A stretch of DNA of 64,000 nt from Bradyrhizobium sp. LTSP849 (lineage in GTDB: Bacteria > Pseudomonadota > Alphaproteobacteria > Rhizobiales > Xanthobacteraceae). The notes under the pieces were generated by a model. The model saw only the letters and a program-made list of their open reading frames with translations, had not been told where the DNA came from and did no database searches. Positions 1 to 64,000 of the stretch are shown here, one piece after another (the first letter of the stretch is position 1; every line of letters starts with the position of its first letter). The position numbers and the translations under genes are program-made. The stretch covers positions 186,001-250,000 of the forward strand of contig NZ_JYMR01000023.1 in assembly GCF_000938255.1 (NCBI RefSeq). Direction: 5' to 3'.

Positions 1-770
1 AATGCGAGACAGGCGATCTTGCATTGGCCAGGCTTTCGCGCGTCGCTCAGGCCCAGCGCATCCTCAGCCGGGAGCTCGCCGGCGCGGGTGAACCAGGGCA
101 GCACGCCAAGGCCGCGCCACGACGTTTTCTGCTCGATCAGCTTGTAACCGTCATCGAACAGCGTGGGATCGCCGCGAAACTTGTTGATGACAAAGCCCTG
201 GATCATCGCGGCATCATCCGGATCGATCACCGTCTTGATGCCGACGAGCTGGGCGATGACGCCGCCGCGATCGATGTCGCCGACCAGCACGACGGGGACG
301 TCGGCCTTGCGCGCGAAGCCCATATTGGCGATGTCGGCCTTGCGCAGATTGACCTCAGCGGGGCTGCCGGCGCCCTCGACCAGCACGAGATCGGCGCGCG
401 CCTTCAGCCGCTCAAAACTCTCCATCACCGCGCCCATCAGCGACGGCTTCATCGCCGCGTATTCGCGCGCTCGCGCGGTGGCGATGCGTTTTCCCTGCAC
501 AATAATTTGCGCACCGACATCGGTCTCAGGCTTGAGCAGCACCGGGTTCATGTCGGTATGCGGCTCGACGCCGGCGGCGAGCGCCTGGAGTGCCTGGGCG
601 CGGCCGATCTCGCCGCCATCGACGGTGACGGCCGCGTTGTTCGACATGTTCTGCGGCTTGAACGGCAGCACACGCAGGCCGCGCCGCGTGAAGGCGCGCG
701 CGAGGCCGGCGACGATGAGCGACTTGCCCACGTCCGAGCCGGCTCCCTGGATCATCAATGCGCGCGCCAT
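1..770 (-). CDS. cobQ: Cobyric acid synthase CobQ, N-terminal part (runs off the left edge)
   Basis: Glutamine-dependent amidation of adenosylcobyrinic acid a,c-diamide at four side chains is the family reaction. About 256 residues are visible on the minus strand. The start at 770 gives [17 protein letters not shown], the dethiobiotin-synthetase-like P-loop that opens CobQ, followed by [10 protein letters not shown] and [12 protein letters not shown], all typical of the ATP-binding half. The glutamine amidotransferase half lies outside the window, so completeness cannot be judged. It follows cobO on the same strand with a 12-base gap, which suggests co-transcription. No stop codon is reached before base 1. 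Confidence 0.95.
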
Positions 771-782
771 CGTTGAGCCCAA

Positions 783-1418
783 TCAGAACTCGACGCCGGC
801 CTGCGCCTTGATGCCGGAGCGGAAGGGATGCTTGACCAGCGTCATCTCGGTGACGAGATCGGCGATCTCGATCAGCTCATCCTTGGCGTTACGCCCGGTG
901 AGCACGACATGCGTCATCGGCGGCTTCTCGGTTTTCAGGAAATCGACGATCTCCGCGATGTCGAGATAGTCGTAACGCAGCGCGATGTTGATCTCGTCGA
1001 GCACGACCATGTGCAGGCGCTCATCCATGATCAGCTCCTTGGCCTTTTCCCAGCCTGCGCGCGCGGCGGCGATGTCGCGGGCACGATCCTGCGTCTCCCA
1101 GGTGAAGCCTTCGCCCATGGCGTGGAACTGGCAGAGATCGCCAAAGTGGCCCGTGAGCAGCCGGCGCTCGCCGGTATCCCAAGCGCCCTTGATGAACTGT
1201 ACGACCGCGCAGGGGAAGCCATGGGCGACGCAGCGCATGATCATGCCGAAGGCTGAGGAGGACTTGCCCTTGCCGGCACCGGTGTGGACGATGATGAGGC
1301 CCTTTTCGCCGCTCTTGGTCGCCATGATCTTGTCGCGGGCGACCTTGATCTTCGCCATTTTCGCAGCGTGGCGGGCGTCAGTTTCCTCGGCCGTTTGGCT
1401 ATCCGGTTCAGGCGTCAT
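783..1418 (-). CDS. cobO: Cob(I)yrinic acid a,c-diamide adenosyltransferase CobO
   Basis: Transfers the 5'-deoxyadenosyl group of ATP to the reduced corrinoid cobalt. The 211-residue product carries the CobA/CobO P-loop VHTGAGKGKSSSAFG at about residues 45-58, followed by the expected MRCVAHGFPCAVVQFIKG block; the length suits the family. I placed the start at 1418 (MTPEPDSQ): an AAGGAG ribosome-binding site lies 8 bases upstream, while the open frame upstream to 1721 is a continuation through the antisense of the riboswitch. It leads the minus-strand cobO-cobQ pair. No riboswitch is seen on its own strand, so its promoter must lie in or beside the 1419-1475 interval. Confidence 0.95.
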   Translation of the reverse strand: MTPEPDSQTAEETDARHAAKMAKIKVARDKIMATKSGEKGLIIVHTGAGKGKSSSAFGMIMRCVAHGFPCAVVQFIKGAWDTGERRLLTGHFGDLCQFHAMGEGFTWETQDRARDIAAARAGWEKAKELIMDERLHMVVLDEINIALRYDYLDIAEIVDFLKTEKPPMTHVVLTGRNAKDELIEIADLVTEMTLVKHPFRSGIKAQAGVEF

Positions 1419-1475
1419 CGGACGGGCTCCTTCGGCTTGACAAGTGGCGGCCGGGGGCAAATGGTGGGCCGACGT

Positions 1476-1661
1476 TGGTTCCTGTCCTATGACAGGCGAA
1501 GAGGGAATGCGATAGGGTCCGAATCGGCAAGATTTGGCTCCAAAATGCAGCCGCCCCCGCGACCGTGACCGGAGAGATGCCCGAAGCCACTGATCCCCAA
1601 GGGGATCGGGAAGGCGGGGATCGTAGGGGAAACCCTGCTCCGCAAGCCGGGAGACCTGCCA
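1476..1661 (+). promoter_or_regulatory. Cobalamin riboswitch (aptamer) ahead of the main cob operon
   Basis: The plus strand shows the ordered conserved blocks of the AdoCbl aptamer: GGTTCC at 1477, GAGGGAAT, GCCGCCCCCGCGACCGT near 1550, GCCACTG, GGGAAGGCGGGGAT, and finally GCCGGGAGACCTGCC ending at 1660. The orientation fits control of the DUF1636-cobW-cobN operon starting at 1772, not of the divergent cobO. Edges are approximate by a few bases because the outer P1 stem was placed by eye. Confidence 0.93.
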
Positions 1662-1737
1662 GCGCCGAAGTTTTGCACCGGCGGACGGGGTGTTCCGCGA
1701 CGGGGAAACGGGCCTTCGCAAGAACGGTTCGTGCGCC

Positions 1738-1775
1738 TCATCGCTTCCCGCTGTTTATCCTGGAAGAGGCGATGA
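1738..1775 (+). promoter_or_regulatory. Start-codon-sequestering hairpin, probable expression platform
   Basis: TCATCGC (1738-1744) pairs perfectly with GCGATGA (1769-1775), which contains the ATG at 1772. TTCC (1745-1748) pairs with GGAA (1762-1765) of the ribosome-binding site, leaving a three-base bulge GAG. The stem therefore hides both the Shine-Dalgarno and the start codon, and there is no U-run, so control is inferred to be translational rather than by termination. Confidence 0.7.
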
Positions 1776-2146
1776 CTGTCACACTTCACGTCTGCATCAC
1801 CTGCCGTGCCGGCCAGACACTCAGCGAGGGCGAAGTCGCGCCGGGTAAGCGCTTGCATGGTGCGATCCTCGACGCGGGTGTGCCCGATGGTGTCAATGTG
1901 GTTCCCGTCGAATGCCTGTCGGCCTGTAGCCAGGGCTGTTCGGTCGCGCTCAGCGCGCCCGGCCGCTGGTCCTATGTCTATGGCCGCCTGTCGGAGGCCC
2001 ACGCGGGCGATGTGATCGCAGGCGCTGCGGCCTATGCCGGTGCGCCCGACGGCATCGTGCCCTGGCGCAGCCGTCCCGAAATCTTCCGCAAGCAATCGCT
2101 TGCGCGCATTCCTCCCATTGCCGTTGTGCCAGAGGCCGCCGAATGA
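1772..2146 (+). CDS. DUF1636 family metal-binding-like protein, first gene of the cob operon
   Basis: A 124-residue protein of unknown function that matches the DUF1636 type. It has a CxxC pair at residues 8 and 11 and a Cys-x3-Cys-x3-Cys run at 48, 52 and 56, a layout reminiscent of thioredoxin-like ferredoxins, so a metal or Fe-S site is plausible but unproven. No signal peptide or membrane segment is visible. The start is fixed by the GGAAGAGG ribosome-binding site and the sequestering hairpin; the frame upstream to 1565 lies in the riboswitch. The stop overlaps the cobW start (ATGA). Its place directly behind a cobalamin riboswitch and before cobW/cobN suggests a role in cobalt handling, which is inference. 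Confidence 0.85.
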   Translation: MTVTLHVCITCRAGQTLSEGEVAPGKRLHGAILDAGVPDGVNVVPVECLSACSQGCSVALSAPGRWSYVYGRLSEAHAGDVIAGAAAYAGAPDGIVPWRSRPEIFRKQSLARIPPIAVVPEAAE

Positions 2147-3177
2147 ACTCGCTCGCAAAAGTCCCGGTCACGGTGGTCACGGGTTTTCTCGGCTCCGGCA
2201 AGACGACGCTGATCCAGCATCTCCTTGCAAATCCCAACGGCAAGAAGCTCGCGGTGCTCGTCAACGAGTTCGGCAGCGAGGGCGTCGACGGCGAGATCCT
2301 GAAATCCTGCGCCGACGCCAATTGCCCGGAGGAGAACATCGTCGAGCTCGCCAATGGCTGCATCTGCTGCACCGTCGCCGACGATTTCATTCCCACCATG
2401 GAGCTGTTGCTGTCGCGGCCGGTGAGGCCCGATCACATTCTGATCGAGACCTCGGGCCTGGCGCTGCCAAAGCCGCTGCTCAAGGCGTTCGACTGGCCGG
2501 AGATCCGCTCGCGCATCACCGTCGACGGTGTGATCGCGCTCGCCGATGCCGAGGCTGTGGCTGCCGGCCGCTTCGCGCCGGATCCTGCCGCGGTCGAAGC
2601 GCAGCGCGTGGCGGACGACAATCTCGATCACGAAACGCCGCTGTCTGAAGTGTTCGAGGACCAGATTGCGTGTGCCGACATCGTGCTGCTGACCAAGGCC
2701 GATCTTGCGGGCAGCGCGGGCATTGAAGTCGCAAAGGCTGCGATCACCGCCGAGATGACGCGTCGCGTGCCAATGCTGGCGGTCACCGACGGCGCGATCG
2801 ATGCGCGCGTCATCCTTGGTCTTGGAGCTGCCGCGGAGAACGATCTTGCTGCGCGCCCGTCGCATCATGACGGCGAGGAGGACCACGAGCACGACGATTT
2901 TGCCTCCGTCGTGATCGATCTTCCGGAAGTCACGGATATCGACGCGTTGGTCGCGTCAGTCCAGCGTCTCGCGCGTGAGCAGAACGTGCTGCGCGTCAAG
3001 GGCTATATCGCAGTTGCGGGCAAGCCGATGCGCTTGCTGCTCCAGGCGGTCGGCGAACGTGTGCGCCATCAGTTCGACAAGCCGTGGGGCGCGAGCGCGC
3101 GTCAGTCAAAACTCGTCGTGATCGGCGAGCACGGCGATATCGACGAGGCCGCGATCAAGGCGGGATTGGGAGTCTGA
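2143..3177 (+). CDS. cobW: CobW, metal-associated G3E GTPase
   Basis: CobW is a G3E-family P-loop GTPase thought to deliver cobalt for insertion into the corrin ring. The 344-residue protein has the Walker A GFLGSGKT (residues 14-21), the family metal-site motif CICC (73-76), a TKAD guanine-specificity motif near 184-187 and a His/Asp/Glu-rich stretch (H241, H242, H248, H250) before the C-terminal CobW domain. It overlaps the preceding gene by four bases, and cobN starts on the last base of its stop codon. Its direct coupling to CobN, the chelatase large subunit, fits the chaperone role. Confidence 0.96.
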   Translation: MNSLAKVPVTVVTGFLGSGKTTLIQHLLANPNGKKLAVLVNEFGSEGVDGEILKSCADANCPEENIVELANGCICCTVADDFIPTMELLLSRPVRPDHILIETSGLALPKPLLKAFDWPEIRSRITVDGVIALADAEAVAAGRFAPDPAAVEAQRVADDNLDHETPLSEVFEDQIACADIVLLTKADLAGSAGIEVAKAAITAEMTRRVPMLAVTDGAIDARVILGLGAAAENDLAARPSHHDGEEDHEHDDFASVVIDLPEVTDIDALVASVQRLAREQNVLRVKGYIAVAGKPMRLLLQAVGERVRHQFDKPWGASARQSKLVVIGEHGDIDEAAIKAGLGV

Positions 3178-6100
3178 TGCACGTCGTCTTCCGCGAGAGC
3201 CGTGGTCTCGAGGAGACCGCGACGCCAAGGGACATCGGCCAGGACCCGGCCGATCTCGTGGTGCTCTCGTACTCGGATTCCGATCTCGCTGCGTTCGCGG
3301 CTGGCTGGCGGCGCGGCCGCGATAGCCTGCCGTCGCTGCGGCTCGCCAATCTCGCGGAGCTCCGTCATCCGCTCTCGGTCGACACCTATATCGAACGCAC
3401 GCTCTCGCAGGCGCGCGGCATTCTCGTGCGCCTGATCGGTGGTGAGTCCTATTGGGCCTACGGGCTCGCGGCGCTGCATCAGCTCGCGAAAGATCGCGGT
3501 ATTGTGCTGGCGGTGCTGCCGGCCGATGGCCGCGACGACACGCGCCTGGACGCGTACTCGACCTTGCCGGTCTCGACGCTGCGGCGGCTCAAGGTGCTCT
3601 GCGACACCGGCGGCCCGGTTGCTGCCCAAGCCGCGATCGCGCAGCTCGCGCTGGCCTCGGGCCTCTATGCCGGGCCGGTCGTCGGCGAGATGACCGTGCC
3701 CGAGATGGGCTTTTACGATTTTCCACGCGGCGTCATCGCTGCGCCGCCGGACGTTGAAGGTAAGCCGCGGGCGCTGGTGACGTTCTATCGCTCCTACTTG
3801 ACTGCCGCTGACACCGGTCCTGTCGATGCCCTGATCGCGGCGCTGCGCGAAAAGGGCTTTGATACCTACGGCGTGTTCGTCACCTCGCTGAAGGCCGCGG
3901 GCGTCACAGATTGGCTGCGCGACCACCTTGCGAAGAATCCTCCCGCTGCGATCGTCAATGCGACCGCGTTCTCCGCGATCGGCGACGACGGTACGACGCC
4001 GTTCGACGGCGCGTCGTGCCCGGTATTTCAGGTCGCGCTCTCGACGGCGCGGCGCGAGGACTGGGCGGACTCGTTGCGCGGTCTGTCGCCCGGCGATCTC
4101 GCGATGCATGTGGTCCTGCCCGAGGTCGATGGCCGCCTGTTTGCAGGCGTGGTGAGCTTCAAGTCGGGCGAGATCCGCGATCCCGATTTGCAATTCTCGC
4201 ATCTTGCGCATCGCCCGGACGAGGAGCGCGTGAAGGCTGTCGCCGCGCGCGTAGCCGCGTGGCACCGGCTCGCGGCGAAGCCGGTTGGTGAGAAGAAATT
4301 GACCGTCGTGCTGTCGAACTATCCGGGGCGCCCGCACCAGATTGCACATGCGGTCGGCCTCGATGCGCTGGCCTCGGTCGAGGCGTTGCTGTCTGATCTC
4401 GGTGAAGCCGGATTCGACGTCGCGTCAGCGGATCGGCTCGGCGATGTGTTGCTGAGGCAGACATTGACGTGGAGCGTCGCCGACTACGGTGCGGCGCTCT
4501 CACGTCTGCCGCAGGCATTGCAGGATGATCTCGCGCAAGCCTGGGGCGCGCCGGAGGATGATCCGGGCTGCCGCGATGGCGCGTTCCATTTCGCCGCGGT
4601 CCGATGTGGCAAGTCGATCATCGCGGTTCAGCCCGAGCGTGGCGACACGGCCACGCGGGACGGCGACTATCATGATCTCGCGCGCACGCCGCGCCATGGC
4701 TATGTCGCGTTCTATCTCTGGCTCCAGGGGCAGGGCTGTGATGCCGTCGTGCACATGGGCGCTCATGGCACGCTGGAATGGCTGCCCGGAAAATCCGTCG
4801 CGCTGTCATCAAACTGCTGGCCGGATGTACTGATCGGCAATCTGCCCGTCATTTATCCCTTCATCGTCAACGATCCCGGTGAGGCCGCACAGGCCAAGCG
4901 GCGCCTGGGTGCCGTCACCATCGGTCACCTGCCGCCGCCACTTGCGGCTTCCGCAGTGCCCGAAGGCCTGCGCCGGCTTGAGCAGCTCCTCGATGAATAC
5001 TCGACCGCCGATGGTCTCGATCCCGCCCGTCGCCAGCGCCTGATCGCCGCGATTCGCGACGAGGCGCGTACTGCGGGCCTCGAAGACGATCTCGGCCTCG
5101 ATGCGTCGGCAGTACCAGCCGAAGCAATCCCCCGGATCGATCGCTTTGTCTGCGATCTCAAGGAAAGCCAGTTCGGCGACGGCCTGCACGTGTTCGGCCG
5201 CGGTGCTTGCGGCGAATCCGAGCGCGATGCTCTGCGCACGGCACTTGCGGGCGGCCGCGTTGTGCCGGGCCCATCCGGCTCGCCCTATCGCGGACGACAG
5301 GACGTGCTGCCGACCGGGCGCAATCTCTTTGCCGTCGATCCGCGCGCCGTGCCGACCCCGTCAGCACACGCGCAAGGCATCAAGCTCGCCGAAGAGCTGT
5401 TGCGCCGCCATTTGCAGGATCACGGTGACTGGCCGAAGGGCCTCGTCGTCGACCTCTGGGGCTCGGCGACGATGCGCACCGCTGGCGAGGAGTTCGCGAT
5501 GGCGCTGCATCTCGCCGGTCTCGCGCCGCGCTGGGATCACGCCTCCGGCCGCGTTATCGGCTACGACATCGTCGCGCCGGCCGAGCTCGGCCGTCCCCGC
5601 ATCGATGTCACGTTGCGGGTGTCGGGCCTGTTCCGCGATGTTTTCTCCGGCCTCGCGCAATTGTTCGAGGCCGCCGCCGAGGCGCTCGCGGCGCGCGAGG
5701 ACGAGGGCGACGAAAATCCCTATCGCCATCGCGCGTCCCGCGTGTTCGCGCCGCGTCCCGGGCAATATGGCGTCGGCCTATCGGCGATTCCCGATGCTTT
5801 CACGCCCGAGACCCGCGAGGCCGCGGGCGAAGCGTGGCTGTCGGCGTCGTCCTGGGCATTCTCCGCCGACGGCGCGATCAAGCCCGATCGCGCCGGCATC
5901 GAGCAGCGGCTCGCATCTGCCGACGCCTTCGTTCACGTCCAGGACTTGCCGGAAACCGATCTGCTGCTCGCGGCCGACTATGCGGCGCATGAAGCGGGCA
6001 TCGCGGCTGCTGCAGCGTATCTCGGCGCTGCTACGCCGTCGCTCTATCATCTCGATGCGACGCGTCCGGAGCAGCCGCATGCGCGCAAATTGACCGAAGA

Positions 6101-6425
6101 GATTTCGCGCGTCGTGCGTGCACGCGCCGCCAATCCGGCCTGGATTGCCGGCATGATGCGCCACGGTTTTCGCGGCGCCGCCGAGATCACTGCGACGCTT
6201 GAGCATATGGCTGCCTTCGCACATCTGGCCGGCGCCGTGCCGCCGCATCTGTTCGATCTCTACTACGATGCGACGCTGGGTAACGACGATATCCGCGGCT
6301 TCATGGCGCGCGAGAATCCGGCGGCGCTGGCTGCGATGGAGATTTGCTTTACGCGCCTGCACGATGCTTCACTCTGGCGAACGCGCCGCAATTCGATCGC
6401 GGCTGCGCTGCGGGAGGCATCATGA
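3177..6425 (+). CDS. cobN: Cobaltochelatase large subunit CobN
   Basis: Large subunit of the ATP-dependent cobalt chelatase that inserts cobalt into hydrogenobyrinic acid a,c-diamide, working with CobS and CobT, which are not encoded in this window. The product from the ATG at 3177 is 1082 residues and has CobN/ChlH signatures such as HMGAHGTLEWLPGKSVALS near residue 525 and the C-terminal RHGFRGAAEI block. The start was chosen because TGATG couples it to cobW; the frame upstream to 3084 lies inside cobW. It is somewhat shorter than the Pseudomonas-type CobN of about 1270 residues, without obvious internal breaks. Confidence 0.96.
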   Translation: MHVVFRESRGLEETATPRDIGQDPADLVVLSYSDSDLAAFAAGWRRGRDSLPSLRLANLAELRHPLSVDTYIERTLSQARGILVRLIGGESYWAYGLAALHQLAKDRGIVLAVLPADGRDDTRLDAYSTLPVSTLRRLKVLCDTGGPVAAQAAIAQLALASGLYAGPVVGEMTVPEMGFYDFPRGVIAAPPDVEGKPRALVTFYRSYLTAADTGPVDALIAALREKGFDTYGVFVTSLKAAGVTDWLRDHLAKNPPAAIVNATAFSAIGDDGTTPFDGASCPVFQVALSTARREDWADSLRGLSPGDLAMHVVLPEVDGRLFAGVVSFKSGEIRDPDLQFSHLAHRPDEERVKAVAARVAAWHRLAAKPVGEKKLTVVLSNYPGRPHQIAHAVGLDALASVEALLSDLGEAGFDVASADRLGDVLLRQTLTWSVADYGAALSRLPQALQDDLAQAWGAPEDDPGCRDGAFHFAAVRCGKSIIAVQPERGDTATRDGDYHDLARTPRHGYVAFYLWLQGQGCDAVVHMGAHGTLEWLPGKSVALSSNCWPDVLIGNLPVIYPFIVNDPGEAAQAKRRLGAVTIGHLPPPLAASAVPEGLRRLEQLLDEYSTADGLDPARRQRLIAAIRDEARTAGLEDDLGLDASAVPAEAIPRIDRFVCDLKESQFGDGLHVFGRGACGESERDALRTALAGGRVVPGPSGSPYRGRQDVLPTGRNLFAVDPRAVPTPSAHAQGIKLAEELLRRHLQDHGDWPKGLVVDLWGSATMRTAGEEFAMALHLAGLAPRWDHASGRVIGYDIVAPAELGRPRIDVTLRVSGLFRDVFSGLAQLFEAAAEALAAREDEGDENPYRHRASRVFAPRPGQYGVGLSAIPDAFTPETREAAGEAWLSASSWAFSADGAIKPDRAGIEQRLASADAFVHVQDLPETDLLLAADYAAHEAGIAAAAAYLGAATPSLYHLDATRPEQPHARKLTEEISRVVRARAANPAWIAGMMRHGFRGAAEITATLEHMAAFAHLAGAVPPHLFDLYYDATLGNDDIRGFMARENPAALAAMEICFTRLHDASLWRTRRNSIAAALREAS

Positions 6426-7585
6426 GCGCGGCTGCGGTCAAGGGCTGGTGTCCGGGCGCGCTACAGCCGATGCAATCGGGCGATGGACTCGTTGTGCGCG
6501 TGCGCCCGTTTGGCGGAAGGCTCGACGCGGCGCAGATTGCCGGGCTTGCGCATCTCGCCGGGCGCCATGGCAACGGCTTGATCGACGTGACCAGCCGCGC
6601 CAATCTCCAGATCAGGGGCGTCAGCGACACCAGCCATCGGCTGCTGCGCGACGGGCTTGCGCAACTGGCGCTGCTCGACCCGGACGCCGACACCGAATCC
6701 CGGCGCAACATTCTGGTGACGCCGTTTTGGCGCACCGGTGACGAAACGCAGGCGCTCGCCGCCGAGCTGGAGGAAGCGCTTGCCGATAGCGCACTCGAAC
6801 TCCCGACCAAGTTTGGATTCGCCATCGATGACGGGACCTCGCGCGTTCTCGCCGGCGATTCCGCGGATGTACGGATCGAGCGTGACCGAACCGGCGAACT
6901 TTTGGTACGAGCCGATGGTGCGAAACACGGCCGCTCCGTCGCGCGCGGAGAAGCCGTGACCGCTGCACTGGCGCTTGCAGGCTGGTTCGTCGCCTCTGGC
7001 GGAGCAAAAGGCGGACGAGGGCGCATGGTGGCGCATCTCGCCGCTGGCGTGGTCTTGCCTGAAGTCCTGCGCGGAGAGGCCGAGCCGGCGCCGATCATGG
7101 CGGCTGCACGCCCCGGCCTCTATCCGCAGGGCGCGCTGGTCGGCGTGGCGTTCGGACAGATGCCGCATACGACGCTGAACCAGTTCGCCGGCTGCGGACA
7201 TGCGCTGCGCATGACGCCGTGGCGGATGGTCTTGAGCGAAGACAAGCGGGTGATGCCATCGGCGGCCGAACTCATCACCGAGGCCTACGACCCAGCGCTA
7301 CGCGTGATCGCCTGTAGTGGCGCGCCGCGCTGTCGCGAGGCGCATGCAGATACCCGCGCGCTGGCGGCAGCGCTTGCGCCAAACATTGGCGCTGCCGCGC
7401 GGCTTCACGTCTCCGGCTGTGCCAAGGGCTGCGCCCATTCCGGTCCGGCCGCGATCACGCTGGTTGCGACCGGTACAGGATTTGATCTCGTCCGCGGCGG
7501 CTCGACGCGCGATGAGCCGATCCTGCGCGGGTTGAACCGCGACGACATCGTCCGCAATCCCTCCATCCTGATGGGAGGGCATTGA
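6422..7585 (+). CDS. cobG: Precorrin-3B synthase CobG
   Basis: Oxygen-dependent enzyme that makes precorrin-3B, the marker of the aerobic cobalamin route. The 387-residue protein has the nitrite/sulfite reductase ferredoxin-like repeats and the four [4Fe-4S] cysteines C298, C304, C333 and C337 in the C-x5-C ... C-x3-C pattern (CSGAPRC and SGCAKGCAHSG). The start overlaps the cobN stop (ATGA) and the stop overlaps the cobH start, indicating tight translational coupling. Its presence argues for an aerobic lifestyle and against the CbiG/CbiD anaerobic route. Confidence 0.95.
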   Translation: MSAAAVKGWCPGALQPMQSGDGLVVRVRPFGGRLDAAQIAGLAHLAGRHGNGLIDVTSRANLQIRGVSDTSHRLLRDGLAQLALLDPDADTESRRNILVTPFWRTGDETQALAAELEEALADSALELPTKFGFAIDDGTSRVLAGDSADVRIERDRTGELLVRADGAKHGRSVARGEAVTAALALAGWFVASGGAKGGRGRMVAHLAAGVVLPEVLRGEAEPAPIMAAARPGLYPQGALVGVAFGQMPHTTLNQFAGCGHALRMTPWRMVLSEDKRVMPSAAELITEAYDPALRVIACSGAPRCREAHADTRALAAALAPNIGAAARLHVSGCAKGCAHSGPAAITLVATGTGFDLVRGGSTRDEPILRGLNRDDIVRNPSILMGGH

Positions 7586-8214
7586 TGCCGCATCTCTATG
7601 AGACCGATGGCGCGGCGATCTACCTGAAATCCTTTGCGACCATCCGGGCCGAGGCCGATCTTGCGCGCTTCGCGCCCGATGAGGAGCAGGTCGTAGTGCG
7701 GATGATCCATGCTGCCGGCATGGTCGGCCTGGAGGCGCATATCCGCTTCACGCCCGGCATGGCGACCGCAGCACGCGCCGCGTTACAGAGAGGCGCGCCG
7801 ATTCTGTGCGATGCGCGCATGGTCTCGGAGGGAATTACGCGCGCGAGACTTCCCGCGGCGAACGCCGTCATCTGCACGCTCGGCGACGAATCCGTTCCTG
7901 CGCTCGCCCAATCCATGCGTAACACGCGTTCGGCGGCGGCGCTGGAGCTGTGGCGCCCGCATCTCGACGGCGCGATCGTCGCGATCGGCAATGCGCCGAC
8001 CGCGCTGTTTCATCTCCTCAACATGCTGGAGGACCGCGACTGCCCGCGGCCGGCGGCGATCATCGGCTGCCCCGTCGGCTTCGTCGGCGCGGCCGAATCC
8101 AAGGCTGCACTGATAGCCAATCCGCCGGTACCGGCGCTGACGGTCGAGGGCCGCCTCGGCGGATCGGCGATCACCGTTGCTGCCGTGAACGCACTGGCGA
8201 GCCGGAGCGAATAG
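7585..8214 (+). CDS. cobH: Precorrin-8X methylmutase CobH
   Basis: Moves the C11 methyl group to C12 to give hydrogenobyrinic acid. The 209-residue product carries RMIHAAGM with the conserved catalytic-type histidine (H42), CDARMVSEGI, and the C-terminal IIGCPVGFVGAAESK block. A TTG at 7582 is in frame directly before, but the ATG at 7585 shares a base with the cobG stop and is the better start. cobI follows two bases after the stop. Confidence 0.95.
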   Translation: MPHLYETDGAAIYLKSFATIRAEADLARFAPDEEQVVVRMIHAAGMVGLEAHIRFTPGMATAARAALQRGAPILCDARMVSEGITRARLPAANAVICTLGDESVPALAQSMRNTRSAAALELWRPHLDGAIVAIGNAPTALFHLLNMLEDRDCPRPAAIIGCPVGFVGAAESKAALIANPPVPALTVEGRLGGSAITVAAVNALASRSE

Positions 8215-8216
8215 CG

Positions 8217-8948
8217 ATGGGACGCATCATCTGCTGCGGTCTCGGCCCGGGCGATCCCGATCTGATGAGCGTGCGCGCCGATCGCACGGTGCGCGCCGCA
8301 AAGCACGTCGCTTACTTCCGCAAGAAGGGCAGGCCCGGCCAGGCCCGGCGTATCGTCGAGGGCATGCTCGCAAGCGATGTGACCGAATATCCGATGGAGT
8401 ATCCGGTCACGATCGAGATCGCCTTCGATAGTCCTGAATATGTTGGTCTGCTCGCCGGCTTCTACGACGAATGGGCCGAGCGTCTTGCACGGCTCGCGCG
8501 TGCGGTCGACGTCGTCGTGCTCTGCGAGGGCGATCCTTACTTTTATGGCTCCTTCATGCATCTGCACACGCGCCTGCAAGGCCGCGTCGAGATCGAATTG
8601 ATCGCGGGCATTCCCGGCATGGTCGGCTGCTGGAACGCAGTCGGCCGGCCGATTGCGCTTGGCGACGACGTGACGACGGTGCTGATGGGCACGCTGGCCG
8701 AGGACGAGCTCGGACGCCGGATGCGCGACTCCGATGCTCTCGTCATCATGAAGACTGGCCGCAATCTTGCGAAGGTGCGCCGCGCACTCGCCGCGGCCGG
8801 CCGGCTGGATGATGCCTGGCTGGTCGAACGCGGCACCATGCCGGGCGAGCGGGTCGCGCGGCTCGCCGACATCGATGCCGCAGAGTGCCCCTATTTCGCG
8901 ATCGTGCTGGTGCACGGCAAGGGCCGGAATCCGGACGCTGCCGAATGA
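8217..8948 (+). CDS. cobI: Precorrin-2 C20-methyltransferase CobI
   Basis: SAM-dependent methyltransferase that makes precorrin-3A. The 243-residue protein starts MGRIICCGLGPGDPDLMSV, the tetrapyrrole methylase opening, and contains LCEGDPYFYGSFMHLH and IPGMVGCWNAVGRPIALGDD, typical of CobI/CbiL. The start at 8217 is the first ATG after the cobH stop; the in-frame extension to 7950 lies inside cobH. The stop overlaps the cobJ start by four bases (ATGA). Confidence 0.95.
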   Translation: MGRIICCGLGPGDPDLMSVRADRTVRAAKHVAYFRKKGRPGQARRIVEGMLASDVTEYPMEYPVTIEIAFDSPEYVGLLAGFYDEWAERLARLARAVDVVVLCEGDPYFYGSFMHLHTRLQGRVEIELIAGIPGMVGCWNAVGRPIALGDDVTTVLMGTLAEDELGRRMRDSDALVIMKTGRNLAKVRRALAAAGRLDDAWLVERGTMPGERVARLADIDAAECPYFAIVLVHGKGRNPDAAE

Positions 8949-9679
8949 CGGGGACGCTGACCATCGCCGGCCTCGGGCCGGGCAGCGACGCGCTGGTGAC
9001 GCCGGAGGTCTCCGCCGCGTTTGCGGTCGCGACGGATATCCTGGGCTATGCACCTTATGTTTCGCGGGTCCCGCCGCGCACGGGTCTCAGGTTGCATCCA
9101 TCGGACAACCGCGAAGAGTTGCAGCGCGCGGGCGAAGCCTTGCGGCTTGCCGCGGAAGGCGGCCAGGTCGTCGTCGTCTCCTCCGGCGATCCCGGCGTCT
9201 TCGCGATGGCCTCGGCCGTATTCGAGGCGCTCGAACAGGCGCCGCAATACCGGGAGCTGCCTATCCGCGTGCTGCCCGGCATCACCGCGATGCTGGCAGC
9301 GGCCGCACGCGCCGGTGCGCCGCTCGGCCATGATTTCTGCGCGATCAATCTCTCCGATAATTTGAAGCCGTGGGCGATGATCGAAAAGCGGCTGCGACTC
9401 GCGGCGGAAGCCGATTTTGCCATTGCACTGTACAATCCGCGCTCGGCGAGCCGGCCCGAAGGATTTGGCCGCGCGCTTGCGGTGCTGAAGGAGGCCGGCT
9501 GCGGCGAGCGGCTCATGATCTTCGCGCGCGCGGTCAGCACGGCGGACGAGACAATCGAGACAGTGACGCTGAGCGAGGCCCGGCCCGAAATGGCCGACAT
9601 GCGCACGCTGGTCATCGTTGGCAATTCGCAGACGCGCCGCGTCGGCCGCTGGGTCTATGCGCCGAGGCAGGTCCGATGA
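8945..9679 (+). CDS. cobJ: Precorrin-3B C17-methyltransferase CobJ
   Basis: Methylates C17 with ring contraction to give precorrin-4. The 244-residue product has the SAM-site opening GLGPGSDALVTPE, SSGDPGVFAMASAVFEALE, LPGITAMLAAAARAGAPLGHDF and ALYNPRSASRP, all characteristic of CobJ/CbiH. It is translationally coupled to cobI. Its last 25 bases overlap, tail to tail, with the antiparallel cobK. Confidence 0.95.
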   Translation: MTGTLTIAGLGPGSDALVTPEVSAAFAVATDILGYAPYVSRVPPRTGLRLHPSDNREELQRAGEALRLAAEGGQVVVVSSGDPGVFAMASAVFEALEQAPQYRELPIRVLPGITAMLAAAARAGAPLGHDFCAINLSDNLKPWAMIEKRLRLAAEADFAIALYNPRSASRPEGFGRALAVLKEAGCGERLMIFARAVSTADETIETVTLSEARPEMADMRTLVIVGNSQTRRVGRWVYAPRQVR

Positions 9680-10401
9680 CCGAGCCACTGCATCACCTCG
9701 GAGACGCTCTCGGCTCGCAACCGTTCGGGCAATCGCGGTCGCGAGATCATGATCACGGGCAGGCCGAGCGTGCGGGCCGCGTCGATCTTGGCGCGTGCGC
9801 CGTCGCCGCCAGAATTGCGGGCGACGATCCACGCGATGCCGCGCGCTCGCATCATCTCCAGCTCGCCGTCAAGCGTGAACGGTCCGCGCGACACGATCAC
9901 ATCCGCCGCGAAGGGCAGGGGAGCTTCGGGTGGATCGACGAACCGCAGCGTGTAGGTGTGCTGTGGCTTGATCGCGAAGGGAGCGATGTGCTGGCGGCCG
10001 ATGGCGAGGAATATTTTTGCCGGCGACTCCGGCAGCGCGGCGACCGTGGCGTTGACGTCGTGAACTTCGATCCAGCTATCGCCAGTCACTTTAGCCCAGG
10101 GCGCACGTTCGAGCGCGATCAGCGGCGCGCCGGTCTCCGCACACGCCGTGACCGCGTTGCTGCTCATCTCGGCGGCGAAGGGATGCGTCGCGTCGATCAC
10201 ATGCGTGACGCCTTCGCGACGGATGTAGTCGGCAAGCCCGCTCACCCCGCCAAAACCGCCGATGCGGGTCTGCAGCGGCTGGTCGGCGGGCGCACGGGTG
10301 CGGCCGCCGTAGGAATAGACGGCCTCAATGCCCGCGCGCACGATCTCTGCTGCGAGCAGGCTCGCATCGGCTGTTCCGCCCAGAATGAGGGCGCGCGTCA
10401 T
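9655..10401 (-). CDS. cobK: Precorrin-6A reductase CobK, inverted inside the operon
   Basis: NAD(P)H-dependent reduction of precorrin-6A to precorrin-6B. The 248-residue protein starts [17 protein letters not shown], with the usual GGT-E/D nucleotide-binding opening, and has DATHPFAAEMSSNA and FLAIGRQHIAPF as in the CobK/CbiJ family. It is the only gene of the run on the minus strand: it overlaps the cobJ end by 25 bases, and its ATG (10401-10399) shares two bases with the cobL ATG (10400-10402). Any promoter must therefore lie inside cobL. An in-frame ATG at 10425 would lie within cobL and is less likely. Confidence 0.93.
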   Translation of the reverse strand: MTRALILGGTADASLLAAEIVRAGIEAVYSYGGRTRAPADQPLQTRIGGFGGVSGLADYIRREGVTHVIDATHPFAAEMSSNAVTACAETGAPLIALERAPWAKVTGDSWIEVHDVNATVAALPESPAKIFLAIGRQHIAPFAIKPQHTYTLRFVDPPEAPLPFAADVIVSRGPFTLDGELEMMRARGIAWIVARNSGGDGARAKIDAARTLGLPVIMISRPRLPERLRAESVSEVMQWLGHRTCLGA

Positions 10402-11581
10402 GGCTGATCCCTGGCTGACCATCATCGGTATCGGCGAAGATGGCCTTGCCGGGCTGTCGGAAGCAAGCCGAAAGGCGCTTGCGAATGCGGAAACTGTCTT
10501 TGGCGGCGAGCGTCATCTTGCGCTTGCAGGCGTGACCAGCCGGGGCCGCCCGTGGCCGGTGCCATTCGATGCGGAGGTCGTGCTGAGTTGCCGCGGCAGA
10601 CCGACGGCGGTGCTCGCCTCCGGCGATCCGTTCTGGCATGGCGCCGGTGCAAGCCTCGCCGAGAAGCTCGATGCGGGTGAATGGATCGCGCATTCCGCGC
10701 CGTCGACCTTCTCGCTCGTTGCCGCGCGTTTGGGCTGGCGGCTCGAAGCCGTCGCCTGCCTCGGACTTCACGCCGCGCCGTTCGAACGCCTTGTGCCGCA
10801 TCTCGCGGATGGCGCGCGGATCGTCTGTCTCGTGCGCGACGGTAAAGCTGCCGGCGATCTCGCGAAATGGCTGACGGAGCGCGGATGGGGCGCCTCGGCA
10901 TTCTGGACTCTCGCCGCGCTTGGCGGACCACATGAACGCGTTGGTGAGTATCGCGCGGAGACCTACACGCGCGCTTCCGCCGGAAACCTGGTTGCGGTGG
11001 CGCTGGAGGCAAAGGGGGCGGAGGGTCTGTCTCGCAGCTCGGGGCTACCGGACGTTCTCTTCGCTCACGACGGCCAGATCACCAAGCGGCCGGTGCGCGC
11101 CTTGGCGCTCTCGGCGCTGGCGCCGTGTCCTGGCAGGAGGCTGTGGGACGTCGGCGCCGGCTCAGGCTCGATCTCGGTCGAATGGGCGCTGTGCGGCGGG
11201 ACGGCTATCGCCGTCGAAGCGCGCGAGGATCGCGCCGCGAACATCCGCAGCAATGCGGCGGCGTTCGGGCTGGCGCATCGGATCACCGTCGTCACGGGGA
11301 AGGCGCCCGGTGCTCTGGCTGAGCTGGAAACGCCGGATGCCGTTTTCATCGGCGGCGGTCTCGACATCGCGATGTTCGACGCTATTTGGACGCGCGTCGG
11401 GGCAGACACGCGGTTCGTCGCACATGCGGTGACGCTGGAGACCGAAGCACTGCTCGGCGAATTGCATCAGCGTCATGGCGGCGAATTGATGCGGATCGAG
11501 ATCGCGCATGCCGGCCCGCTCGGCCGCTACCGGTCCTGGGAAGCAGCGCGTCCCGTGGTGCAATGGAGTTCGGTCCGATGA
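10400..11581 (+). CDS. cobL: Precorrin-6Y C5,15-methyltransferase (decarboxylating) CobL
   Basis: A bifunctional fusion: the N-terminal CbiE-like half (about residues 1-200) opens [19 protein letters not shown] and carries [10 protein letters not shown]; the C-terminal CbiT-like half has the Rossmann SAM site [16 protein letters not shown] at about residues 250-265 and VFIGGGLD. It methylates C5 and C15 and removes the C12 acetate carboxyl. It is 393 residues, normal for the fused form. The ATG at 10400 is chosen from the conserved N-terminus; the upstream frame is antisense to cobK. The stop overlaps cobE (ATGA). Confidence 0.95.
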
Positions 11582-11946
11582 AGGTCGCCGGACTCGGATT
11601 CAAGCGAGATGTGACGCTGGCTTCGCTGCGCGAGGCGCTTCTGGCGGCTGGCGGTCCCGAGGGCCTTGCGGCGGTCGCAACTGTCAGCGACAAGGCCGAC
11701 GCCGAGGCGCTGAAGCAGCTCGCGCGCGAATGCGGCGTATCGATCAGGGCTGTTCCGCCAGACGTGCTCGCAGGCATCACGACGCCGACCCAGTCAAGGC
11801 TGATCACCGAAAAGTTCGGCACGGGATCTGTTGCCGAAGCTGCGGCGCTTGCGGCAGCCGGGCCTCGCGCGCGATTGATTGCGACGCGTGTGGTCTCGCA
11901 GGACCGGACGGCGACCGCGGCGATCGCGGAAGGAGACGGCGCATGA
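11578..11946 (+). CDS. cobE: CobE / CbiG C-terminal domain protein
   Basis: A 122-residue protein matching the C-terminal domain of CbiG, found in aerobic producers as stand-alone CobE, whose exact biochemical step is not settled. The opening [20 protein letters not shown] and the block [13 protein letters not shown]-like (here [17 protein letters not shown]) followed by [12 protein letters not shown] fit the family. The ATG overlaps the cobL stop, and its own stop overlaps the cobM start, so it is embedded in the coupled run. Confidence 0.88.
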
Positions 11947-12725
11947 CGGTGCATTTCATCGGCGCAGGGCCGGGCGCTCCCGATTTGCTGACCTTGCGCG
12001 GCCGCGACCTGATCGCGGCCTGTCCGGTCTGCCTCTATGCCGGCTCGCTGGTGCCGGAGGGCGTCCTGGCGCATTGCCCGCCGGGTGCGCGGATCGTCAA
12101 CACCGCCTCGCTGTCGCTCGACGAGATCATCGCCGAGATCGCGGCCGCGCATGCGGACGGCAAGGACGTCGCGCGGCTGCACTCCGGCGATCTCTCGATC
12201 TGGTCGGCGATGGGCGAGCAGCTACGTCGGCTGCGGGCGCTCGGTATTCCCTACACGGTGACTCCCGGCGTTCCGTCCTTCTCGGCCGCCGCGGCTGCGC
12301 TCGAAGCTGAGCTGACATTGCCTGGTCTCGCGCAATCAGTTGTGCTGACGCGCACGCCGGGTCGCGCCAGTGCGATGCCCGAGGGCGAAAAACTCGCCGC
12401 ATTCGCCGCGACCGGCGCGGTGCTCGCGATCCATCTGTCAATCCATCTGCTCGACAAGGTCGTTGCCGAGTTGACGCCGCATTACGGCGCGGACTGTCCG
12501 GTTGCGATCGTCTGGCGCGCGAGCTGGCCGGATCAGCGCATCGTCCGCGCAACCCTTGCAACGCTCGATGCCGCTGTCGGTGCCGAGCTCGAGCGCACCG
12601 CGCTCATCCTGGTTGGCAAGACGCTGGGCGCAGCAGATTTTGCCGAGAGCCGGCTCTATGCCGCCGATTACGATCGCCGCTACCGACCGGTCGGCGCCGA
12701 GCCGCGATTTCCGGAGGCGTCGTGA
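11943..12725 (+). CDS. cobM: Precorrin-4 C11-methyltransferase CobM
   Basis: SAM-dependent methylation at C11 to give precorrin-5. The 260-residue protein begins [20 protein letters not shown] and has [28 protein letters not shown] and [16 protein letters not shown], signature blocks of CobM/CbiF. The start overlaps the cobE stop (ATGA) and the stop overlaps the cobB start (TGATG). Confidence 0.95.
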
Positions 12726-14035
12726 TGGCCGCGAGCCTCATCATCTCCGCGCCGGCCTCAGGCGTCGGCAAGACGACATTGACGCTGGCGCTGGCGCGTG
12801 CCTGGCGCAATCGCGGTCTGAACGTGCAGTGCTTCAAGAGCGGCCCTGACTATATCGACCCGGCCTTCCACGCTGCCGCCACGGGACGCGCCTCAGTCAA
12901 CGTCGATAGCTGGGCGATGGATCGCGCGACGATCGCGCATCTCGTTAATCGTGGCATGGATGCCGATGTCGTGCTCGCCGAAGGCTCGATGGGCCTGTTC
13001 GACGGCGTCGCCGCGCGCGGCGTCTCCGGCACGGGTGCCACGGCCGACATTGCGGAGATGCTGGGCTGGCCCGTGCTGCTGGTGATCGACCCCTCCGGGC
13101 AGGCGCAAACGGCGGCGGCGATCGCTGCTGGCCTGCGTGACTATCGCGCCGGCGTGCGCCTCGCCGGCGTTGTGCTCAACCGCGTCGCCAGCCCCCGCCA
13201 CGAGGATCTCGTGCGGCGCGCGCTGACGGATGTCGGCATTGCCGTGTTCGGCGCGCTGCCGCGCCATGCCGAGATCAACCTGCCGAAGCGGCATCTTGGC
13301 CTGGTGCAGGCCGAGGAGCAGGCCGAGATCGGCAAGCTGATCGACGAGGCCGCGCGTTTTGTCGCCGAACACGTCGATCTCGATGCCGTGCTGCGATCGG
13401 CAGCCAGCTGGTCGCCACAGCCTTCGGCGAACGGCCTGAACGTGACGCCGCCCGGTCAGCGCATTGCGCTCGCCCGCGACGCCGCGTTCTCCTTCGTCTA
13501 TCCGCACATGCTGGAAGCCTGGCGCGCGGCCGGCGCCGAGATTTCGACATTCTCGCCGCTCGCCGATGAGGTGCCCGATGCAAGCGCCGATGTCTGCTGG
13601 ATGCCCGGCGGCTATCCTGAGCTTCACGCTGGCCGACTCGCCGCCAACGCGCGCTTCGCAAGCGGCTTGCGGGCTTTCGCCGCGACGAGGCCCGTGCACG
13701 GCGAGTGCGGAGGCTATATGGTGCTCGGCGAAGGCCTCACCGATGCCGAGGGTGTCCGCCACGAGATGACGGGCCTGCTCGGCCTGAAGACGAGCTTTGC
13801 CAAACGCCGCATGCATCTGGGTTATCGTCTCGCGGAGCTCGCAGCACCGATGCCGGGACATCAGGCCGGCGCACGCCTGCGCGGCCATGAATTTCATTAT
13901 TCGACCATCCTCGCTCAGCCCGATACGCCGCTGGCGGTCGTGCATGACGCAACGGGCGCGGTCATTGCCGAGACCGGCTCGCGGCGGGGACAAGCCACCG
14001 GCACGTTCTTCCATCTGATCGCGGAGGACCGGTGA
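12725..14035 (+). CDS. cobB: Hydrogenobyrinic acid a,c-diamide synthase CobB
   Basis: Glutamine-dependent amidation of side chains a and c. The 436-residue product has the N-terminal P-loop SAPASGVGKTTL, CFKSGPDYIDP, and a C-terminal GATase_3 domain with HGECGGYM, in which C328 is the expected nucleophile. A GTG at 12722 is also in frame, but the ATG at 12725 overlaps the cobM stop and matches the family start. cobA follows with a GTG overlapping its stop. Confidence 0.95.
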   Translation: MAASLIISAPASGVGKTTLTLALARAWRNRGLNVQCFKSGPDYIDPAFHAAATGRASVNVDSWAMDRATIAHLVNRGMDADVVLAEGSMGLFDGVAARGVSGTGATADIAEMLGWPVLLVIDPSGQAQTAAAIAAGLRDYRAGVRLAGVVLNRVASPRHEDLVRRALTDVGIAVFGALPRHAEINLPKRHLGLVQAEEQAEIGKLIDEAARFVAEHVDLDAVLRSAASWSPQPSANGLNVTPPGQRIALARDAAFSFVYPHMLEAWRAAGAEISTFSPLADEVPDASADVCWMPGGYPELHAGRLAANARFASGLRAFAATRPVHGECGGYMVLGEGLTDAEGVRHEMTGLLGLKTSFAKRRMHLGYRLAELAAPMPGHQAGARLRGHEFHYSTILAQPDTPLAVVHDATGAVIAETGSRRGQATGTFFHLIAEDR

Positions 14036-14760
14036 GCGGCTTTGTCTCCTTCATCTCCGCCGGCCCGGGCGATCCCGAACTGCTTACGCTGAAGGGCGCG
14101 GCGCGGCTGCGCGAGGCGGACGTCGTGCTCTACGACGACCTTGCTTCCGGCGCGATCCTCGATCTGGCCCGGCCCGGCGCCAACCTCGTCGCGGTGGGGA
14201 AGCGGGCGGGTCGGCCCTCGACCAAACAGCACCATGTCAACCGCCTCCTGGTCGACTATGCAGCAACCGGCGTCCGCGTAGTCCGCTTGAAGTCGGGCGA
14301 TGCCGGCATCTTCGGCCGGCTCGAGGAGGAGCTCGAGACGCTGCGCGAAGCCGGCATCGGCTACGAGATCATTCCCGGCGTCACCTCGGCCTGCGTCGCG
14401 GCTGCGCAAGCCGGCATTCCCCTGACCCGTCGCCACACCTCGCGCCGGGTGCAGTTTGTGACCGGGGCCGATGTCAGCGGCGAACTGCCGCAAAACCTCA
14501 ACTGGGCGGCGCTGGCCGATCCGGAGGCGACGACCGTGGTCTATATGGGCCGCCGCACCTTTCCGGCACTCGCCGCAAAACTGATCGAACATGGCCTCGC
14601 CCCCGAGACCCCGGCGCTGTTCGCCGAATCCCTCGGCCGGGCCGACGAACGGCTGGTCCGCACCACCATTGCCGAACTCGCCAAGCAGCTTGCGCGGGGC
14701 GGAGCCGCCTCGACGGCCGCCGTCATCCTGTTCGGCGCGCTGGCGGAGGGCGGTCCGTGA
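14032..14760 (+). CDS. cobA: Uroporphyrinogen-III C-methyltransferase CobA
   Basis: Double methylation of uroporphyrinogen III to precorrin-2, the entry to the pathway. The 242-residue protein has FISAGPGDPELLTLKGA, VLYDDLAS, VGKRAGRPSTKQHHVN, RLKSGDAGIFGR and IPGVTSACVAAAQAGIPLT, the standard SUMT blocks. It uses a GTG start inside the cobB stop (GTGA). No siroheme-forming CysG oxidase domain is fused, so this copy looks dedicated to cobalamin. Confidence 0.95.
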   Translation: MSGFVSFISAGPGDPELLTLKGAARLREADVVLYDDLASGAILDLARPGANLVAVGKRAGRPSTKQHHVNRLLVDYAATGVRVVRLKSGDAGIFGRLEEELETLREAGIGYEIIPGVTSACVAAAQAGIPLTRRHTSRRVQFVTGADVSGELPQNLNWAALADPEATTVVYMGRRTFPALAAKLIEHGLAPETPALFAESLGRADERLVRTTIAELAKQLARGGAASTAAVILFGALAEGGP

Positions 14761-15509
14761 TGCTGACGCTCTCCCTGATAGGCATCGGTTGCGGCGATCC
14801 CGAGCAGCTGACGCGCGCCGCGATTGCCGCCATCAACGCGGCTGATCTCGTGCTGATCCCGCGCAAGGGAACGACGAAATCCGATCTCGCCGATTTGCGG
14901 CGGACGATCTGCGCGGATGTGCTGACCAATCAAACGACACGCATCGTCGAGTTCGATCTTCCCCTGCGCGACGCGGGCGAAGCCGACTATCACAAGGGCG
15001 TGGACGATTGGCACGATGCGGTTGCTGCGGCCTGGTCGCAGACGATCGCGAGCCATCTTGGCGGTGACGGCAAGGTCGCGTTGCTGATCTGGGGTGATCC
15101 TTCGCTCTACGACTCCTCGCTGCGTATTGCGCGCCGGCTAAATCCCTTGCCGGTGATCGAGGTCGTGCCCGGCATCACCTCGATCCAGGCGCTGTGCGCT
15201 GCGCACGCGCTGCCGCTCAACGATATCGGCGAGCCGTTCCTTGTCACGACAGGGCGCCGCTTGCGTGAAATCGGTTGGCCGCAAGGCGTCGATACAGTTG
15301 TCGTGATGCTCGACGGCGGCACCGCGTTCCAGTCGCTCGATCCGAACGGCTTGCACATCTGGTGGGGCGCCTATCTCGGCATGCCCGATCAAATCACCAT
15401 GTCCGGCGTGCTCGCCGAGGTCGGCTCGCGCATCGTTGCCGCGCGGCAGGACGCGCGCGAGCGGCACGGCTGGATCATGGACAGCTACATTCTCAAGCGC
15501 AGGCCGTAA
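14760..15509 (+). CDS. cobF: Precorrin-6A synthase (deacetylating) CobF
   Basis: C1 methylation with loss of the C20-derived acetate, an aerobic-route enzyme. The 249-residue product begins MLTLSLIGIGCGDPEQLT and includes LVLIPRKGTTKSDLADLR, LIWGDPSLYDS and VPGITSIQALCAAHALPLN, typical of CobF. The ATG at 14760 shares a base with the cobA stop; a GTG three bases earlier is also possible. It ends 15 bases before cobT. Confidence 0.94.
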   Translation: MLTLSLIGIGCGDPEQLTRAAIAAINAADLVLIPRKGTTKSDLADLRRTICADVLTNQTTRIVEFDLPLRDAGEADYHKGVDDWHDAVAAAWSQTIASHLGGDGKVALLIWGDPSLYDSSLRIARRLNPLPVIEVVPGITSIQALCAAHALPLNDIGEPFLVTTGRRLREIGWPQGVDTVVVMLDGGTAFQSLDPNGLHIWWGAYLGMPDQITMSGVLAEVGSRIVAARQDARERHGWIMDSYILKRRP

Positions 15510-15524
15510 CGCAAGCGAGGCAGC

Positions 15525-16577
15525 ATGCCCCCCGAATGGGTTTCCCAAAAGTGCCCAAATATCTCCGCGGTTCATCGCGAGGCGGCGATTGCGCGGCAGG
15601 CGCAGCTGACAAAGCCGACCGGCGCGCTCGGCCGGCTCGAGCAGCTCGCGATCGAGCTTGCAGGCCTGCAAGCGACCGAACAGCCGCGCGCAGCGCGCGT
15701 GCCGATCATCATCTTCGCGGGCGATCACGGTATCGTCGCGCAGGGCGTGTCGGCCTATCCGCAAGCGGTGACAATCGCGATGATGGCGAATTTTGCCTCG
15801 GGTGGTGCCGCGATCTCGGTGCTGGCGCGCGAGCTGGGCTCCAGCCTGGAGGTGGTTGACGCCGGCACACTGGCGCAGGAGGAGATGGCGGGCATCGTGA
15901 CCGACAAGCCGCGCAGCGGCACCCGTGACTTCAGCACTGAGGCTGCGCTCGAACTGTCCGAGCTGGCATTCGCTTTCGAAGCCGGCCAGCGCGCAGTCGC
16001 CCGCGCCGAAGCTGTTCAACCGGATCTCCTGATCTTCGGCGAGATGGGCATCGGTAACACCACGGCGTCGGCAGCGATTGCAGCCGGCCTGCTCGGCGTC
16101 AGCGCCGAGGAGATCGCAGGCAGCGGCACCGGTGTCGATGCCGCCGGCCGAGCGCACAAGGCGCGGGTGATCGATGCTGCGATCGCGCGCCATGGGGTTG
16201 CAGGTGCCACGCCCGAAAAGATCCTGTGCGCGGTCGGTGGCCTCGAGATCGCGGCGATTTGCGGTGCGATCATCGCGGCTGCGCAGCGCCGCATTCCGGT
16301 GCTGCTCGATGGCTTTATCGTGTCGGTCGCGGCATTGGCGGCGGTGCGGATCAATCCGTCGTGCCAGCCGTTCCTGCTGCCGTCGCACCAGTCTGCGGAG
16401 CAGGGCCATCGGCTGGTGCTTCGCGCGCTGAATGTGCAGCCGCTGATCAGCCTCGATCTCAGGCTCGGTGAGGGATCGGGCGCCGCGATCACGCTGCCAT
16501 TGGTGCGCCTCGCTTGCAGCCTTCACAACGGCATGGCGACGTTCGCGCAGGCCAACGTCCCGGATCGGCCGGCCTGA
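15525..16577 (+). CDS. cobT: Nicotinate-nucleotide:dimethylbenzimidazole phosphoribosyltransferase CobT (CobU in Pseudomonas naming)
   Basis: Makes alpha-ribazole phosphate for the lower ligand. The 350-residue protein carries FAGDHGIVAQGVSAYPQAVT and the C-terminal DLRLGEGSGAA with the catalytic-type glutamate E316. It is the last gene of the plus-strand run, with an AGGC-type ribosome-binding site, and converges on the histidine phosphatase six bases away. The chelatase subunit also called CobT in Pseudomonas is a different protein. Confidence 0.94.
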   Translation: MPPEWVSQKCPNISAVHREAAIARQAQLTKPTGALGRLEQLAIELAGLQATEQPRAARVPIIIFAGDHGIVAQGVSAYPQAVTIAMMANFASGGAAISVLARELGSSLEVVDAGTLAQEEMAGIVTDKPRSGTRDFSTEAALELSELAFAFEAGQRAVARAEAVQPDLLIFGEMGIGNTTASAAIAAGLLGVSAEEIAGSGTGVDAAGRAHKARVIDAAIARHGVAGATPEKILCAVGGLEIAAICGAIIAAAQRRIPVLLDGFIVSVAALAAVRINPSCQPFLLPSHQSAEQGHRLVLRALNVQPLISLDLRLGEGSGAAITLPLVRLACSLHNGMATFAQANVPDRPA

Positions 16578-16583
16578 CCCGGC

Positions 16584-17156
16584 TCAAGCCACGCGCTGAT
16601 TGACGGAGACGACACGCCAGCCGGTCGCGAGCCGGTCGATCCGGGTCAGCGACAGCGGATCGATCACGAAGCGCAAGGCCGCTTGCGGTGTGAGGTCGAG
16701 CGCGATGCACAGCGCAGCGCGGATCGTGCCGGAATGCACGACGAGAGTTGCCGATCCGGCTCCGATGCGCGCGAGACCCAGCCGCACGCGCGCGACCTGA
16801 TCCTCGAAGCTTTCCCCGCCTGGCGGTCTTGCGCGGGCGGGATCATTCCAGAATTGCGCATAGGCGTCGCCGCACGTTGCTGCGAACTCGTCATGCCGCC
16901 GGCCGGTCCAGTCGCCAAAATCCTGTTCGCTGAATTCGCCCACGAGCACCGGATCGAGCCCCAGCGCACGCGCCGTCTCGACCGTGCGCCGCCACGGGCT
17001 CGCATAGCTCGCGGCCTCCCGCGGCAGGTGCCGCTGTAGGGCCTCCAGCTGCGCCCGGTCACTGAGATCAGCCGGCGCGTCGGGTGCGTGGATCGTGCCC
17101 GTGACGCCGTCGACGACTGCATGACGGATCAGCCAGAGGAAGGTCTCGCCTTCCAT
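16584..17156 (-). CDS. Histidine phosphatase family protein, candidate alpha-ribazole phosphatase
   Basis: A 190-residue phosphoglycerate-mutase-like phosphatase. It has the phosphohistidine motif LIRHAVVDG (R11, H12), SPWRRTVETA, EQDFGDWTGRR and the second histidine in VVHSGTIR (H141). The start at 17156 has GGAG 7 bases upstream and gives the motif at the expected N-terminal position; the longer frame reads through the riboswitch antisense. Its place beside cobT suggests dephosphorylation of alpha-ribazole phosphate (Salmonella CobC role), but the family is broad and the substrate is inferred from context. Confidence 0.85.
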   Translation of the reverse strand: MEGETFLWLIRHAVVDGVTGTIHAPDAPADLSDRAQLEALQRHLPREAASYASPWRRTVETARALGLDPVLVGEFSEQDFGDWTGRRHDEFAATCGDAYAQFWNDPARARPPGGESFEDQVARVRLGLARIGAGSATLVVHSGTIRAALCIALDLTPQAALRFVIDPLSLTRIDRLATGWRVVSVNQRVA

Positions 17157-17242
17157 GCAAATCTCCAAGGAAGTTGGTGGCTGTGGCAATATCGCCGCAC
17201 TCGCACATTGACTCTGTCTTGATCGTAATCCTAGATGACTGC

Positions 17243-17425
17243 GACGGTTTCCCCGAGAGGGGATGAAAAGGGAATACGGTGCGGGGATGTTGTCCCCAAT
17301 GCCGTGGCTGCCCCCGCAACTGTAAGCGGCGAATCTTGCGTCACGAGCCACTGGGTATTTCGGTCCCGGGAAGGCGACGCAAGGTCTTGACCCGCGAGCC
17401 AGGAGACCTGCCGTCAGCCGTGGTC
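17243..17425 (+). promoter_or_regulatory. Cobalamin riboswitch ahead of the TonB-dependent receptor
   Basis: Plus-strand blocks in order: GACGGTTTCC, AAAAGGGAATACGGTGCGGG, GGCTGCCCCCGCAACTGTAAG near 17305, GCCACTGGG near 17346, GTCCCGGGAAGGC, and GAGCCAGGAGACCTGCC ending near 17412. This is closer to the consensus aptamer than the copy at 1476. It lies in the leader of the receptor gene at 17546 and also marks the far side of the cob locus. Confidence 0.95.
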
Positions 17426-17493
17426 ACACGCGAAGATGTCGGTCGGGGAGTACAGACATTTGGCTTCATCGGAGGGCTGAAACGCCGAAGATG

Positions 17494-17539
17494 GGACCTT
17501 GGTTCGCTGTGACGTGCCACTGACGTCACGCCGAGGTCC
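17494..17539 (+). promoter_or_regulatory. Ribosome-site-masking hairpin downstream of the second riboswitch
   Basis: GGACCT (17494-17499) pairs with AGGTCC (17534-17539), extended by TGG/CCG, and an inner stem GTGACGT (17509-17515) pairs with ACGTCAC (17523-17529). The GAGG at 17533-17536 is the only plausible Shine-Dalgarno for the ATG at 17546 and lies in the outer stem. There is no following U-run, so it looks like a translational platform for the aptamer upstream. Confidence 0.65.
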
Positions 17540-17545
17540 AAGACC

Positions 17546-19915
17546 ATGTCTTCCGTCCGTATTGCGCGACCGCGCCGCTTTTTGCTGGCGTCCGCCGCTC
17601 TCACATCATTTGCCGCTGTCGATATGCCCGTTGCCATTGCGCAGCAGGCCCGCAATCCGCTGCCGCCGGTCGAGGTGACGGCGCCCGAACAGTCCCGCAA
17701 GCCGCCCAAACCGACGGCACGTGCGGGGCAAGGCGCGCGCCGCGCCACGGCGCACAGGCCTGCCACAGCACCGGTCGCGCCAAAGCCGGTCGTGCCGGCC
17801 GCAACGGCGCAGACGCCGCTCAATACCAATGCGGTGGCCGAAAGCGCCTCGCGCCTCGGCCTGACCGTGCGCGAGACGCCCGCAACCGTCGAGGTGATCT
17901 CCGCCGAAACGATGCGCGAGCAGGGCTACCGCACCGTTTCCGATGTGGCCCAGGGCGCGGTCGGCGTCACCGCCGGTGACAACCCGGCCGAGCCGTCAGC
18001 CTTCTCGATGCGCGGCTTCACCAACAGCCAGATCAACACACTTTACAACGGCATCAAGATCGGCCCGCAGAACATGACCTCGCGGATCATGGACACCGCC
18101 AATCTCGAAGCCGTGGAGATTTTGAAAGGTCCGGCCTCGCTGATGTCAGGCGAGGGCGCCAGCGGCGGCGCGATCAATTTTGTTACCAAGCAGCCGCATA
18201 CCGGGCCGATCCGGAACGAGGCTGACTTTTCCTATGACTCGCTGAACTCGTTCCGCGCGCATTACGGCTCCGGCGGCAGCACGAACGTTGAGGGGCTCGA
18301 CTACCGCTTCGACGTCAGTCGCTCCTCGCTCAACGGCTTTGCCGACGACACCAACACCAAGACGCTCGACGTCTCCGGCCAGCTCAACCACCGCATCTCC
18401 GACAGTCTCAAGGTCTGGGGTGCGATCGAATATCGCGAGGACCGCTCCAAGGCCTATTGGGGCGCGCCGCTGGTGCCGGTCGCGTTCAGCGGCTCGCACG
18501 CGACGGCCGGCATTGTTTCGGGTACTTACGCGTCGGATTTCACTAAATCGAATCTTGGACCCATTACGATTGACGATCGTACCTTCAACACCAACTACAA
18601 CGTCCTCGACAACCGTAACGTGGCGCAAGAGGTTTGGCTTCGCGGCGGCTTTGAGCTGAAGCTGGCGCCTGACCTGACGTTGAAGAGCCAGGCCTATGCC
18701 TATGGCGCGGAGCGCACCTGGTTCAACAACGAAATCGAGGCGTTCACCACGAACCCCGCGCACATGAACACGGTTGATCGCAGCCGCTTTTACGTCGCGC
18801 ACAGCCAGCGGCTGGTTGGCAACATTACCGACCTGACCTGGGATGCGAACATCGCAGGCTTTGACAATCGCCTGGTCACCACGCTGTCGTCAAGCTATCT
18901 CGATTTTGTTAGGCCGGGCGCCGCAAATTTCCCGGAAGACTTCGTCTCGCTGGTCGATCCTGACCGGGGCTTTTACGGCCTGCTCACGACCAAACAGCAG
19001 ACCGCGCGGATCGACAACGAGGCGCTGTCGTTCGAGGATCGGCTGAAGCTGACGCGGACTTTCTCGCTGATCGGAGGCTTGCGCGTCGAGCATATCGGGC
19101 TCGATCGCAACTCGACCGACCAGAACGGTCTGGAGAACGCGAGTTTCCCGTTCTCCAAATCCTGGGCGCCGGTCACGGGCCGCATCGGCTACACCTGGGA
19201 AGCCATTCCCGGTCTGACCTTCTTCAGCCAGTATGCCACCGGCGCGGATATCTCCGCCAACAACATCTTCCTGCTCGCGCCGACCCAGCCGCTGGATCTC
19301 ACGACCTCGCGCACCTATGAGACGGGCGTGAAGCACCTGTTGTGGGACGGCCGGGCTGAGTGGTCGTTCTCGGCCTACGACATCCTGCGCAAGAACGTCT
19401 ATGCGGCGGCCGGCGGCATGGCGCTCAATATCGCGGGGCGGCAGGAATCGAAGGGCGTCGAGCTCGCCGCATCGGTGCGCCCGATCGAGCCGCTGCGGCT
19501 CTGGGGCAACATCGCCTATGTCGATGCGCGCTATGCCGACTACGACTTCGTTGGCGGCTCGTTCTCCGGCAATACGCCGCCAAACGTGCCGCGCATCGTC
19601 GCCAATGCTGGCGCGTCACACCGCTTCCTGACGTCGTGGCCCGTGGAGCTCGGCATTGTCGGCCGCCATGTCGGCGATCGCTACAACACCGATGCCAACA
19701 CCGTGACGCTGAACGCCTACACGGTGGGGGACGTCTATGCCTTCGTGGATATCCCCAAGACGGTCTTCAATGCGGTCGACCAGGCTCGCTTGACCTTCCG
19801 GGTCCGCAACTTCACCGATAAGCGATATGCGATCTGGGGCGATCCGTTCTATCCTGACCAGATATTGCTGGGCGCGCCGCGCACGTATGAGATCTCGGCG
19901 GCGTTCAAATGGTAG
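17546..19915 (+). CDS. TonB-dependent outer-membrane receptor under cobalamin riboswitch control
   Basis: A 789-residue receptor with an N-terminal signal peptide (basic residues, then FLLASAALTSFAAVDMPVAIA), a TonB-box-like segment PPVEVTAP, a Pro/Ala-rich linker, the plug domain (about residues 105-215: VEVISAETMREQGYRTVSDV, MRGFTNSQINTLYNGI, ILKGPASLMSGEGASGGAIN) and a beta barrel ending in the usual aromatic residue (AAFKW). By sequence it resembles the siderophore-receptor branch rather than classic BtuB. The leader riboswitch implies cargo tied to B12: cobalamin, another corrinoid, or a cobalt chelate. A PepSY membrane protein follows after 12 bases. Confidence 0.92.
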   Translation: MSSVRIARPRRFLLASAALTSFAAVDMPVAIAQQARNPLPPVEVTAPEQSRKPPKPTARAGQGARRATAHRPATAPVAPKPVVPAATAQTPLNTNAVAESASRLGLTVRETPATVEVISAETMREQGYRTVSDVAQGAVGVTAGDNPAEPSAFSMRGFTNSQINTLYNGIKIGPQNMTSRIMDTANLEAVEILKGPASLMSGEGASGGAINFVTKQPHTGPIRNEADFSYDSLNSFRAHYGSGGSTNVEGLDYRFDVSRSSLNGFADDTNTKTLDVSGQLNHRISDSLKVWGAIEYREDRSKAYWGAPLVPVAFSGSHATAGIVSGTYASDFTKSNLGPITIDDRTFNTNYNVLDNRNVAQEVWLRGGFELKLAPDLTLKSQAYAYGAERTWFNNEIEAFTTNPAHMNTVDRSRFYVAHSQRLVGNITDLTWDANIAGFDNRLVTTLSSSYLDFVRPGAANFPEDFVSLVDPDRGFYGLLTTKQQTARIDNEALSFEDRLKLTRTFSLIGGLRVEHIGLDRNSTDQNGLENASFPFSKSWAPVTGRIGYTWEAIPGLTFFSQYATGADISANNIFLLAPTQPLDLTTSRTYETGVKHLLWDGRAEWSFSAYDILRKNVYAAAGGMALNIAGRQESKGVELAASVRPIEPLRLWGNIAYVDARYADYDFVGGSFSGNTPPNVPRIVANAGASHRFLTSWPVELGIVGRHVGDRYNTDANTVTLNAYTVGDVYAFVDIPKTVFNAVDQARLTFRVRNFTDKRYAIWGDPFYPDQILLGAPRTYEISAAFKW

Positions 19916-19927
19916 GGCACTGAACGC

Positions 19928-21361
19928 ATGATGGACGCGATCGTCCTGCTGCACCGCTGGCTCGGGGTCGTGCTCTGCCTGCTGTTCGCGATGTGGTTCG
20001 CGACCGGGATCGTGATGCACTTCGTTCCGTTTCCGTCGCTGACGGAAGCGGAACGCTTTGCCGCGTTGGCGCCGATCAATCGTACTCAGGTGGTCATCGG
20101 GGCCGCCGATGCGGTGGCTTCCAGCGGCATCACCGAGGCAACGCGCGTTCGCCTGATCCAGCGGAGCGACGGGCCGGTTTACATCGTGTCGGGAATCCTG
20201 CTTGTGCGCGCGGTCCGCGCCTCGGACGGACGGGACGCGACTGTCACGTCTGCCGATGTTGCGCTTGCTATCGCGCGGGACCACGCTCGCAGCCGCGGAA
20301 TCGATGCCGAACAGGCCACGATCGTTGCGCGCAGGAACTACGATCAATGGACCGTGCCGAATGGTTTCGACCGTCACCGGCCCCTGTTCCGGGTGGCCCT
20401 TGGCGATGCCGCCGGCACGGAGGTCTATGTCTCGTCGCTCACCGGCGAAGTCGTCCTGGATACGACGCTGACCGAGCGAGGCTGGAATCTCGCCGGCAGT
20501 GTCCTGCACTGGATTTATCCAACGATCCTGAGACGCGATTGGGAGCTGTGGGATCGTGTGGTCTGGACATTGTCGTTGCTGGCCTCGATCGCGGCCTTGC
20601 TCGGTGCAGTGCTTGGGCTCGCGCGGATCAAGCGTCGAGGAGGGCTGCTCGGCTCGCCCTACCGAGGCTGGCATGCCCTGCATCACCTGATCGGTCTTGT
20701 CGTGACGTTTTTCCTGCTGACCTGGATTGTCAGCGGTTGGCTCTCGATGGATCACGGACTGCTGTTCTCGCGAGGGCAGCTGACCACGGGGGAAGTTGGC
20801 GAGTTGAGCGCTGCGCCGGACTGGAGGACGGCCTCGTCGTTCGGTCTTGAGCCGAAATCGTCCGCTGTGCGTGAAGTCGAATGGTTTGCCTTCAACCGCA
20901 CGATCTATCGCCGTGACCGTGTCGTGCTGGGCAGCCAGACCCTGACAGGCGTGAGCGAACGACCGAGTGATGGCCAAGCTTCAATCTTGCGTAAGCAAGA
21001 GATCCAGAGCCTGGTCGCGCGTCTCGCGCCCGGATGCGCCCTGCCTGTTGTTCTTGCCGATAACGACGACTATCCAGCTCACTCCATCCTCCCTGGCGCG
21101 CCGGTCTATCGCTCCAGATGCGGCGATCTCTGGTTCGATATCGACGGCGCCGACGGAAGTGTGTTGCAACGGCTGGACTCGTCACGGCGCGCCTACCGCT
21201 GGGCTTACAGCGCGCTGCATACGTTCGACTTTCCGGTCCTGATGGCGCATCCGCTTTTGCGCGATGTCCTGATCGTTGGGCTCTGCGCGCTCGGGCTGGT
21301 GTTCTCGATCACCGGAGTGGTCATCGGCTGGCGCAGGTTGCGACTATCTTTCGCCAGTTAA
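19928..21361 (+). CDS. PepSY-associated inner-membrane protein, possible chelate reductase
   Basis: A 477-residue membrane protein. The first helix is near residues 5-32 (HRWLGVVLCLLFAMWFATGI), then a periplasmic-type domain, two helices around residues 195-220 and 245-280 (HHLIGLVVTFFLLTWIVSGW), another soluble part, and a last helix near 445-465. Histidines at helix ends (HRW, HALHHL, ALHTFDFP) are typical of PepSY_TM proteins, some of which reduce ferric siderophores. Being downstream of a riboswitch-controlled receptor, it may release or reduce the imported metal complex; this is inference. Two ATG codons (19928, 19931) are in tandem. Confidence 0.85.
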   Translation: MMDAIVLLHRWLGVVLCLLFAMWFATGIVMHFVPFPSLTEAERFAALAPINRTQVVIGAADAVASSGITEATRVRLIQRSDGPVYIVSGILLVRAVRASDGRDATVTSADVALAIARDHARSRGIDAEQATIVARRNYDQWTVPNGFDRHRPLFRVALGDAAGTEVYVSSLTGEVVLDTTLTERGWNLAGSVLHWIYPTILRRDWELWDRVVWTLSLLASIAALLGAVLGLARIKRRGGLLGSPYRGWHALHHLIGLVVTFFLLTWIVSGWLSMDHGLLFSRGQLTTGEVGELSAAPDWRTASSFGLEPKSSAVREVEWFAFNRTIYRRDRVVLGSQTLTGVSERPSDGQASILRKQEIQSLVARLAPGCALPVVLADNDDYPAHSILPGAPVYRSRCGDLWFDIDGADGSVLQRLDSSRRAYRWAYSALHTFDFPVLMAHPLLRDVLIVGLCALGLVFSITGVVIGWRRLRLSFAS

Positions 21362-21438
21362 AATAAAACTACGAAAACAACCCCATGCACAGTAGCCGTG
21401 GATAATGGAATCAACGGCTTACGCAGGCATCAATGCGA

Positions 21439-21456
21439 TTTGCCCCGTCGGGCAAA
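21439..21456. terminator. Palindromic hairpin between convergent genes, probable bidirectional terminator
   Basis: TTTGCCC (21439-21445) and GGGCAAA (21450-21456) form a perfect 7-bp stem with a CGTC loop, between the PepSY gene and the convergent amidase. The A/T-rich flanks of the stem could work as U-tracts in both directions. Similar TTTGCCC palindromes are known to me from Bradyrhizobium intergenic regions, so it may also be a repeated element. Confidence 0.55.
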
Positions 21457-21490
21457 ACAGGGCTATATTGCTACTATTCCGAAATCGTCG

Positions 21491-22858
21491 CTACGCCTGC
21501 AACTGCGCCTCGATCTGCCGGGCCGCGCGCAGCAGCGTGGCGTCCTGGCCGCGCCGGGCGATGATCTGGAGACCGAATGGAAGACCGTTCGCATCACGCC
21601 CACATGGAATCGAGATGGCCGGCAGGCGGGCGTGATTGACGAAGGGCGTGAACACGGCATGCCCGCGCGGACTGGCGGGGCGGCCGCCGATCATGTCGGG
21701 CCCAAGCTGGGTGAACGGCCAGGCGACGCAGGGCACTGTCGGCGCCAGCAACAAATCGGTATCGCTGAAGAAGGCCGCGAATGCATGGGCTATCGCGGCG
21801 CTCGCCAAGAGCGCTCCCGCAACGTCGGTGCCCGACCAGGACAGCCCTCGCTCGATTTGCTTGGCGATATCGGGGTCGAAGACGGTCGGGTCCTTGCGAA
21901 AGGCGTCGCCATAGAGCGCCGCGAGGCCGGCATGCTGAAGCGGCATGATGGCGTCTTCCGTAGCTCCGGCCGGCCAGACGGGATCGCGCTGTGTGATACG
22001 CAATCCTGCGGCAGAAAGCCGGGCGATGGCGGAAGCCAGCCCGTTGGCGACGACATCATCGACGGCGACGTCAAGCCCGAGGCGCGGCGAGAAAGCGATG
22101 CGCAGGCTAGTGATGTCTTTGGCCTCTTGAACGATGCCGGCCGAATCCGGATCGCGCGGATCGACGCCGGCCATCGCTTCGAACGCTAGCGCGATATCGG
22201 CAACATCGGCCGCGATCGGTGCGATGACCGACAGGCCGAAGAACGGCTCGGCAAAACCGGGGCCGTAGGGGATCGCGCCATAGGACGGCTTGAAGCCGGC
22301 GACGCCGACATGAGCCGGTGGCCTGCGGCTCGATCCGCCGGCATCTGTGCCGATCGCGAGTGGCACCAGACCGGCTGCAACGGCGGCTGCCGGGCCGCCC
22401 GATGATCCGCCCGGCGTCAACTCGGGATCGAGCGGATGCCGGGTCGGCCCGAACAGCGGTGACGTCGTGACGCCCTTGCTGGCGAACTCGGACGTGGCTC
22501 CGATGCCGACGACGACCGCACCGGCTTTGCGCAGCCGCTCGATCGCAATCGCATCACGCGGTGCGATGAAATCGGCGAACAGGCGCGAGCCTTGCGCGAT
22601 GCGCCAGCCGCCAACCCAGATGTTGTCCTTGACGACGATGGGGACGCCTGCGAGCGGCATTGTCTCCCCGGCGCGCCGGCGATCATCGACCGCAGCGGCA
22701 TCGGCAAGCGAGCGTGCCGCATCGATCGTGACCACCGCGTTCAGCGCCTTGGCGGCCTCGATGCGCGCGAGAGCGGCCTTGGCGGTCTCGACGGCGCTCG
22801 TCCGCCCGGTGGTGACGTCGGCTGCGATCTCGCACGCGCTATGCGTCGGCTTTGTCAT
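21491..22858 (-). CDS. Amidase signature family hydrolase
   Basis: A 455-residue amidase of the Ser-cisSer-Lys type. The triad is visible: K77 in VVKDN, S152 in TPGGSSGGP and the nucleophile S176 in GTDAGGSSRRP; spacing matches the family. There is no signal peptide, so it acts in the cytoplasm. Its start overlaps the end of the upstream MFS gene by 20 bases, so the two are co-transcribed and the transporter may import the amide. The substrate cannot be read from sequence. Confidence 0.92.
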   Translation of the reverse strand: MTKPTHSACEIAADVTTGRTSAVETAKAALARIEAAKALNAVVTIDAARSLADAAAVDDRRRAGETMPLAGVPIVVKDNIWVGGWRIAQGSRLFADFIAPRDAIAIERLRKAGAVVVGIGATSEFASKGVTTSPLFGPTRHPLDPELTPGGSSGGPAAAVAAGLVPLAIGTDAGGSSRRPPAHVGVAGFKPSYGAIPYGPGFAEPFFGLSVIAPIAADVADIALAFEAMAGVDPRDPDSAGIVQEAKDITSLRIAFSPRLGLDVAVDDVVANGLASAIARLSAAGLRITQRDPVWPAGATEDAIMPLQHAGLAALYGDAFRKDPTVFDPDIAKQIERGLSWSGTDVAGALLASAAIAHAFAAFFSDTDLLLAPTVPCVAWPFTQLGPDMIGGRPASPRGHAVFTPFVNHARLPAISIPCGRDANGLPFGLQIIARRGQDATLLRAARQIEAQLQA

Positions 22859-24035
22859 GGCTTCCCCAGATCAGCGCCACTGTGCCGCACAGCGCGAGGC
22901 ATGCCAAGGCGAAGAAGGCCGCGCCAAGGCTGGCGACACCATCCAGGATCGAAACCAGCGCCGGCGCCGCGAGCAGGCCCGCATAGGAGGCGGTCAGCAC
23001 CGCACCCGTGGTCTCGCCAATCCTGTCCTGTGGAGCAAGGCGTGCGATCTCGGCGATGAAGACACCGTTCCAGCCCGACGCTGTCAGGCCGAACAACGCT
23101 GCGATGACGAATTGCCCGGTGTGGCTGAGCGATGCGCCATCGAGGCCAAGCAGCGCGGCGCAGAAGGCCATGCCGAGGCCGATCACGATGAGCACCATGC
23201 GCGAGGCGTTGAAGCGCATCGCGACAAGGCCCCAGCCGAGCCGGCCGACCAGTCCGCCGCCTTGTGCGCAGGCGAGAGCCATGCCGGCTTCGATGTGGCT
23301 GAGTCCCAGCTCGCGCGTGCCGAGGGTAACGAAGACGGTGTTGAGGGAGACCTGCATCGCGCTGAACGGCATCGAGGCCAGCGTCAGCATCGCAATGCGC
23401 CGGTCCGCGGTGACCAGCGCCAGCCGTGCGCGCAGATCGAGTTTTGGCGGCGGGACGACCTTGCCGGCATAGGCCGGTCGCAGCCACTCGAACAGGCCGA
23501 TCGCCAACACGGCGCAGGCGCCGACCGCCGCATAGCAGCAGGCCGGCCCAAGCGCGATGGCAATCGCGGGCAAGGCCAGCGAGCCGCAGACGGCACCGAT
23601 TTGGTTGCCGGTCTGGCGGACCGAGAAGACGAAGGCGCGGCGTTCGGCGGTCACAAGGCGCGAAAGAAGGGCCGCGCTTGCCGGCGTCTCGGGCCCGAAG
23701 GCGAGGCCGAGGCAGAGGCCCGCGGCCAGCAGCGCGCCGGTCGATCCGAGCGAGGCCAGCGCCATGCTGGCGACGATGGCGGCCGCACACAGGCTGGCGA
23801 TCCGCATCGAACCGAGGCGTGCGATGAAGCCGCCGCCCCAGAACGAGGCGGGAATACCGACCGCGAACACCGCGCAGGAGAACATCGAGAGCTGCCAGAC
23901 CTCGATATGGGCGCGGGGCGCGACCACGCCGGGCGCAAACAAGGCCAGCGCGACCAGCGCCTGGAGCCAGGTCATCGCCCCGAGGGCTGGCAGCAGCGCG
24001 GGCGCTGGCCGAGCGGCTGCGTTTCCGTCTACCAT
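22839..24035 (-). CDS. MFS transporter (CynX/NimT-like)
   Basis: A 398-residue major facilitator protein with about 12 hydrophobic segments; the family motif between helices 2 and 3 is replaced by a GGGFIARLGSMR-type loop, and the central loop lies near residues 190-215. It is co-transcribed with the amidase (20-base overlap). The start at 24035 lies only 23 bases from the start of the divergent hydroxyisourate hydrolase; an alternative start at M21 (23975) would leave more room for a promoter. The substrate is unknown. Confidence 0.85.
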   Translation of the reverse strand: MVDGNAAARPAPALLPALGAMTWLQALVALALFAPGVVAPRAHIEVWQLSMFSCAVFAVGIPASFWGGGFIARLGSMRIASLCAAAIVASMALASLGSTGALLAAGLCLGLAFGPETPASAALLSRLVTAERRAFVFSVRQTGNQIGAVCGSLALPAIAIALGPACCYAAVGACAVLAIGLFEWLRPAYAGKVVPPPKLDLRARLALVTADRRIAMLTLASMPFSAMQVSLNTVFVTLGTRELGLSHIEAGMALACAQGGGLVGRLGWGLVAMRFNASRMVLIVIGLGMAFCAALLGLDGASLSHTGQFVIAALFGLTASGWNGVFIAEIARLAPQDRIGETTGAVLTASYAGLLAAPALVSILDGVASLGAAFFALACLALCGTVALIWGSHDKADA

Positions 24036-24058
24036 GGCGGCGCGCTCACGGGAGGAAC

Positions 24059-24397
24059 ATGGTGGCAGGCGGCATTTCCATTCACGCGGTCGATGTTGCG
24101 AGCGGACGCCCGGCGCAGGGGCTGCGCGTCGAGATCTGGCGCATCGATCCCGACTCGGCGCGCATTGCCGACGGCAGGCTCGGCGCCAATGGTGTGCTCG
24201 ATCATCCCGTCGCGCAAGGCGCTGACGTCACGGCGGGCGAGTATGAGGTCCTGTTTCATCTCGGCGAGTTCTTTGCGGACCGCGACGGCTTCCTCACCGT
24301 GACGCCGTTCCGCTTCGGCATCAAGAACGTCGACGAGCATTTCCACCTGCCGCTGAAATTCACGCGTTGGGGCTATTCGCTGTTTCGCGGTGCCTGA
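24059..24397 (+). CDS. uraH: 5-hydroxyisourate hydrolase (transthyretin-like), atypical C-terminus
   Basis: Ring-opening of 5-hydroxyisourate in uric acid breakdown. The 112-residue protein has the family frame: ISIHAVDVASGRPAQ with H9, ADGR with R40, and HFHLPL with H96. The invariant C-terminal YRGS is changed to FRGA (residues 109-112). A strong GGGAGG ribosome-binding site precedes the ATG. No other urate-pathway gene is adjacent; the neighbouring MFS and amidase diverge from it. The altered tail makes the assignment slightly less certain than usual. Confidence 0.82.
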   Translation: MVAGGISIHAVDVASGRPAQGLRVEIWRIDPDSARIADGRLGANGVLDHPVAQGADVTAGEYEVLFHLGEFFADRDGFLTVTPFRFGIKNVDEHFHLPLKFTRWGYSLFRGA

Positions 24398-24480
24398 AGA
24401 GTGGCCCGGGGGCGTACTTATAGACGCAGATGCCGGGTCTTGGAGCCAAGGCAGACTTATTCCACTCGTTTAGAGAACCA

Positions 24481-24500
24481 CCGCTTTTGACCCAAAGCGG
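24481..24500. repeat. Short inverted repeat, member of a degenerate intergenic repeat
   Basis: CCGCTTT and AAAGCGG form a 7-bp stem around TGACCC in the 206-base interval between the hydroxyisourate hydrolase and the next gene. Partial relatives of the same core (CTTCTGGCCC or ATTGACCCA) appear near 25308, 25390 and 26895. No coding sequence is seen in this interval. Confidence 0.6.
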
Positions 24501-24603
24501 GCCTTCACCCATTCATCGAACGTTGAGTATCACGGGAGCGAGACGTTGACCTGCAAGAAAAATACAACAAAAAGGAGAGTTTTAGAATAACGAGAGGCAA
24601 CGG

Positions 24604-25275
24604 ATGAAGCAGATCAGGATAGCCGCGATCCTGATAGGAATGGCATTCGTGGTGTATTTATGGGTGCAGCCCGCGTACACGCATCGCGTCCGCCTGACAA
24701 TCGAATTCCAGACCCCTGATGGGATCAAATCTGGCTCAAGTGTTATTGAAACGAGTACATGGGAGAGTGGAAATTGGGGACCTGCAGAGGCCAGAGGGAT
24801 TCGCTCAGACTTTAAAGGCCGCGCGGTATTTGTGGATCTCGGTCATGGAAAGAACGTCGTTGCTTTGTTGAGTTTTGGTGCCATTGGCACAGATCAGAAT
24901 CGTCTATTCGGACTCACGCGCGACGCGTTGGCGCCAGCTGAGAAAGGCGACTGGACCGAAGAGTACAAGCTGAAAGGACGAGGCGTCTTGCCGCCAGACG
25001 ACATACCGGCCCTCGCCACCTTCAAAGACATCAACGACCCATCCTCAGCAGTGCGCGTCGACCCGGCTGATGCTGCCGCAACTCTGGGGTCAGGATTTGC
25101 ATTTCGGCAGGCATTGCTGGAAACAACAAGCGACCCGGCCTTAAGGGGCATCGAGAAGGTCCTTCCCTGGTGGCGGTCGCCGGGACGTCCAGCGGAAATA
25201 GCGTATCGAGCTTGGCGAGGAGGCTCGAGGATCGGAGATAGCATTGAGCCCGAGCACCTTTTTCAGAAAGAGTAG
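24604..25275 (+). CDS. Unrecognised membrane-anchored protein
   Basis: I do not recognise this 223-residue protein. It has one N-terminal hydrophobic segment (residues 5-22, IRIAAILIGMAFVVYLWV) that would serve as signal anchor, then a soluble, probably periplasmic domain with a central LPALATFKDINDPSSAVRVDP-like acidic/proline block (residues about 138-158) and a C-terminal ALRGIEKVLPWW segment. A good ribosome-binding site (AAAGGAGAG) lies about 23 bases upstream, and GAGAGG is closer. Codon use is less G/C-rich than in the flanking operons, and the next gene, also anchored and unrecognised, converges on it. Confidence 0.7.
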   Translation: MKQIRIAAILIGMAFVVYLWVQPAYTHRVRLTIEFQTPDGIKSGSSVIETSTWESGNWGPAEARGIRSDFKGRAVFVDLGHGKNVVALLSFGAIGTDQNRLFGLTRDALAPAEKGDWTEEYKLKGRGVLPPDDIPALATFKDINDPSSAVRVDPADAAATLGSGFAFRQALLETTSDPALRGIEKVLPWWRSPGRPAEIAYRAWRGGSRIGDSIEPEHLFQKE

Positions 25276-25458
25276 CGGTGCTCCTTCCTCACCGTTAATT
25301 GTCTCCTTCTGGCCCATCCGTTCACGTTAAGGCGCTACATGTCGGTTCGTTGAGACCGGAAGTTTGCAGTCGAGCGCCAGACAGGCGCTATTGACCCATA
25401 ACTGACTTTGGCTGAACGCGGCATGCGAGTAGGACCGCTCAAACTTAGTCGGCTTCCC

Positions 25459-26712
25459 TCACAATTTTGCGAAGCTGCTCGCAAGTTCGTACATTCGAAG
25501 GAAGATAATATACTCGTCGCGCTCAAAGGCGATGTCGTAGTTGGTGCCCCACTTTGCGAGTTGTTCGCTGATCGCTTCGCCGTCAATCCGATTCGCATTG
25601 CGATAAAGATATTTGGAAGGCCACTGTGGCGCGCCGTCAATCGAGACGATCGAACTATCGCAAAAGGCAAAGCCGCGTAGTTCCGGCTTAGTCTCAGCCG
25701 CGGAATAATCCAATCGTTCTTTTGCGCTCAGTTCGGCAGGAAGTTCACCGGTAGGTTCCAGCTTGTTGATCGAGAGGTCTGTGTGGGCCGGGTAGACATC
25801 GCCTTCGACTTGGCGATTAAAGAAGATGACTGCGCCAGGTTCGCGTCGTGCCAATCCATTATTGCCCCGAGAGCCAAAGTAATCTTGGAACCGATTCCCT
25901 TCGATGAGCGGGGGTTTGCTGGGTCCATAAGCGATATTCCAAAGCGATTCTCGGGTCGACTTATCAGGAAACCAATAGGCTGGTTTGCTGGGAGGCCAGC
26001 CAGACGTCACGACATTGCGCGCCGCGTCGGAGAGCTTCATTCTTGAAATGCCGAAGCACTGGGTGGCCATTACACGAAGCCCCGGCTTCCATTTAGGAAA
26101 CTTCCACATATTTATCGGGTTGATGCCCAACACCTCGTAAGTGATGAAATTCCTTTTCGCCTCGGTCTCGCGCCACGCTTCCCATTCTTCGCGCGTTGCT
26201 CGGGCAATTGTGGAACCAAGGAATTTCAATTCAGAGCGCGGGCTATCGTACGAATCCTCCGATGCATAGGCGACGCCAGACCAAGGCTCGTCGGCACGTT
26301 GATAGGTGATCACGAGTGGTAGCAGCGTTTTGGGGACCCTGCCGTTCTGCGTAGTCTCGCCATTGCAGGCTTGAGGCAAGTGCACCACCACACCGTGCTC
26401 ATCTTTTGTCTTGAGCCCGAAGATCGTTGGCACGACGCCGACTTCGACTGTTCTATCGTTATCCTTGTAGGTCGTTATTTTGACGCGGCAACCGACCACG
26501 ATGTCGAAATCAAGCGGCTCCCCCTTGTACACGTAGCTGGCCTTAAATCGGTAATAGTAGTCGCGGTCCTGGCCGGGTGCGGTGACCTTGACCGACTTCG
26601 TGAAACTGAAAAGAGCGCCGAAGACGAGCCAAGGTTGCGAAAACAACAGCATCAGCCCCAAGCCGAGTAAAACGACAACGGTTCCGAAGATCAGGCTGGG
26701 TAATGTCTTCAT
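25459..26712 (-). CDS. Unrecognised membrane-anchored protein
   Basis: A 417-residue protein of unknown function. The start is the ATG at 26712; a GTG two codons upstream is less likely. One or two N-terminal hydrophobic stretches (IFGTVVVLLGLGLMLLF, then LVFGALFSF) anchor it, followed by a large hydrophilic domain with a CRVKITTYKDND block, several Trp-rich segments and a C-terminal AFERDEYIIFLRMYEL. There is no recognisable catalytic motif. Base composition is visibly more A/T-rich than the operons on either side. It converges with the gene at 24604; the 183 bases between them carry only repeat fragments. Confidence 0.65.
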   Translation of the reverse strand: MKTLPSLIFGTVVVLLGLGLMLLFSQPWLVFGALFSFTKSVKVTAPGQDRDYYYRFKASYVYKGEPLDFDIVVGCRVKITTYKDNDRTVEVGVVPTIFGLKTKDEHGVVVHLPQACNGETTQNGRVPKTLLPLVITYQRADEPWSGVAYASEDSYDSPRSELKFLGSTIARATREEWEAWRETEAKRNFITYEVLGINPINMWKFPKWKPGLRVMATQCFGISRMKLSDAARNVVTSGWPPSKPAYWFPDKSTRESLWNIAYGPSKPPLIEGNRFQDYFGSRGNNGLARREPGAVIFFNRQVEGDVYPAHTDLSINKLEPTGELPAELSAKERLDYSAAETKPELRGFAFCDSSIVSIDGAPQWPSKYLYRNANRIDGEAISEQLAKWGTNYDIAFERDEYIIFLRMYELASSFAKL

Positions 26713-26891
26713 ATCCACTTATACGGGGCGATTGCGGTCGGGCTGATGTAGCACTGCAATCGCATAGCAAACAGAGGTTGTGGAAGTGATCGATGACGTT
26801 GGATGTTTTGCGGCTACGCTTTCACCGTTCGTTAGCCAATGTCATGCGCGAAGCTTCCTGAAGGCCAGCGAGCGCCGTTCGCAGACCGTGA

Positions 26892-26960
26892 GTCCGCTTC
26901 TGGCCCGAAGGCGACATCCGACCATGTCCGTTTTGCGCCGCAATTGGAGGAGAAGCGGAC
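26892..26960. repeat. Inverted repeat in the 351-base gap upstream of the ABC operon
   Basis: GTCCGCTTCT (26892-26901) and AGAAGCGGAC (26951-26960) are a perfect 10-bp inverted pair, with a second copy of the ATGTCCG half at 26924-26930. Apart from this and the palindrome at 27018, I see nothing in 26713-27063: no open frame with coding character and no clear promoter. Confidence 0.6.
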
Positions 26961-27017
26961 ATCGGGCACGCGGCCGCCTAATGAGTACACGTCCTGTTCA
27001 TGCGCTTGAGTTCAATG

Positions 27018-27062
27018 TTTGAGCGTGATCCGGAAAGCTGTCTCGCACTTTTCTGGATCCTA
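27018..27062. repeat. Rhizobiales-type palindromic element, possible terminator of the minus-strand operon
   Basis: GATCCGGAAAG (27027-27037) pairs with CTTTTCTGGATC (27048-27059) with one wobble and one bulge, flanked by GAGCGT. It resembles the GAGCGTGATCCGGAAAAGTG element scattered in Rhizobiales genomes, as I remember it. It lies directly after the last gene of the leftward ABC operon and could end its transcript. Confidence 0.55.
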
Positions 27063-27063
27063 A

Positions 27064-27879
27064 TCAGTTGGTCAGCCGTCGCGACAATCCGGTGACGCGC
27101 TCCATCACGGCAACCAGCACGACGGTAGCAATGATCAGCACGCTCGAAAGTGCGGCGATCGTGACATCGAGCTTGCCTTCGAGGTCCTGCCACATCCGGA
27201 TCGGCAGCATGTCGGTGGCGGCATCGCGCAGGAACAGTGAGACCGGCACGTTGTCGAAGGACGACATGAAGGCGATGAAGGCACCCGCGATGATGCCCGG
27301 CCGGATCAGCGGCAGCACGATGCGCCGGAAGGTGTAGAGGCGGCTGGCGCCCAGCACCGCCGAGCTCTCGAGCAGCGTCGGTTCGAGCTGGGCCAGCGCC
27401 GCCACCGTGTTGCGGATGACATAGGGCACGCAGACCACGGTGTGGCCGATCACCAGCGTCAGCGGCGATACCGGCAGGCCGACCAGTGAAAACAGCATCA
27501 GCGCGGCAAGGCCGAAGGCCAGCGCCGGCAGCACCAGCGGCGACATGAAGAGGGAATCGAGCAGCCGCGCCGACAGCGTCCGCGACCGCGAGATCGCCAG
27601 CGCCGCCGCGACGCCGAGCACAACGGACAGACCCGTCGCCCACAGCGCCACGATGAGGCTGTTCTTCGCGGCAAAGTGCAACTGCCAGGCGTCCCAGAGT
27701 TCGGCGTACCAGCGCAGCGAATAGCCTGGCGGCGGGAATCTCAGCGAGAAGCCGCTGGTGAAGGAGACGATCAGCACCACCAGCGACGGCGCGATGATGA
27801 TGATCAGCGCGATGATCGCGATCACCGTCATGACGAATTCGAAGCTGATTGCTTCAAGGGTGCGCTTGCGCCCGCTCAT
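27064..27879 (-). CDS. ABC transporter permease, spermidine/putrescine PotC type
   Basis: Inner-membrane permease of 271 residues with about six helices; the first follows MSGRKRTLEAISFEF. The EAA-like cytoplasmic loop near residues 180-200 contains SSAVLGASRLYTFRRIVLP. The start at 27879 overlaps the stop of the upstream permease (ATGA); the longer open frame to 28473 runs through that gene in another frame and is not coding. It is the last gene of the leftward operon. Confidence 0.92.
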   Translation of the reverse strand: MSGRKRTLEAISFEFVMTVIAIIALIIIIAPSLVVLIVSFTSGFSLRFPPPGYSLRWYAELWDAWQLHFAAKNSLIVALWATGLSVVLGVAAALAISRSRTLSARLLDSLFMSPLVLPALAFGLAALMLFSLVGLPVSPLTLVIGHTVVCVPYVIRNTVAALAQLEPTLLESSAVLGASRLYTFRRIVLPLIRPGIIAGAFIAFMSSFDNVPVSLFLRDAATDMLPIRMWQDLEGKLDVTIAALSSVLIIATVVLVAVMERVTGLSRRLTN

Positions 27880-28742
27880 CACGCCCCTCCGTAGCCGCGC
27901 GACATGCGGCCGAGCGTGGTGAAGACGGAGACGACCGCGAGCACGGCGAGCAGGAAGATGATCGAGATCGCCGAGGCAAACGGCCAGTTCTGGAGTGTGG
28001 AGGCCTGCTGATAGAGATACATCGGCATGAACAGCATCTGCCCGCCGCCGATCAGCGACTGGGTGATGAAGGCGGTGATCGCGGCCGCATAGGTCAGCGT
28101 GCATCCGGCGATGACGCCGGGCAGCGACAGCGGCAGGGTGATCTTGAAGAAGCTGCGCCAGCTGCCGGCGCCGAGAGAGCAGGAGGCATCGTCGAGATTG
28201 GGATCGATCCGGCCGAGCGCGGTGATCAGCGGCAGCGTCATCAAGGGCATCTGCACCTGCGCCAGCGCAATCACCACGCCGAACTGGGTGTAGAGCAGCT
28301 TTAATGGCGTATCGATGATGCCGAGCGATTGCAGCGTCGCGTTGATGATGCCCTGGCGTCCGAGGATGACAATCCAGGCGAAGGTGCGGACCACGACGCT
28401 GGTCAGAAGGGGCAGCAGCACGATCAGGATGATGATGGTCTGAAGCCGCGGCCCGACCCGCTGATAGAGCCACGCGATGGGAAAGCCGAGCACGAGGCAG
28501 ACGGCCGTCACCTCGGCGCCTAACAGCAGCGTCGAGCCGAGCACACTGAGGCTGAAGGGGTCAGTGAGGAAGTGCAGGTACTGGCCGAGCCCCCAATGCA
28601 GCGCGGCCGTGTCGTTGTGCAGCGAGAGCCAGAGCAATTGCAGCAGCGGCGCGACGAAGAACACCAGGAAGAACAGCGCCAGCGGCGCTGCCAATCCCAT
28701 CCCGTAGGACGTCACGTCACGTGAGGCCGGTGCTGCGCCCAT
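27879..28742 (-). CDS. ABC transporter permease, spermidine/putrescine PotB type
   Basis: A 287-residue permease with about six helices and the EAA loop DASCSLGAGSWRSFFKITLP near residues 185-205. I chose the ATG at 28742, which has AAGGA 9 bases upstream; a TTG at 28748 is in frame. It pairs with the overlapping permease gene downstream and follows the binding-protein gene by 19 bases. Confidence 0.92.
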   Translation of the reverse strand: MGAAPASRDVTSYGMGLAAPLALFFLVFFVAPLLQLLWLSLHNDTAALHWGLGQYLHFLTDPFSLSVLGSTLLLGAEVTAVCLVLGFPIAWLYQRVGPRLQTIIILIVLLPLLTSVVVRTFAWIVILGRQGIINATLQSLGIIDTPLKLLYTQFGVVIALAQVQMPLMTLPLITALGRIDPNLDDASCSLGAGSWRSFFKITLPLSLPGVIAGCTLTYAAAITAFITQSLIGGGQMLFMPMYLYQQASTLQNWPFASAISIIFLLAVLAVVSVFTTLGRMSRGYGGA

Positions 28743-28761
28743 TGCCAAATCCTTCGAGCGT

Positions 28762-29808
28762 CTAGATCTTGATCTCGCGGTTGAAGCGCTCGATCCAGGC
28801 CGAGCGCTGCTCGTTGATCTTCTTCCAGTCCTGGAACACGAATTTCTGCTTCAGCTCGGCGGTGTCCTTGGCGAGCACGCGCGCGATCTCGCCGCCCATC
28901 GTCACCTTGGAATTGGTCGGCACGATCAAATAGGGCGGGTTCATCAGCGTGGTCTGCACTTCGGGCGTCAGTGACGCCTCGATCAGCTTGAACGCGAGCT
29001 CGCGGTTGGGCGAATTCTTGACGATGTGGATCGTGGTCTTGAAGGCGATCGCGCCTTCTTTCGGCGCCACGAACTCGACCGGCACGCCGCGCGCCTTCAG
29101 GATCTGGATGGCGTTGAAATTGCCGGGCGAGATGTCGATCTGGCCCTGCTGGAACAGGGTTGCGAGCGCGCCGGGGTTGGCCGCCACGGCAGCGAGATTG
29201 GGCTTGAGCTCCTCGATCGCCTTGAAGGCGGGATCGATATTGGCTTCAGAGCCGCCGCGCATCTTGGCAATCTCGACCAGCCAGCCGGTGCCGAGCGTCG
29301 AGTTGAGGTTGGTGATGCCGACGCGGCCCTTGAACTCGGGCTTCCACAGATCAGCCCAGGAGGTGGGCGGCGTCTTGATCGCTTCCGGATTGTAGGTGAG
29401 GCCGACAACCTGGAAGAACGGAGCGGGGCCCATCGGTTCCTGCGCCTCGGCGATCAGGTCCTTGTAATAGGCGCTCTTCTCGACCGGATAGGGCTCGGCG
29501 AGATCCTGGCCGATTGCGACCAGCGCCGGGCCGGGATCGTGCAGCATGACGTCGATCGGCGGATTGGCCTTTGCCGCATTCACCTTCGCGATCTGGTCGA
29601 CCGAGAGCATGGGGTCGAGCACGATCGCCGCATCCGCATTCGCCTTGCGGAACGCCGGCACCAGCACGGCCTTGTGCGCTTCCTCCCAGCTTCCGGTGAA
29701 GGTCGCAAACACCAGCGGACGGGCCTGGGCGTAGCTTAAGCCCGGAAACGCCTTCATGGCGCCGAGTGTGAGTGCGGTCGTCATCAGGCTTCGGCGGTTG
29801 AGGATCAT
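28762..29808 (-). CDS. Extracellular solute-binding protein, PotD-like
   Basis: A 348-residue periplasmic binding protein with a signal sequence (NRRSLMTTALTLGAMKAF, then SYAQA); the Arg pair raises the option of Tat export. The body has the family-1/PotD layout: VFATFTGSWEE, an LTYNPEAI hinge and TSWADLWKPEFKGRVG, the last common in polyamine and iron-type binding proteins. GGGAG lies 8 bases before the start. It is the binding component for the two permeases and the ATPase around it; the ligand is unknown. Confidence 0.92.
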   Translation of the reverse strand: MILNRRSLMTTALTLGAMKAFPGLSYAQARPLVFATFTGSWEEAHKAVLVPAFRKANADAAIVLDPMLSVDQIAKVNAAKANPPIDVMLHDPGPALVAIGQDLAEPYPVEKSAYYKDLIAEAQEPMGPAPFFQVVGLTYNPEAIKTPPTSWADLWKPEFKGRVGITNLNSTLGTGWLVEIAKMRGGSEANIDPAFKAIEELKPNLAAVAANPGALATLFQQGQIDISPGNFNAIQILKARGVPVEFVAPKEGAIAFKTTIHIVKNSPNRELAFKLIEASLTPEVQTTLMNPPYLIVPTNSKVTMGGEIARVLAKDTAELKQKFVFQDWKKINEQRSAWIERFNREIKI

Positions 29809-29821
29809 GTCGAACTCCCTG

Positions 29822-29863
29822 TGGACTGGATCTAAAGCGTTCTGGACTGGATCTAAAACGTTG
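29822..29863. repeat. 21-bp tandem duplication spanning the end of the ATPase gene
   Basis: Two adjacent copies of TGGACTGGATCTAAARCGTT (29822-29842 and 29843-29863) differ at two positions. The right copy contains the stop codon (29855-29853) and last codons of the PotA-type gene; the left copy repeats that stop just after it. Confidence 0.85.
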
Positions 29864-30947
29864 CGGGAAAAGCGTTGGCGAGCGATGGGGCGAGCGGCGC
29901 GAGCCGTACCGCCGCGCCGTTCTCCAGCGCGTGCGTCTCGCCGATGCGCGCCTGGGAGATTTTCACGCCGGAGCCATCTGCGGTCTTGATCTCGTGCACG
30001 ACGGTCGCACCCAGCGGCAGCGACATGCCGACCACGCCGGCAAAACCGGTCTCGTCGCCGACGAATTGCAGATGCTCTGGTCGGATGCAGACGGTGACGC
30101 GGCCACCTTCGGTGAGAGCGCCGCCCGCGGGCCGTGCGATGATCTCCGCGCCGGCATCGAGGCGCACTTTCGCAGCAGTGCGATCCGCCGACACCACTAT
30201 TCCGGGCATGCGGTTGCTGGAGCCGACAAACGTGTTCACGAACAGCGTCTGGGGCCGATCGTAAACGTCGGAGGGCGAGCCGAACTGTTCGAGCTTGCCG
30301 TGACTGAGCACGGCGACGCGGTCGGCCATCGACAGCGCCTCTTCCTGGTCGTGCGTCACGATCAGCGTCGTGATGCCGGAGACGCGTTGAAGCCGCTTGA
30401 CCTCGATCTGCATGTCGAGCCGCAAATTCTTGTCCAGCGCGGCGAAGGGCTCATCGAGCAGCAGGATCGACGGCTTGATCGCGAGCGCACGCGCGAGCGC
30501 GACGCGCTGCTGCTGGCCGCCGGAGAGCTGCCGCGGCAGCCGCTCCGCCATCGCCGGCAGCTGCACCAGCTCCAGCAGGCGCTGCGCCTCGCGCTGGCGC
30601 GTGGCCTTGTTGACGCCGCGCGCGGCGAGGCCATAGCCGACATTCTCACTGATCGAAAGATGCGGAAACAGCGCGTAATTCTGGAACACGATGCCGACGG
30701 CGCGGCGGTTCGGCGGCAGCGCATCGACGATGTCGTCGCCGATGATGATCCGCCCCTGCGTCTGCGCGATGAAGCCGGCGATGATCCGCAGCAGCGTCGT
30801 CTTGCCGCAGCCGGAGGGGCCGAGCAGGGCAATGATCTCGCCGCCCTTGATGTCGAGATTGATGTTTTGGACCGCCAGCGCACCGCTCGGATAGCGATGG
30901 GTGACGGCATCGACGACGAGCGATCGGCCGCTTTGCGCATCAGCCAT
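29853..30947 (-). CDS. ABC transporter ATP-binding protein, PotA type
   Basis: A 364-residue ATPase with Walker A GPSGCGKTT (near residue 43), Q-loop VFQNYALFPH, signature LSGGQQQR, Walker B ILLLDEPFAALD and the H-loop VTHDQEEA, followed by a TOBE domain (VCIRPEHLQF) as in PotA/FbpC. GGGAGG precedes the ATG. It lies upstream of the binding protein and permeases in the leftward operon and energises the uptake. Confidence 0.94.
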   Translation of the reverse strand: MADAQSGRSLVVDAVTHRYPSGALAVQNINLDIKGGEIIALLGPSGCGKTTLLRIIAGFIAQTQGRIIIGDDIVDALPPNRRAVGIVFQNYALFPHLSISENVGYGLAARGVNKATRQREAQRLLELVQLPAMAERLPRQLSGGQQQRVALARALAIKPSILLLDEPFAALDKNLRLDMQIEVKRLQRVSGITTLIVTHDQEEALSMADRVAVLSHGKLEQFGSPSDVYDRPQTLFVNTFVGSSNRMPGIVVSADRTAAKVRLDAGAEIIARPAGGALTEGGRVTVCIRPEHLQFVGDETGFAGVVGMSLPLGATVVHEIKTADGSGVKISQARIGETHALENGAAVRLAPLAPSLANAFPATF

Positions 30948-31052
30948 GGTGTTGCCTCCCGTTCTCCCTAAGCAGAAAGCAAGTCTCGTGCCCTGGTTCG
31001 GCGGCTGCGCGATCGAAGATGGATTGAAGATCGTCCATCGCCGCCGCTCCGC

Positions 31053-31802
31053 TCAGCTATCGCGATGCTCGAGCCGGGCGGCGAGCGCCCCGGCAAGACC
31101 GATGGTCGGCTTGGCGGCGGGCCGGCGGAACGTGCCCGCCGTCGCCTTGCGCAGGCGTAGCGCCACCAGCGCCTCGGCCTGCTTCACGGAGGCGATGACC
31201 TGATCGACGACGGGGACGGGGATCCGGTCGGCGACGCGCTCGGCAAGGCCTGAGAGTGGCGCGCCCGCAAAAATCAAAACATCGGCCTCGTTCTCGACGA
31301 TCGCGCGCTGCGCGAGAGCGACGAGCACGTCCTCCTTCTCGGTTCCGACCTCGGAGATCGCCTGGAACGGCGTATCGAGCATGCGGATACCGGCGCAGCG
31401 CTCCCACAGCCCGTGGGCGCGGACGCACTCTTCGTACCAGGGCCCCAACGCCTGGGCGAAGGTGACGATAGCGAAGCGGCGCCCGGCCATGCAGGCCGTC
31501 AGCATCGCGGCTTCCGCCATGCCGACCACGGGGATGTCGAAGGTTTCGCGCGCGGCGAACAGGCCGGGATCGCCGAACGCCGCGATGATCGCGGCGTCGA
31601 CATTGCGATGCTGCTCGGCCAGCATCTCCAGCGCGATGGCGCCGCCGATCTGCGCCTCGGTGCGCGTCGAAATGTAGGGCACGCCGCGGGATGCGGTGCA
31701 GGGGATCAGCTCGGTGCCGGGGGAAGCGGCCTGCTGCCCGACGCCCATCATCAGCCGGGTGACTTCGGTGCTGGTGTTCGGGTTGAGCAGGAGGAGCTTC
31801 AT
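31053..31802 (-). CDS. Asp/Glu/hydantoin racemase superfamily protein lacking both catalytic cysteines
   Basis: A 249-residue protein with the racemase fold opening MKLLLLNPNTSTEVT and the two usual active-site regions. In hydantoin racemases these contain cysteines near residues 76 and 181; here they read IIAAFGDPGL (A75) and VLIFAGAPLSGL (G180), so both nucleophilic cysteines are missing. Other cysteines (C35, C104, C126, C136) are not at those sites. It is two bases downstream of the GntR gene and 105 bases before the ATPase gene, so it belongs to the leftward operon. Racemase activity by the two-cysteine mechanism seems excluded; the true role is unknown. Confidence 0.85.
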   Translation of the reverse strand: MKLLLLNPNTSTEVTRLMMGVGQQAASPGTELIPCTASRGVPYISTRTEAQIGGAIALEMLAEQHRNVDAAIIAAFGDPGLFAARETFDIPVVGMAEAAMLTACMAGRRFAIVTFAQALGPWYEECVRAHGLWERCAGIRMLDTPFQAISEVGTEKEDVLVALAQRAIVENEADVLIFAGAPLSGLAERVADRIPVPVVDQVIASVKQAEALVALRLRKATAGTFRRPAAKPTIGLAGALAARLEHRDS

Positions 31803-31804
31803 CG

Positions 31805-32584
31805 TTATGCCGCCGTCTGCTTGGCTTGAGAGGTGGCGAGGACTTCGAGCAGGGCGGTGCCGGTGCGCCAGACATGGGCGCCGAGCAGGCGTCCGGCGGC
31901 TTCGCCGTCGCGGGCTTCGAGGGCGGCCAGAATATCGGCATGCTCGTCGACCGAATTGCTCCAGCGGCGGTCGGCGCCAAGCGCCAGATAGCGCGCGCGC
32001 TCGGCGCGGGAGATCAGCGTCTCGTGCGCCTCCCGCAGCGGCGTGTTGCGGGCCATGCGGACGATGGTGTTGTGGATCTCGCCATTGATGGCAAAGTAGT
32101 CGTCGAGCTTGCCGTTGCGATGATGACCCTCCATGCGGGTCTGAAGCGTGCGCAGGCGCGCAAGATCGCGCTCGGTCGCGCGCTCCGCGGCAAGTTCGGC
32201 GGCAAGCCGCTCGATCCCGGCCAGCGCCTCGAACAATTCCGAGATGCCCTCGACCGCGATGCCGGCAATGCGCGGGCTGCGGTTCGGCCGCAGCTCGATC
32301 AATCCTTCGGCCGCGAGCACCTTCATCGCCTCGCGCAGCGGCGTGCGCGATACGCCGAGCGACTTCGAGAGCTTGGTCTCCTGGGTCTGCGATCCCGGCG
32401 GCAACTCGCCGCGAATGATCATCGTCCGCATCCGCGCGGCGGCGCGCTCATGCAGGCCCATCCGCTTGAGTTTGGGCGACTTTCGTCCCTTCGGCGCTTC
32501 CGATTTTGGCTGCACGCGTGCCTCGCTTATCAAATTGATCTTAGCCGTTTTGGGCTCTTTGGCTTGCCCAAAATACCGACGCAT
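31805..32584 (-). CDS. GntR family transcriptional regulator (FCD type)
   Basis: A 259-residue regulator: a basic N-terminal tail, a winged helix at about residues 44-110 (LPPGSQTQETKLSKSLGVSR, TPLREAMKVLAAEGLIEL) and an alpha-helical FCD effector domain with the metal-site-like histidines in EIHNTIVRMA and DEHADILAAL. The start at 32584 has no good ribosome-binding site; M42 (32461) would still keep the whole DNA-binding domain. It heads the leftward operon and faces the rightward ABC operon across a candidate operator at 32615, so it probably controls both in response to a pathway metabolite. Confidence 0.92.
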   Translation of the reverse strand: MRRYFGQAKEPKTAKINLISEARVQPKSEAPKGRKSPKLKRMGLHERAAARMRTMIIRGELPPGSQTQETKLSKSLGVSRTPLREAMKVLAAEGLIELRPNRSPRIAGIAVEGISELFEALAGIERLAAELAAERATERDLARLRTLQTRMEGHHRNGKLDDYFAINGEIHNTIVRMARNTPLREAHETLISRAERARYLALGADRRWSNSVDEHADILAALEARDGEAAGRLLGAHVWRTGTALLEVLATSQAKQTAA

Positions 32585-32614
32585 CTAGCTGAAAACAATG
32601 GCACAACGCGCAAA

Positions 32615-32631
32615 TTGTATGCAGCATGCAA
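32615..32631. promoter_or_regulatory. Candidate GntR operator
   Basis: TTGTATGC-A-GCATGCAA is a 17-base near-perfect palindrome (7 of 8 arm positions) in the 129-base divergent intergenic region. FCD-type GntR proteins commonly bind such short TTGnATnC-like palindromes. A second perfect palindrome, ATCAAATTGAT, lies at about 32525-32535 within the annotated N-terminus of the regulator gene, which would become leader if M42 is the start. Confidence 0.6.
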
Positions 32632-32713
32632 AAACCGGATTGCGCTGCGGCGAAGAGCGACCGATGATCTTGCGCGACGCGCGAGATCTCGCGCCTTCGG
32701 AACGGAGTAAGCG

Positions 32714-33718
32714 ATGCGGACGAGTTTGCGACTGGGCCTCGTATTGATGGCAGCGATACTCGGTGGAAGCGATCTCGCCTCCGCGCAGACGGCGAAGATC
32801 AAGCTCGGTTACGCCAAATGCGCGCACTGCCTGCCGATGTCGCTGGTTCCGGGGCTGGCCAAGAATGTCGAGGTCGACGCGACCGGCTTCAACTCGGGCA
32901 ATGACGTGCTCACTGCCCTGATATCGAAGAGCATCGACGTCGCGCAGGTCACTTACCTCCACTACATCACGGCGCTCGACAAAGGTTTTGACGTCGTCGC
33001 CGTGTCGGGCCAGATCAACGGCGGCTCGGAATGTCTGTCGTCCACGAAGCTGAACCTTCCGCCTGATGACTGGACGGCGTTCAAGGCGATCGTTGCCAAG
33101 GGGAAGAGCGACGGTCAGCCGCTGAAGGTCGCGGCGTCCCGGGGCAACGCGCAGGACATCCATATGCGCGGCGCGTTCCTTAAGCAGGGTGTCGATCCCA
33201 ACAAGGACATCCAGTTCATCAACATTCCCAATCCATCCGACCATCTTGCGGCGTTGCAGCGCGGCGAGGTCGACATGATCTGCTCGGTCGAGCCGTTTGC
33301 CTCGCAGATCAGGCTCGCAGGCGCCGGCAAGCATTTTGTGCTGCCTTACGACCAAGCGGCAGGAAATCTGACCAACCTCATCGTCACCCGCTCGGACGTG
33401 ATCGCAAGCCAGCGCGCCGGCGTTCAGGGCATCGTCACCGCGGTGGTCGAGCTCGACAACAAGCTGATCGCCGACAAGTCCCTGTGGATCGACGTCATCA
33501 ACAAGCTCACCGGCCTCGACAAGACGGTCGCGACCGAGGCGCTGAAGAATGCCTCGCCGGATCCGGCGATCCATCGTTCGCAGACGCTCGCGATCGCCGC
33601 GATGATGCGCGACCTCAAATACATCTCGAAGGACGTCTCTGCGGAAGCGGAGAAGAACATGGACTATTCGTTCCTGGAGCAGGCCACGGGAAAAACCAAG
33701 AATGACCTCGGTTACTGA
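32714..33718 (+). CDS. ABC transporter substrate-binding protein, nitrate/sulfonate/taurine (SsuA/TauA/NMT1) type
   Basis: A 334-residue binding protein with a signal peptide (SLRLGLVLMAAILGGSDLASA), then KIKLGYAKCAHCLPMSLVPG and VDVAQVTYLHYITAL as in the NMT1/THI5-like group that binds sulfonates, nitrate or pyrimidine-like ligands. Unusually a CAHC pair sits near the mature N-terminus. GGAG precedes the start. Its 3' end overlaps the permease gene by 17 bases. With the enzymes downstream, a nitrogen heterocycle is the likely ligand (inference). Confidence 0.92.
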   Translation: MRTSLRLGLVLMAAILGGSDLASAQTAKIKLGYAKCAHCLPMSLVPGLAKNVEVDATGFNSGNDVLTALISKSIDVAQVTYLHYITALDKGFDVVAVSGQINGGSECLSSTKLNLPPDDWTAFKAIVAKGKSDGQPLKVAASRGNAQDIHMRGAFLKQGVDPNKDIQFINIPNPSDHLAALQRGEVDMICSVEPFASQIRLAGAGKHFVLPYDQAAGNLTNLIVTRSDVIASQRAGVQGIVTAVVELDNKLIADKSLWIDVINKLTGLDKTVATEALKNASPDPAIHRSQTLAIAAMMRDLKYISKDVSAEAEKNMDYSFLEQATGKTKNDLGY

Positions 33719-34553
33719 CGCAGCTCCAGCCAAGCCGGCGTTTCGGCTGACCCGGCTGTTTCAGGGGCTCGAGCGCGTTGTCGTTCCCGCGCTGCTGATC
33801 GCGGGCTGGGAGGCTTTTGCCCGCAGCGGCGTCCTGCCGCCGGCCCTGTTGCCGGCGCCGAGCGCGGTGCTGCATGCCCTCGGCGACTGGGTGTTCGGCT
33901 TCGACGAGACCACGCAGACCTATTCCGGGCATTGGCTGCGCGATGCGCTCGCCAGCGCCTTGCGCGTGTTCGCTGGCTTTGCGCTGGCGAGCCTGCTTGG
34001 AATCCTCGCCGGCGTCGCCATTGGCTGGTCGCGCCTGTTCGAGAAGACGCTGGAGCCGACGCTCCAGATGCTGCGTCCGATCCCGCCGGTGTCCTGGATT
34101 CCGCTCGCCATCATCTGGTTCGGCATCGCCGACAAGCCGGCGATCTTCCTCGTTTTCCTCGGCGCCTTCTTTCCGGTGCTGATGAACGCCATTCACGGTG
34201 TGAAGACCGTGGACCATAATCTCGTGCGCGCCGGCGCCATGATGGGCGCGAGCCAGCGGCAGATGCTGACCGACATCGTGCTGCCGGCGTCGTTACCCTC
34301 GATCTTCGCAGGCCTGCGCATCGCGGTCGGATCGGCGTGGATGCTGACGGTCACGGCCGAGATGGTCGCGGTCAAGAGCGGGCTCGGCTACGTCTTGTGG
34401 GATTCCTATTACTTCCTGCGCTACGACATCGTGCTCGCAGCAATGATCTCCATCGGGTTGCTCGGTTATCTCTCCGACCTCGGCCTTAAAGTCATCATGG
34501 CGCACACGCTGCGCTGGCAGGCGACAACCACCGTGCAGGGCAGGGCGGGCTGA
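33702..34553 (+). CDS. ABC transporter permease, SsuC/TauC type
   Basis: A 283-residue permease with about six helices and the conserved PPVSWIPLAIIWFGI and GASQRQMLTDIVLPASLP loop typical of nitrate/sulfonate-type permeases. It starts within the binding-protein gene, and its stop overlaps the ATPase start (TGATG), so the three components are coupled. Confidence 0.93.
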   Translation: MTSVTDAAPAKPAFRLTRLFQGLERVVVPALLIAGWEAFARSGVLPPALLPAPSAVLHALGDWVFGFDETTQTYSGHWLRDALASALRVFAGFALASLLGILAGVAIGWSRLFEKTLEPTLQMLRPIPPVSWIPLAIIWFGIADKPAIFLVFLGAFFPVLMNAIHGVKTVDHNLVRAGAMMGASQRQMLTDIVLPASLPSIFAGLRIAVGSAWMLTVTAEMVAVKSGLGYVLWDSYYFLRYDIVLAAMISIGLLGYLSDLGLKVIMAHTLRWQATTTVQGRAG

Positions 34554-35329
34554 TGGCGGCAATCGAGCTTCGCAACATCGTCAAGGTGTTTTCCGACAAG
34601 CGGCGCGGCCGCGACTTGCTGACGCTGGACAACATCAATCTCGACATCGAGGCGAATGATTTCGTCTGCCTGCTCGGCCCATCCGGCTGCGGCAAGTCGA
34701 CCCTGCTCAACATCATCGCCGGCTTCGAGCAGGCGACCTCCGGGCGCACGCTGGTCGACGGCAAGCAGGTGGAGCGGCCGGGATCGGACCGCGGCGTGGT
34801 GTTCCAGCAGCCGACTCTGATGCCGTGGCTGACGGCGATCGACAACGTCGCCTTCCATCTCAAGCTCAAGGGCGTCGGCAAGGCCGAGCGGCACCATCGC
34901 GCCATGGAGTTCATCGATCTCGTGGGCTTGCGCGGCTTCGAGCATCATCACCCCTCCGAGCTGTCCGGTGGCATGAACCAGCGGGTGGGGATCGCCCGCG
35001 CGCTGCTGATGAACCCGAGCGTCATCCTGATGGACGAGCCGTTTGCGGCACTCGACGCCCAGACCAAGCTTGAAATGCAGGAGGAGCTGGTCGCGATCTG
35101 GCAGAAGCGCCGCTGCACCATCGTGTTCGTCACCCACAGCGTCGATGAGGCGCTGGTGCTCGGCAACAAGATCGTGGTGATGACGAAAAGACCGGGCCGG
35201 ATTCGCGAGGCCGTCAATTTCGACATGCCGCGCCCGCGGGACATCACCAGCCCCGAATTCAATGATGCAAAGCGCCGTATTCTCACGCTCATTCGCGAGG
35301 AATCGACGCGCCTCGCGCAGGCGTCCTAG
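34553..35329 (+). CDS. ABC transporter ATP-binding protein, SsuB/TauB type
   Basis: A 258-residue ATPase: Walker A GPSGCGKST, Q-loop VFQQPTLMPWLTA, signature ELSGGMNQRVGIAR, Walker B VILMDEPFAALD and VTHSVDEAL. The LSGGMNQR variant is typical of the nitrate/taurine group. It completes the rightward transporter, and the amidohydrolase gene starts two bases later. Confidence 0.94.
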   Translation: MAAIELRNIVKVFSDKRRGRDLLTLDNINLDIEANDFVCLLGPSGCGKSTLLNIIAGFEQATSGRTLVDGKQVERPGSDRGVVFQQPTLMPWLTAIDNVAFHLKLKGVGKAERHHRAMEFIDLVGLRGFEHHHPSELSGGMNQRVGIARALLMNPSVILMDEPFAALDAQTKLEMQEELVAIWQKRRCTIVFVTHSVDEALVLGNKIVVMTKRPGRIREAVNFDMPRPRDITSPEFNDAKRRILTLIREESTRLAQAS

Positions 35330-35331
35330 CC

Positions 35332-36723
35332 GTGGAAGGCGCAGCGGCACCGCGCACCTGTGATCTCCTGGTGAAGGGCGGACTTGTCGTCACCCTGGAC
35401 GAAGCCGATCGCATCATTGCGCGCGGAGCCGTGGCCGTCGCAGACGGCCGCATCGTCGACGTCGGCGATGACGACGAGATCGCGACACGCTGGTCGCCGG
35501 CGCGCACCATCGATGCGCGCAACCGTCTGGTGATGCCGGGCCTGGTCAACGTTCACAATCATACGCCGCTGATGATCACCCGCGGGATGATCGAGGATCT
35601 CGGCTTTGCGCCGATGTTCACGGCTGGAATTCCGCAGGGACATCGGCTGACCGAGGGCGAGGCCGCCGCCTTGTCGCGGCTCGGCGTCTACGAAATGTTG
35701 CGCACGGGTTCGACGACGATTGTCGATTTTTACCGCTACCCGGAAGCGCTGGCCAAGGCTCATTCCGAACTTGGCTCGCGTGCGGTCATCGCCGGCCGGA
35801 TCCATGATGCCGATCCGGAGGCGCTTACCCGCAAGCGCTACGAATATTCGGCCGCGATCGGTGCGGCGAGCATCGCCGAGAACGTCGCGCTGATCGAGCG
35901 CTGGCAAGGCCATGACAATGGCCGGATCAGGTGCGATTTTGCCCCGCATGCGCCGGATACCTGCTCGGACGATCTGCTGCGTGAGGTCGCCGGTCTCGTG
36001 CAACGATACGGCGGCAATGTTCACACCCATGTCTGTCAGAGCCCGATCGAGGTGGCCCAGACACAGGCCCGTAGCGGCCGGTCGCCGGTCGAGGTGCTCG
36101 AGGCTGCGGGTCTGCTCAACCAGAGCCTGATTGCGGCGCATTGCATCCACGTGACGGCCGGCGACGAGGCCGCTCTTGGGGCAGCGAAGGCGACCATGGC
36201 CTATACGCCGATCGGCAATGCCAAAACCGGCCGGATCGCACCGGCGGCGTCCATCGAGCGCCAAGGTGCCCGCATGGCGTTATGCACTGATACGTTTTCC
36301 GGTGACATGTTCGAGGCGATGCGTTGGGCTGTCGCAATGCAGCGGATACGTGGTGAGAAAGACGGACTGAACGCGCGCTCGGCGATTCGCTGGGCGACGC
36401 AGGGCGGAGCGGAAGCGCTTGGGCTGGGTGACCAGATTGGGTCGATCACCTGCGGAAAAAAAGCGGATCTGGTCTTGCTCGACCTGTCCGAACCGACGCT
36501 TGCCCCCATTATCGATGGATTTGGTGCCCTGGTGTGGTCGGGTAACGGCAACAATGTCCGGACTGTCATCGTCGATGGCCGTATCGTGATTGAGGAGGGA
36601 CGCTTGCTGAACGCCGACGGTGCTGAACTGGTCCGTGAAGCGCAGAAGGTTGCAGAGGCGCTGTGGGCCAGACACAATGTCACTCCCGTCACGCAAGGCC
36701 ATCGAAGCGCCGCTCAGGGATGA
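35332..36723 (+). CDS. Amidohydrolase, ATZ/TRZ (chlorohydrolase/deaminase-like) family with altered active site
   Basis: A 463-residue metal-dependent hydrolase starting with GTG two bases after the ATPase stop. Metal ligands are visible: H75/H77 in VHNHTP, H231/H233 in HTHVCQS, H270/H273 in AHCIHVT and D320 in CTDTFSG. In most deaminases of this family the third residue after the second HxH is glutamate (HxHxxE); here it is Q236. The context with a dihydropyrimidinase and an ABC importer suggests action on a cyclic amine or amide, but the missing glutamate argues against assuming ordinary deamination. The stop overlaps the next start (ATGA). Confidence 0.88.
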   Translation: MEGAAAPRTCDLLVKGGLVVTLDEADRIIARGAVAVADGRIVDVGDDDEIATRWSPARTIDARNRLVMPGLVNVHNHTPLMITRGMIEDLGFAPMFTAGIPQGHRLTEGEAAALSRLGVYEMLRTGSTTIVDFYRYPEALAKAHSELGSRAVIAGRIHDADPEALTRKRYEYSAAIGAASIAENVALIERWQGHDNGRIRCDFAPHAPDTCSDDLLREVAGLVQRYGGNVHTHVCQSPIEVAQTQARSGRSPVEVLEAAGLLNQSLIAAHCIHVTAGDEAALGAAKATMAYTPIGNAKTGRIAPAASIERQGARMALCTDTFSGDMFEAMRWAVAMQRIRGEKDGLNARSAIRWATQGGAEALGLGDQIGSITCGKKADLVLLDLSEPTLAPIIDGFGALVWSGNGNNVRTVIVDGRIVIEEGRLLNADGAELVREAQKVAEALWARHNVTPVTQGHRSAAQG

Positions 36724-37460
36724 CCGTGATGCGCAAACGTCTCGGCATGATCACGCCGTCCTCCAATTCGGTGCTCGAGCCCGTCACCAGCGCCATGCTG
36801 CATGGCGTGGCCGGCATCACCGCACATTTCTCGCGCTTCCGCGTCACCGAGATTGCGCTGGACGCCGCGGCGCTGAGCCAGTTCGACGCATCGGCAATGC
36901 TGCCGGCGGCGGATTTGCTGGCGGACGCCAAGGTCGACGCCATTGCCTGGAACGGCACTTCGGCCAGCTGGCTCGGCATCGGCCGCGACAGGAGCCTTGG
37001 TGCGGCCATCACGGAGCGCACCGGCGTACCCGCAACGACGTCCACGCTCGCCTGCATCGATGCCGCCCGCGCGCTCGGCGCCAAGCGCGTTGGTCTCGTT
37101 TCGCCCTATACGGACGATGTGCAGCGGCGGATCGGCGACGTCTGGGCCGAGGAGGGCATCGCCCCGCATGCCGAGCGCCACCTCGGCCTGCGCGATAATT
37201 TCTCCTTCGGCGAGGTTAAGCCAGCGACGATCGCCGACATGATCCGCGCGGTGGCGGCCGAAGGCGCCGACGCTGTCGTTATCCTCTGCACCAATCTCGA
37301 TGGTGCGGCGCTCGCCGCCTCGCTCGAACGGGAATTGGATATCGCCGTGCTCGACTCGGTCGCGGTCACGCTGTGGCGAACCCTTGGTCTTGCCGGCGGC
37401 GACACCAGAGCCCTTGCGGAGTGGGGCCGGATCTTCCAGACATCAGCGGTCATCAAGTGA
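36720..37460 (+). CDS. Arylmalonate decarboxylase / maleate isomerase family enzyme
   Basis: A 246-residue member of the Asp/Glu racemase superfamily. The pattern follows arylmalonate decarboxylase rather than maleate isomerase: the first active-site loop is NGTSASW (G79-T80-S81) with Gly instead of Cys, SPYTDDV supplies Y130, and a single cysteine C190 lies in VILCTN. In arylmalonate decarboxylase the equivalents are G74, T75, S76, Y126 and C188. TTSTLACIDAARALGAKRVG also follows that family. It is coupled to the amidohydrolase (ATGA) and precedes the dihydropyrimidinase, so a malonate-type acid from ring opening may be decarboxylated; this is inference. Confidence 0.82.
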   Translation: MTVMRKRLGMITPSSNSVLEPVTSAMLHGVAGITAHFSRFRVTEIALDAAALSQFDASAMLPAADLLADAKVDAIAWNGTSASWLGIGRDRSLGAAITERTGVPATTSTLACIDAARALGAKRVGLVSPYTDDVQRRIGDVWAEEGIAPHAERHLGLRDNFSFGEVKPATIADMIRAVAAEGADAVVILCTNLDGAALAASLERELDIAVLDSVAVTLWRTLGLAGGDTRALAEWGRIFQTSAVIK

Positions 37461-37471
37461 CGGAGACATAA

Positions 37472-38881
37472 GTGACGCAGCTTGATCTCGCCATTCGCGG
37501 CGGCACCATCGTGACGGCCAGCGACGAGTTTCGTGCCGATATCGGCATTCGCGACGGCCGTATCGTCAGCATCGCCGATCACCTCGAGGGCGCGGCGCGC
37601 GAAATCGACGCGACGGGGCTGCTCGCGCTGCCGGGCGGCATCGACAGCCACGTCCACATCTCGCAAGCCTCCGGTCCCGACGTTGTGATGGCCGACGACT
37701 TTGCCTCGGCGACGCGCTCTGCTGCCGCCGGCGGCAACACCATGGTGCTGCCTTTTGCGCTTCAGGAGAAGGGCACGTCGCTGCGCGCTTGTGTCGAGAG
37801 CTACCGCAAGCTTGCGGAGGGCGAGTGCTACATCGATACGGCGTTCCATCTCATCATCTCTGACCCGACCGCCGTCGTGCTCGGGCAGGAGCTGCCGGCA
37901 CTGGTCAAGGACGGCTACACCTCGTTCAAGGTGTTCATGACCTATGACGACCTCGTGCTCAGCGACAAGCAGCTGCTCGAAGTGTTCGAGGTCGCGCGCC
38001 GCGAAGAGGCGCTGGTGATGGTTCATTGCGAGGGCTACGACGCCATCCGCTTCCTCACGACTAAGCTCGAACGCGAAGGCCATATCGCGCCCTATTATCA
38101 CGGCGTGTCGCGGCCCCAGGCCGTCGAGCGCGAGGCGACGCATCGCGCCATCAGCCATGCCGAAATCGTCGGCGTGCCCATCATGATCGTCCATGTCTCC
38201 GGGCGTGAGGCGATGGAGCAGGTGCGCTGGGCCCAGCAGCGCGGATTGCCGGTGCATGCGGAGACCTGTCCGCAATACATCACGCTGACGGCCGATGACA
38301 TGAAGGGCCTGAACATGGACATCAGCGGCGCGAAATATGTCTGCTCGCCGCCGCCGCGCGATGCCGATAGCCAGCAGGCGATCTGGGAAGGCATCACCAC
38401 CGGTGTGTTTCAGACCTTCTCGTCCGACCACTGCCCGTTCCGCTACGACGATCCCAAGGGCAAGCTGACGCCGAATTCCCGCACCTCGTTCCGCTGGGTG
38501 CCGAACGGAATTCCCGGGGTCGAGACGCGGCTGCCGATCCTGTTCTCGGAGGGCGTGTCGAAGGGACGGATCAGCTTGCAAAAATTCGTCGAGCTGACCG
38601 CGACCAATCATGCCCGCATCTACGGCCTCTATCCGCGCAAGGGCTCGATCGGCGTCGGCTTCGACGCCGATATCGTGCTGTGGGATTCGAAGTTGAAGAA
38701 GAAGATTCAGCAGGCCGATCTGCACCACGGTGCCGACTACACGCCCTGGGAAGGTTTTGACGTCACCGGCTGGCCCGTCACCACGGTCGCGCGGGGCCGG
38801 GTGGTGTACGAGCACGGCAAGATCGTCGGCGACAAGGGCGCCGGCGAGGTCCTGAGCCGCGGCAAGTCGAGCCTGGTGTGA
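37472..38881 (+). CDS. hydA: Dihydropyrimidinase / D-hydantoinase
   Basis: Zinc-dependent cyclic amidase opening dihydropyrimidines or 5-substituted hydantoins. The 469-residue protein, with GTG start, has the complete binuclear site: H60 and H62 (SHVHI), the carboxylated lysine K153 (TSFKVFMTYD), H185 (VMVHCEG), H241 (IVHVSG) and D319 (SSDHC), in the spacing of known dihydropyrimidinases. It is the last gene of the rightward operon and is followed by a strong palindrome. It should convert the pathway's cyclic amide to an N-carbamoyl acid; no carbamoylase is next to it, but one begins at 63464. Confidence 0.94.
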   Translation: MTQLDLAIRGGTIVTASDEFRADIGIRDGRIVSIADHLEGAAREIDATGLLALPGGIDSHVHISQASGPDVVMADDFASATRSAAAGGNTMVLPFALQEKGTSLRACVESYRKLAEGECYIDTAFHLIISDPTAVVLGQELPALVKDGYTSFKVFMTYDDLVLSDKQLLEVFEVARREEALVMVHCEGYDAIRFLTTKLEREGHIAPYYHGVSRPQAVEREATHRAISHAEIVGVPIMIVHVSGREAMEQVRWAQQRGLPVHAETCPQYITLTADDMKGLNMDISGAKYVCSPPPRDADSQQAIWEGITTGVFQTFSSDHCPFRYDDPKGKLTPNSRTSFRWVPNGIPGVETRLPILFSEGVSKGRISLQKFVELTATNHARIYGLYPRKGSIGVGFDADIVLWDSKLKKKIQQADLHHGADYTPWEGFDVTGWPVTTVARGRVVYEHGKIVGDKGAGEVLSRGKSSLV

Positions 38882-38899
38882 TGGGGATATGATGCATCC

Positions 38900-38933
38900 G
38901 TAGGGTGGGTTACGCGTCGCTAACCCACCCTAC
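38900..38933. terminator. 13-bp perfect palindrome, bidirectional terminator and repeated element
   Basis: GTAGGGTGGGTTA (38900-38912) pairs perfectly with TAACCCACCCTAC (38921-38933) around an 8-base loop. It lies in the 90-base gap between convergent genes. Elements with this TAGGGTGGGTTA arm are, to my knowledge, widespread in Bradyrhizobium intergenic regions. Confidence 0.75.
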
Positions 38934-38971
38934 ACACTGCCACTGCGGAACGACTCTAGAGCCTCGGCTCG

Positions 38972-39808
38972 CTAGTTCGTCGGCCCCTCGCCACGAATGG
39001 CAAAAGTCGTCGCCTTCAGCTTCGTCATGCCGAACTTGTCGAACAGTTTGTCGTAGGTGCCGTCGGCGCGCGCTGCCGTGAGCGCGTCGGCGAAGGCTTG
39101 CGCGAGCAGCTTGTCGCGGAAGGCGAAGGTGATATCGGTGCCGGCGATGTCGCGGACCCAGATCTTTGCGATGCCCTTCTGCTCGAGCGCGTTGGCGGTC
39201 TCGTTGATGTTGAGTGCCGCCTCGAGCTGGCCGGCGCGGAGCGCTGCCGAGGTCGCGGTGACGGTGGTGAAGGTGCGCAGCTCGATCGGCTTGAGACCCT
39301 TGGCAACCATCTCGGTGTTGAACTCGCGCGCCTTGCGCTCGGTGTAGGTCGCCGATTCGACGCCGACCACGCGGCCAGCGAGATCCTCGAACTTCTCGAG
39401 CTTCAGGCTGGAGGCGGGATCGGTGTAGATGCTGATTGCCTGCTGCGCGTAAGGCACGAGGTAGAGCATTTTCGAGCGCTCCTCGGTCCAGAACAGCCCG
39501 GTGTTGATGGCGTCGAAGCGGCCGGAGCGGAGCGCCGGGATCATCGGCGGGAAGTCCATGCGCAAGAAGACCGCCTCGACGCAGATGCGCTTGGCAATCT
39601 CCCGGGCGAGCTCGACATTGAGGCCCTGCAACTCGCCCTTGTCGTCGACGAATTGCTGCGGCGGCAGCGTCGGGTTGATCGACATCTGCCATTTCGGTGC
39701 CTCGATCAGGCTCGACGCCGGCACCTTCGGTGTGCAGGTCTGGGCACCGGCCGCCTGGGACAAGCCGATCAGCAGAGTGAGGGCAGAGAAGGTCTGGAGA
39801 AATCGCAT
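38972..39808 (-). CDS. Solute-binding protein family 3 (polar amino acid type), orphan
   Basis: A 278-residue periplasmic binding protein with a signal peptide (FLQTFSALTLLIGLSQAAGA). The ATG at 39808 has AGGAG 8 bases upstream. It is closely similar to the binding protein at 51389: both have INPT.PPQQFVD, LQGLNVELA, RMDFP.MIPA and FWTEERSK. Unlike that copy it has no permease or ATPase beside it, and lies at the end of the leftward LacI operon. It may feed the transporter encoded at 52245-53779. Confidence 0.92.
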   Translation of the reverse strand: MRFLQTFSALTLLIGLSQAAGAQTCTPKVPASSLIEAPKWQMSINPTLPPQQFVDDKGELQGLNVELAREIAKRICVEAVFLRMDFPPMIPALRSGRFDAINTGLFWTEERSKMLYLVPYAQQAISIYTDPASSLKLEKFEDLAGRVVGVESATYTERKAREFNTEMVAKGLKPIELRTFTTVTATSAALRAGQLEAALNINETANALEQKGIAKIWVRDIAGTDITFAFRDKLLAQAFADALTAARADGTYDKLFDKFGMTKLKATTFAIRGEGPTN

Positions 39809-39873
39809 CAAAATACTCCTGTCAAATCGTGGGTGGCAGTTGAGCCGTCTCCGGTCCGACGTCTTCTTGGTTG

Positions 39874-40362
39874 TTATTTCGTGGCCGACACGCCGCGATC
39901 GGCCTGCCGGGTCAGGATCAGCGAGGTGTGGCGGGCCGCGGTCACCACCTCGTCGCGCTGGTTGAGGAGGTCGAGCGTCTCGATGACGATGCCGCGTTCG
40001 GGATTCCTGCTCGGCCGCTTCTCGACAAAGCAGAAGCGCACGCGCAAGCGGTCGCCGGCGACGATGGGTCCCTTGAACCGCACCTCGTCCCAGCCGAGTG
40101 AGGCGACCGAGGTCTCCTCATACAGCTTCAGCTCCGACTTCAGCCCTTCCATCAGTGACAGGCCGAACAGGCCGTGGCCGATCACCGCGGGGAAGCCACG
40201 CGAGCGCGCATAGTCTGAATCGATATGAAGCGGGTGGTGATCGCGCGTGACGTCGGCGAAAGCTGCGATGTCGGCCTCCGTCACAATGTGTGCGGCGGTC
40301 TCGAACTCCGCGCCGAGCGCGATGTCCTCATAACGGAGATTGATCGATGCAGCGGCGTCCAT
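39874..40362 (-). CDS. MaoC-like hot-dog dehydratase
   Basis: A 162-residue single-domain (R)-specific enoyl-CoA hydratase-type protein. The hydratase motif is intact: FADVTRDHHPLHID with D41 and H46, followed by GFPAVIGHG. It is nine bases downstream of the CoA-transferase gene, and with the acyl-CoA dehydrogenase it would hydrate the unsaturated thioester. A cytoplasmic role is expected, as no signal peptide is seen. Confidence 0.92.
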   Translation of the reverse strand: MDAAASINLRYEDIALGAEFETAAHIVTEADIAAFADVTRDHHPLHIDSDYARSRGFPAVIGHGLFGLSLMEGLKSELKLYEETSVASLGWDEVRFKGPIVAGDRLRVRFCFVEKRPSRNPERGIVIETLDLLNQRDEVVTAARHTSLILTRQADRGVSATK

Positions 40363-40371
40363 ACGTGTTCC

Positions 40372-41955
40372 TCAGGCAACCTTGCGCGGCCGGGCCGGCA
40401 TCGCCATGAAACTCTGCGCGATCCCCATCGGCCCGGAGCGGAAGATGCGCGGGTCCATATCCCTGAGTTGCGGGCTGATGCGCGGCCGGAAACCCATATG
40501 CGCGAGGATGTCCTCCTCCAGGCGAACGCCCGGCGCGATCTCGGTCAGCGTCACGCTGCTGTTCTCCAGCTCGAACACGGCGCGCTCGGTGACGTAGCTC
40601 ACATGCTGGCCGCGTTGTGCGGCAAGCAACGCGCTAAAACTGATCTGGCCGACCTGGGCGACGAATTTTCGGAAGGCGCCATCGCGCCGGATTGCGAGAC
40701 GGCCGTTCTCGACTCCGATGTCGAATTTGCCGCCGGTCATGGTGCCGCTGAAGATCAGCCGCCGCGCGTTCTGCGTGATGTCGATGAAGCCGCCGGAGCC
40801 GTCGCGGCGGTCGCCGAAGCGGGTGACGTTGACGTTGCCGGCCTCGTCCACTTCCGCGAAGGAGAGGAACGCACAGGACAGCCCGCCGCCGTCGTAGAAG
40901 TCGAACTGGTAGGCCTGGTCGAGAATGACGCGCGGATTGATGGCGGTGCCGAATTCGCGCGCATGGCCGGGCACGCCGCCGACCACGCCGGATTCAACTG
41001 TCAAGGTGATCAGGTCGGAGATGCCTTCCTCAGCCGCGACATTAGGGATCATTGCGGAGATGCCGACGCCGAGATTGACGACGTCGCGCGGGCGCAGCTC
41101 GAAGGCGGCGCGGCGCGCGATCACCCGCCGCTCGGTGAGCGGATCCGGCGCGATCATCGCCACGGGCACGCGCGTCTCGCCGCAGCGCGCCGGATCATAG
41201 ACGGTCCCGTAGGTCTGCATCTGGTCGGGTTCGAGCACGACGTGATCGATCAGGAAGCCGGGGATCTTGACCATCTGCGGATGGACCGAGCCGCGCTTCA
41301 CGATGCGCTTGACCTGGCAGATCACGATGCCGCCTGCATTGTGCACGGCCTGCGCGATCGAGAGATCCTCGCGCGTCGTGCCCTCGTGCTCCATGCTGAT
41401 ATAGCCGTCTTCGTCCGCCGATGTGCCGCGGATGATGGCGACATCAGGCGGGGTGGGCACGCGGTAGAGCAGCCACGACTGGCCGTGCAGCTCGAGCAGG
41501 TCGACCAGCGGCGCCGTGGTGCGCGCGTTCATGCGGCCACCGTCCTGGCGCGGGTCCATGTAGGTGTTGAGGCCGACATGGGTGAGGACGCCCGGATGTT
41601 TCGCCGCCATGGCGCGGCAGAGCTGGCTCATCACGCCTTGCGGAAAATTATAGGCGTCGATCAACTCGTCACGGACGAGGCGCATGAACGGCACCTGGAG
41701 GCCGAAATTGCCGCCGATCACGCGCGCGATCAGGCCTTCATGGGCGAGGTGACACAGGCCCTTCTCGGTCACGGCGCCGACGCCGGTGATGTTGATCAGC
41801 GTCAGCCCGTGCGGGCCCTGGCCGCCGAGGAAGCGCTGCTCCAGCGCGTCGAGGATGGCTTCGGCTGCGCCCGTGCCGCCATTGCCGCCGACGATCAGCG
41901 TGTCGGCATCGCGGATGAGACCAGCGGCCTGTGCCGCGGTGATGATGCTCAGCAT
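40372..41955 (-). CDS. Acyl CoA:acetate/3-ketoacid CoA-transferase (family I, YdiF/propionate CoA-transferase type)
   Basis: A 527-residue fused alpha-beta CoA-transferase. The N-terminal half has GGNGGTGAAEAI and the C-terminal half has the catalytic motif LTVESGVVGG with glutamate E321, which forms the gamma-glutamyl-CoA intermediate. It probably activates the pathway acid by exchange with acetyl- or succinyl-CoA. It lies between the dehydrogenase (16-base gap) and the MaoC gene. Confidence 0.93.
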   Translation of the reverse strand: MLSIITAAQAAGLIRDADTLIVGGNGGTGAAEAILDALEQRFLGGQGPHGLTLINITGVGAVTEKGLCHLAHEGLIARVIGGNFGLQVPFMRLVRDELIDAYNFPQGVMSQLCRAMAAKHPGVLTHVGLNTYMDPRQDGGRMNARTTAPLVDLLELHGQSWLLYRVPTPPDVAIIRGTSADEDGYISMEHEGTTREDLSIAQAVHNAGGIVICQVKRIVKRGSVHPQMVKIPGFLIDHVVLEPDQMQTYGTVYDPARCGETRVPVAMIAPDPLTERRVIARRAAFELRPRDVVNLGVGISAMIPNVAAEEGISDLITLTVESGVVGGVPGHAREFGTAINPRVILDQAYQFDFYDGGGLSCAFLSFAEVDEAGNVNVTRFGDRRDGSGGFIDITQNARRLIFSGTMTGGKFDIGVENGRLAIRRDGAFRKFVAQVGQISFSALLAAQRGQHVSYVTERAVFELENSSVTLTEIAPGVRLEEDILAHMGFRPRISPQLRDMDPRIFRSGPMGIAQSFMAMPARPRKVA

Positions 41956-41971
41956 GAGTGCACGCGTCCCA

Positions 41972-43114
41972 TCATGCGGCCTCCTTCTCGACCTGGCGGG
42001 CGATGATCAGCCGCTGGATCTGGTTGGTGCCCTCGTAGATCTGGGCGAGCCGCACGTCGCGGAACAGCCGCTCGATGCGGTACTCGCGCGAGTAGCCGTT
42101 GCCGCCGTGGATCTGGAGCGCATTGGAGACGTGCTTCATTGCCATGTCGGTCGTGAACAGTTTTGCCTGCGCCGCCTCCTTGGCGATCGGCTCGCCGGCG
42201 TCATGCAGCCGTGCGGCGTGATGGATGAGAAGGCGCGCGGCGGCGATGTCGGTCGACATGTCCGCCAGCATGAACTGCACCGCCTGGAAGCCAATGATGG
42301 CCTGGCCGAACTGCTTGCGGTCCTTTGCATAGGCGGTGGCATCCTCGAATGCCGCCTGCGCCATGCCGAGCGCCATCGAGGCCATCATCAGCCGGCTGAA
42401 GTTGAAATTGCTCATGGCCATCTTGAAGGCCTGGTTCTCTGGCCCCATCAGGCTGTCGGCCGGCAGCTGCACGTCGGAGAAGGTGATCTGGCAGTCTTCG
42501 AGGCCGTGCATGCCGAGAAGCTCTTCGGTCTTGCCGCGGGCGATGCCGGGCAGGGCGCCGTCGACGAGGAGACAGGAGATCGCGCGGTGGCCCGCATCCG
42601 CGCCGGTGCGCGCGAACACCATGATGCGGTCGGCGACGCCGCCGAGCGTCACCCAGGCCTTGGTGCCGTTGAGCCGCCAGCCAGTGCCTTCGCGCACCGC
42701 ATGGGTGCGGATGCCCGCAACATCGGAGCCGTGGTCTGGCTCGGAGACCGCGGTGGCGGGAACGATGTCGCCACTGAGAATCTTGGGGATCAGCGCCTTG
42801 TGCGCGTCGGTGCCGTGATGGTCGAAGAACAGCACCGCCTCGACCGGAATCGCAAAAGCATTGGCGACGGCGCCGGAGCAGCGCGCCAATTCCTCCATCG
42901 CGATGCAGGCCGCGACCGCATCGAGGCCGGCGCCGCCCGCGCCTTCGCGCAGGCAAATGCCGAACAGGCCGAGATCGGCCATGCCCTTGTAAAGCGCGCG
43001 ATCAAAACGGTCCTCGCGATCAATGGTGGCTGCGCGCGGCAGAATTTCAGTCTGCGCGAAGCGACGGGCGGTCTCGCGCAGGGCCTTCTGGTCTTGGCTG
43101 TAAAAGCGGTCCAT
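41972..43114 (-). CDS. Acyl-CoA dehydrogenase
   Basis: A 380-residue FAD-dependent dehydrogenase. Typical blocks are AVSEPDHGSD, GTKAWVTLG, MASMALGMAQAAFED, DRKQFGQAI, QIHGGNGYSREY and RDVRLAQIYEGTNQIQ, in which E361 is the expected catalytic base. It introduces an alpha,beta double bond in the CoA thioester made by the neighbouring CoA-transferase. The tautomerase gene ends 15 bases upstream. Confidence 0.94.
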   Translation of the reverse strand: MDRFYSQDQKALRETARRFAQTEILPRAATIDREDRFDRALYKGMADLGLFGICLREGAGGAGLDAVAACIAMEELARCSGAVANAFAIPVEAVLFFDHHGTDAHKALIPKILSGDIVPATAVSEPDHGSDVAGIRTHAVREGTGWRLNGTKAWVTLGGVADRIMVFARTGADAGHRAISCLLVDGALPGIARGKTEELLGMHGLEDCQITFSDVQLPADSLMGPENQAFKMAMSNFNFSRLMMASMALGMAQAAFEDATAYAKDRKQFGQAIIGFQAVQFMLADMSTDIAAARLLIHHAARLHDAGEPIAKEAAQAKLFTTDMAMKHVSNALQIHGGNGYSREYRIERLFRDVRLAQIYEGTNQIQRLIIARQVEKEAA

Positions 43115-43129
43115 GGCTCGTGTCTTCCG

Positions 43130-43498
43130 TCAGTCGCTGGCAAGCTTGGAATCGTGGGCAACTTCGCTCATGTCGCGATCGAGGAAATAGACGGCGACAT
43201 CGTCGCCCGGCACTCCGTAGGCGCTGCATACGCCGCGCGTTAGCGCGATGGCCGCAGCGCGGCGCTCGGCCTCGCTGCGTCGGAATGCGTGGACCTTGAG
43301 CAGGATGCGCATGCGGGCGTCCTGAGGGCCAAATTCGCCGGCATGGGCGTAGTCGTCGGGCGAGATCGGGAGGAAATAGAGCGTGACCGTATCCGCAGTG
43401 ACGCCGAACGCCGACATCAGGCCGTCGGTCACAGACCTCGCCAGCGCGGCCTTGCGCTGCGGCGGAACTTGCGGGGCGAGCACTTCGACATAGGGCAT
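43130..43498 (-). CDS. Tautomerase superfamily protein, double-length 4-oxalocrotonate tautomerase type
   Basis: A 122-residue protein that begins MPYVEVL, so the catalytic Pro1 is exposed after Met removal. The first half follows 4-oxalocrotonate tautomerase (ALARSVTDGLMSAFGV, FLPISPDDYAHAG); the second half repeats the fold (ILLKVHAFRRSEAERRAAAI, AYGVPGDDVAVYFLD) but without its own proline, as in fused cis-CaaD or CHMI-like members. It would interconvert keto/enol or double-bond isomers in the pathway. It follows lacI by three bases. Confidence 0.85.
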   Translation of the reverse strand: MPYVEVLAPQVPPQRKAALARSVTDGLMSAFGVTADTVTLYFLPISPDDYAHAGEFGPQDARMRILLKVHAFRRSEAERRAAAIALTRGVCSAYGVPGDDVAVYFLDRDMSEVAHDSKLASD

Positions 43499-43501
43499 CG
43501 A

Positions 43502-44596
43502 TCAGACCTTCGCGGACTTCGTAGACAATTTGGACGGGGTCGATTTGGGCTTGCCGGATCTGGCCGAGATCGCGGCGTCGATCCGGCGACAGGAATCGCG
43601 CTGCACGAGGCGCGCGCCGACGCGATATTCGCGAACGCCGTCATTGCCATTGCCCTTGCCATTCCCCTTGGCGTCCATGCGTTGAAGCAGCCGGTCGACG
43701 GCGAGATTGGCAAGATCGCGGGCACCGTTGTCGACGATGCTGATGGCGGGGCGGTGCCATTCGAACCACGGCATGTCCTCGTAGCACAGCAGCGAGAGAT
43801 TGTCGGGGATCACGATGTTCCGCTCGGCGGTGACGCGCAGCACGCCGAGCGTTGCCTCATGATTGGCGACGAAGATGGCGCTGGGCGGGCGAGGGAGGTC
43901 GAGCAGCTTGCGGCAGCCGGTCGCACCGGTCTCGGGGACGAAATGACCGGCATGAATCAATGTGTCATCGAGGGCGATGCCGGCTTCGCGCAGGGCGCGG
44001 ACATAGCCGGACAGCCGCTCGCGACCGGATGTGGTGTCCTGGCGACCGACGATCAATCCGATGCGCTTGTGGCCGAGCTCGATGAGGTGACGCGTGCCGA
44101 GATAGGCGCCTTGCGGATCGTCGGCGAGCACGGTCTCGAGGTCGGTTGCGTCATCGCGACGCACCAGGCAGACGATCGGGACGTCCTTCGCCAATGCCTT
44201 GAGCTGCGCACCGTTCTTGCCGGTGGGCACCAAGATCAGCCCGTCGATGCGGTGATCGACCAGAGTGGTGAGGGTGTCGCTCTCCTGCTGCTGATCGTCG
44301 CCGCCAATGCACAGCAGCATCTGATAGCCCAGCGCCTTCAGGCGGGCCTGCACCTCTTCGGCCATCACCTGGAACGAGGCGTTGGTGAGATTGTGCACCA
44401 GCAGCGCCACGAGCCGCGACTGCCCGGTCTTCAATCCGCGCGCGATCGGGTTCGGTCGATAACCGAGCTCGCGCGCGATGCGCGTCAGGCGCTGTTGCGT
44501 GCGCTCGCTGGTCAGGCCCGTCCCCGTCAGCGCGCGGGAAGCGGTGCTGACCGAAACGCGGGCCGCGTGTGCCACATCTTTGAGCGTGACGCTCAT
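43502..44596 (-). CDS. LacI family transcriptional regulator
   Basis: A 364-residue repressor: helix-turn-helix at residues 3-25 (LKDVAHAARVSVSTASRA), hinge, and a periplasmic-binding-protein-like effector domain (LVALLVHNLTN through FEWHRPAISIVDN). The start at 44596 gives the standard LacI N-terminus; the in-frame extension to 44803 lies in the operator region. A Gly/Asn/Lys-rich KGNGKGNGNDG insert near residue 315 and a basic C-terminal tail are unusual. It heads the leftward operon and is divergent from the aldolase at 44784, with palindromic operators between them. Confidence 0.93.
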   Translation of the reverse strand: MSVTLKDVAHAARVSVSTASRALTGTGLTSERTQQRLTRIARELGYRPNPIARGLKTGQSRLVALLVHNLTNASFQVMAEEVQARLKALGYQMLLCIGGDDQQQESDTLTTLVDHRIDGLILVPTGKNGAQLKALAKDVPIVCLVRRDDATDLETVLADDPQGAYLGTRHLIELGHKRIGLIVGRQDTTSGRERLSGYVRALREAGIALDDTLIHAGHFVPETGATGCRKLLDLPRPPSAIFVANHEATLGVLRVTAERNIVIPDNLSLLCYEDMPWFEWHRPAISIVDNGARDLANLAVDRLLQRMDAKGNGKGNGNDGVREYRVGARLVQRDSCRRIDAAISARSGKPKSTPSKLSTKSAKV

Positions 44597-44612
44597 CAAA
44601 CCTGCCGATAGA

Positions 44613-44628
44613 CTGCAAACGATTGCAG
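44613..44628. promoter_or_regulatory. Candidate LacI operator O1
   Basis: CTGCAA-ACGA-TTGCAG is a perfect 6-bp-arm palindrome of the LacI-family type (TGCAA...TTGCA), 17 bases upstream of the lacI start codon; it would repress lacI and its operon. Confidence 0.65.
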
Positions 44629-44701
44629 AGACGTTATGGGCCAATTCTACATGGATCAAGCCCAAAAAATGGATGATGGTGCTCAATGCAGAGCCAGTTA
44701 C

Positions 44702-44713
44702 GCAATCGATTGC
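44702..44713. promoter_or_regulatory. Candidate LacI operator O2
   Basis: GCAATCGATTGC is a perfect 12-bp palindrome with central CG, sharing the GCAA/TTGC half-site with the operator at 44613. The centres are about 87 bases apart, suiting a loop across the divergent promoters. Confidence 0.65.
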
Positions 44714-44714
44714 A

Positions 44715-44733
44715 GGAATATTGCGGATATTCC
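44715..44733. promoter_or_regulatory. Adjacent palindrome GGAATAT-N5-ATATTCC
   Basis: A 7-bp-arm inverted repeat directly beside the candidate operator O2, overlapping a second palindrome TGCGGA-TAT-TCCGCA (44722-44736). Located 50 bases upstream of the aldolase start; it could be a site for another regulator or part of the promoter. Confidence 0.4.
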
Positions 44734-44783
44734 GCAGAGCATCGCCATTCCCTGAATTCAACCGATCACCCAGCAGCTCCCTG

Positions 44784-45698
44784 ATGAAGATGTTTCGCGG
44801 CACCTACACCGTCATGATCACCCCGTTCACGCCGTCTGGCGACGTCGATGTTGCTGCGCTGCGTGCGTTCGTCGACTGGCAGATCGCGGAAGGAATTCAC
44901 GGACTGATCCCGCTCGGCTCGACCGGCGAATTCCTGTCGCTCGATGACGACGAGAAGGCGCTCGTTGCCGAAGTCGTCATCACGCAAGCCGCCGGGCGCG
45001 TGCCCGTGCTGATTGGCACCGGCGCGGAAGATACGCGCGAGGTGGTGCGTCTCAGCCGCCGTGCCGAAAAACTGGGCGCTGACGGCGTGATGATCATTCC
45101 ACCGTTCTATTCGACCCCGACCGACGACGAGCTCGTCCATCATTACAAGACGGTGGCGGACGCGATCTCGCTGCCGATCATGGTCTACAACAATCCGGCA
45201 ACTGCCAATGTCGATCTCAAGCCGCCACTCGTGGCACGGCTCGCCGAGATCGACAACTGCCTCTATATCAAGGAGTCGACGCTGGAGGTGACGCGCGTGC
45301 GCGACATCATCCGTCTCTGCGGCGACCGGATGACGGTGTTCGGTGGCATTCTGGGCTTCGAGTCCTTCGTCGAAGGCGCGCAGGGTTGGGTGGCCGTGGC
45401 CTCCAACGTGGTTCCGTCCGAGATGGCGCGCATCTTCAGCCTCGTCGCCGACGAGGGCGCAATCAAGCAGGCGCGCGAGCTCTATCTCAAATATCTGCCG
45501 GTGATCGAGTTCGTCGGCGGTCAGGCCTATGTCGCCGGCAGCAAGGCGCTGCTCGGTCATATGGGCCTTGCCGTCGGCAATCCGCGCCCGCCGCGGTTGC
45601 CGCTGCCGGCTGCACAGGATGCTGCTGCGCTCGCGCTGGTCAGGCGCTTCGGCCTGGCTTGGCCGGCTGCGGCGGCCTCATCCAGGGCGACCGCATGA
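44784..45698 (+). CDS. Dihydrodipicolinate synthase / N-acetylneuraminate lyase family protein
   Basis: A 304-residue class I aldolase-fold protein. It keeps the family motifs: GSTGEF (residues 45-50) for the keto-acid carboxylate, Y135 (MVYNNP) and the Schiff-base lysine K163 (LYIKEST). The start at 44784 (MKMFRG) lacks a clear ribosome-binding site; 44790 is an alternative ATG. It is transcribed alone, divergent from lacI, and converges on the LysR gene after five bases. A catabolic aldolase or dehydratase role is more likely than lysine biosynthesis. Confidence 0.9.
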   Translation: MKMFRGTYTVMITPFTPSGDVDVAALRAFVDWQIAEGIHGLIPLGSTGEFLSLDDDEKALVAEVVITQAAGRVPVLIGTGAEDTREVVRLSRRAEKLGADGVMIIPPFYSTPTDDELVHHYKTVADAISLPIMVYNNPATANVDLKPPLVARLAEIDNCLYIKESTLEVTRVRDIIRLCGDRMTVFGGILGFESFVEGAQGWVAVASNVVPSEMARIFSLVADEGAIKQARELYLKYLPVIEFVGGQAYVAGSKALLGHMGLAVGNPRPPRLPLPAAQDAAALALVRRFGLAWPAAAASSRATA

Positions 45699-45703
45699 AC
45701 GGA

Positions 45704-46606
45704 TCACTGCCGCGCCGCCGCAATCCGCGCCGCGATCTCTTCGCGCGCGTGTCTGATCAGGGATTGCGTCAGCCGCTGCTGCATGCGGCCGGCCGGCACG
45801 ATGGCCGATACCGTGACCTCGGTCTTCGGCTTGAACGGCACACTTCTGAGGCGGTTGTAGCGCTTCGAGGACGCCGTCAGCTCGTCCATGATGGTAACGC
45901 CGAGTCCTTCCTCGACGAAGTGCCCGGCAACGTTCATGAAACGCACGTCGATGGCGGGCACGAAGTTGACGGCGCTGCGGCGAAAGGCCTCCTGGATCAG
46001 GCTGCTGATCCGGCTCGAGGTGCGGGCGTTGATCAGCGGCGTGTCGCGCAGATCGGTGGGGCTGACGAAGCTCAATTGCGCCAGCGGACTGTCGACAGGG
46101 CAGGCGCAGACCATGTCGAGCTGCGCCAGCGGCAGATAGTCCAGCGTCGGGCGCGGGTGCGGCTCCATGGCGAAGCCGACGTCGACGATCCCCGTCTCGA
46201 CATATTCCAGGAGGTCGTCGAGCCGCTGCGTCTCCAGCGAAATCTCGACGCCGCCATGATCGCGGCTGAACCGCGCCACCACTTGCGGCAGCAGCGACTC
46301 CGACAATTCGGAGGTCGCAACGATCCGCATGCGTCCCTTGCGGCCCGCCCGCAGATGTGCGGCCGTCTGGCTGATCAGATCCTGCATCAGGAACAACGGC
46401 TCGGCTTCCGCGAGCAGGATCTGCGCCTCCTGCGTCGGGATCATGCGCTTGTTGATGCGGTCGAACAGCAGGAAGCCGAGCCCGGTTTCCGCGTGCTTGA
46501 TGGCGTTGCTGACCGCCGGCTGCGACATGCCGAGATCCTTCGCCGCCGCGACCGTGGATCGCGTGCGCATCACGGCGCGCAGGATTTCAAGCTGTCGAAG
46601 AGTCAT
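45704..46606 (-). CDS. LysR family transcriptional regulator
   Basis: A 300-residue regulator with an N-terminal helix-turn-helix (MTLRQLEILRAVMRTRSTV, AAKDLGMSQPAVSNAIKHAE), wing (LLFDRINKRMIPTQEA) and a periplasmic-binding-type effector domain. It is divergent from the operon starting at 46801, the usual arrangement of a LysR activator with its target. Confidence 0.94.
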   Translation of the reverse strand: MTLRQLEILRAVMRTRSTVAAAKDLGMSQPAVSNAIKHAETGLGFLLFDRINKRMIPTQEAQILLAEAEPLFLMQDLISQTAAHLRAGRKGRMRIVATSELSESLLPQVVARFSRDHGGVEISLETQRLDDLLEYVETGIVDVGFAMEPHPRPTLDYLPLAQLDMVCACPVDSPLAQLSFVSPTDLRDTPLINARTSSRISSLIQEAFRRSAVNFVPAIDVRFMNVAGHFVEEGLGVTIMDELTASSKRYNRLRSVPFKPKTEVTVSAIVPAGRMQQRLTQSLIRHAREEIAARIAAARQ

Positions 46607-46656
46607 GAGGATGGTCCGGTCATGGGTGGGCGATCACAGTGTGCATCATAGATTTT

Positions 46657-46667
46657 GGTTATCAACC
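46657..46667. promoter_or_regulatory. Possible LysR binding palindrome
   Basis: GGTT-ATC-AACC lies in the 194-base divergent interval, within a TTTTGGTTATCAACCTCG context. A second perfect palindrome, CTTCGCGCGAAG, is at 46723-46734. Either could be the LysR site; the choice is uncertain. Confidence 0.35.
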
Positions 46668-46800
46668 TCGCTCGGAAAATAATTGATGGCGATGTTGTCG
46701 ATGATCGAAGCGTCAGCTTACGCTTCGCGCGAAGACATTGCGTTGCGACCGAAGCGTTATCGAACGCACAAGTCGCACGCCAGGCATGGTGTGTGAACGG

Positions 46801-47991
46801 ATGAACCTGCTCGACGGCGTCAAAATCCTCAGCTTCAATCACTATCTCGCGGGTCCGCTTGCGGCGCAGACGCTCGCCGATCTAGGCGCCGACGTCATCG
46901 CGGTCGAGCCGATCGAAGGTGCGTTTCAGCGCAACTGGGCGGTCGCCAATCATTTCGTCGCCGGCGACAGCGTCAATCATCTGGCGACCGGGCGCAACAA
47001 GCGCAGCCTCGCCGTCGACCTCAAGCATCCCGACGGTATCGCTGCCGTAAAGAAGCTGGTGGCGACCTCCGATGTCGTGATGGAGAATTTCCGGCCGGGC
47101 ACCATGGCTAAGCTCGGCCTCGGCTACGAGACGCTTAGGGCGATCAACCCTGGTTTGATCTATGCGGTGGCGACCGGATTCGGATCGGACGGGCCCTACA
47201 AGGATCGTCCGGGCCAGGATCTCCTGCTCCAGGCGATGTCCGGTCTTGCGATGCGGACGGGCCGGGCCGACGGCGAGCCGACGGCGGTCGGCGCGGTCAT
47301 CGTCGACCAGCACGCGGCCTCGCTCTACGCCATGAGCATTCTTGCAGCGCTGTTCGCCAGGACGAGGACCGGCAAAGGGCAGCTCGTCGAGGTCAACCTC
47401 TATCAGGCCGCGCTCGATCTTCAGGTCGAACCGCTCACCGCCTGGCTGAATGGTGCGCCATCGCCGACGTCACGCGGTCCGGCCGGCATTGCGGCGTGGT
47501 TCAGCCCCGGGCCCTACGGCATTCACGCGACCGCTGACGGCCATCTCGCGATCTCCATGGCATCGCCGGTGGCGTTGGCCGCAGCGCTCGGCAGCGACGA
47601 ACTGAAGCAGTTCGGCGAGGCCGACAGTTTTTCGAAGCGCGAGGAGATCACAGGCATCGTTGTCGCGCGCCTGAAACAGAAATCGACGGCGGAATGGCTG
47701 CCCGCACTCGAAGCCGCGAAGATCTGGCACGCGCCGGTGCAGGACTATCGAGACCTGGAGACCGATCCCCAGCTTAGGCATCTCGGCGTGTTCAAGACCG
47801 CCGAGAGCGCAGGGGGGGTGCCAATCCGCATGGTCGCGCATCCCGCGCGCTATGACGGCCAGACGCCGGAGGTGAGGCTGGTGCCGCAGCGGCTCGGAGC
47901 GCAGACCCGCGAGGTGCTCGGTGAAATCGGTTACGGCGCTGCCGACATTGAGGCCATGGTCTTGGCCAAGGCTGTGGGAGTGGTGCGATGA
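46801..47991 (+). CDS. CaiB/BaiF (family III) CoA-transferase
   Basis: A 396-residue CoA-transferase with the family opening LLDGVKILSFNHYLAGPLAA, KRSLAVDLKHPDG, VVMENFRPGTM and the catalytic aspartate D140 in RPGQDLLLQAMSG. The ATG at 46801 matches the family N-terminus; an ATG at 46786 is also in frame. First gene of the rightward operon opposite LysR; it would activate the acid processed by the dehydrogenase whose start overlaps its stop (ATGA). Confidence 0.92.
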   Translation: MNLLDGVKILSFNHYLAGPLAAQTLADLGADVIAVEPIEGAFQRNWAVANHFVAGDSVNHLATGRNKRSLAVDLKHPDGIAAVKKLVATSDVVMENFRPGTMAKLGLGYETLRAINPGLIYAVATGFGSDGPYKDRPGQDLLLQAMSGLAMRTGRADGEPTAVGAVIVDQHAASLYAMSILAALFARTRTGKGQLVEVNLYQAALDLQVEPLTAWLNGAPSPTSRGPAGIAAWFSPGPYGIHATADGHLAISMASPVALAAALGSDELKQFGEADSFSKREEITGIVVARLKQKSTAEWLPALEAAKIWHAPVQDYRDLETDPQLRHLGVFKTAESAGGVPIRMVAHPARYDGQTPEVRLVPQRLGAQTREVLGEIGYGAADIEAMVLAKAVGVVR

Positions 47992-49151
47992 TCGATTTTT
48001 CGCTGCCTGAGGAGACGCGCCTCCTGGTCGATACCGTCCGCCGCTTCGTCGAGACGGAAGTGCAGCCGCTCGAGGACGAGGTGGAGCGGACGGCCACCGT
48101 GCCCGCGGACGCGCTTGCCGTCACCAAGGGCAAGGCGAAGGAGCTCGGCCTCTACGCGATGAACATGCCGGCCGACATTGGCGGTGGCGGGCTGTCCTGC
48201 GTCGAGCATTGTCTCGTCGAAGAAGAATTCGGCAAGACCTCCGATGCTCTGATCCGCCGCGTGTTCGGCCAGGTCTATCCGATGCTGATGGCCTGCAAGG
48301 GCGATCAGGTCGAAAATTATCTGCTGCCGACGGTGAAGGGCGACAAGATCTGCGCGATGGCGATCACCGAGCCGGGCGCCGGGTCCGACGCCGCATCGAT
48401 CAGCACGACGGCTCATCTCGATGGCAACGAATGGGTCCTCAACGGAACCAAGCATTTCATCAGCGATGGCGACATCGCCGACTACGTGATCCTGATGGCA
48501 TTGACCGACAAGGACAAGCGTGCGCGCGGCGGCATCACGTTGTTCCTGGTCGACCGCGGCACGCCGGGCTTCAAGGTCGCGCGCACCCAGCCGATGATGG
48601 GTCATCGCGGCTACGGCCATGCCGAACTGACTTTCGAGGACTGCCGCATCCCGAAAGCGGCCGTGCTCGGCGAGGTCGGCGGCGGCTTCAAGCTGATCAT
48701 GCAGAGCGTGCTCCAGATCCGCCTTGCCCATATCGGCGCGCGTGCCGTCGGCATGGCGCAGCGCGCGCTCGAGATGATGCGCAAGCATGCCGGCGAGCGG
48801 CGCCAGTTTGGCCAGGCGATCGGTGACTTTCAGATGGTGCAGAAGCTGATCGCCGATTCAGCCACCGAAATCTTTGGCGTCAAGATGATGGTGATGAACG
48901 CCGCCTGGGACATCGATCAGGGGCGGGACGCGCGTGACAAGGTCTCGATGATCAAGGTCGCGGCCTCCGAGATGCAGGGCCGCGTGGTCGACCGCGCCAT
49001 CCAGGTGTTCGGCGGCATGGGTTTCAGCAAGGACCTGCCGCTGGAACGCATGTATCGCGATGCCCGCGTCACCCGCATCTATGACGGCACCTCCGAAATC
49101 CACCGCATGCTGGTCGCGCGCAGCACCATCAAGAACGGCTTGCAGCTCTAG
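47988..49151 (+). CDS. Acyl-CoA dehydrogenase with aspartate at the catalytic-base position
   Basis: A 387-residue flavoprotein with AITEPGAGSDAASI, GTKHFISDGDIADYV, RRQFGQAI and VFGGMGFSKDLPLERMYRD. The C-terminal base motif reads RIYDGTSEIHR, with D366 where most family members have glutamate (YEGT); the other dehydrogenase here (41972) has glutamate. Aspartate occurs in some ACAD10/11-like subfamilies, so this hints at a different substrate class. It is coupled to the CoA-transferase upstream. Confidence 0.92.
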   Translation: MIDFSLPEETRLLVDTVRRFVETEVQPLEDEVERTATVPADALAVTKGKAKELGLYAMNMPADIGGGGLSCVEHCLVEEEFGKTSDALIRRVFGQVYPMLMACKGDQVENYLLPTVKGDKICAMAITEPGAGSDAASISTTAHLDGNEWVLNGTKHFISDGDIADYVILMALTDKDKRARGGITLFLVDRGTPGFKVARTQPMMGHRGYGHAELTFEDCRIPKAAVLGEVGGGFKLIMQSVLQIRLAHIGARAVGMAQRALEMMRKHAGERRQFGQAIGDFQMVQKLIADSATEIFGVKMMVMNAAWDIDQGRDARDKVSMIKVAASEMQGRVVDRAIQVFGGMGFSKDLPLERMYRDARVTRIYDGTSEIHRMLVARSTIKNGLQL

Positions 49152-49161
49152 GGAACGATCG

Positions 49162-49569
49162 ATGTCTCACGCACCTCTCAAGCCCGGCGCTGCCTTCGCG
49201 TTCCGCAAGACCATGACGGTTGCCGAGCAGGCGATGTTCACCGGCATCAGTGGCAATCTCGGCGGTCTCTACGTCGATGCCGTCCGCGCCAAAAAGGCGG
49301 GAGCGTCCAACATGGTCGCCTTCGAGCTCGCCGTCGGCGGTCTCGCCACAACCTGTCTCAGCCAGCTCGGCGGACCGACGCGGCGGATCGGCAGCATCGC
49401 GTTGAACTTCGCCGCGCCGGTGATCGTCGGCGACTCCGTGGAGGCCAGGGCCGAGATCGTCTCTGTTGCTGGCGACGAAGCGGTCTGCCGCATCGCCTGC
49501 ACGCTGTCGCCGTCCGGTACAACCGTGGTGGATGGCACCGCCACGCTCGTTCCCTTTGCGCTGGGCTGA
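49162..49569 (+). CDS. Hot-dog fold MaoC-like protein with degenerate active site
   Basis: A 135-residue hot-dog protein. The motif that is normally SGDxNPxHxD reads SGNLGGLYVD (residues 30-39), so the catalytic Asp and His are Asn and Tyr. The C-terminal half keeps the usual NFAAPVIVGDSVEARAEI strand pattern. It lies three bases before an intact MaoC gene, suggesting an obligate pair in which this is the structural subunit. The start at 49162 follows GGGAACGATCG; the longer frame lies within the dehydrogenase gene. Confidence 0.85.
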   Translation: MSHAPLKPGAAFAFRKTMTVAEQAMFTGISGNLGGLYVDAVRAKKAGASNMVAFELAVGGLATTCLSQLGGPTRRIGSIALNFAAPVIVGDSVEARAEIVSVAGDEAVCRIACTLSPSGTTVVDGTATLVPFALG

Positions 49570-49572
49570 GCC

Positions 49573-50004
49573 ATGTACGAGCCAAAGTCCTTCGACGAGC
49601 TGAAGGTGAACGACAGGGTCAGCCTCAGCAAGACCATCACCGAAGCGGATGGTGCACTCTACATCGCCGCCACCGGTGATTTCGGCCCCGTCCATGTCGA
49701 CGAGGTCTATGCGGGCGCGACGCGTTTTGGCCGAAGGCTGGCGCCGGGGATCATGGTCGCGGGCCTCTGCACCAGCGTTCTCACCAGCGAGCTGGTTGGC
49801 ACGATCGGCGTGTCGGTGGAGGATCGCTTCTGGTTCACCGGTCCCGTGTTCTATGGCGACACGCTCACCTTCGAGGTCTGGATAGCGGAGCAGCACGACG
49901 AGACCCGCACGATCATCTGGGAGGCGAGCGCCCGCAACGAGAACGGTCTCGAAGTGCTGAAGGCGCGCGCCAGCCTGAAATTTCCGCGACGCAAACCGTC
50001 ATGA
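49573..50004 (+). CDS. MaoC-like hydratase, catalytic-type subunit
   Basis: A 143-residue hot-dog protein with the intact motif TGDFGPVHVD (D36, H41) and RRLAPGIMVAGL. It would hydrate the enoyl thioester made by the preceding dehydrogenase, probably as a heteromer with the degenerate neighbour. Its stop overlaps the next start (ATGA). Confidence 0.9.
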   Translation: MYEPKSFDELKVNDRVSLSKTITEADGALYIAATGDFGPVHVDEVYAGATRFGRRLAPGIMVAGLCTSVLTSELVGTIGVSVEDRFWFTGPVFYGDTLTFEVWIAEQHDETRTIIWEASARNENGLEVLKARASLKFPRRKPS

Positions 50005-50954
50005 GCAAATTGATGAAGAAACCGGATCTACGCGGCGTCACGGTCGCAACTGTGCTGCCCTTCAAGGACGACAGTTCGATCGACTGGGATGGCTATGCCC
50101 GCGTGCTCGACTATTGCGCCTGTCCGGACGGGATCGCAGCCGTATTCGTCAACGGACATGCCGGCGAGGGCGGGTCGCTCTCGGATGACGAGCGCCAGGC
50201 GGTGATCGAGCGGACACGCAGGCACATCGGCGGCAAGCCGCTGTTGGCCGGCATCATCGCGCATTCCACGGCGGAAGTGATCCACCAGGCGCAGCTCGCC
50301 GAAGCCGCGGGCGCAGACTGTGCGGTGTTGTTCCCGCCGGCGCCGCTCGGTGGCGGTGTATCGGCGACGTCGCGCGCGCCGGTCGCCTTCGTGCAGGCCG
50401 TCAGTTCTGCCATCGGGATTCCGGTGTCGATCTTCCAGTATCCGCTGACGTCCGGATTTGGCTACACACCGGAGACGCTGGCGAAGATCGCAGGCCTCGA
50501 CGGCGTCATCGCCATCAAGGAAGGCAGCGACACCATCTTCGCCTATGACGAGAACCGTCGGGCGGTGAAGCAGGCCGATCCGTCCGTCGCGATCCTGCCG
50601 TCGAATTTCAACTGGTTCCTGCCGCAACTAGCCGTCGGCGGCGACGGCATTCTGTCCGGTCTGGTCAGCCTCGCGCCGGATCTGTTCATCGCGCTCTGGC
50701 AGGCTGCGCTCGCCGACGATCTCAAGGCGATGCGCGTCGTCAACGAACGGCTTTATCCGATCGTCCGGGCTATCTATGGCCCCGTGCCGATCATGGACAT
50801 GCACACGCGCATGAAGGTCGGGCTGAAGGCGCTCGGCCTGATCGGCAATGCCGATCCACGACCGCCGCTGCTGCCGGTCCTGCCTGCGCTGTGCGACGCG
50901 ATTGCGACGACCGTCGGTGCGGCGCGCGCGGCCGGCGACATTCGCCTGAGGTGA
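50001..50954 (+). CDS. DapA-family aldolase with NGHAGE variant motif
   Basis: A 317-residue (beta/alpha)8 protein of the dihydrodipicolinate synthase family. K173 (AIKEGSD) and Y147 (FQYPLT) keep the Schiff-base pair, but the carboxylate-binding GTTGE is replaced by NGHAGE (residues 51-56), shared with the paralogue at 53785. A pyruvate-type substrate is therefore doubtful. It is coupled to the MaoC gene, placing it in the same pathway. Confidence 0.9.
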   Translation: MSKLMKKPDLRGVTVATVLPFKDDSSIDWDGYARVLDYCACPDGIAAVFVNGHAGEGGSLSDDERQAVIERTRRHIGGKPLLAGIIAHSTAEVIHQAQLAEAAGADCAVLFPPAPLGGGVSATSRAPVAFVQAVSSAIGIPVSIFQYPLTSGFGYTPETLAKIAGLDGVIAIKEGSDTIFAYDENRRAVKQADPSVAILPSNFNWFLPQLAVGGDGILSGLVSLAPDLFIALWQAALADDLKAMRVVNERLYPIVRAIYGPVPIMDMHTRMKVGLKALGLIGNADPRPPLLPVLPALCDAIATTVGAARAAGDIRLR

Positions 50955-50965
50955 GGAGCGAGCTC

Positions 50966-51268
50966 ATGTCGGACGAAGCCTTTATTCACATCGTGCGGGT
51001 CGATATCGATCCCGAGCACGAGGCCGCGTTCAACGCCTGGTACGAGCACAGGCATTTTCCCGATCTGCTCGCCTGTCCCGGCTGGCTGTCGGCAAAACGC
51101 TTCGTCTCCGTCGGCGACGGCCCGAAATATGCGGCCATGTACGAGGTCGCGGGACGGTGGGCGTTCGAGACGCCGGAGTTCCTGAAGGTGAAGGGCTTTG
51201 GTCCATTCGAAGCGCTCGTGAAGAACTTCATGCGGATCCAGCTCAAGCCGTTGTCGGGCACGGCTTGA
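50966..51268 (+). CDS. Small dimeric alpha/beta-barrel-like protein (DUF4286-like)
   Basis: A 100-residue protein with a ferredoxin-like ABM/EthD pattern: IVRVDIDPEHEAAFNAWYEH (residues 8-27), then RHFPDLLACPGWLSAKRF and an aromatic-rich C-terminus. The W-Y-x-x-H followed by PDLLACPGW resembles DUF4286-type proteins found in catabolic operons. GAGGAG precedes the ATG. No catalytic residues can be named; an isomerase, decarboxylase or chaperone-like role is possible. Confidence 0.75.
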   Translation: MSDEAFIHIVRVDIDPEHEAAFNAWYEHRHFPDLLACPGWLSAKRFVSVGDGPKYAAMYEVAGRWAFETPEFLKVKGFGPFEALVKNFMRIQLKPLSGTA

Positions 51269-51388
51269 GGGAATTGACGACGATGCTGCTTGCCGGGTCG
51301 CGAGATCTGGCCGGCCGCATCCAAGAACATAGGGGGGAAGCCGGGCGAGGAACTGCATCGGTCATTGGCGTCTTACTGGAGGTATCAC

Positions 51389-52225
51389 ATGCTCTCGACA
51401 CTGCTTCGCTTGAGTGCCGCTGCCGCACTCGTTCTCGCATCCACTGCGGCGCATGCCGCATGCACGCCGGCGATCACGGACGGCAATCTGATTGCGCCCG
51501 GAAAATTGCAGCTCTCCATCAATCCTACCAATCCGCCGCAGCAATTCGTCGACAAGGACGGTCAGTTGCAGGGCCTCAACGTGGAGCTCGCCACCGAGCT
51601 CGGCAAGCGGCTGTGTCTCCCGGTCGAGCTCATCCGGATGGATTTTCCGGCGATGATCCCGGCCATGAATGCGGGCCGCATCGATGGCATCGATACCGGC
51701 ATGTTCTGGACCGAGGAACGTTCGAAGCTGATGTACATGGTGCCTTATGCCATTCAGGCCATTTCGGTCGTGGTTGCGCCCGACAGCGGCACAAAAATTG
51801 CTACCGAATCTGACCTGATCGGAAAAACATCCGCGGTCGAGGTCAGCACCTACCAGATGAATTGGCTCAAGAAGCTCAGCGACGCGAACGTGGCGAAGGG
51901 CGGTCCCGCAATCGAGATGCGGACGTTCCCGACGGCGACCAACGTCGTGAGCGCGCTGCTCGCGGGACAAGTGGACAACGCGCTGCTCGTCGACAGCGTG
52001 GCGCGTGATCTCGTCGGCCGCGGCCGCGTCAAGGAAGTGCTGAGCGGTCTCGGCACGGCGCGTACCACGCTCGGTTTTCGCAACAAGACGGTCGCTGATG
52101 CTGTCGTCAAGGCACTGAACGCCATGCGTGCCGACGGCAGCTATCAGGCGCTGTTCGACAAGTTCGGCCTGACCAGCATGCCGGCCGATCAGCCGCTTGC
52201 GATCGCCGGCCCAGGTCCGGCCTGA
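51389..52225 (+). CDS. Solute-binding protein family 3 (polar amino acid type)
   Basis: A 278-residue periplasmic binding protein with a signal peptide (LSTLLRLSAAAALVLASTAAHA) and GGAGG 8 bases before the ATG. It is paralogous to the orphan at 38972 along the whole length (PPQQFVDKDGQLQGLNVELA, FWTEERSKLMYMVPYA). The permease and ATPase follow, so this is the cognate binding component. The ligand is probably an amino-acid-like compound. Confidence 0.93.
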   Translation: MLSTLLRLSAAAALVLASTAAHAACTPAITDGNLIAPGKLQLSINPTNPPQQFVDKDGQLQGLNVELATELGKRLCLPVELIRMDFPAMIPAMNAGRIDGIDTGMFWTEERSKLMYMVPYAIQAISVVVAPDSGTKIATESDLIGKTSAVEVSTYQMNWLKKLSDANVAKGGPAIEMRTFPTATNVVSALLAGQVDNALLVDSVARDLVGRGRVKEVLSGLGTARTTLGFRNKTVADAVVKALNAMRADGSYQALFDKFGLTSMPADQPLAIAGPGPA

Positions 52226-52244
52226 TACCTACGGAGACGAGCCG

Positions 52245-52976
52245 ATGAGCCATTTCAGTCCGACGGCCGCCGTCAACTACTTCTTCAACTATTTCCTGAT
52301 GAAGGGTGTGCTCGTCACCATCGGCTTGACGGTGGCGGCCGTGATCGGTGGATTGATCCTCGGCATGGGCATCGCGTTGATGCGCATGTCGTCCAATCCG
52401 GTGTTGTCAGGCGCGTCGCGGTTCTATGTCTGGTTCTTCCGCGGCACGCCGCTGTTGATCCAGCTGGTCGTGATCTACAGCGGCTTGCCGCAGCTGGGGA
52501 TCAAGTTCAGCGTGATCACCTGTGCGCTGGTCGGCCTGATCCTGAACGAGGCGGCCTATCTCGCCGAGATCGTACGCAGCGGTTTCATGGCCGTCTCGGC
52601 TGGGCAGCGCGAGGCTGCCTGGGCGCTGAGCCTGTCGCCCTGGGTGACGTTCCGCCGCGTGACCCTGCCGCAGGCGTTCCGGCTGATGATCCCGCCGCTG
52701 GGCAACTCCATCAATTCGTTGTTGAAGGCAACTTCGCTCGCCTCCGTCATCTCGGTCGAGGAGCTCATGCGTCGCAGCGATATGCTGATGCAGGAGCACT
52801 TCCAGATCCTCGAAGTCTATGCGGCCGCAACCGCCTATTACCTGATCCTCACCTCGGTCTGGGATGCGGTTCAGCGTCGGCTCGAGAAGCATTTCGGTCG
52901 ATCGAATGCGCCTAAGACCAGGCGCGCTGTGACGACGCCGTCGGTTGCCCAGGCGAGCGTGGAGGCCCGCGCATGA
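52245..52976 (+). CDS. ABC transporter permease, polar amino acid (His/Glu/Gln/Arg) type
   Basis: A 243-residue permease of the HisMQ group with about five helices: [32 protein letters not shown] and the EAA loop around [20 protein letters not shown] are typical. GGAG precedes the ATG at 52245. It is the only permease of the operon, so it presumably works as a homodimer. The ATPase start overlaps its stop (ATGA). Confidence 0.94.
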
Positions 52977-53779
52977 GCGAGATGTCGATGAAGACGGCCA
53001 TGGATAGCGGTGTCGAAGGTGCGATGGCACAGCCGCAGCTGGGCGATGTGCCGGCGGTTCGCATGGAGGCCGTCTACAAGCATTACGGCGACTTCACTGC
53101 GCTCAACGAGATCGATCTCAAGGTCGCCAAGGGCGAGAAGATCGTGGTCTGCGGTCCCTCCGGCTCCGGCAAGTCGACGCTTATCCGCTGCATCAACCAC
53201 ATCGAGAAGCACGACGAGGGCCTGATCTATGTCAACGGCGTCGAGCTCGATCGCCAGCGCAAGAACATCGATGCGATCAGGCGCGACACCGGCATGGTGT
53301 TCCAGAGTTTTAACCTGTTTCCGCACATGACGGTGCTGGAGAACTGCATCCTGGCGCCGATGACCGTGAGCGGCATGACGCAGGCGGAGGCCAAGGATCT
53401 CGCCATGCATTTCCTGACCAAGGTCCGGATTCCGGAGCAGGCTGACAAATATCCCGGGCAGTTGTCGGGCGGCCAGCAGCAGCGCGTTGCGATTGCTCGC
53501 GCGCTGTGCATGCGGCCGAAGATCATGCTGTTCGACGAGCCGACCTCGGCGCTCGACCCCGAGATGGTCAAGGAAGTTCTGGAGACCATGAAGAAGCTCG
53601 CGGAAGAGGGCATGACCATGCTGTGCGTGACCCACGAGATGGGGTTTGCCCGCGAGGTCGCCGACCGGATCGTGTTCATGAACGAGGGCAAGGTCGTCGA
53701 GCAGGCCGCGCCGGAAGAGTTCTTCAAGCATCCGAAGTCCGAGCGGGCGAGGACGTTCCTCGACCAGATCATTCACTAG
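52973..53779 (+). CDS. ABC transporter ATP-binding protein, polar amino acid (GlnQ/HisP) type
   Basis: A 268-residue ATPase with an N-terminal extension of about 28 residues, then [58 protein letters not shown] and [15 protein letters not shown], the GlnQ hallmark sequence. It completes the importer with the two genes before it. Confidence 0.95.
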
Positions 53780-53784
53780 TCGGC

Positions 53785-54726
53785 ATGTCGGCCGTGTCGC
53801 AAACATTCAGAGATCGCCTGCGCGGCATTCACGCCGCCACGATCGTGCCGATGACTGCTGATTTCGAGATCGATGAGCCAAGGCTGGCCGCGCATCTCAC
53901 GTCGGTCACGTCCGTTACGGGCATCAACGGACTATTGGTCAACGGCCACGCCGGCGAAAACTTCGTGCTGTCGCTGGCCGAGAAGCAGCGCGTGGTGGAG
54001 CTTGCACGCGGGCATGTCCCGAAGAGCTGTTTGATCGTCTCCGGCGTCAACCATGAATCGAGCCTGGAGGCCGCGCGCGAGGCGGCCGCGCTGGAGCAGG
54101 CGGGTGCGGACGGGCTGCTGGTGTTTCCTCCCAACAGCTGGGCGCTCGCTCACGCCGATGAGTGTGTCATCGAACACCATCGTCATATCCGCGATGCGAC
54201 GACCGCGCCCTTGATGCTCTACGCCGCACCAGTTGGCGCGGGCGCCATGGCCTACGCGCCGCCGTTGCTGGAGCGGCTCGTCGCCGACCCTCGCTTCGTC
54301 GCGATCAAGGAGGGTAGCTGGGAGGTCGCAGCCTATGAACAGAATCTGAGGCTGATCCGCAAGCTGCGGCCTGAGTTCATCGTGCTCGGCTCCGGCGACG
54401 AACATCTCATGACGAGCTATCTCGTCGGCTCAGCCGGCAGCCAGGTCAGCCTTGCCTGCGTCGTGCCGGAACTCGTGGTCGACCTATGGGCTGCGGCGGA
54501 AGCCGGCGATTGGGAGCGGGCGCGCGTCATGCACGACAAGCTCTATCCGTTGGCAGCCGCGATCTACCGCGATGCGCCCGGAGGACGGGCAACTGTGCGG
54601 CTCAAGGCTTGCCTGAAACTGCTCGGACGGCTCTCATGCGACGCGGTGCGGCCGCCGCAGCCGCCGGTGATGCCGGACGAGCTCCGTGCGCTCGAACTGG
54701 CCTTGCAGCTGGCTGGGCAAGGATAG
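53785..54726 (+). CDS. DapA-family aldolase with NGHAGE variant motif, second copy
   Basis: A 313-residue member of the dihydrodipicolinate synthase family. K175 (VAIKEGSW) and Y146 (LMLYAAP) are present, while GTTGE is again NGHAGE (residues 53-58) as in the protein at 50001. It starts five bases after the ATPase gene and lies within the same rightward transcription unit. The start at 53785 is the first ATG after that stop; the frame upstream lies inside the ATPase gene. Confidence 0.9.
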   Translation: MSAVSQTFRDRLRGIHAATIVPMTADFEIDEPRLAAHLTSVTSVTGINGLLVNGHAGENFVLSLAEKQRVVELARGHVPKSCLIVSGVNHESSLEAAREAAALEQAGADGLLVFPPNSWALAHADECVIEHHRHIRDATTAPLMLYAAPVGAGAMAYAPPLLERLVADPRFVAIKEGSWEVAAYEQNLRLIRKLRPEFIVLGSGDEHLMTSYLVGSAGSQVSLACVVPELVVDLWAAAEAGDWERARVMHDKLYPLAAAIYRDAPGGRATVRLKACLKLLGRLSCDAVRPPQPPVMPDELRALELALQLAGQG

Positions 54727-54817
54727 TCTGCGGAGGCTGGACCCGAATCCGCTCTTGGCCCATCCTGCGCAGATCCCGGCGGCCATTGCCGCTCGTTCCA
54801 ACATTCATGTCTGCGCG

Positions 54818-56365
54818 ATGGACAAGAAGCGCCAACCGAACAAACGCGTCTCCCTTGCCGGGATGCATATCGACCGGACGTCGGCCGTACCGTTGCACTT
54901 GCAGATTGCCGCCCACATCAGGAGCTCGATTCTGCACGGCACCTTTCCGGCCGGGACGCAATTTTTGGGATCGCGCGAGGTCGCACGGGAGTTGGGCTGT
55001 TCGCGCACGGTGGTGCTCACTGCGTGGGACCTGCTCTACGCCGAGGGTTATCTTGAATCGACGCCGCGTGGCAGCGTTATGGTGGCGTCCGTTGCGACGC
55101 CGCATGCGCAGCCTCCGTCCGCCACGTCGCCCGTGGCCAAGCCCGCCCAGATGTCGGAACGCTGGCGCTCGCTGCTCGCGTTCGACTACGAGACCAACTG
55201 GCCGTCGGAGTTCAGCCCGGGCGCGCCGGACATCTCGACGTTCCCATTCAAGGACTGGTCGCGCCTGCTGCGGCAGAGCTGGCAAAATCCAAGAGAGCAG
55301 GAGTGCCTCGATCTTCCGCCCGAAGGCCATCCGCGGCTGCGCAGCGAGATCGCCAATTTCCTCGGCTCGGTGCGCGGGCTCGTCTGCTCGCCGGAGGAGG
55401 TTGTCGTCACCTCAGGTACCTCCGGTGCGCTGGATTTCTGTAGCCGGATGATCCTCGATCCCGGAGATGAGGTCTGGGTCGAGGAGCCCGGCTTCGTCGA
55501 GGCTCGCTGGGCACTCACGGCGGCGGGCGCAAAACTCGTTCCGATTCCTGTCGACGACAAGGGCCTCGTCGTCTCCGAAGGAATTCGGCGTGCGCCTGGC
55601 GCGCGGCTGATCGTCATCACGCCGTCGCACCAATATCCGCTCGGCATCAGCATGGGGCTGGAGCGGCGCCTCGAGCTTCTGGACTGGGCCAACAGGAACG
55701 ACGTCTGGGTGATCGAGGACGACTACAATTCGGAGTTCAGACATCAGGACAGCATGATCGCCTCGCTACGCTCGCTCGATCGCGAGGGGCGGGTGATCTA
55801 CTTCGGCACCTTCTCGAAGATCATGATGCCGAACCTGCGGCTCGGCTACCTCGTCGCCAACAAGCATTTCATCGACGGATTTTCGAAAGGCCGCGCGCGC
55901 ATCGACGTCCACACCTCAGGCATCGGACAACTCGCTCTGGCTGAGTTCATGCGGGAGGGGCACCTGTTGCGGCATCTGCGCGGGATGCGACGGGTCTATG
56001 CTATCAGGCGAAAGGCGCTGATCTCTGCGATTGCAGCGTTGATGCCGGACGATCTGACCGTGTCCTCCGCCGTCACTGGGCTTCACCTGGTGGCGCTGTT
56101 CACCGACGCAATGCAGGCGCGGATGAGCGATCGCGAGGCGGCCGTGGTCCTGAAGCAGGCCGGCATCCATGTGCAGCCGCTGTCACAAAACTTTCTGGAG
56201 TATCCGACGCGACAGGGCCTGGTGTTCGGCTACGGGCGGCTGCGCGTCGAGGATGCCTCTCCGCTGCTCGCGAGAATCGCGGCTTGTATCGGTAGCGGCT
56301 CCCGCCATGCACCATCCGACACGGCAATACCGTCTCTTACTGTTCGTACAATAAAGAGTGGCTGA
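54818..56365 (+). CDS. MocR/PdxR-type GntR regulator with aminotransferase domain
   Basis: A 515-residue regulator fusing a GntR winged helix (about residues 16-85: PLHLQIAAHIRSSILHGTFP, REVARELGCSRTVVLTAWD) to a fold-type I aminotransferase domain that binds PLP; K334 in FGTFSKIMMP is the Schiff-base lysine and DDYNSEFR is conserved. The start at 54818 keeps the whole DNA-binding domain; the extension to 54686 lies in the aldolase gene. It follows the aldolase and faces the hydantoinase operon at 56792, which it may control through direct repeats upstream. Confidence 0.93.
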   Translation: MDKKRQPNKRVSLAGMHIDRTSAVPLHLQIAAHIRSSILHGTFPAGTQFLGSREVARELGCSRTVVLTAWDLLYAEGYLESTPRGSVMVASVATPHAQPPSATSPVAKPAQMSERWRSLLAFDYETNWPSEFSPGAPDISTFPFKDWSRLLRQSWQNPREQECLDLPPEGHPRLRSEIANFLGSVRGLVCSPEEVVVTSGTSGALDFCSRMILDPGDEVWVEEPGFVEARWALTAAGAKLVPIPVDDKGLVVSEGIRRAPGARLIVITPSHQYPLGISMGLERRLELLDWANRNDVWVIEDDYNSEFRHQDSMIASLRSLDREGRVIYFGTFSKIMMPNLRLGYLVANKHFIDGFSKGRARIDVHTSGIGQLALAEFMREGHLLRHLRGMRRVYAIRRKALISAIAALMPDDLTVSSAVTGLHLVALFTDAMQARMSDREAAVVLKQAGIHVQPLSQNFLEYPTRQGLVFGYGRLRVEDASPLLARIAACIGSGSRHAPSDTAIPSLTVRTIKSG

Positions 56366-56791
56366 GCCTACCGTCGTGCATAGCTCGTAGGCACCTGGAT
56401 ATCCCGCAGTGCCGGTCGATCGCCTGCAAATTAGACAGACGATTTCAGATGCTCGGATTGCAGTGCAGCGGGCGTCGCGATTTGCGCCGAGAATCCGTGG
56501 TGCGCCGCACTTTTCTCGCGTGGGTCAGCTCGCCCTCGCGTGCTCTCTGCGCGGGCACGGCTGCACCAAAACGTGCAGTCGATGCCGCGCGGCGCGGCGT
56601 CGGCCGCGCGCTGGTCTAGAGGTTTGCGACAACTCTGGCTCTATCCGGCTGCCTCCGCTCTGTCGCACGCTCTCGGACGGTGGCATGACAAGGGATGCAA
56701 GATGAGCGGTCTCAGTTTGGCATTAGACGTTGCGGTGGACGGGACAGACCCGGCGTCCGGTTCGGACGTCATGCGTAGCTGATTCCTGCAC
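56366..56791. other. 426-base intergenic region with possible regulator sites
   Basis: There is no convincing gene here. Two short open frames (56409-56705 and 56540-56782) have no family resemblance or ribosome-binding site. Near its middle lie CTGGTCTA (56611) and CTGGCTCTA (56635), direct half-sites 24 bases apart. The last 60 bases lead to the hydantoinase A start without a clear Shine-Dalgarno. Confidence 0.5.
56611..56643 (+). promoter_or_regulatory. Possible MocR-type direct-repeat operator
   Basis: CTGGTCTA and CTGGCTCTA start 24 bases apart in the same orientation. MocR regulators such as TauR bind direct CTGG-containing repeats at about this spacing, and a MocR gene lies just upstream. 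The assignment rests on two short half-sites only. Confidence 0.35.
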
Positions 56792-58801
56792 ATGAGCGAT
56801 TCCGACAATCACTGGGAAGTCGGCACAGATATCGGCGGCACCTTCACCGACATCATTGCCATCCGACGCAATTCCGCGGAGGCGCGGATCGCGAAGGTCC
56901 CGTCGCGCCCCGACGCTCCGGTTCAGGCGATGCTGGAGGCGATCGAGGCGGTGGGCCTGCGCAAGAGCGAGGTCAAGCGGTTCGTTCACGGCACCACGCG
57001 CGTGACCAACGCCATCGTCGAAGGCCGGCTGCCGAAGGTGGCGCTGGTTGCCACCGAAGGCTTTGCCGATGTGCTCGAGATCGCGCGCTATCGCCGCCGC
57101 GACCTCTATCGTCTCGACATTCCGCCGAAATCGCCGCCGCTGGTCCCGCCTGAACGATGCTTTGGCGTTGCCGAGCGCCTCGATCACGAGGGGCGGGTGT
57201 TGAAGGCGCTGGATGACGTGGAGATCGAGCGTCTCGTGATCTGGCTGAAACAGACAGGCGTGCAGAGCGTCGCGGTGGCCTTGCTCCATGCCTATGCCAA
57301 TCCAGTCCATGAAAAAATGCTGGGCGAGCGCCTCAAGGACGTCGTCGCCCATGTCTCGCTGTCACACGAGGTCAATCCCGAGGCGCGCGAATATGAGCGG
57401 ACCTCGGCGACCGTGTTCAACGCGGCCGCGATGCCGATCGCGGTGGAATATCTCAGCGAACTGGAGCAGCGGCTGCCGATCGGGCCGGGCTTGCAGGTGT
57501 TTCATTCCGCCGGCGCCATGATCCCGATCTCGGCGGTGAAGCGGCGGCCGCTGGTGATGGCGATGTCGGGCCCGGCGGCCGGCGTCTCGGCATCGGTCAG
57601 CATCGCGCGCCAGCTCGCGACGTCGCGCATGCTGACCTTCGACATGGGTGGCACCACGACCGACGTCTGCCTGATCGTCGATGGCCAGGCAGAAATGACC
57701 GACGGCCGCATGCTCGGCGACAAGCCGCTGCGCCAGCCGATGCTCGCTGTTCATTCGATCGGTGCCGGCGGCGGATCGATTGTGCGTAACGGTACCGGCG
57801 GCCTGACGGTCGGGCCGGAGAGCGCCGGTTCCGAGCCGGGACCGGCCTGCTACGGCCGCGGCGGCACCGAGCCGACCATCACCGACGCCAATGCCGTGCT
57901 CGGCTATCTCAATCCCGAGACAAAACTCGGCGACCGAATCGGCATCGACATCAAGGCGGCCGCGCAGGTCATCGAGCCGATCGCGCAGGCCTTGAGGCTG
58001 AGCCTGACCGAAACCGCGCTCGGCATCGTCAAGGTCGCGAACGCAACGATGGCGCGTGCGCTCCGCCGCGTCACAGTCGAGCGCGGCATCGATGGACGCG
58101 ATTGCACGCTGCTCGCCTTCGGCGGTGGCGGTCCGATGCATGCTGCGGGGCTTGCCGATCTCTACGGGATTGCAGAGGCCGTCGTACCGAGCGCCTCGAG
58201 CGCGTTCTCGGCGCTGGGCTGCCTCACCGCCGATTTCAGCTTCCTCCAGCAGCAGACTCTTCGCGTAGCCCTCGACGGTATCGATCTCGCCCGCGTGTCG
58301 GAGCGGATCGGGACGCTGATTGACGATGCGTCCGCGCCGCTCATCGCGAATGGCGTTGCCAATGCAGAGATTCAGGTCGAGCTGGTGGCGCTGATGCGCT
58401 ACGCGGCCCAGAACGACGCTATTCCGGTGCCGTTCGCTTTGCCGTTGGATGCGGCCAAGCTCAAGAAGGATTTTTTGATACGGCATCACGAGCTGTTCGG
58501 CTACGCGACAAGCGAGAGCTGCGTCATCGAGTCCGTGCGTGTGCAGGCGCGCCGGCCGTCGACGACTGTCGTGAGCCGACCGGCGACCGCTGTTAGGGCG
58601 GTGTCCACCGGCCGCCGCGTCTGCTCGTTTGACGGCTTCCACGATATCGCCACCGCAATCATCGACCGCGCTTCGCTGACCGAAATCGTCAGCGGCCCGG
58701 CGATCATTGAAGACGCGTGGTCGACAGTGGTGGTGCCGCCCGGCTGGGAGGCCAAGCCTGACACTGCCGGCAATCTGTTCTTGACGCGGAGGGCGGCATG
58801 A
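56792..58801 (+). CDS. Hydantoinase/oxoprolinase subunit A (HyuA type)
   Basis: A 669-residue ATP-dependent cyclic-amide hydrolase subunit. GTDIGGTFTDI at residues 11-21 and DMGGTTTD near 283-290 are the phosphate-binding loops of the ASKHA fold, with FVHGTTRVTNAIVEG and CTLLAFGGGGPMHA between and after. The family includes N-methylhydantoinase, 5-oxoprolinase, acetone and acetophenone carboxylases, so the substrate is open. It overlaps subunit B by four bases (ATGA), and the pair should form one enzyme. Confidence 0.93.
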   Translation: MSDSDNHWEVGTDIGGTFTDIIAIRRNSAEARIAKVPSRPDAPVQAMLEAIEAVGLRKSEVKRFVHGTTRVTNAIVEGRLPKVALVATEGFADVLEIARYRRRDLYRLDIPPKSPPLVPPERCFGVAERLDHEGRVLKALDDVEIERLVIWLKQTGVQSVAVALLHAYANPVHEKMLGERLKDVVAHVSLSHEVNPEAREYERTSATVFNAAAMPIAVEYLSELEQRLPIGPGLQVFHSAGAMIPISAVKRRPLVMAMSGPAAGVSASVSIARQLATSRMLTFDMGGTTTDVCLIVDGQAEMTDGRMLGDKPLRQPMLAVHSIGAGGGSIVRNGTGGLTVGPESAGSEPGPACYGRGGTEPTITDANAVLGYLNPETKLGDRIGIDIKAAAQVIEPIAQALRLSLTETALGIVKVANATMARALRRVTVERGIDGRDCTLLAFGGGGPMHAAGLADLYGIAEAVVPSASSAFSALGCLTADFSFLQQQTLRVALDGIDLARVSERIGTLIDDASAPLIANGVANAEIQVELVALMRYAAQNDAIPVPFALPLDAAKLKKDFLIRHHELFGYATSESCVIESVRVQARRPSTTVVSRPATAVRAVSTGRRVCSFDGFHDIATAIIDRASLTEIVSGPAIIEDAWSTVVVPPGWEAKPDTAGNLFLTRRAA

Positions 58802-60378
58802 AGCTCGATCCGTTCGTCGTCGAGGTCATCCGGCACGGGCTTTCCGCCGCGGCCGAGGAAATGAGCCTGGTGATGACGCGTTCGGCGCGCTCGCCGCTGC
58901 TGCGCGAGGCCGGAGATCTGTCGTCGGCGATCACGGACGGCCGTGGCGGCCTGGTCGGGCAGGGCCGCGACATTCCGATCCACCTCGGCGCGATGGCCTA
59001 CACGATCCCCGAGCTGCTTAAGGTGGTGCCGGTCGACAGCCTGAACGACGGCGACGTGCTGATCTACAATGTCGGCGCGCTCGGCGGCAATCATCTCAAC
59101 GACGTCAAGGTCGTGCGGCCCGTCTTCGTCGACAGCGAGATCGTGGCGTTCGCAGTCAGCCTTGCGCACTGGCCCGACATCGGTGGCACCTGGCCCGGCA
59201 GCTATTTTGCCAAGGCCATCGACACGTTCCAGGAAGCGATGCGCATTCCGCCGGTGCTGATCGCGACCAAGGCTGGCGTCATTACGCCGATCGTGCAGCT
59301 GCTCAAGGCCAACGTCCGCGATCCCGAATCCTGCGAGGGCGATCTTCTGGCCCAGATTGCGGCGACCAAGGCAGGCGAGCGGCGCATCGTCGAGCTTTGC
59401 CGAGAGCACGGCAAGGCCGTCTTCACGGCGACGCAGTCGCGCCTGCACGATCTCTCCGAGATCGAGATGCGGGAGGCGTTGCGTGCGCTGCCGGACGGCG
59501 TCTACGAGGGCGAAGATTATCTCGACGACGGCAGCACAGAAAATGCTCCGGCGCGTATCCACGTCAAGATTACCATCGCCGGGGATGAGGCGACCTTCGA
59601 CCTGTCCGGCAGCTGCGATCGGGTCTCCAATTTCTGCAACACGACGCCGTTCATGGCGCGCTCGGCGGTGGCCTATGCCGCGCGCATCATGAGTGGGCGC
59701 GACATGAACCAGAACGCCGGAGCGCTTCGGCCGTTGACCATCATCACGCGTCCGGGCTCGATTCTTGAGCCGGGCTGGAACGCCTCCGTTGCGGCCGGCA
59801 ATCACGAGACGTCCATGCGCATTGTCGATGCGATCTTCCGCGCCATGCAGGACACCATTCCCGAACGTTTGTCGGCGGGCGGAGCGACCACAGCGGGCGT
59901 CCTGTTCTTTGCCGAACCGCGCCAAAACGGTTCGTGGAAGATGCTCTACGAGGTTCACGGAGGCGGTGAAGGCGCGCGCCACGATCGGGCCGGCATCTCG
60001 GCAACCCGGGTGCATCTGTCCAACACATCGAATACGCCGATCGAGGTGATCGAGGCAAGCTACGCGATCCGCGTCGAGCAGCAGGCCATTCGCCGGGATT
60101 CCGGCGGCGCGGGTGCCTATCGCGGAGGTGACGGATCCGTGCGCACCTATCGCATCCTTGCGCCGTCGATGCATCTGACCACCTGCATCGAGCGCATGGT
60201 GATTCCACCGTACGGCATGCAGGGCGGCGAAGCCGGCAAGGCCTGTCGCATCTCGTTGATCAGGCAGGGCGCAAATGTCGCGATCGACGGCAAATCCAAC
60301 CTGGTGTTGCAGCAAGACGATCTCGTCACGATCGAGATGTGCGGTGGCGGTGGCTACGGCGCCGCGGCTGCGGAGTGA
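58798..60378 (+). CDS. Hydantoinase/oxoprolinase subunit B (HyuB type)
   Basis: A 526-residue partner of the preceding subunit. It opens KLDPFVVEVIRHGLSAAAEE, then MTRSARSPLLREAGDLSSAI, GDVLIYNVGALGGNHLNDV and a Gly-rich C-terminus GGAGAYRGGDGSVR and MCGGGGYG, all usual for HyuB. It is translationally coupled to subunit A. Confidence 0.93.
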   Translation: MKLDPFVVEVIRHGLSAAAEEMSLVMTRSARSPLLREAGDLSSAITDGRGGLVGQGRDIPIHLGAMAYTIPELLKVVPVDSLNDGDVLIYNVGALGGNHLNDVKVVRPVFVDSEIVAFAVSLAHWPDIGGTWPGSYFAKAIDTFQEAMRIPPVLIATKAGVITPIVQLLKANVRDPESCEGDLLAQIAATKAGERRIVELCREHGKAVFTATQSRLHDLSEIEMREALRALPDGVYEGEDYLDDGSTENAPARIHVKITIAGDEATFDLSGSCDRVSNFCNTTPFMARSAVAYAARIMSGRDMNQNAGALRPLTIITRPGSILEPGWNASVAAGNHETSMRIVDAIFRAMQDTIPERLSAGGATTAGVLFFAEPRQNGSWKMLYEVHGGGEGARHDRAGISATRVHLSNTSNTPIEVIEASYAIRVEQQAIRRDSGGAGAYRGGDGSVRTYRILAPSMHLTTCIERMVIPPYGMQGGEAGKACRISLIRQGANVAIDGKSNLVLQQDDLVTIEMCGGGGYGAAAAE

Positions 60379-60388
60379 GGGGATTGCG

Positions 60389-61684
60389 ATGAGCAAATTG
60401 TTGCGAACTGGATTGAATGCCGGTGAGAGCGCGCCCATGGCCGTGGTCGGCGGCGAGGGCGTCTACTTTCATCTGTCAGACGGCCGCCGCCTGATCGACG
60501 GCAGCAACACCGGCGGCGGGCTCGGCCACCGTCACCCAGCGATGGTGGAGGCGATCCGCAGCGCGGCGGATACGCCTGTCGTCAATGAAGGCTGGACCTG
60601 GGTCGGCCGCGAGCAGGCCGCCGACGATCTGATGGCCACCGCGTTCAGGGGCGAGGAGGATTGGGTCGGCGCGGTGCGCTTCTGCATCAGCGGCAGCGAG
60701 GCCAACGACATGGCGCTGTCGCTCTGCCAGGCGCTGACGCAGCGTTCTGCGCTGGCGACGCGCGAGCGCGCCTATCACGGCATCACCGGCCTGTCGCGCA
60801 GCATGACGGTGCAGCCGCAATGGCACGGCGGCCTCGCCGTGCATGCCGGTGGCTCGAAGCTACCGGCGCCGATGGCACCCGTGCGGATTCTTCCGGCGCC
60901 CGATGGCGCGATCTACGGTGCGCCGGCCAACAATGCCCCGCCGAGTGAATACCTGACAGATGCGACGCGCCTGCTGTCGGATACCGCAGCGACGATCATC
61001 GATTACACCCAGGGCGGCATCTATTACGACGGCGCCTATCAGGACGAGGTGGCGCGCTGTGCGCGGCAGGCGGGCTCGTACTGGATCGCGGACGAGGTCG
61101 TCACCGGCGCGGGCCGCGCGGGGCGCTGGTTCGCATTCCAGGGGGCCAAAAGCCGTCCCGACATCGTGACGCTCGGCAAGTCACTTGGCGGTGGCGCGGC
61201 GGCCGTCGCAGCAGTCGTGGTGTCGAAAGACATCGTCGAACGGCTCAAGGGCACGAGCTGGCAGAACTACGGCACACTCCGTGGCCATCCGATCAGCATG
61301 GCCGCGGTCAGTGCTTACCTCAAGGTCGTCAGCGAAGAGAAGATTTTGGAGCACGTAAAGAGCCTCGAAAGGCTGTTCACCCGCCGCCTGCTCGCGATCG
61401 CACAAAAGCATCCGAGCGTGGAGCGCGTGGCGGGGCAGGGGCTGCACTGGACGGTCGAGCTGCACGGCCCGGATTGGCGCGACTGGCACGCCGACACCAC
61501 CGAGGTGCCGATCGCCTCGCGCGTGGCGGAGCGGGCGCTGGAGGCCGGTGCGGTTATCGGAACCAGCGGCGAGCAGACCTCGCTGTTTCTGGCGCCGCCG
61601 CTCGTGATCTCCGAGCATGAAGCCGAGTGGCTTCTGGATGCGCTCGACCACGGACTGGATATTGCCGACCAGGAGCACGGGTGA
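60389..61684 (+). CDS. Class III aminotransferase (glutamate-1-semialdehyde/omega-transaminase like)
   Basis: A 431-residue PLP enzyme: GLGHRHPAMVEAI, CISGSEANDMAL, the PLP-binding aspartate in WIADEVVTG and the Schiff-base lysine K264 in TLGKSLGGG. It moves an amino group of the acid liberated by ring opening, or its D-enantiomer, but the substrate is unknown. The start at 60389 follows GAGGGG and lies 10 bases after subunit B; the upstream frame is within that gene. The stop overlaps the ligase start. Confidence 0.93.
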   Translation: MSKLLRTGLNAGESAPMAVVGGEGVYFHLSDGRRLIDGSNTGGGLGHRHPAMVEAIRSAADTPVVNEGWTWVGREQAADDLMATAFRGEEDWVGAVRFCISGSEANDMALSLCQALTQRSALATRERAYHGITGLSRSMTVQPQWHGGLAVHAGGSKLPAPMAPVRILPAPDGAIYGAPANNAPPSEYLTDATRLLSDTAATIIDYTQGGIYYDGAYQDEVARCARQAGSYWIADEVVTGAGRAGRWFAFQGAKSRPDIVTLGKSLGGGAAAVAAVVVSKDIVERLKGTSWQNYGTLRGHPISMAAVSAYLKVVSEEKILEHVKSLERLFTRRLLAIAQKHPSVERVAGQGLHWTVELHGPDWRDWHADTTEVPIASRVAERALEAGAVIGTSGEQTSLFLAPPLVISEHEAEWLLDALDHGLDIADQEHG

Positions 61685-63363
61685 GCGAGGATCACGCAAC
61701 GCTCCATCGATCGCCGGCCTGGCCGGCGAGTGAGCCCTGGCATCTCGCGCTGCCGGAGGGAACGCTCTACGACGCGCTAACGCGGGCCGCGCATGATCGG
61801 CCCTCGCATCCGGCCACGGTGTTTTACGGCGCAAGCCTGAGCTACGCCGAGTTGCGCGAGCGGGTCGACGCCTTGGCCGGTTTCCTGCAAAGCGCGTGCG
61901 GCGTGAAGCGCGGCGACCGCGTCATGATCGCGCTTCAGAACTCGCCGCAATATGTCATCGCCTATTATGCGGTGATGCGGGCGGATGCGGTCATCGTTCC
62001 CGTCAATCCGATGAACAAGACCGCCGAGATCGACTATTTCGCCACTGATAGCGGCGCTACGGTTGCGATCATCGGCAGCGAGCTCAGCGCTGTGTTTGCC
62101 CCACTGGTGGGCGAAGCCGTCACCCATGCCATCGTCGCGCAGTATCGCGACGAGGTGCCTGCCGCCACGCCGTATACGCTGCCGTCCTGTGTCACCGAGG
62201 CACCGTCGGAGGCGCCGTCGTCGCCGGGCTGGCATTCCTGGTCATCCGCGATCGCGCAAGGCTTGCGGCCGCACCCAATGACCGCAGGACCGGACGATCT
62301 CATGATCCTGCCCTATACGTCGGGGACAACGGGCAAGCCCAAGGCGTGCATGCATACCCATCGCAGCGCGCTGTTCACCGCCGTCCTGCAGGCGCGCTGG
62401 TACGGGCTCGATGGCGGCGACGTCATGACCGGCTTCATGCCGCTGTTCCATGTCGCGGGCATGCAGGGTTCGATGAATGCGGCGATCGTTACCGGTGCGA
62501 CGCTGCTGCTGATGGCGCGCTGGGACAAGGATCTGCTGCCGGATCTGTTCGAAACCTATGGCGTGACGTTCTGGAACGCGGCGCCGACCATGATCGTCGA
62601 CGTGCTCGCGAGCGCCCGGTTCCGCGACCGGTGCTTCGCGAAGCTCAAAGTGCTGACCGGCGGCGGTGCGGCGATGCCGGCCGCCGTGGCCGAGCGGCTG
62701 AAAGGACGGTTCGGCCTCGATTTCGTCGAGGGCTACGGCATGACCGAAACGATGTCGCCCACCCACCTCAATCCGATGGCCGCACCCAAGCGGCAATGTC
62801 TTGGCATTGCCGTGCACGACACCGATGCGAGGATCGTCGATCCCGAGAGCCTGATCGAACTGGACGACAATGTCGTCGGCGAGATCGTCGTGCATGGGCC
62901 GCAGGTGCTGCAAGGCTATTGGAACAAGCCGCAAGCCGATGCCGAGGCGTTTATCGAACTTTCAGGCAAGCGGTTCCTGCGCACGGGCGATCTCGGCTAT
63001 CGCGATACTGACGGTTACTTCTTCGCCGTCGACCGGTTGAAGCGGATGATCAATGTCAGCGGCTTCAAGGTGTGGCCGGCCGAGGTTGAAGCCGCGATGT
63101 ACCAGAATCGCGCCATCCGGGAATGCTGCATCATCTCGGCACCGGACAATTATCGCGGCGAGACCGTCAAGGCGCTGGTGGTGCTGGATGAGACGGCGCG
63201 GGCAACGACATCGCCGGACGATGTCATAGATTGGGCTCGCGGCGCGATGGCAAGCTACAAGGCACCGCGCGCCGTCGTCTTCGTCGACCAATTGCCGAGG
63301 ACTGCGAGCAACAAGATCAACTGGCGGCTTTTGCAGGACGCCGAATGGGGGCGGACGGCATGA
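61681..63363 (+). CDS. AMP-dependent acyl-CoA ligase (fatty/aromatic acid type)
   Basis: A 560-residue ANL-family enzyme with GTG start inside the aminotransferase stop (GTGA). P-loop YTSGTTGKPKA near residue 218, GYGMTETMSP, RTGDLGYRDTDG and the C-terminal lysine in PRTASNKINWR show a complete two-step adenylate/thioester enzyme. It probably activates the carbon skeleton left after transamination. A gap of 100 bases follows before the carbamoylase gene. Confidence 0.93.
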   Translation: MSEDHATLHRSPAWPASEPWHLALPEGTLYDALTRAAHDRPSHPATVFYGASLSYAELRERVDALAGFLQSACGVKRGDRVMIALQNSPQYVIAYYAVMRADAVIVPVNPMNKTAEIDYFATDSGATVAIIGSELSAVFAPLVGEAVTHAIVAQYRDEVPAATPYTLPSCVTEAPSEAPSSPGWHSWSSAIAQGLRPHPMTAGPDDLMILPYTSGTTGKPKACMHTHRSALFTAVLQARWYGLDGGDVMTGFMPLFHVAGMQGSMNAAIVTGATLLLMARWDKDLLPDLFETYGVTFWNAAPTMIVDVLASARFRDRCFAKLKVLTGGGAAMPAAVAERLKGRFGLDFVEGYGMTETMSPTHLNPMAAPKRQCLGIAVHDTDARIVDPESLIELDDNVVGEIVVHGPQVLQGYWNKPQADAEAFIELSGKRFLRTGDLGYRDTDGYFFAVDRLKRMINVSGFKVWPAEVEAAMYQNRAIRECCIISAPDNYRGETVKALVVLDETARATTSPDDVIDWARGAMASYKAPRAVVFVDQLPRTASNKINWRLLQDAEWGRTA

Positions 63364-63463
63364 ACGCCCGGCTGGCAATGCGGTGCGGGGCTGCGTTATG
63401 CTGTCAGCGCCGGCACGTCGTTCGAGTTATGGCTTCACTCAAGGGATCACCAGGAAATCGCTG

Positions 63464-64000
63464 ATGCGTATCGTCAATGTTGCCGCCGCCCAGATGGGCC
63501 CGATCCAGAAAGCCGACAGCCGCGAGGTCGTGGTCAAGCGCATGATCGCGCTGATGGACGAAGCCAAGGCCAAGGGCGCCGACCTGATCGTTTATCCCGA
63601 GCTGGCGCTCACGACGTTCTTTCCGCGCTGGTACATGGAGGACCGGGCCGAGGCCGACATCTGGTTCGAGCGCGAGATGCCGAGTGCTGCGACCAAGCCG
63701 CTGTTCGAGCGCGCGGCGCAGCACCGGATGGCGATGAATTTCGGCTATGCGGAGTTGACGCCCGACGGCCATCACTTCAACACCGCAATCCTCACCGACA
63801 AGTCCGGCAAGATCGTCGGCAAATATCGCAAGATCCACCTGCCGGGTCATGTCGAATTCGACACCAAGCGCTCGCACCAGCATCTGGAGAAGCGCTATTT
63901 CGAGCCGGGTGACCTCGGCTTCAAGGTCTGGCGCGAACTCGGTGGCATCATCGGCATGGCCATCTGCAACGATCGCCGCTGGCCCGAGACCTATCGGGTC
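63464..64000 (+). CDS. N-carbamoyl-D-amino-acid hydrolase, nitrilase superfamily, N-terminal part (runs off the right edge)
   Basis: The first 179 residues are visible of an expected 300 or so. The Glu-Lys-Cys triad is present: E46 (VYPELAL), K123 (YRKIHLPG) and C168 (GMAICNDRRWPE). TTFFPRWYMED and the HLPGHVEFDTKRSHQHLEKR block identify the D-carbamoylase branch. It cleaves N-carbamoyl-D-amino acids to D-amino acid, CO2 and ammonia, completing the hydantoinase pathway implied upstream. The ATG at 63464 matches the family N-terminus. Confidence 0.93.
   Translation, partial: MRIVNVAAAQMGPIQKADSREVVVKRMIALMDEAKAKGADLIVYPELALTTFFPRWYMEDRAEADIWFEREMPSAATKPLFERAAQHRMAMNFGYAELTPDGHHFNTAILTDKSGKIVGKYRKIHLPGHVEFDTKRSHQHLEKRYFEPGDLGFKVWRELGGIIGMAICNDRRWPETYRV

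Follow-up and report, generated by a model that had tools for sequence, protein, structure and literature searches.

The protein encoded at positions 36720-37460 (+) of the window (the whole 64,000-nucleotide stretch of Bradyrhizobium sp. LTSP849 DNA that was analysed) is, as judged from family scans, alignment, clade conservation, and an AF2 model (pLDDT 92.9), a member of a distinct one-catalytic-cysteine subfamily in the arylmalonate decarboxylase (AMDase), maleate isomerase, and EutA branch of the Asp/Glu racemase superfamily. The genes around it point to a role in degrading a urate-like ring compound, with CO2 being taken from one of the pathway intermediates, and its function is most likely that of a cofactor-free decarboxylase. 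We tentatively propose, at a little under an even chance, that this putative decarboxylase replaces UraD in the catabolism of such a compound. Slightly more guarded is the specific proposal that a one-cysteine enzyme of the AMDase branch acts as a non-homologous replacement for OHCU decarboxylase, together with a hydroxyisourate hydrolase (HIUase) lacking its Arg and a dihydropyrimidinase, in a pathway that we have not found described; among the matches listed, no open-licence paper on this cluster was found.

The original prediction rested on a match of G79-T80-S81, Y130, and a single C190 to AMDase active-site residues, and the match is borne out by the open reading frame and by a phmmer alignment to Bordetella AMDase (3dg9; E 6.8e-22), in which these residues pair with G74-T75-S76, Y126, and C188. 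The protein comprises 246 amino acids, with GTS starting at residue 79 and Y130 as its sole Tyr; it also has N16, R39, Q54, W77, N160, T191, N192, and D212. It contains a further cysteine, C112, but this is Cys in only 67 of the 111 distinct clade sequences (a set dominated by near-copies from Bradyrhizobium), the others carrying Leu, Phe, or another residue, and among 33 spread clade members Leu is the most frequent residue at the site (19). This leaves C190 as the only conserved cysteine. Selenocysteine was considered, since in four relatives the matching stretch was reported to contain one TGA; the corresponding tblastn stretches (L016, L024, L026, and L028) are open, so the TGA was taken as a terminal stop.

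In phylogenetic analysis, the protein falls in a separate, well-supported clade, represented here by those 111 sequences, in all of which G79, T80, Y130, and C190 are invariant, so that the match exceeds chance. Among 52 relatives outside the clade, T80, S81, Y130, and C190 are retained in 47, 43, 49, and 46, respectively, whereas the site of G79 is Gly in only 3 and Cys in 45. The Thr, Ser, Tyr, and Cys matches are thus superfamily-wide, two-cysteine relatives included, and G79 alone is informative: because the other four residues are kept in most non-clade relatives, it is the only one that separates the protein from its two-cysteine relatives. An alignment with Cys at the first site would have spoken against the original prediction; instead, Gly and never Cys occupies it in every clade member found. 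The first-site Gly shared with AMDase (111/111) is an observation in favour of decarboxylation.

Assignment to the AMDase family itself did not hold. AMDases (EC 4.1.1.76; Bordetella, PDB 3dg9/3ip8; NF052327; PF17645) resemble the protein in fold (Z up to 32.0), first-site Gly, Thr-Ser, Tyr, and one catalytic Cys, and have been defined by 12 criteria (Maimanakos 2016), at most five of which describe the protein. Gly74 and Cys188 (criterion 10) are reproduced by G79 and C190 in the phmmer alignment, and the dioxyanion-hole residues T75 S76 and Y126 (criteria 2 and 3) by T80 S81 and Y130, which most non-members also keep. The dioxyanion-hole Gly189 and the motif ILLSCGGL (criteria 4 and 12) are absent, with C190-T191-N192 in 33/33 aligned members, so that Thr191 stands in place of Gly189. 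Instead of P14 P15 and LMGTSLSF (criteria 1 and 11), the protein has P13 S14, placed by motif outside the phmmer alignment and present in 33/33 aligned members, and AWNGTSAS; the AMDase PPA is thus PSSN. The hydrophobic pocket formed by L40, V43, Y48, V156, and M159 (criteria 5-9) is lost overall, these residues being R39, V42, L47, N160, and F163 as mapped by sequence alignment rather than coordinates, with V43 kept and the change of M159 to Phe conservative. Since the N-terminal part came out misaligned, with a 7-residue gap, in the profile-profile comparison with AMDases, the pairing of L40 with R39 rests on the phmmer alignment and on equal spacing from the PS/PP motif. The lack of this CO2-expelling pocket (L40 to R39, V156 to N160, Y48 to L47) is an observation against decarboxylation. 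Annotated AMDases without the pocket were considered highly unlikely to act on arylmalonates, which was confirmed on one gene (Maimanakos 2016), and passages of PMC12576825 report that decarboxylation in AMDase is hindered when both carboxylates are hydrogen-bonded.

The protein scores 86 bits with Pfam Amdase (gathering score 25.9), as does, at 70 bits, a cysteine-less paralogue (L002), and reaches only 83.2 bits with the AMDase model NF052327, against a curated cut-off of 225. Moreover, a mandelate-racemase/muconate-lactonizing gene occurs in 61% of AMDase loci (Maimanakos 2016), and no such product is named in the annotated plasmid stretches examined around clade genes. That the protein is a true AMDase acting on alpha-aryl or alpha-alkenyl malonates is therefore highly improbable, despite the shared residues, the Pfam score, and one tree in which the clade is sister to AMDases (support 86). 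Given the failed criteria and the separate clade, the protein was not filed as an AMDase; it may plausibly decarboxylate another acid.

In fold and tree, the protein is roughly equidistant from maleate isomerase and AMDase. Its best PDB profile match is a maleate isomerase (1.5e-21 vs 1.1e-20 for AMDase), and the structural Z scores (32.6 vs 32.0) are a tie. When the G79 columns were left out, unions of the clade with AMDase and with maleate isomerase were both not rejected (p-AU 0.80 and 0.86, the maleate-isomerase group having been named only after the AMDase-sister tree was seen), so that kinship with AMDase has no stronger support than kinship with maleate isomerase; the free-tree search was shallow, because the constrained tree beat the quick free tree in both tests. 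Maleate isomerases (Pseudomonas putida Iso, 4fq5/4fq7; Nocardia, 2xec) share with the protein the PSSN motif, Arg39, Tyr130, Asn160, and the second Cys. N16, Y130, and N160 align with the Asn of PSSN, the Tyr, and the second Asn of 4fq7, residues that we take to hold the substrate in maleate isomerase. The claim that maleate isomerases carry two cysteines stands for 4fq7, which has Cys at both sites in the profile alignment, whereas the first site is Gly in the clade. These likenesses suggest an enzyme of the maleate isomerase type without the nucleophilic cysteine, acting after dihydropyrimidinase on a ureido (di)carboxylic acid. In such an enzyme, C190 would take or give the alpha proton and the oxyanion site would hold an enediolate, with the ureido group eliminated or a double bond moved. 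This appears somewhat unlikely, since it leaves unexplained both the invariant Gly common to AMDase and the alternation with UraD described below.

The highest NCBIfam score of the protein, 99.5 bits, is to EutA (TIGR02990), far from the cut-off of 318; a sequence above that cut-off (L113) has Cys at both sites, and no ectoine genes are named in the annotated neighbours examined around clade genes. Filing as AMDase, maleate isomerase, or EutA was rejected, as each fails a tested feature. Allantoin and hydantoin racemases share the superfamily (Z 18.9), and a cysteine-less homologue of them is encoded in the same cluster. Together with hydantoin-type neighbours, this would fit a one-base epimerase or racemase that acts on hydantoins or ureido acids alongside that homologue. 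However, the racemases use two catalytic cysteines and the protein lacks the cysteine pair of two-cysteine Asp/Glu racemases, one of the two being missing from all clade members found; the related epimerase OpaE requires both catalytic cysteines, as stated in passages of PMC12661438. Epimerization or racemization is thus decidedly improbable.

The expectation that the operon context could inform on the role was borne out. The gene is preceded by one for an ATZ/TRZ-type deaminase-family amidohydrolase (35332-36723, +; family scan), which overlaps its start and occupies this place in only two of the Bradyrhizobium loci searched (L053 and L063). It is followed by a dihydropyrimidinase/D-hydantoinase gene (37472-38881, +; PRK13404 731.7 bits, cut-off 647), the next gene of the operon, which adjoins the clade gene in most Bradyrhizobium loci searched. 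Upstream, family scans identify an NMT1_2/SsuA-type ABC substrate-binding protein (32714-33718, +), an ABC permease (33702-34553, +), and an ABC ATPase (34553-35329, +), with a GntR/FCD regulator (31805-32584, -) divergent from the operon beginning at 32714. Beside the regulator lies the Asp/Glu "hydantoin racemase"-like protein (31053-31802, -; identified by Pfam, allantoin racemase alignment, and orthologues), in which both racemase cysteines are Ala in alignment to allantoin racemases. A second putative ABC transporter carries provisional labels: PotA for the ATPase (29853-30947, -; open reading frame, homologues in related loci, and an Azospirillum block annotated as an ABC transporter), PotD-like for the substrate-binding protein (28762-29808, -; open reading frame, a family recurring in related contexts, and comparison with Azospirillum), and PotB-like (27879-28748, -; open reading frame and gene order compared with Azospirillum) and PotC-like (27064-27882, -; open reading frame and gene order, the start being inferred from frame as the listed open reading frame is longer) for the permeases. 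Beyond these lie a divergent HIUase-like protein (24059-24397, +; sequence comparison), a probable MFS transporter (22839-24035, -; by position, the same block annotated in Azospirillum, with homologues in six contexts), and an amidase of the amidase-signature family (21491-22858, -; family comparison).

A homologue of a module gene (dihydropyrimidinase, PuuE-type allantoinase, amidase, deaminase-type amidohydrolase, HIUase, or cysteine-less racemase homologue) was found in 37 of 46 clade contexts; the corresponding figure was 1 for 40 arbitrary stretches and 0 for 20 contexts around relatives outside the clade. Across 71 non-redundant clade contexts, dihydropyrimidinase (29/71) and amidase (34/71) are common, HIUase occurs within 9 kb in 6/71, and the hydrolase set is wholly absent from 10/71. 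The greater frequency of dihydropyrimidinase than of HIUase also favours the maleate isomerase-type alternative, as do small gene sets such as that of Arthrobacter (L174: transporter, regulator, cysteine-less racemase homologue, dihydropyrimidinase, and clade gene), beside which no carbamoylase is named. As 16 of 44 close homologues of the cysteine-less racemase-like protein have a clade gene within 20 kb, that link is partial, and the homologue was rejected as an obligatory partner.

The link between the clade gene and urate-type catabolism comes through the HIUase-like gene, which in the window lies 12.7 kb from the clade gene in a separate transcription unit. Its product keeps both His, with the Arg of the GR motif replaced by Val and the C-terminal YRGS by FRGA. 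Since this putative partner has lost the substrate-binding Arg, the substrate is probably a compound other than 5-hydroxyisourate. Across 297 genomes of the order, a clade gene is found no more than 14 kb away at 11 of 19 divergent HIUase-like loci, four of these 11 being from Bradyrhizobium, compared with none within 20 kb for the next 81 HIUases listed (Fisher p 5e-10, for loci that are not independent). Among the other eight divergent loci, uraD lies no more than 5 kb away in six, a cysteine-less relative of the protein is present in one (L322), and the last (L323) is a 6-kb contig. Conversely, at 11 of 54 clade places a divergent HIUase occurs within 20 kb; that most clade genes have no HIUase-like gene nearby, dihydropyrimidinase and amidase being commoner partners, is an observation against the decarboxylase reading, as is the 12.7-kb separation of the two genes in the window.

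The clade gene and UraD alternate as partners of divergent HIUase-like genes. A search of the window with one uraD as query found none, and the only uraD found in the genome adjoins a canonical HIUase on another contig. Among 12 plasmid records with HIUase-like identity of at least 50%, ten have a clade gene within 14 kb (nine Azospirillum), and in one uraD adjoins the HIUase-like gene. Partner labels on the HIUase-like gene tree, which has 118 columns, require at least three changes, or two without one hand-labelled row. Two loci also count against the decarboxylase reading: in one (L179), uraD and the clade gene are both near one HIUase-like gene; in another (L240), uraD is also present, with canonical HIUases. 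In G388, a single strand carries the HIUase-like gene, the clade gene, and the dihydropyrimidinase gene in that order, matching the order of HIUase, UraD, and allantoinase in urate breakdown. It should be noted that no homology to UraD (OHCU decarboxylase, PF09349) was found, a Pfam scan of the protein (E 0.001) giving Amdase and Asp_Glu_race only; the likeness lies in the proposed place in the pathway and in the alternation.

In the proposed pathway, ring hydrolysis by the HIUase-like protein, possibly preceded by a deaminase, would be followed by decarboxylation by the clade enzyme, a step that would correspond to that of UraD; dihydropyrimidinase would later open the ring of a hydantoin-like product, and amidase would follow. 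Within the active site, N16, R39, N160, and Y130 may hold the substrate carboxylate and its ring or ureido groups, CO2 would leave, the resulting enolate would be held in an oxyanion site of G79-T80-S81 and T191, and C190 would protonate it from one side. Barbiturate, orotate, creatinine, hydroxymethylpyrimidine, methylurates, and maleimide were considered as substrates from chemistry alone, and no evidence favoured one. AMDases are valued biocatalysts whose metabolic function is little known (Maimanakos 2016). If the clade decarboxylates a urate-like intermediate, an AMDase-like enzyme would gain a natural role, revealing natural chemistry of the fold, and the UraD step would have a second, unrelated solution. 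Many genes annotated as "aspartate/glutamate racemase family" would receive a testable function, and the cluster would point to an N-heterocycle taken up and degraded by bacteria of soil and roots.

That the protein catalyses some different reaction in this catabolic cluster, or serves there as a binding protein, would be consistent with relatives in Methylobacterium (L322 and L332), which occupy the equivalent gene position and have Ala and Ser at the sites of G79 and C190. This is quite improbable given the clade, the members of which span Pseudomonadota, Actinomycetota, and one cyanobacterial plasmid, with the candidate catalytic residues invariant in them.

The open reading frame at 36720-37460 (+) encodes a protein of 246 amino acids that contains G79-T80-S81, C112 and C190 and has Y130 as its sole tyrosine. 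The original prediction, that this protein carries the active-site residue pattern of arylmalonate decarboxylase (AMDase), was borne out by a phmmer alignment in which G74, T75, S76, Y126 and C188 of AMDase pair with G79-T80-S81, Y130 and C190. Relatives were found at E 0.001 in 130 of the 297 Rhizobiales genomes, near and distant ones pooled, and the related-locus search kept 80 of 86 loci. All but two of the 67 loci L033-L099 are Bradyrhizobium by title, the exceptions being a Bradyrhizobiaceae MAG and L043 (JAUEPE010000001.1), titled Frankia sp. RB7. L043 carries the Bradyrhizobium locus, its proteins 91-96% identical to those of the window, and its title may be wrong. Two copies of the gene are present in some Bradyrhizobium genomes (G035:C1:4330736 and 4434575; L037 and L045; L053 and L055).

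A total of 111 distinct sequences form a clade whose profile scores (minimum 263 bits) lie clear of those of 52 other relatives (maximum 121 bits); a plasmid member added later scored 259. Residues G79, T80, W84, G86, Y130, N160, C190, T191, N192 and D212 are invariant in all 111 sequences, S81 is conserved in 110, and N16, R39 and Q54 are each conserved in 110 with one gap. Among the 52 other relatives, T80 (47), S81 (43), Y130 (49), C190 (46) and R39 (44) are common, whereas glycine at position 79 is rare (3). One relative above the EutA cut-off, L113, has cysteine at both sites, and the two sequences above the AMDase cut-off, L143 and L252, have GTS and CGG. The window's own genome holds a second Amdase-Pfam homologue (L002, G000:C51:163420-163956) in which Met and Gly take the positions of the two cysteines; RidA and GntR homologues lie close to the L002 homologue (L251).

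The clade protein scored 86 against Pfam Amdase (cut-off 25.9), 99.5 against TIGR02990 (cut-off 318) and 83.2 against NF052327 (cut-off 225). Of the 12 AMDase criteria set out in Maimanakos 2016 (PMC4996985), it has T75/S76, Y126, V43 and G74 with C188, and lacks the P14 P15 pair, G189, L40, Y48, V156 and both eight-residue motifs; M159 is conservatively replaced by Phe. Arylmalonates are unlikely substrates, because Arg39 and Asn160 occupy the pocket. A passage in PMC4996985 describes arylmalonate activity as highly unlikely for annotated AMDases without the hydrophobic pocket, confirmed with one gene, and a JACS 2025 paper (PMC12576825) suggests that hydrogen bonding of both carboxylates raises the decarboxylation barrier in an AMDase variant.

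In the window, an NMT1-type ABC transporter (32714-35329, +) is followed 3' on the same strand by an ATZ/TRZ-type amidohydrolase, the clade gene and a dihydropyrimidinase. The minus strand carries a GntR regulator, a 'hydantoin racemase' (31053-31802) and a second ABC transporter, with an MFS transporter and an amidase farther out, and a hydroxyisourate-hydrolase (HIUase)-like gene lies at 24059-24397 (+). Bradyrhizobium layouts vary, with or without the NMT1-type transporter. Three cluster members are divergent versions of enzymes linked to urate and allantoin breakdown. The racemase homologue has Ala at both catalytic Cys sites of allantoin racemase (C79 and C184 of 3qvj), making a two-cysteine racemase mechanism impossible, and 73 of 77 aligned homologues, the window's included, carry Ala at the first site, the second being either Ala or Gly. 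Such cysteine-less homologues span Pseudomonadota and an Arthrobacter plasmid. The HIUase-like protein scored 73.8 against TIGR02962 (cut-off 87.45 bits) and 85 bits against PF00576, versus 116.9 for the genome's canonical HIUase, which adjoins the genome's one match to UraD (OHCU decarboxylase) on another contig. It retains both His, with the GR-motif Arg changed to Val and YRGS to FRGA; the same residue in kpHIUH, Arg41, is described in PMC8272043 as anchoring the scissile carbonyl and polarising it.

Gene contexts were read for 82 loci, 81 with a clade gene and 71 after redundancy removal. Neighbours were counted within 9 kb at 80 bits or more to reference proteins drawn from clade neighbours themselves, which biases the counts toward finding them: GntR in 46, amidase in 34, dihydropyrimidinase in 29, racemase homologue in 27, ATZ/TRZ-type amidohydrolase in 22, PuuE-type allantoinase in 8 and HIUase in 6. 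The hydrolase set was represented in 61 contexts and absent from 10. When 46 clade contexts were compared with 40 arbitrary stretches, mostly from the same genomes, the counts were 23 versus 1 for amidase, 14 versus 0 for dihydropyrimidinase, 15 versus 0 for the racemase homologue, 13 versus 0 for amidohydrolase and 5 versus 0 for both PuuE-type allantoinase and HIUase, with SDR equal at 8 each; any hydrolase-set member was present in 37 versus 1. None was found in 20 contexts around non-clade relatives, which came from further genomes of the class. Clade genes with at least one such neighbour occur in Bradyrhizobium, Methylobacterium, Azospirillum, Paraburkholderia, Klebsiella, Paracoccus and Arthrobacter and on a Leptolyngbya plasmid, beside varying transporters (ABC, MFS, TRAP); for a clade gene on a Burkholderia glumae plasmid, the neighbours seen were limited to an MFS transporter and a regulator. 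Another conserved setting (L186, L225, L229, L231, L248, L250) joins the clade gene to an HpaB-type monooxygenase, a PuuE-like allantoinase, an ATZ/TRZ-type amidohydrolase and an amidase; its plasmid copy has an additional gene annotated as 8-oxoguanine deaminase.

HIUase-like genes occur near either UraD or the clade gene. In the 297 genomes, the HIUase-like group comprises 19 loci (at least 50% identity and 103 bits to the window's HIUase-like protein; best match outside, 42% and 89.5 bits). A clade gene lies no more than 14 kb away at 11 of them, versus none within 20 kb of the next 81 HIUases among the matches listed. Six of the remaining eight (L316-L321) have uraD with LysR and TctA, one (L322) has a relative of the clade protein in which Ala stands for G79 and Ser for C190, and one (L323) is a 6-kb contig. 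Among 162 genomes of the class searched at E 1e-25, the sole locus beyond the window's was in G388, where the HIUase-like gene directly adjoins the clade gene, followed by a dihydropyrimidinase. On plasmids, 10 of 12 records (at least 50% identity) have a clade gene within 14 kb: nine from Azospirillum, with A. brasilense Sp7 repeating much of the window's layout, and one from Defluviimonas (L179), where uraD is also present. In the other two, uraD adjoins the HIUase-like gene (Paracoccaceae) or a cysteine-less relative of the clade protein is found (Methylobacterium aquaticum, L332). The Methylobacterium relatives in L322 and L332 (ORFs 1820-3196 and 13729-15156), both with the motifs WNATRG (Ala for G79) and WSTNL (Ser for C190), lie near a PotABC-type transporter, an amidase and the HIUase-like gene, the gene place kept and the cysteine lost.

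The HIUase-like genes are monophyletic and apart from canonical HIUases (100/100), and the GR-motif Arg is missing from 26 of 26 of their proteins, whereas all 5 canonical proteins compared have it; the family probably hydrolyses the ring of a different compound. On a tree of 29 rows and 118 columns (L043 and L327 left out), the partner label, counted only for rows with one partner, requires at least three changes, or two without row L328, whose label was set by hand to a clade gene 13.3 kb away; no uraD was found around L328 in the stretches examined.

A urate-like ring opened by a hydrolase next requires a decarboxylase. Decarboxylation of an OHCU-like acid by the clade protein is a plausible, if tentative, reading of these sequences, favoured because UraD fills the post-hydrolase place in some loci and the clade gene in others, and because the Gly and the single proton-donor Cys are common to the clade and the known decarboxylase AMDase. 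The HIUase-like protein would hydrolyse the ring and the clade protein would then act at UraD's place in the pathway. A methylated version of the urate pathway is described for caffeine breakdown in PMC4408171. The main weakness of the decarboxylation reading is that most clade genes lie away from HIUase-like genes (none close by at 43 of 54 places); the enzymes concerned would draw their substrate from another step or have a different activity.

The main rival, in which the protein would catalyse a maleate-isomerase-like conversion of a ureido acid supplied by the dihydropyrimidinase, is less likely.

An AlphaFold2 model of the clade protein built on 18 sequences (mean pLDDT 92.9, pTM 0.90) aligned in VIA-align with maleate isomerases 4fq5 (Z 32.6, rmsd 1.7, 237 aligned) and 2xed (Z 32.5), AMDases 3ixl (Z 32.0, rmsd 1.9, 230 aligned) and 3dg9 (Z 31.4), and allantoin racemase (Z 18.9), so that the two leading families are tied in modelled structural nearness. 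Against the PDB, phmmer gave 6.8e-22 for AMDase 3dg9 and 1.2e-15 for maleate isomerase 4fq7; in a profile search 4fq7 was the top match (1.5e-21) and AMDase second (1.1e-20). In a 79-row tree the clade (SH-aLRT 99) and four AMDases (99) were each monophyletic and were sisters with support 86. With the G79-region columns removed (66 rows), they remained separate groups (99 and 100), and neither clade plus AMDase (p-AU 0.80) nor clade plus the maleate-isomerase group (p-AU 0.86) was rejected. The Gly may stem from an ancestor that the clade shared with AMDase, or may have arisen twice.

Beside the cluster, genes for a MaoC hydratase, a CoA-transferase with a weak malonate-decarboxylase-alpha match, and acyl-CoA dehydrogenase-like and tautomerase-like proteins (39874-43498, -) form a separate acyl-CoA operon; four Bradyrhizobium loci (L036, L047, L048, L087) show it next to the cluster.
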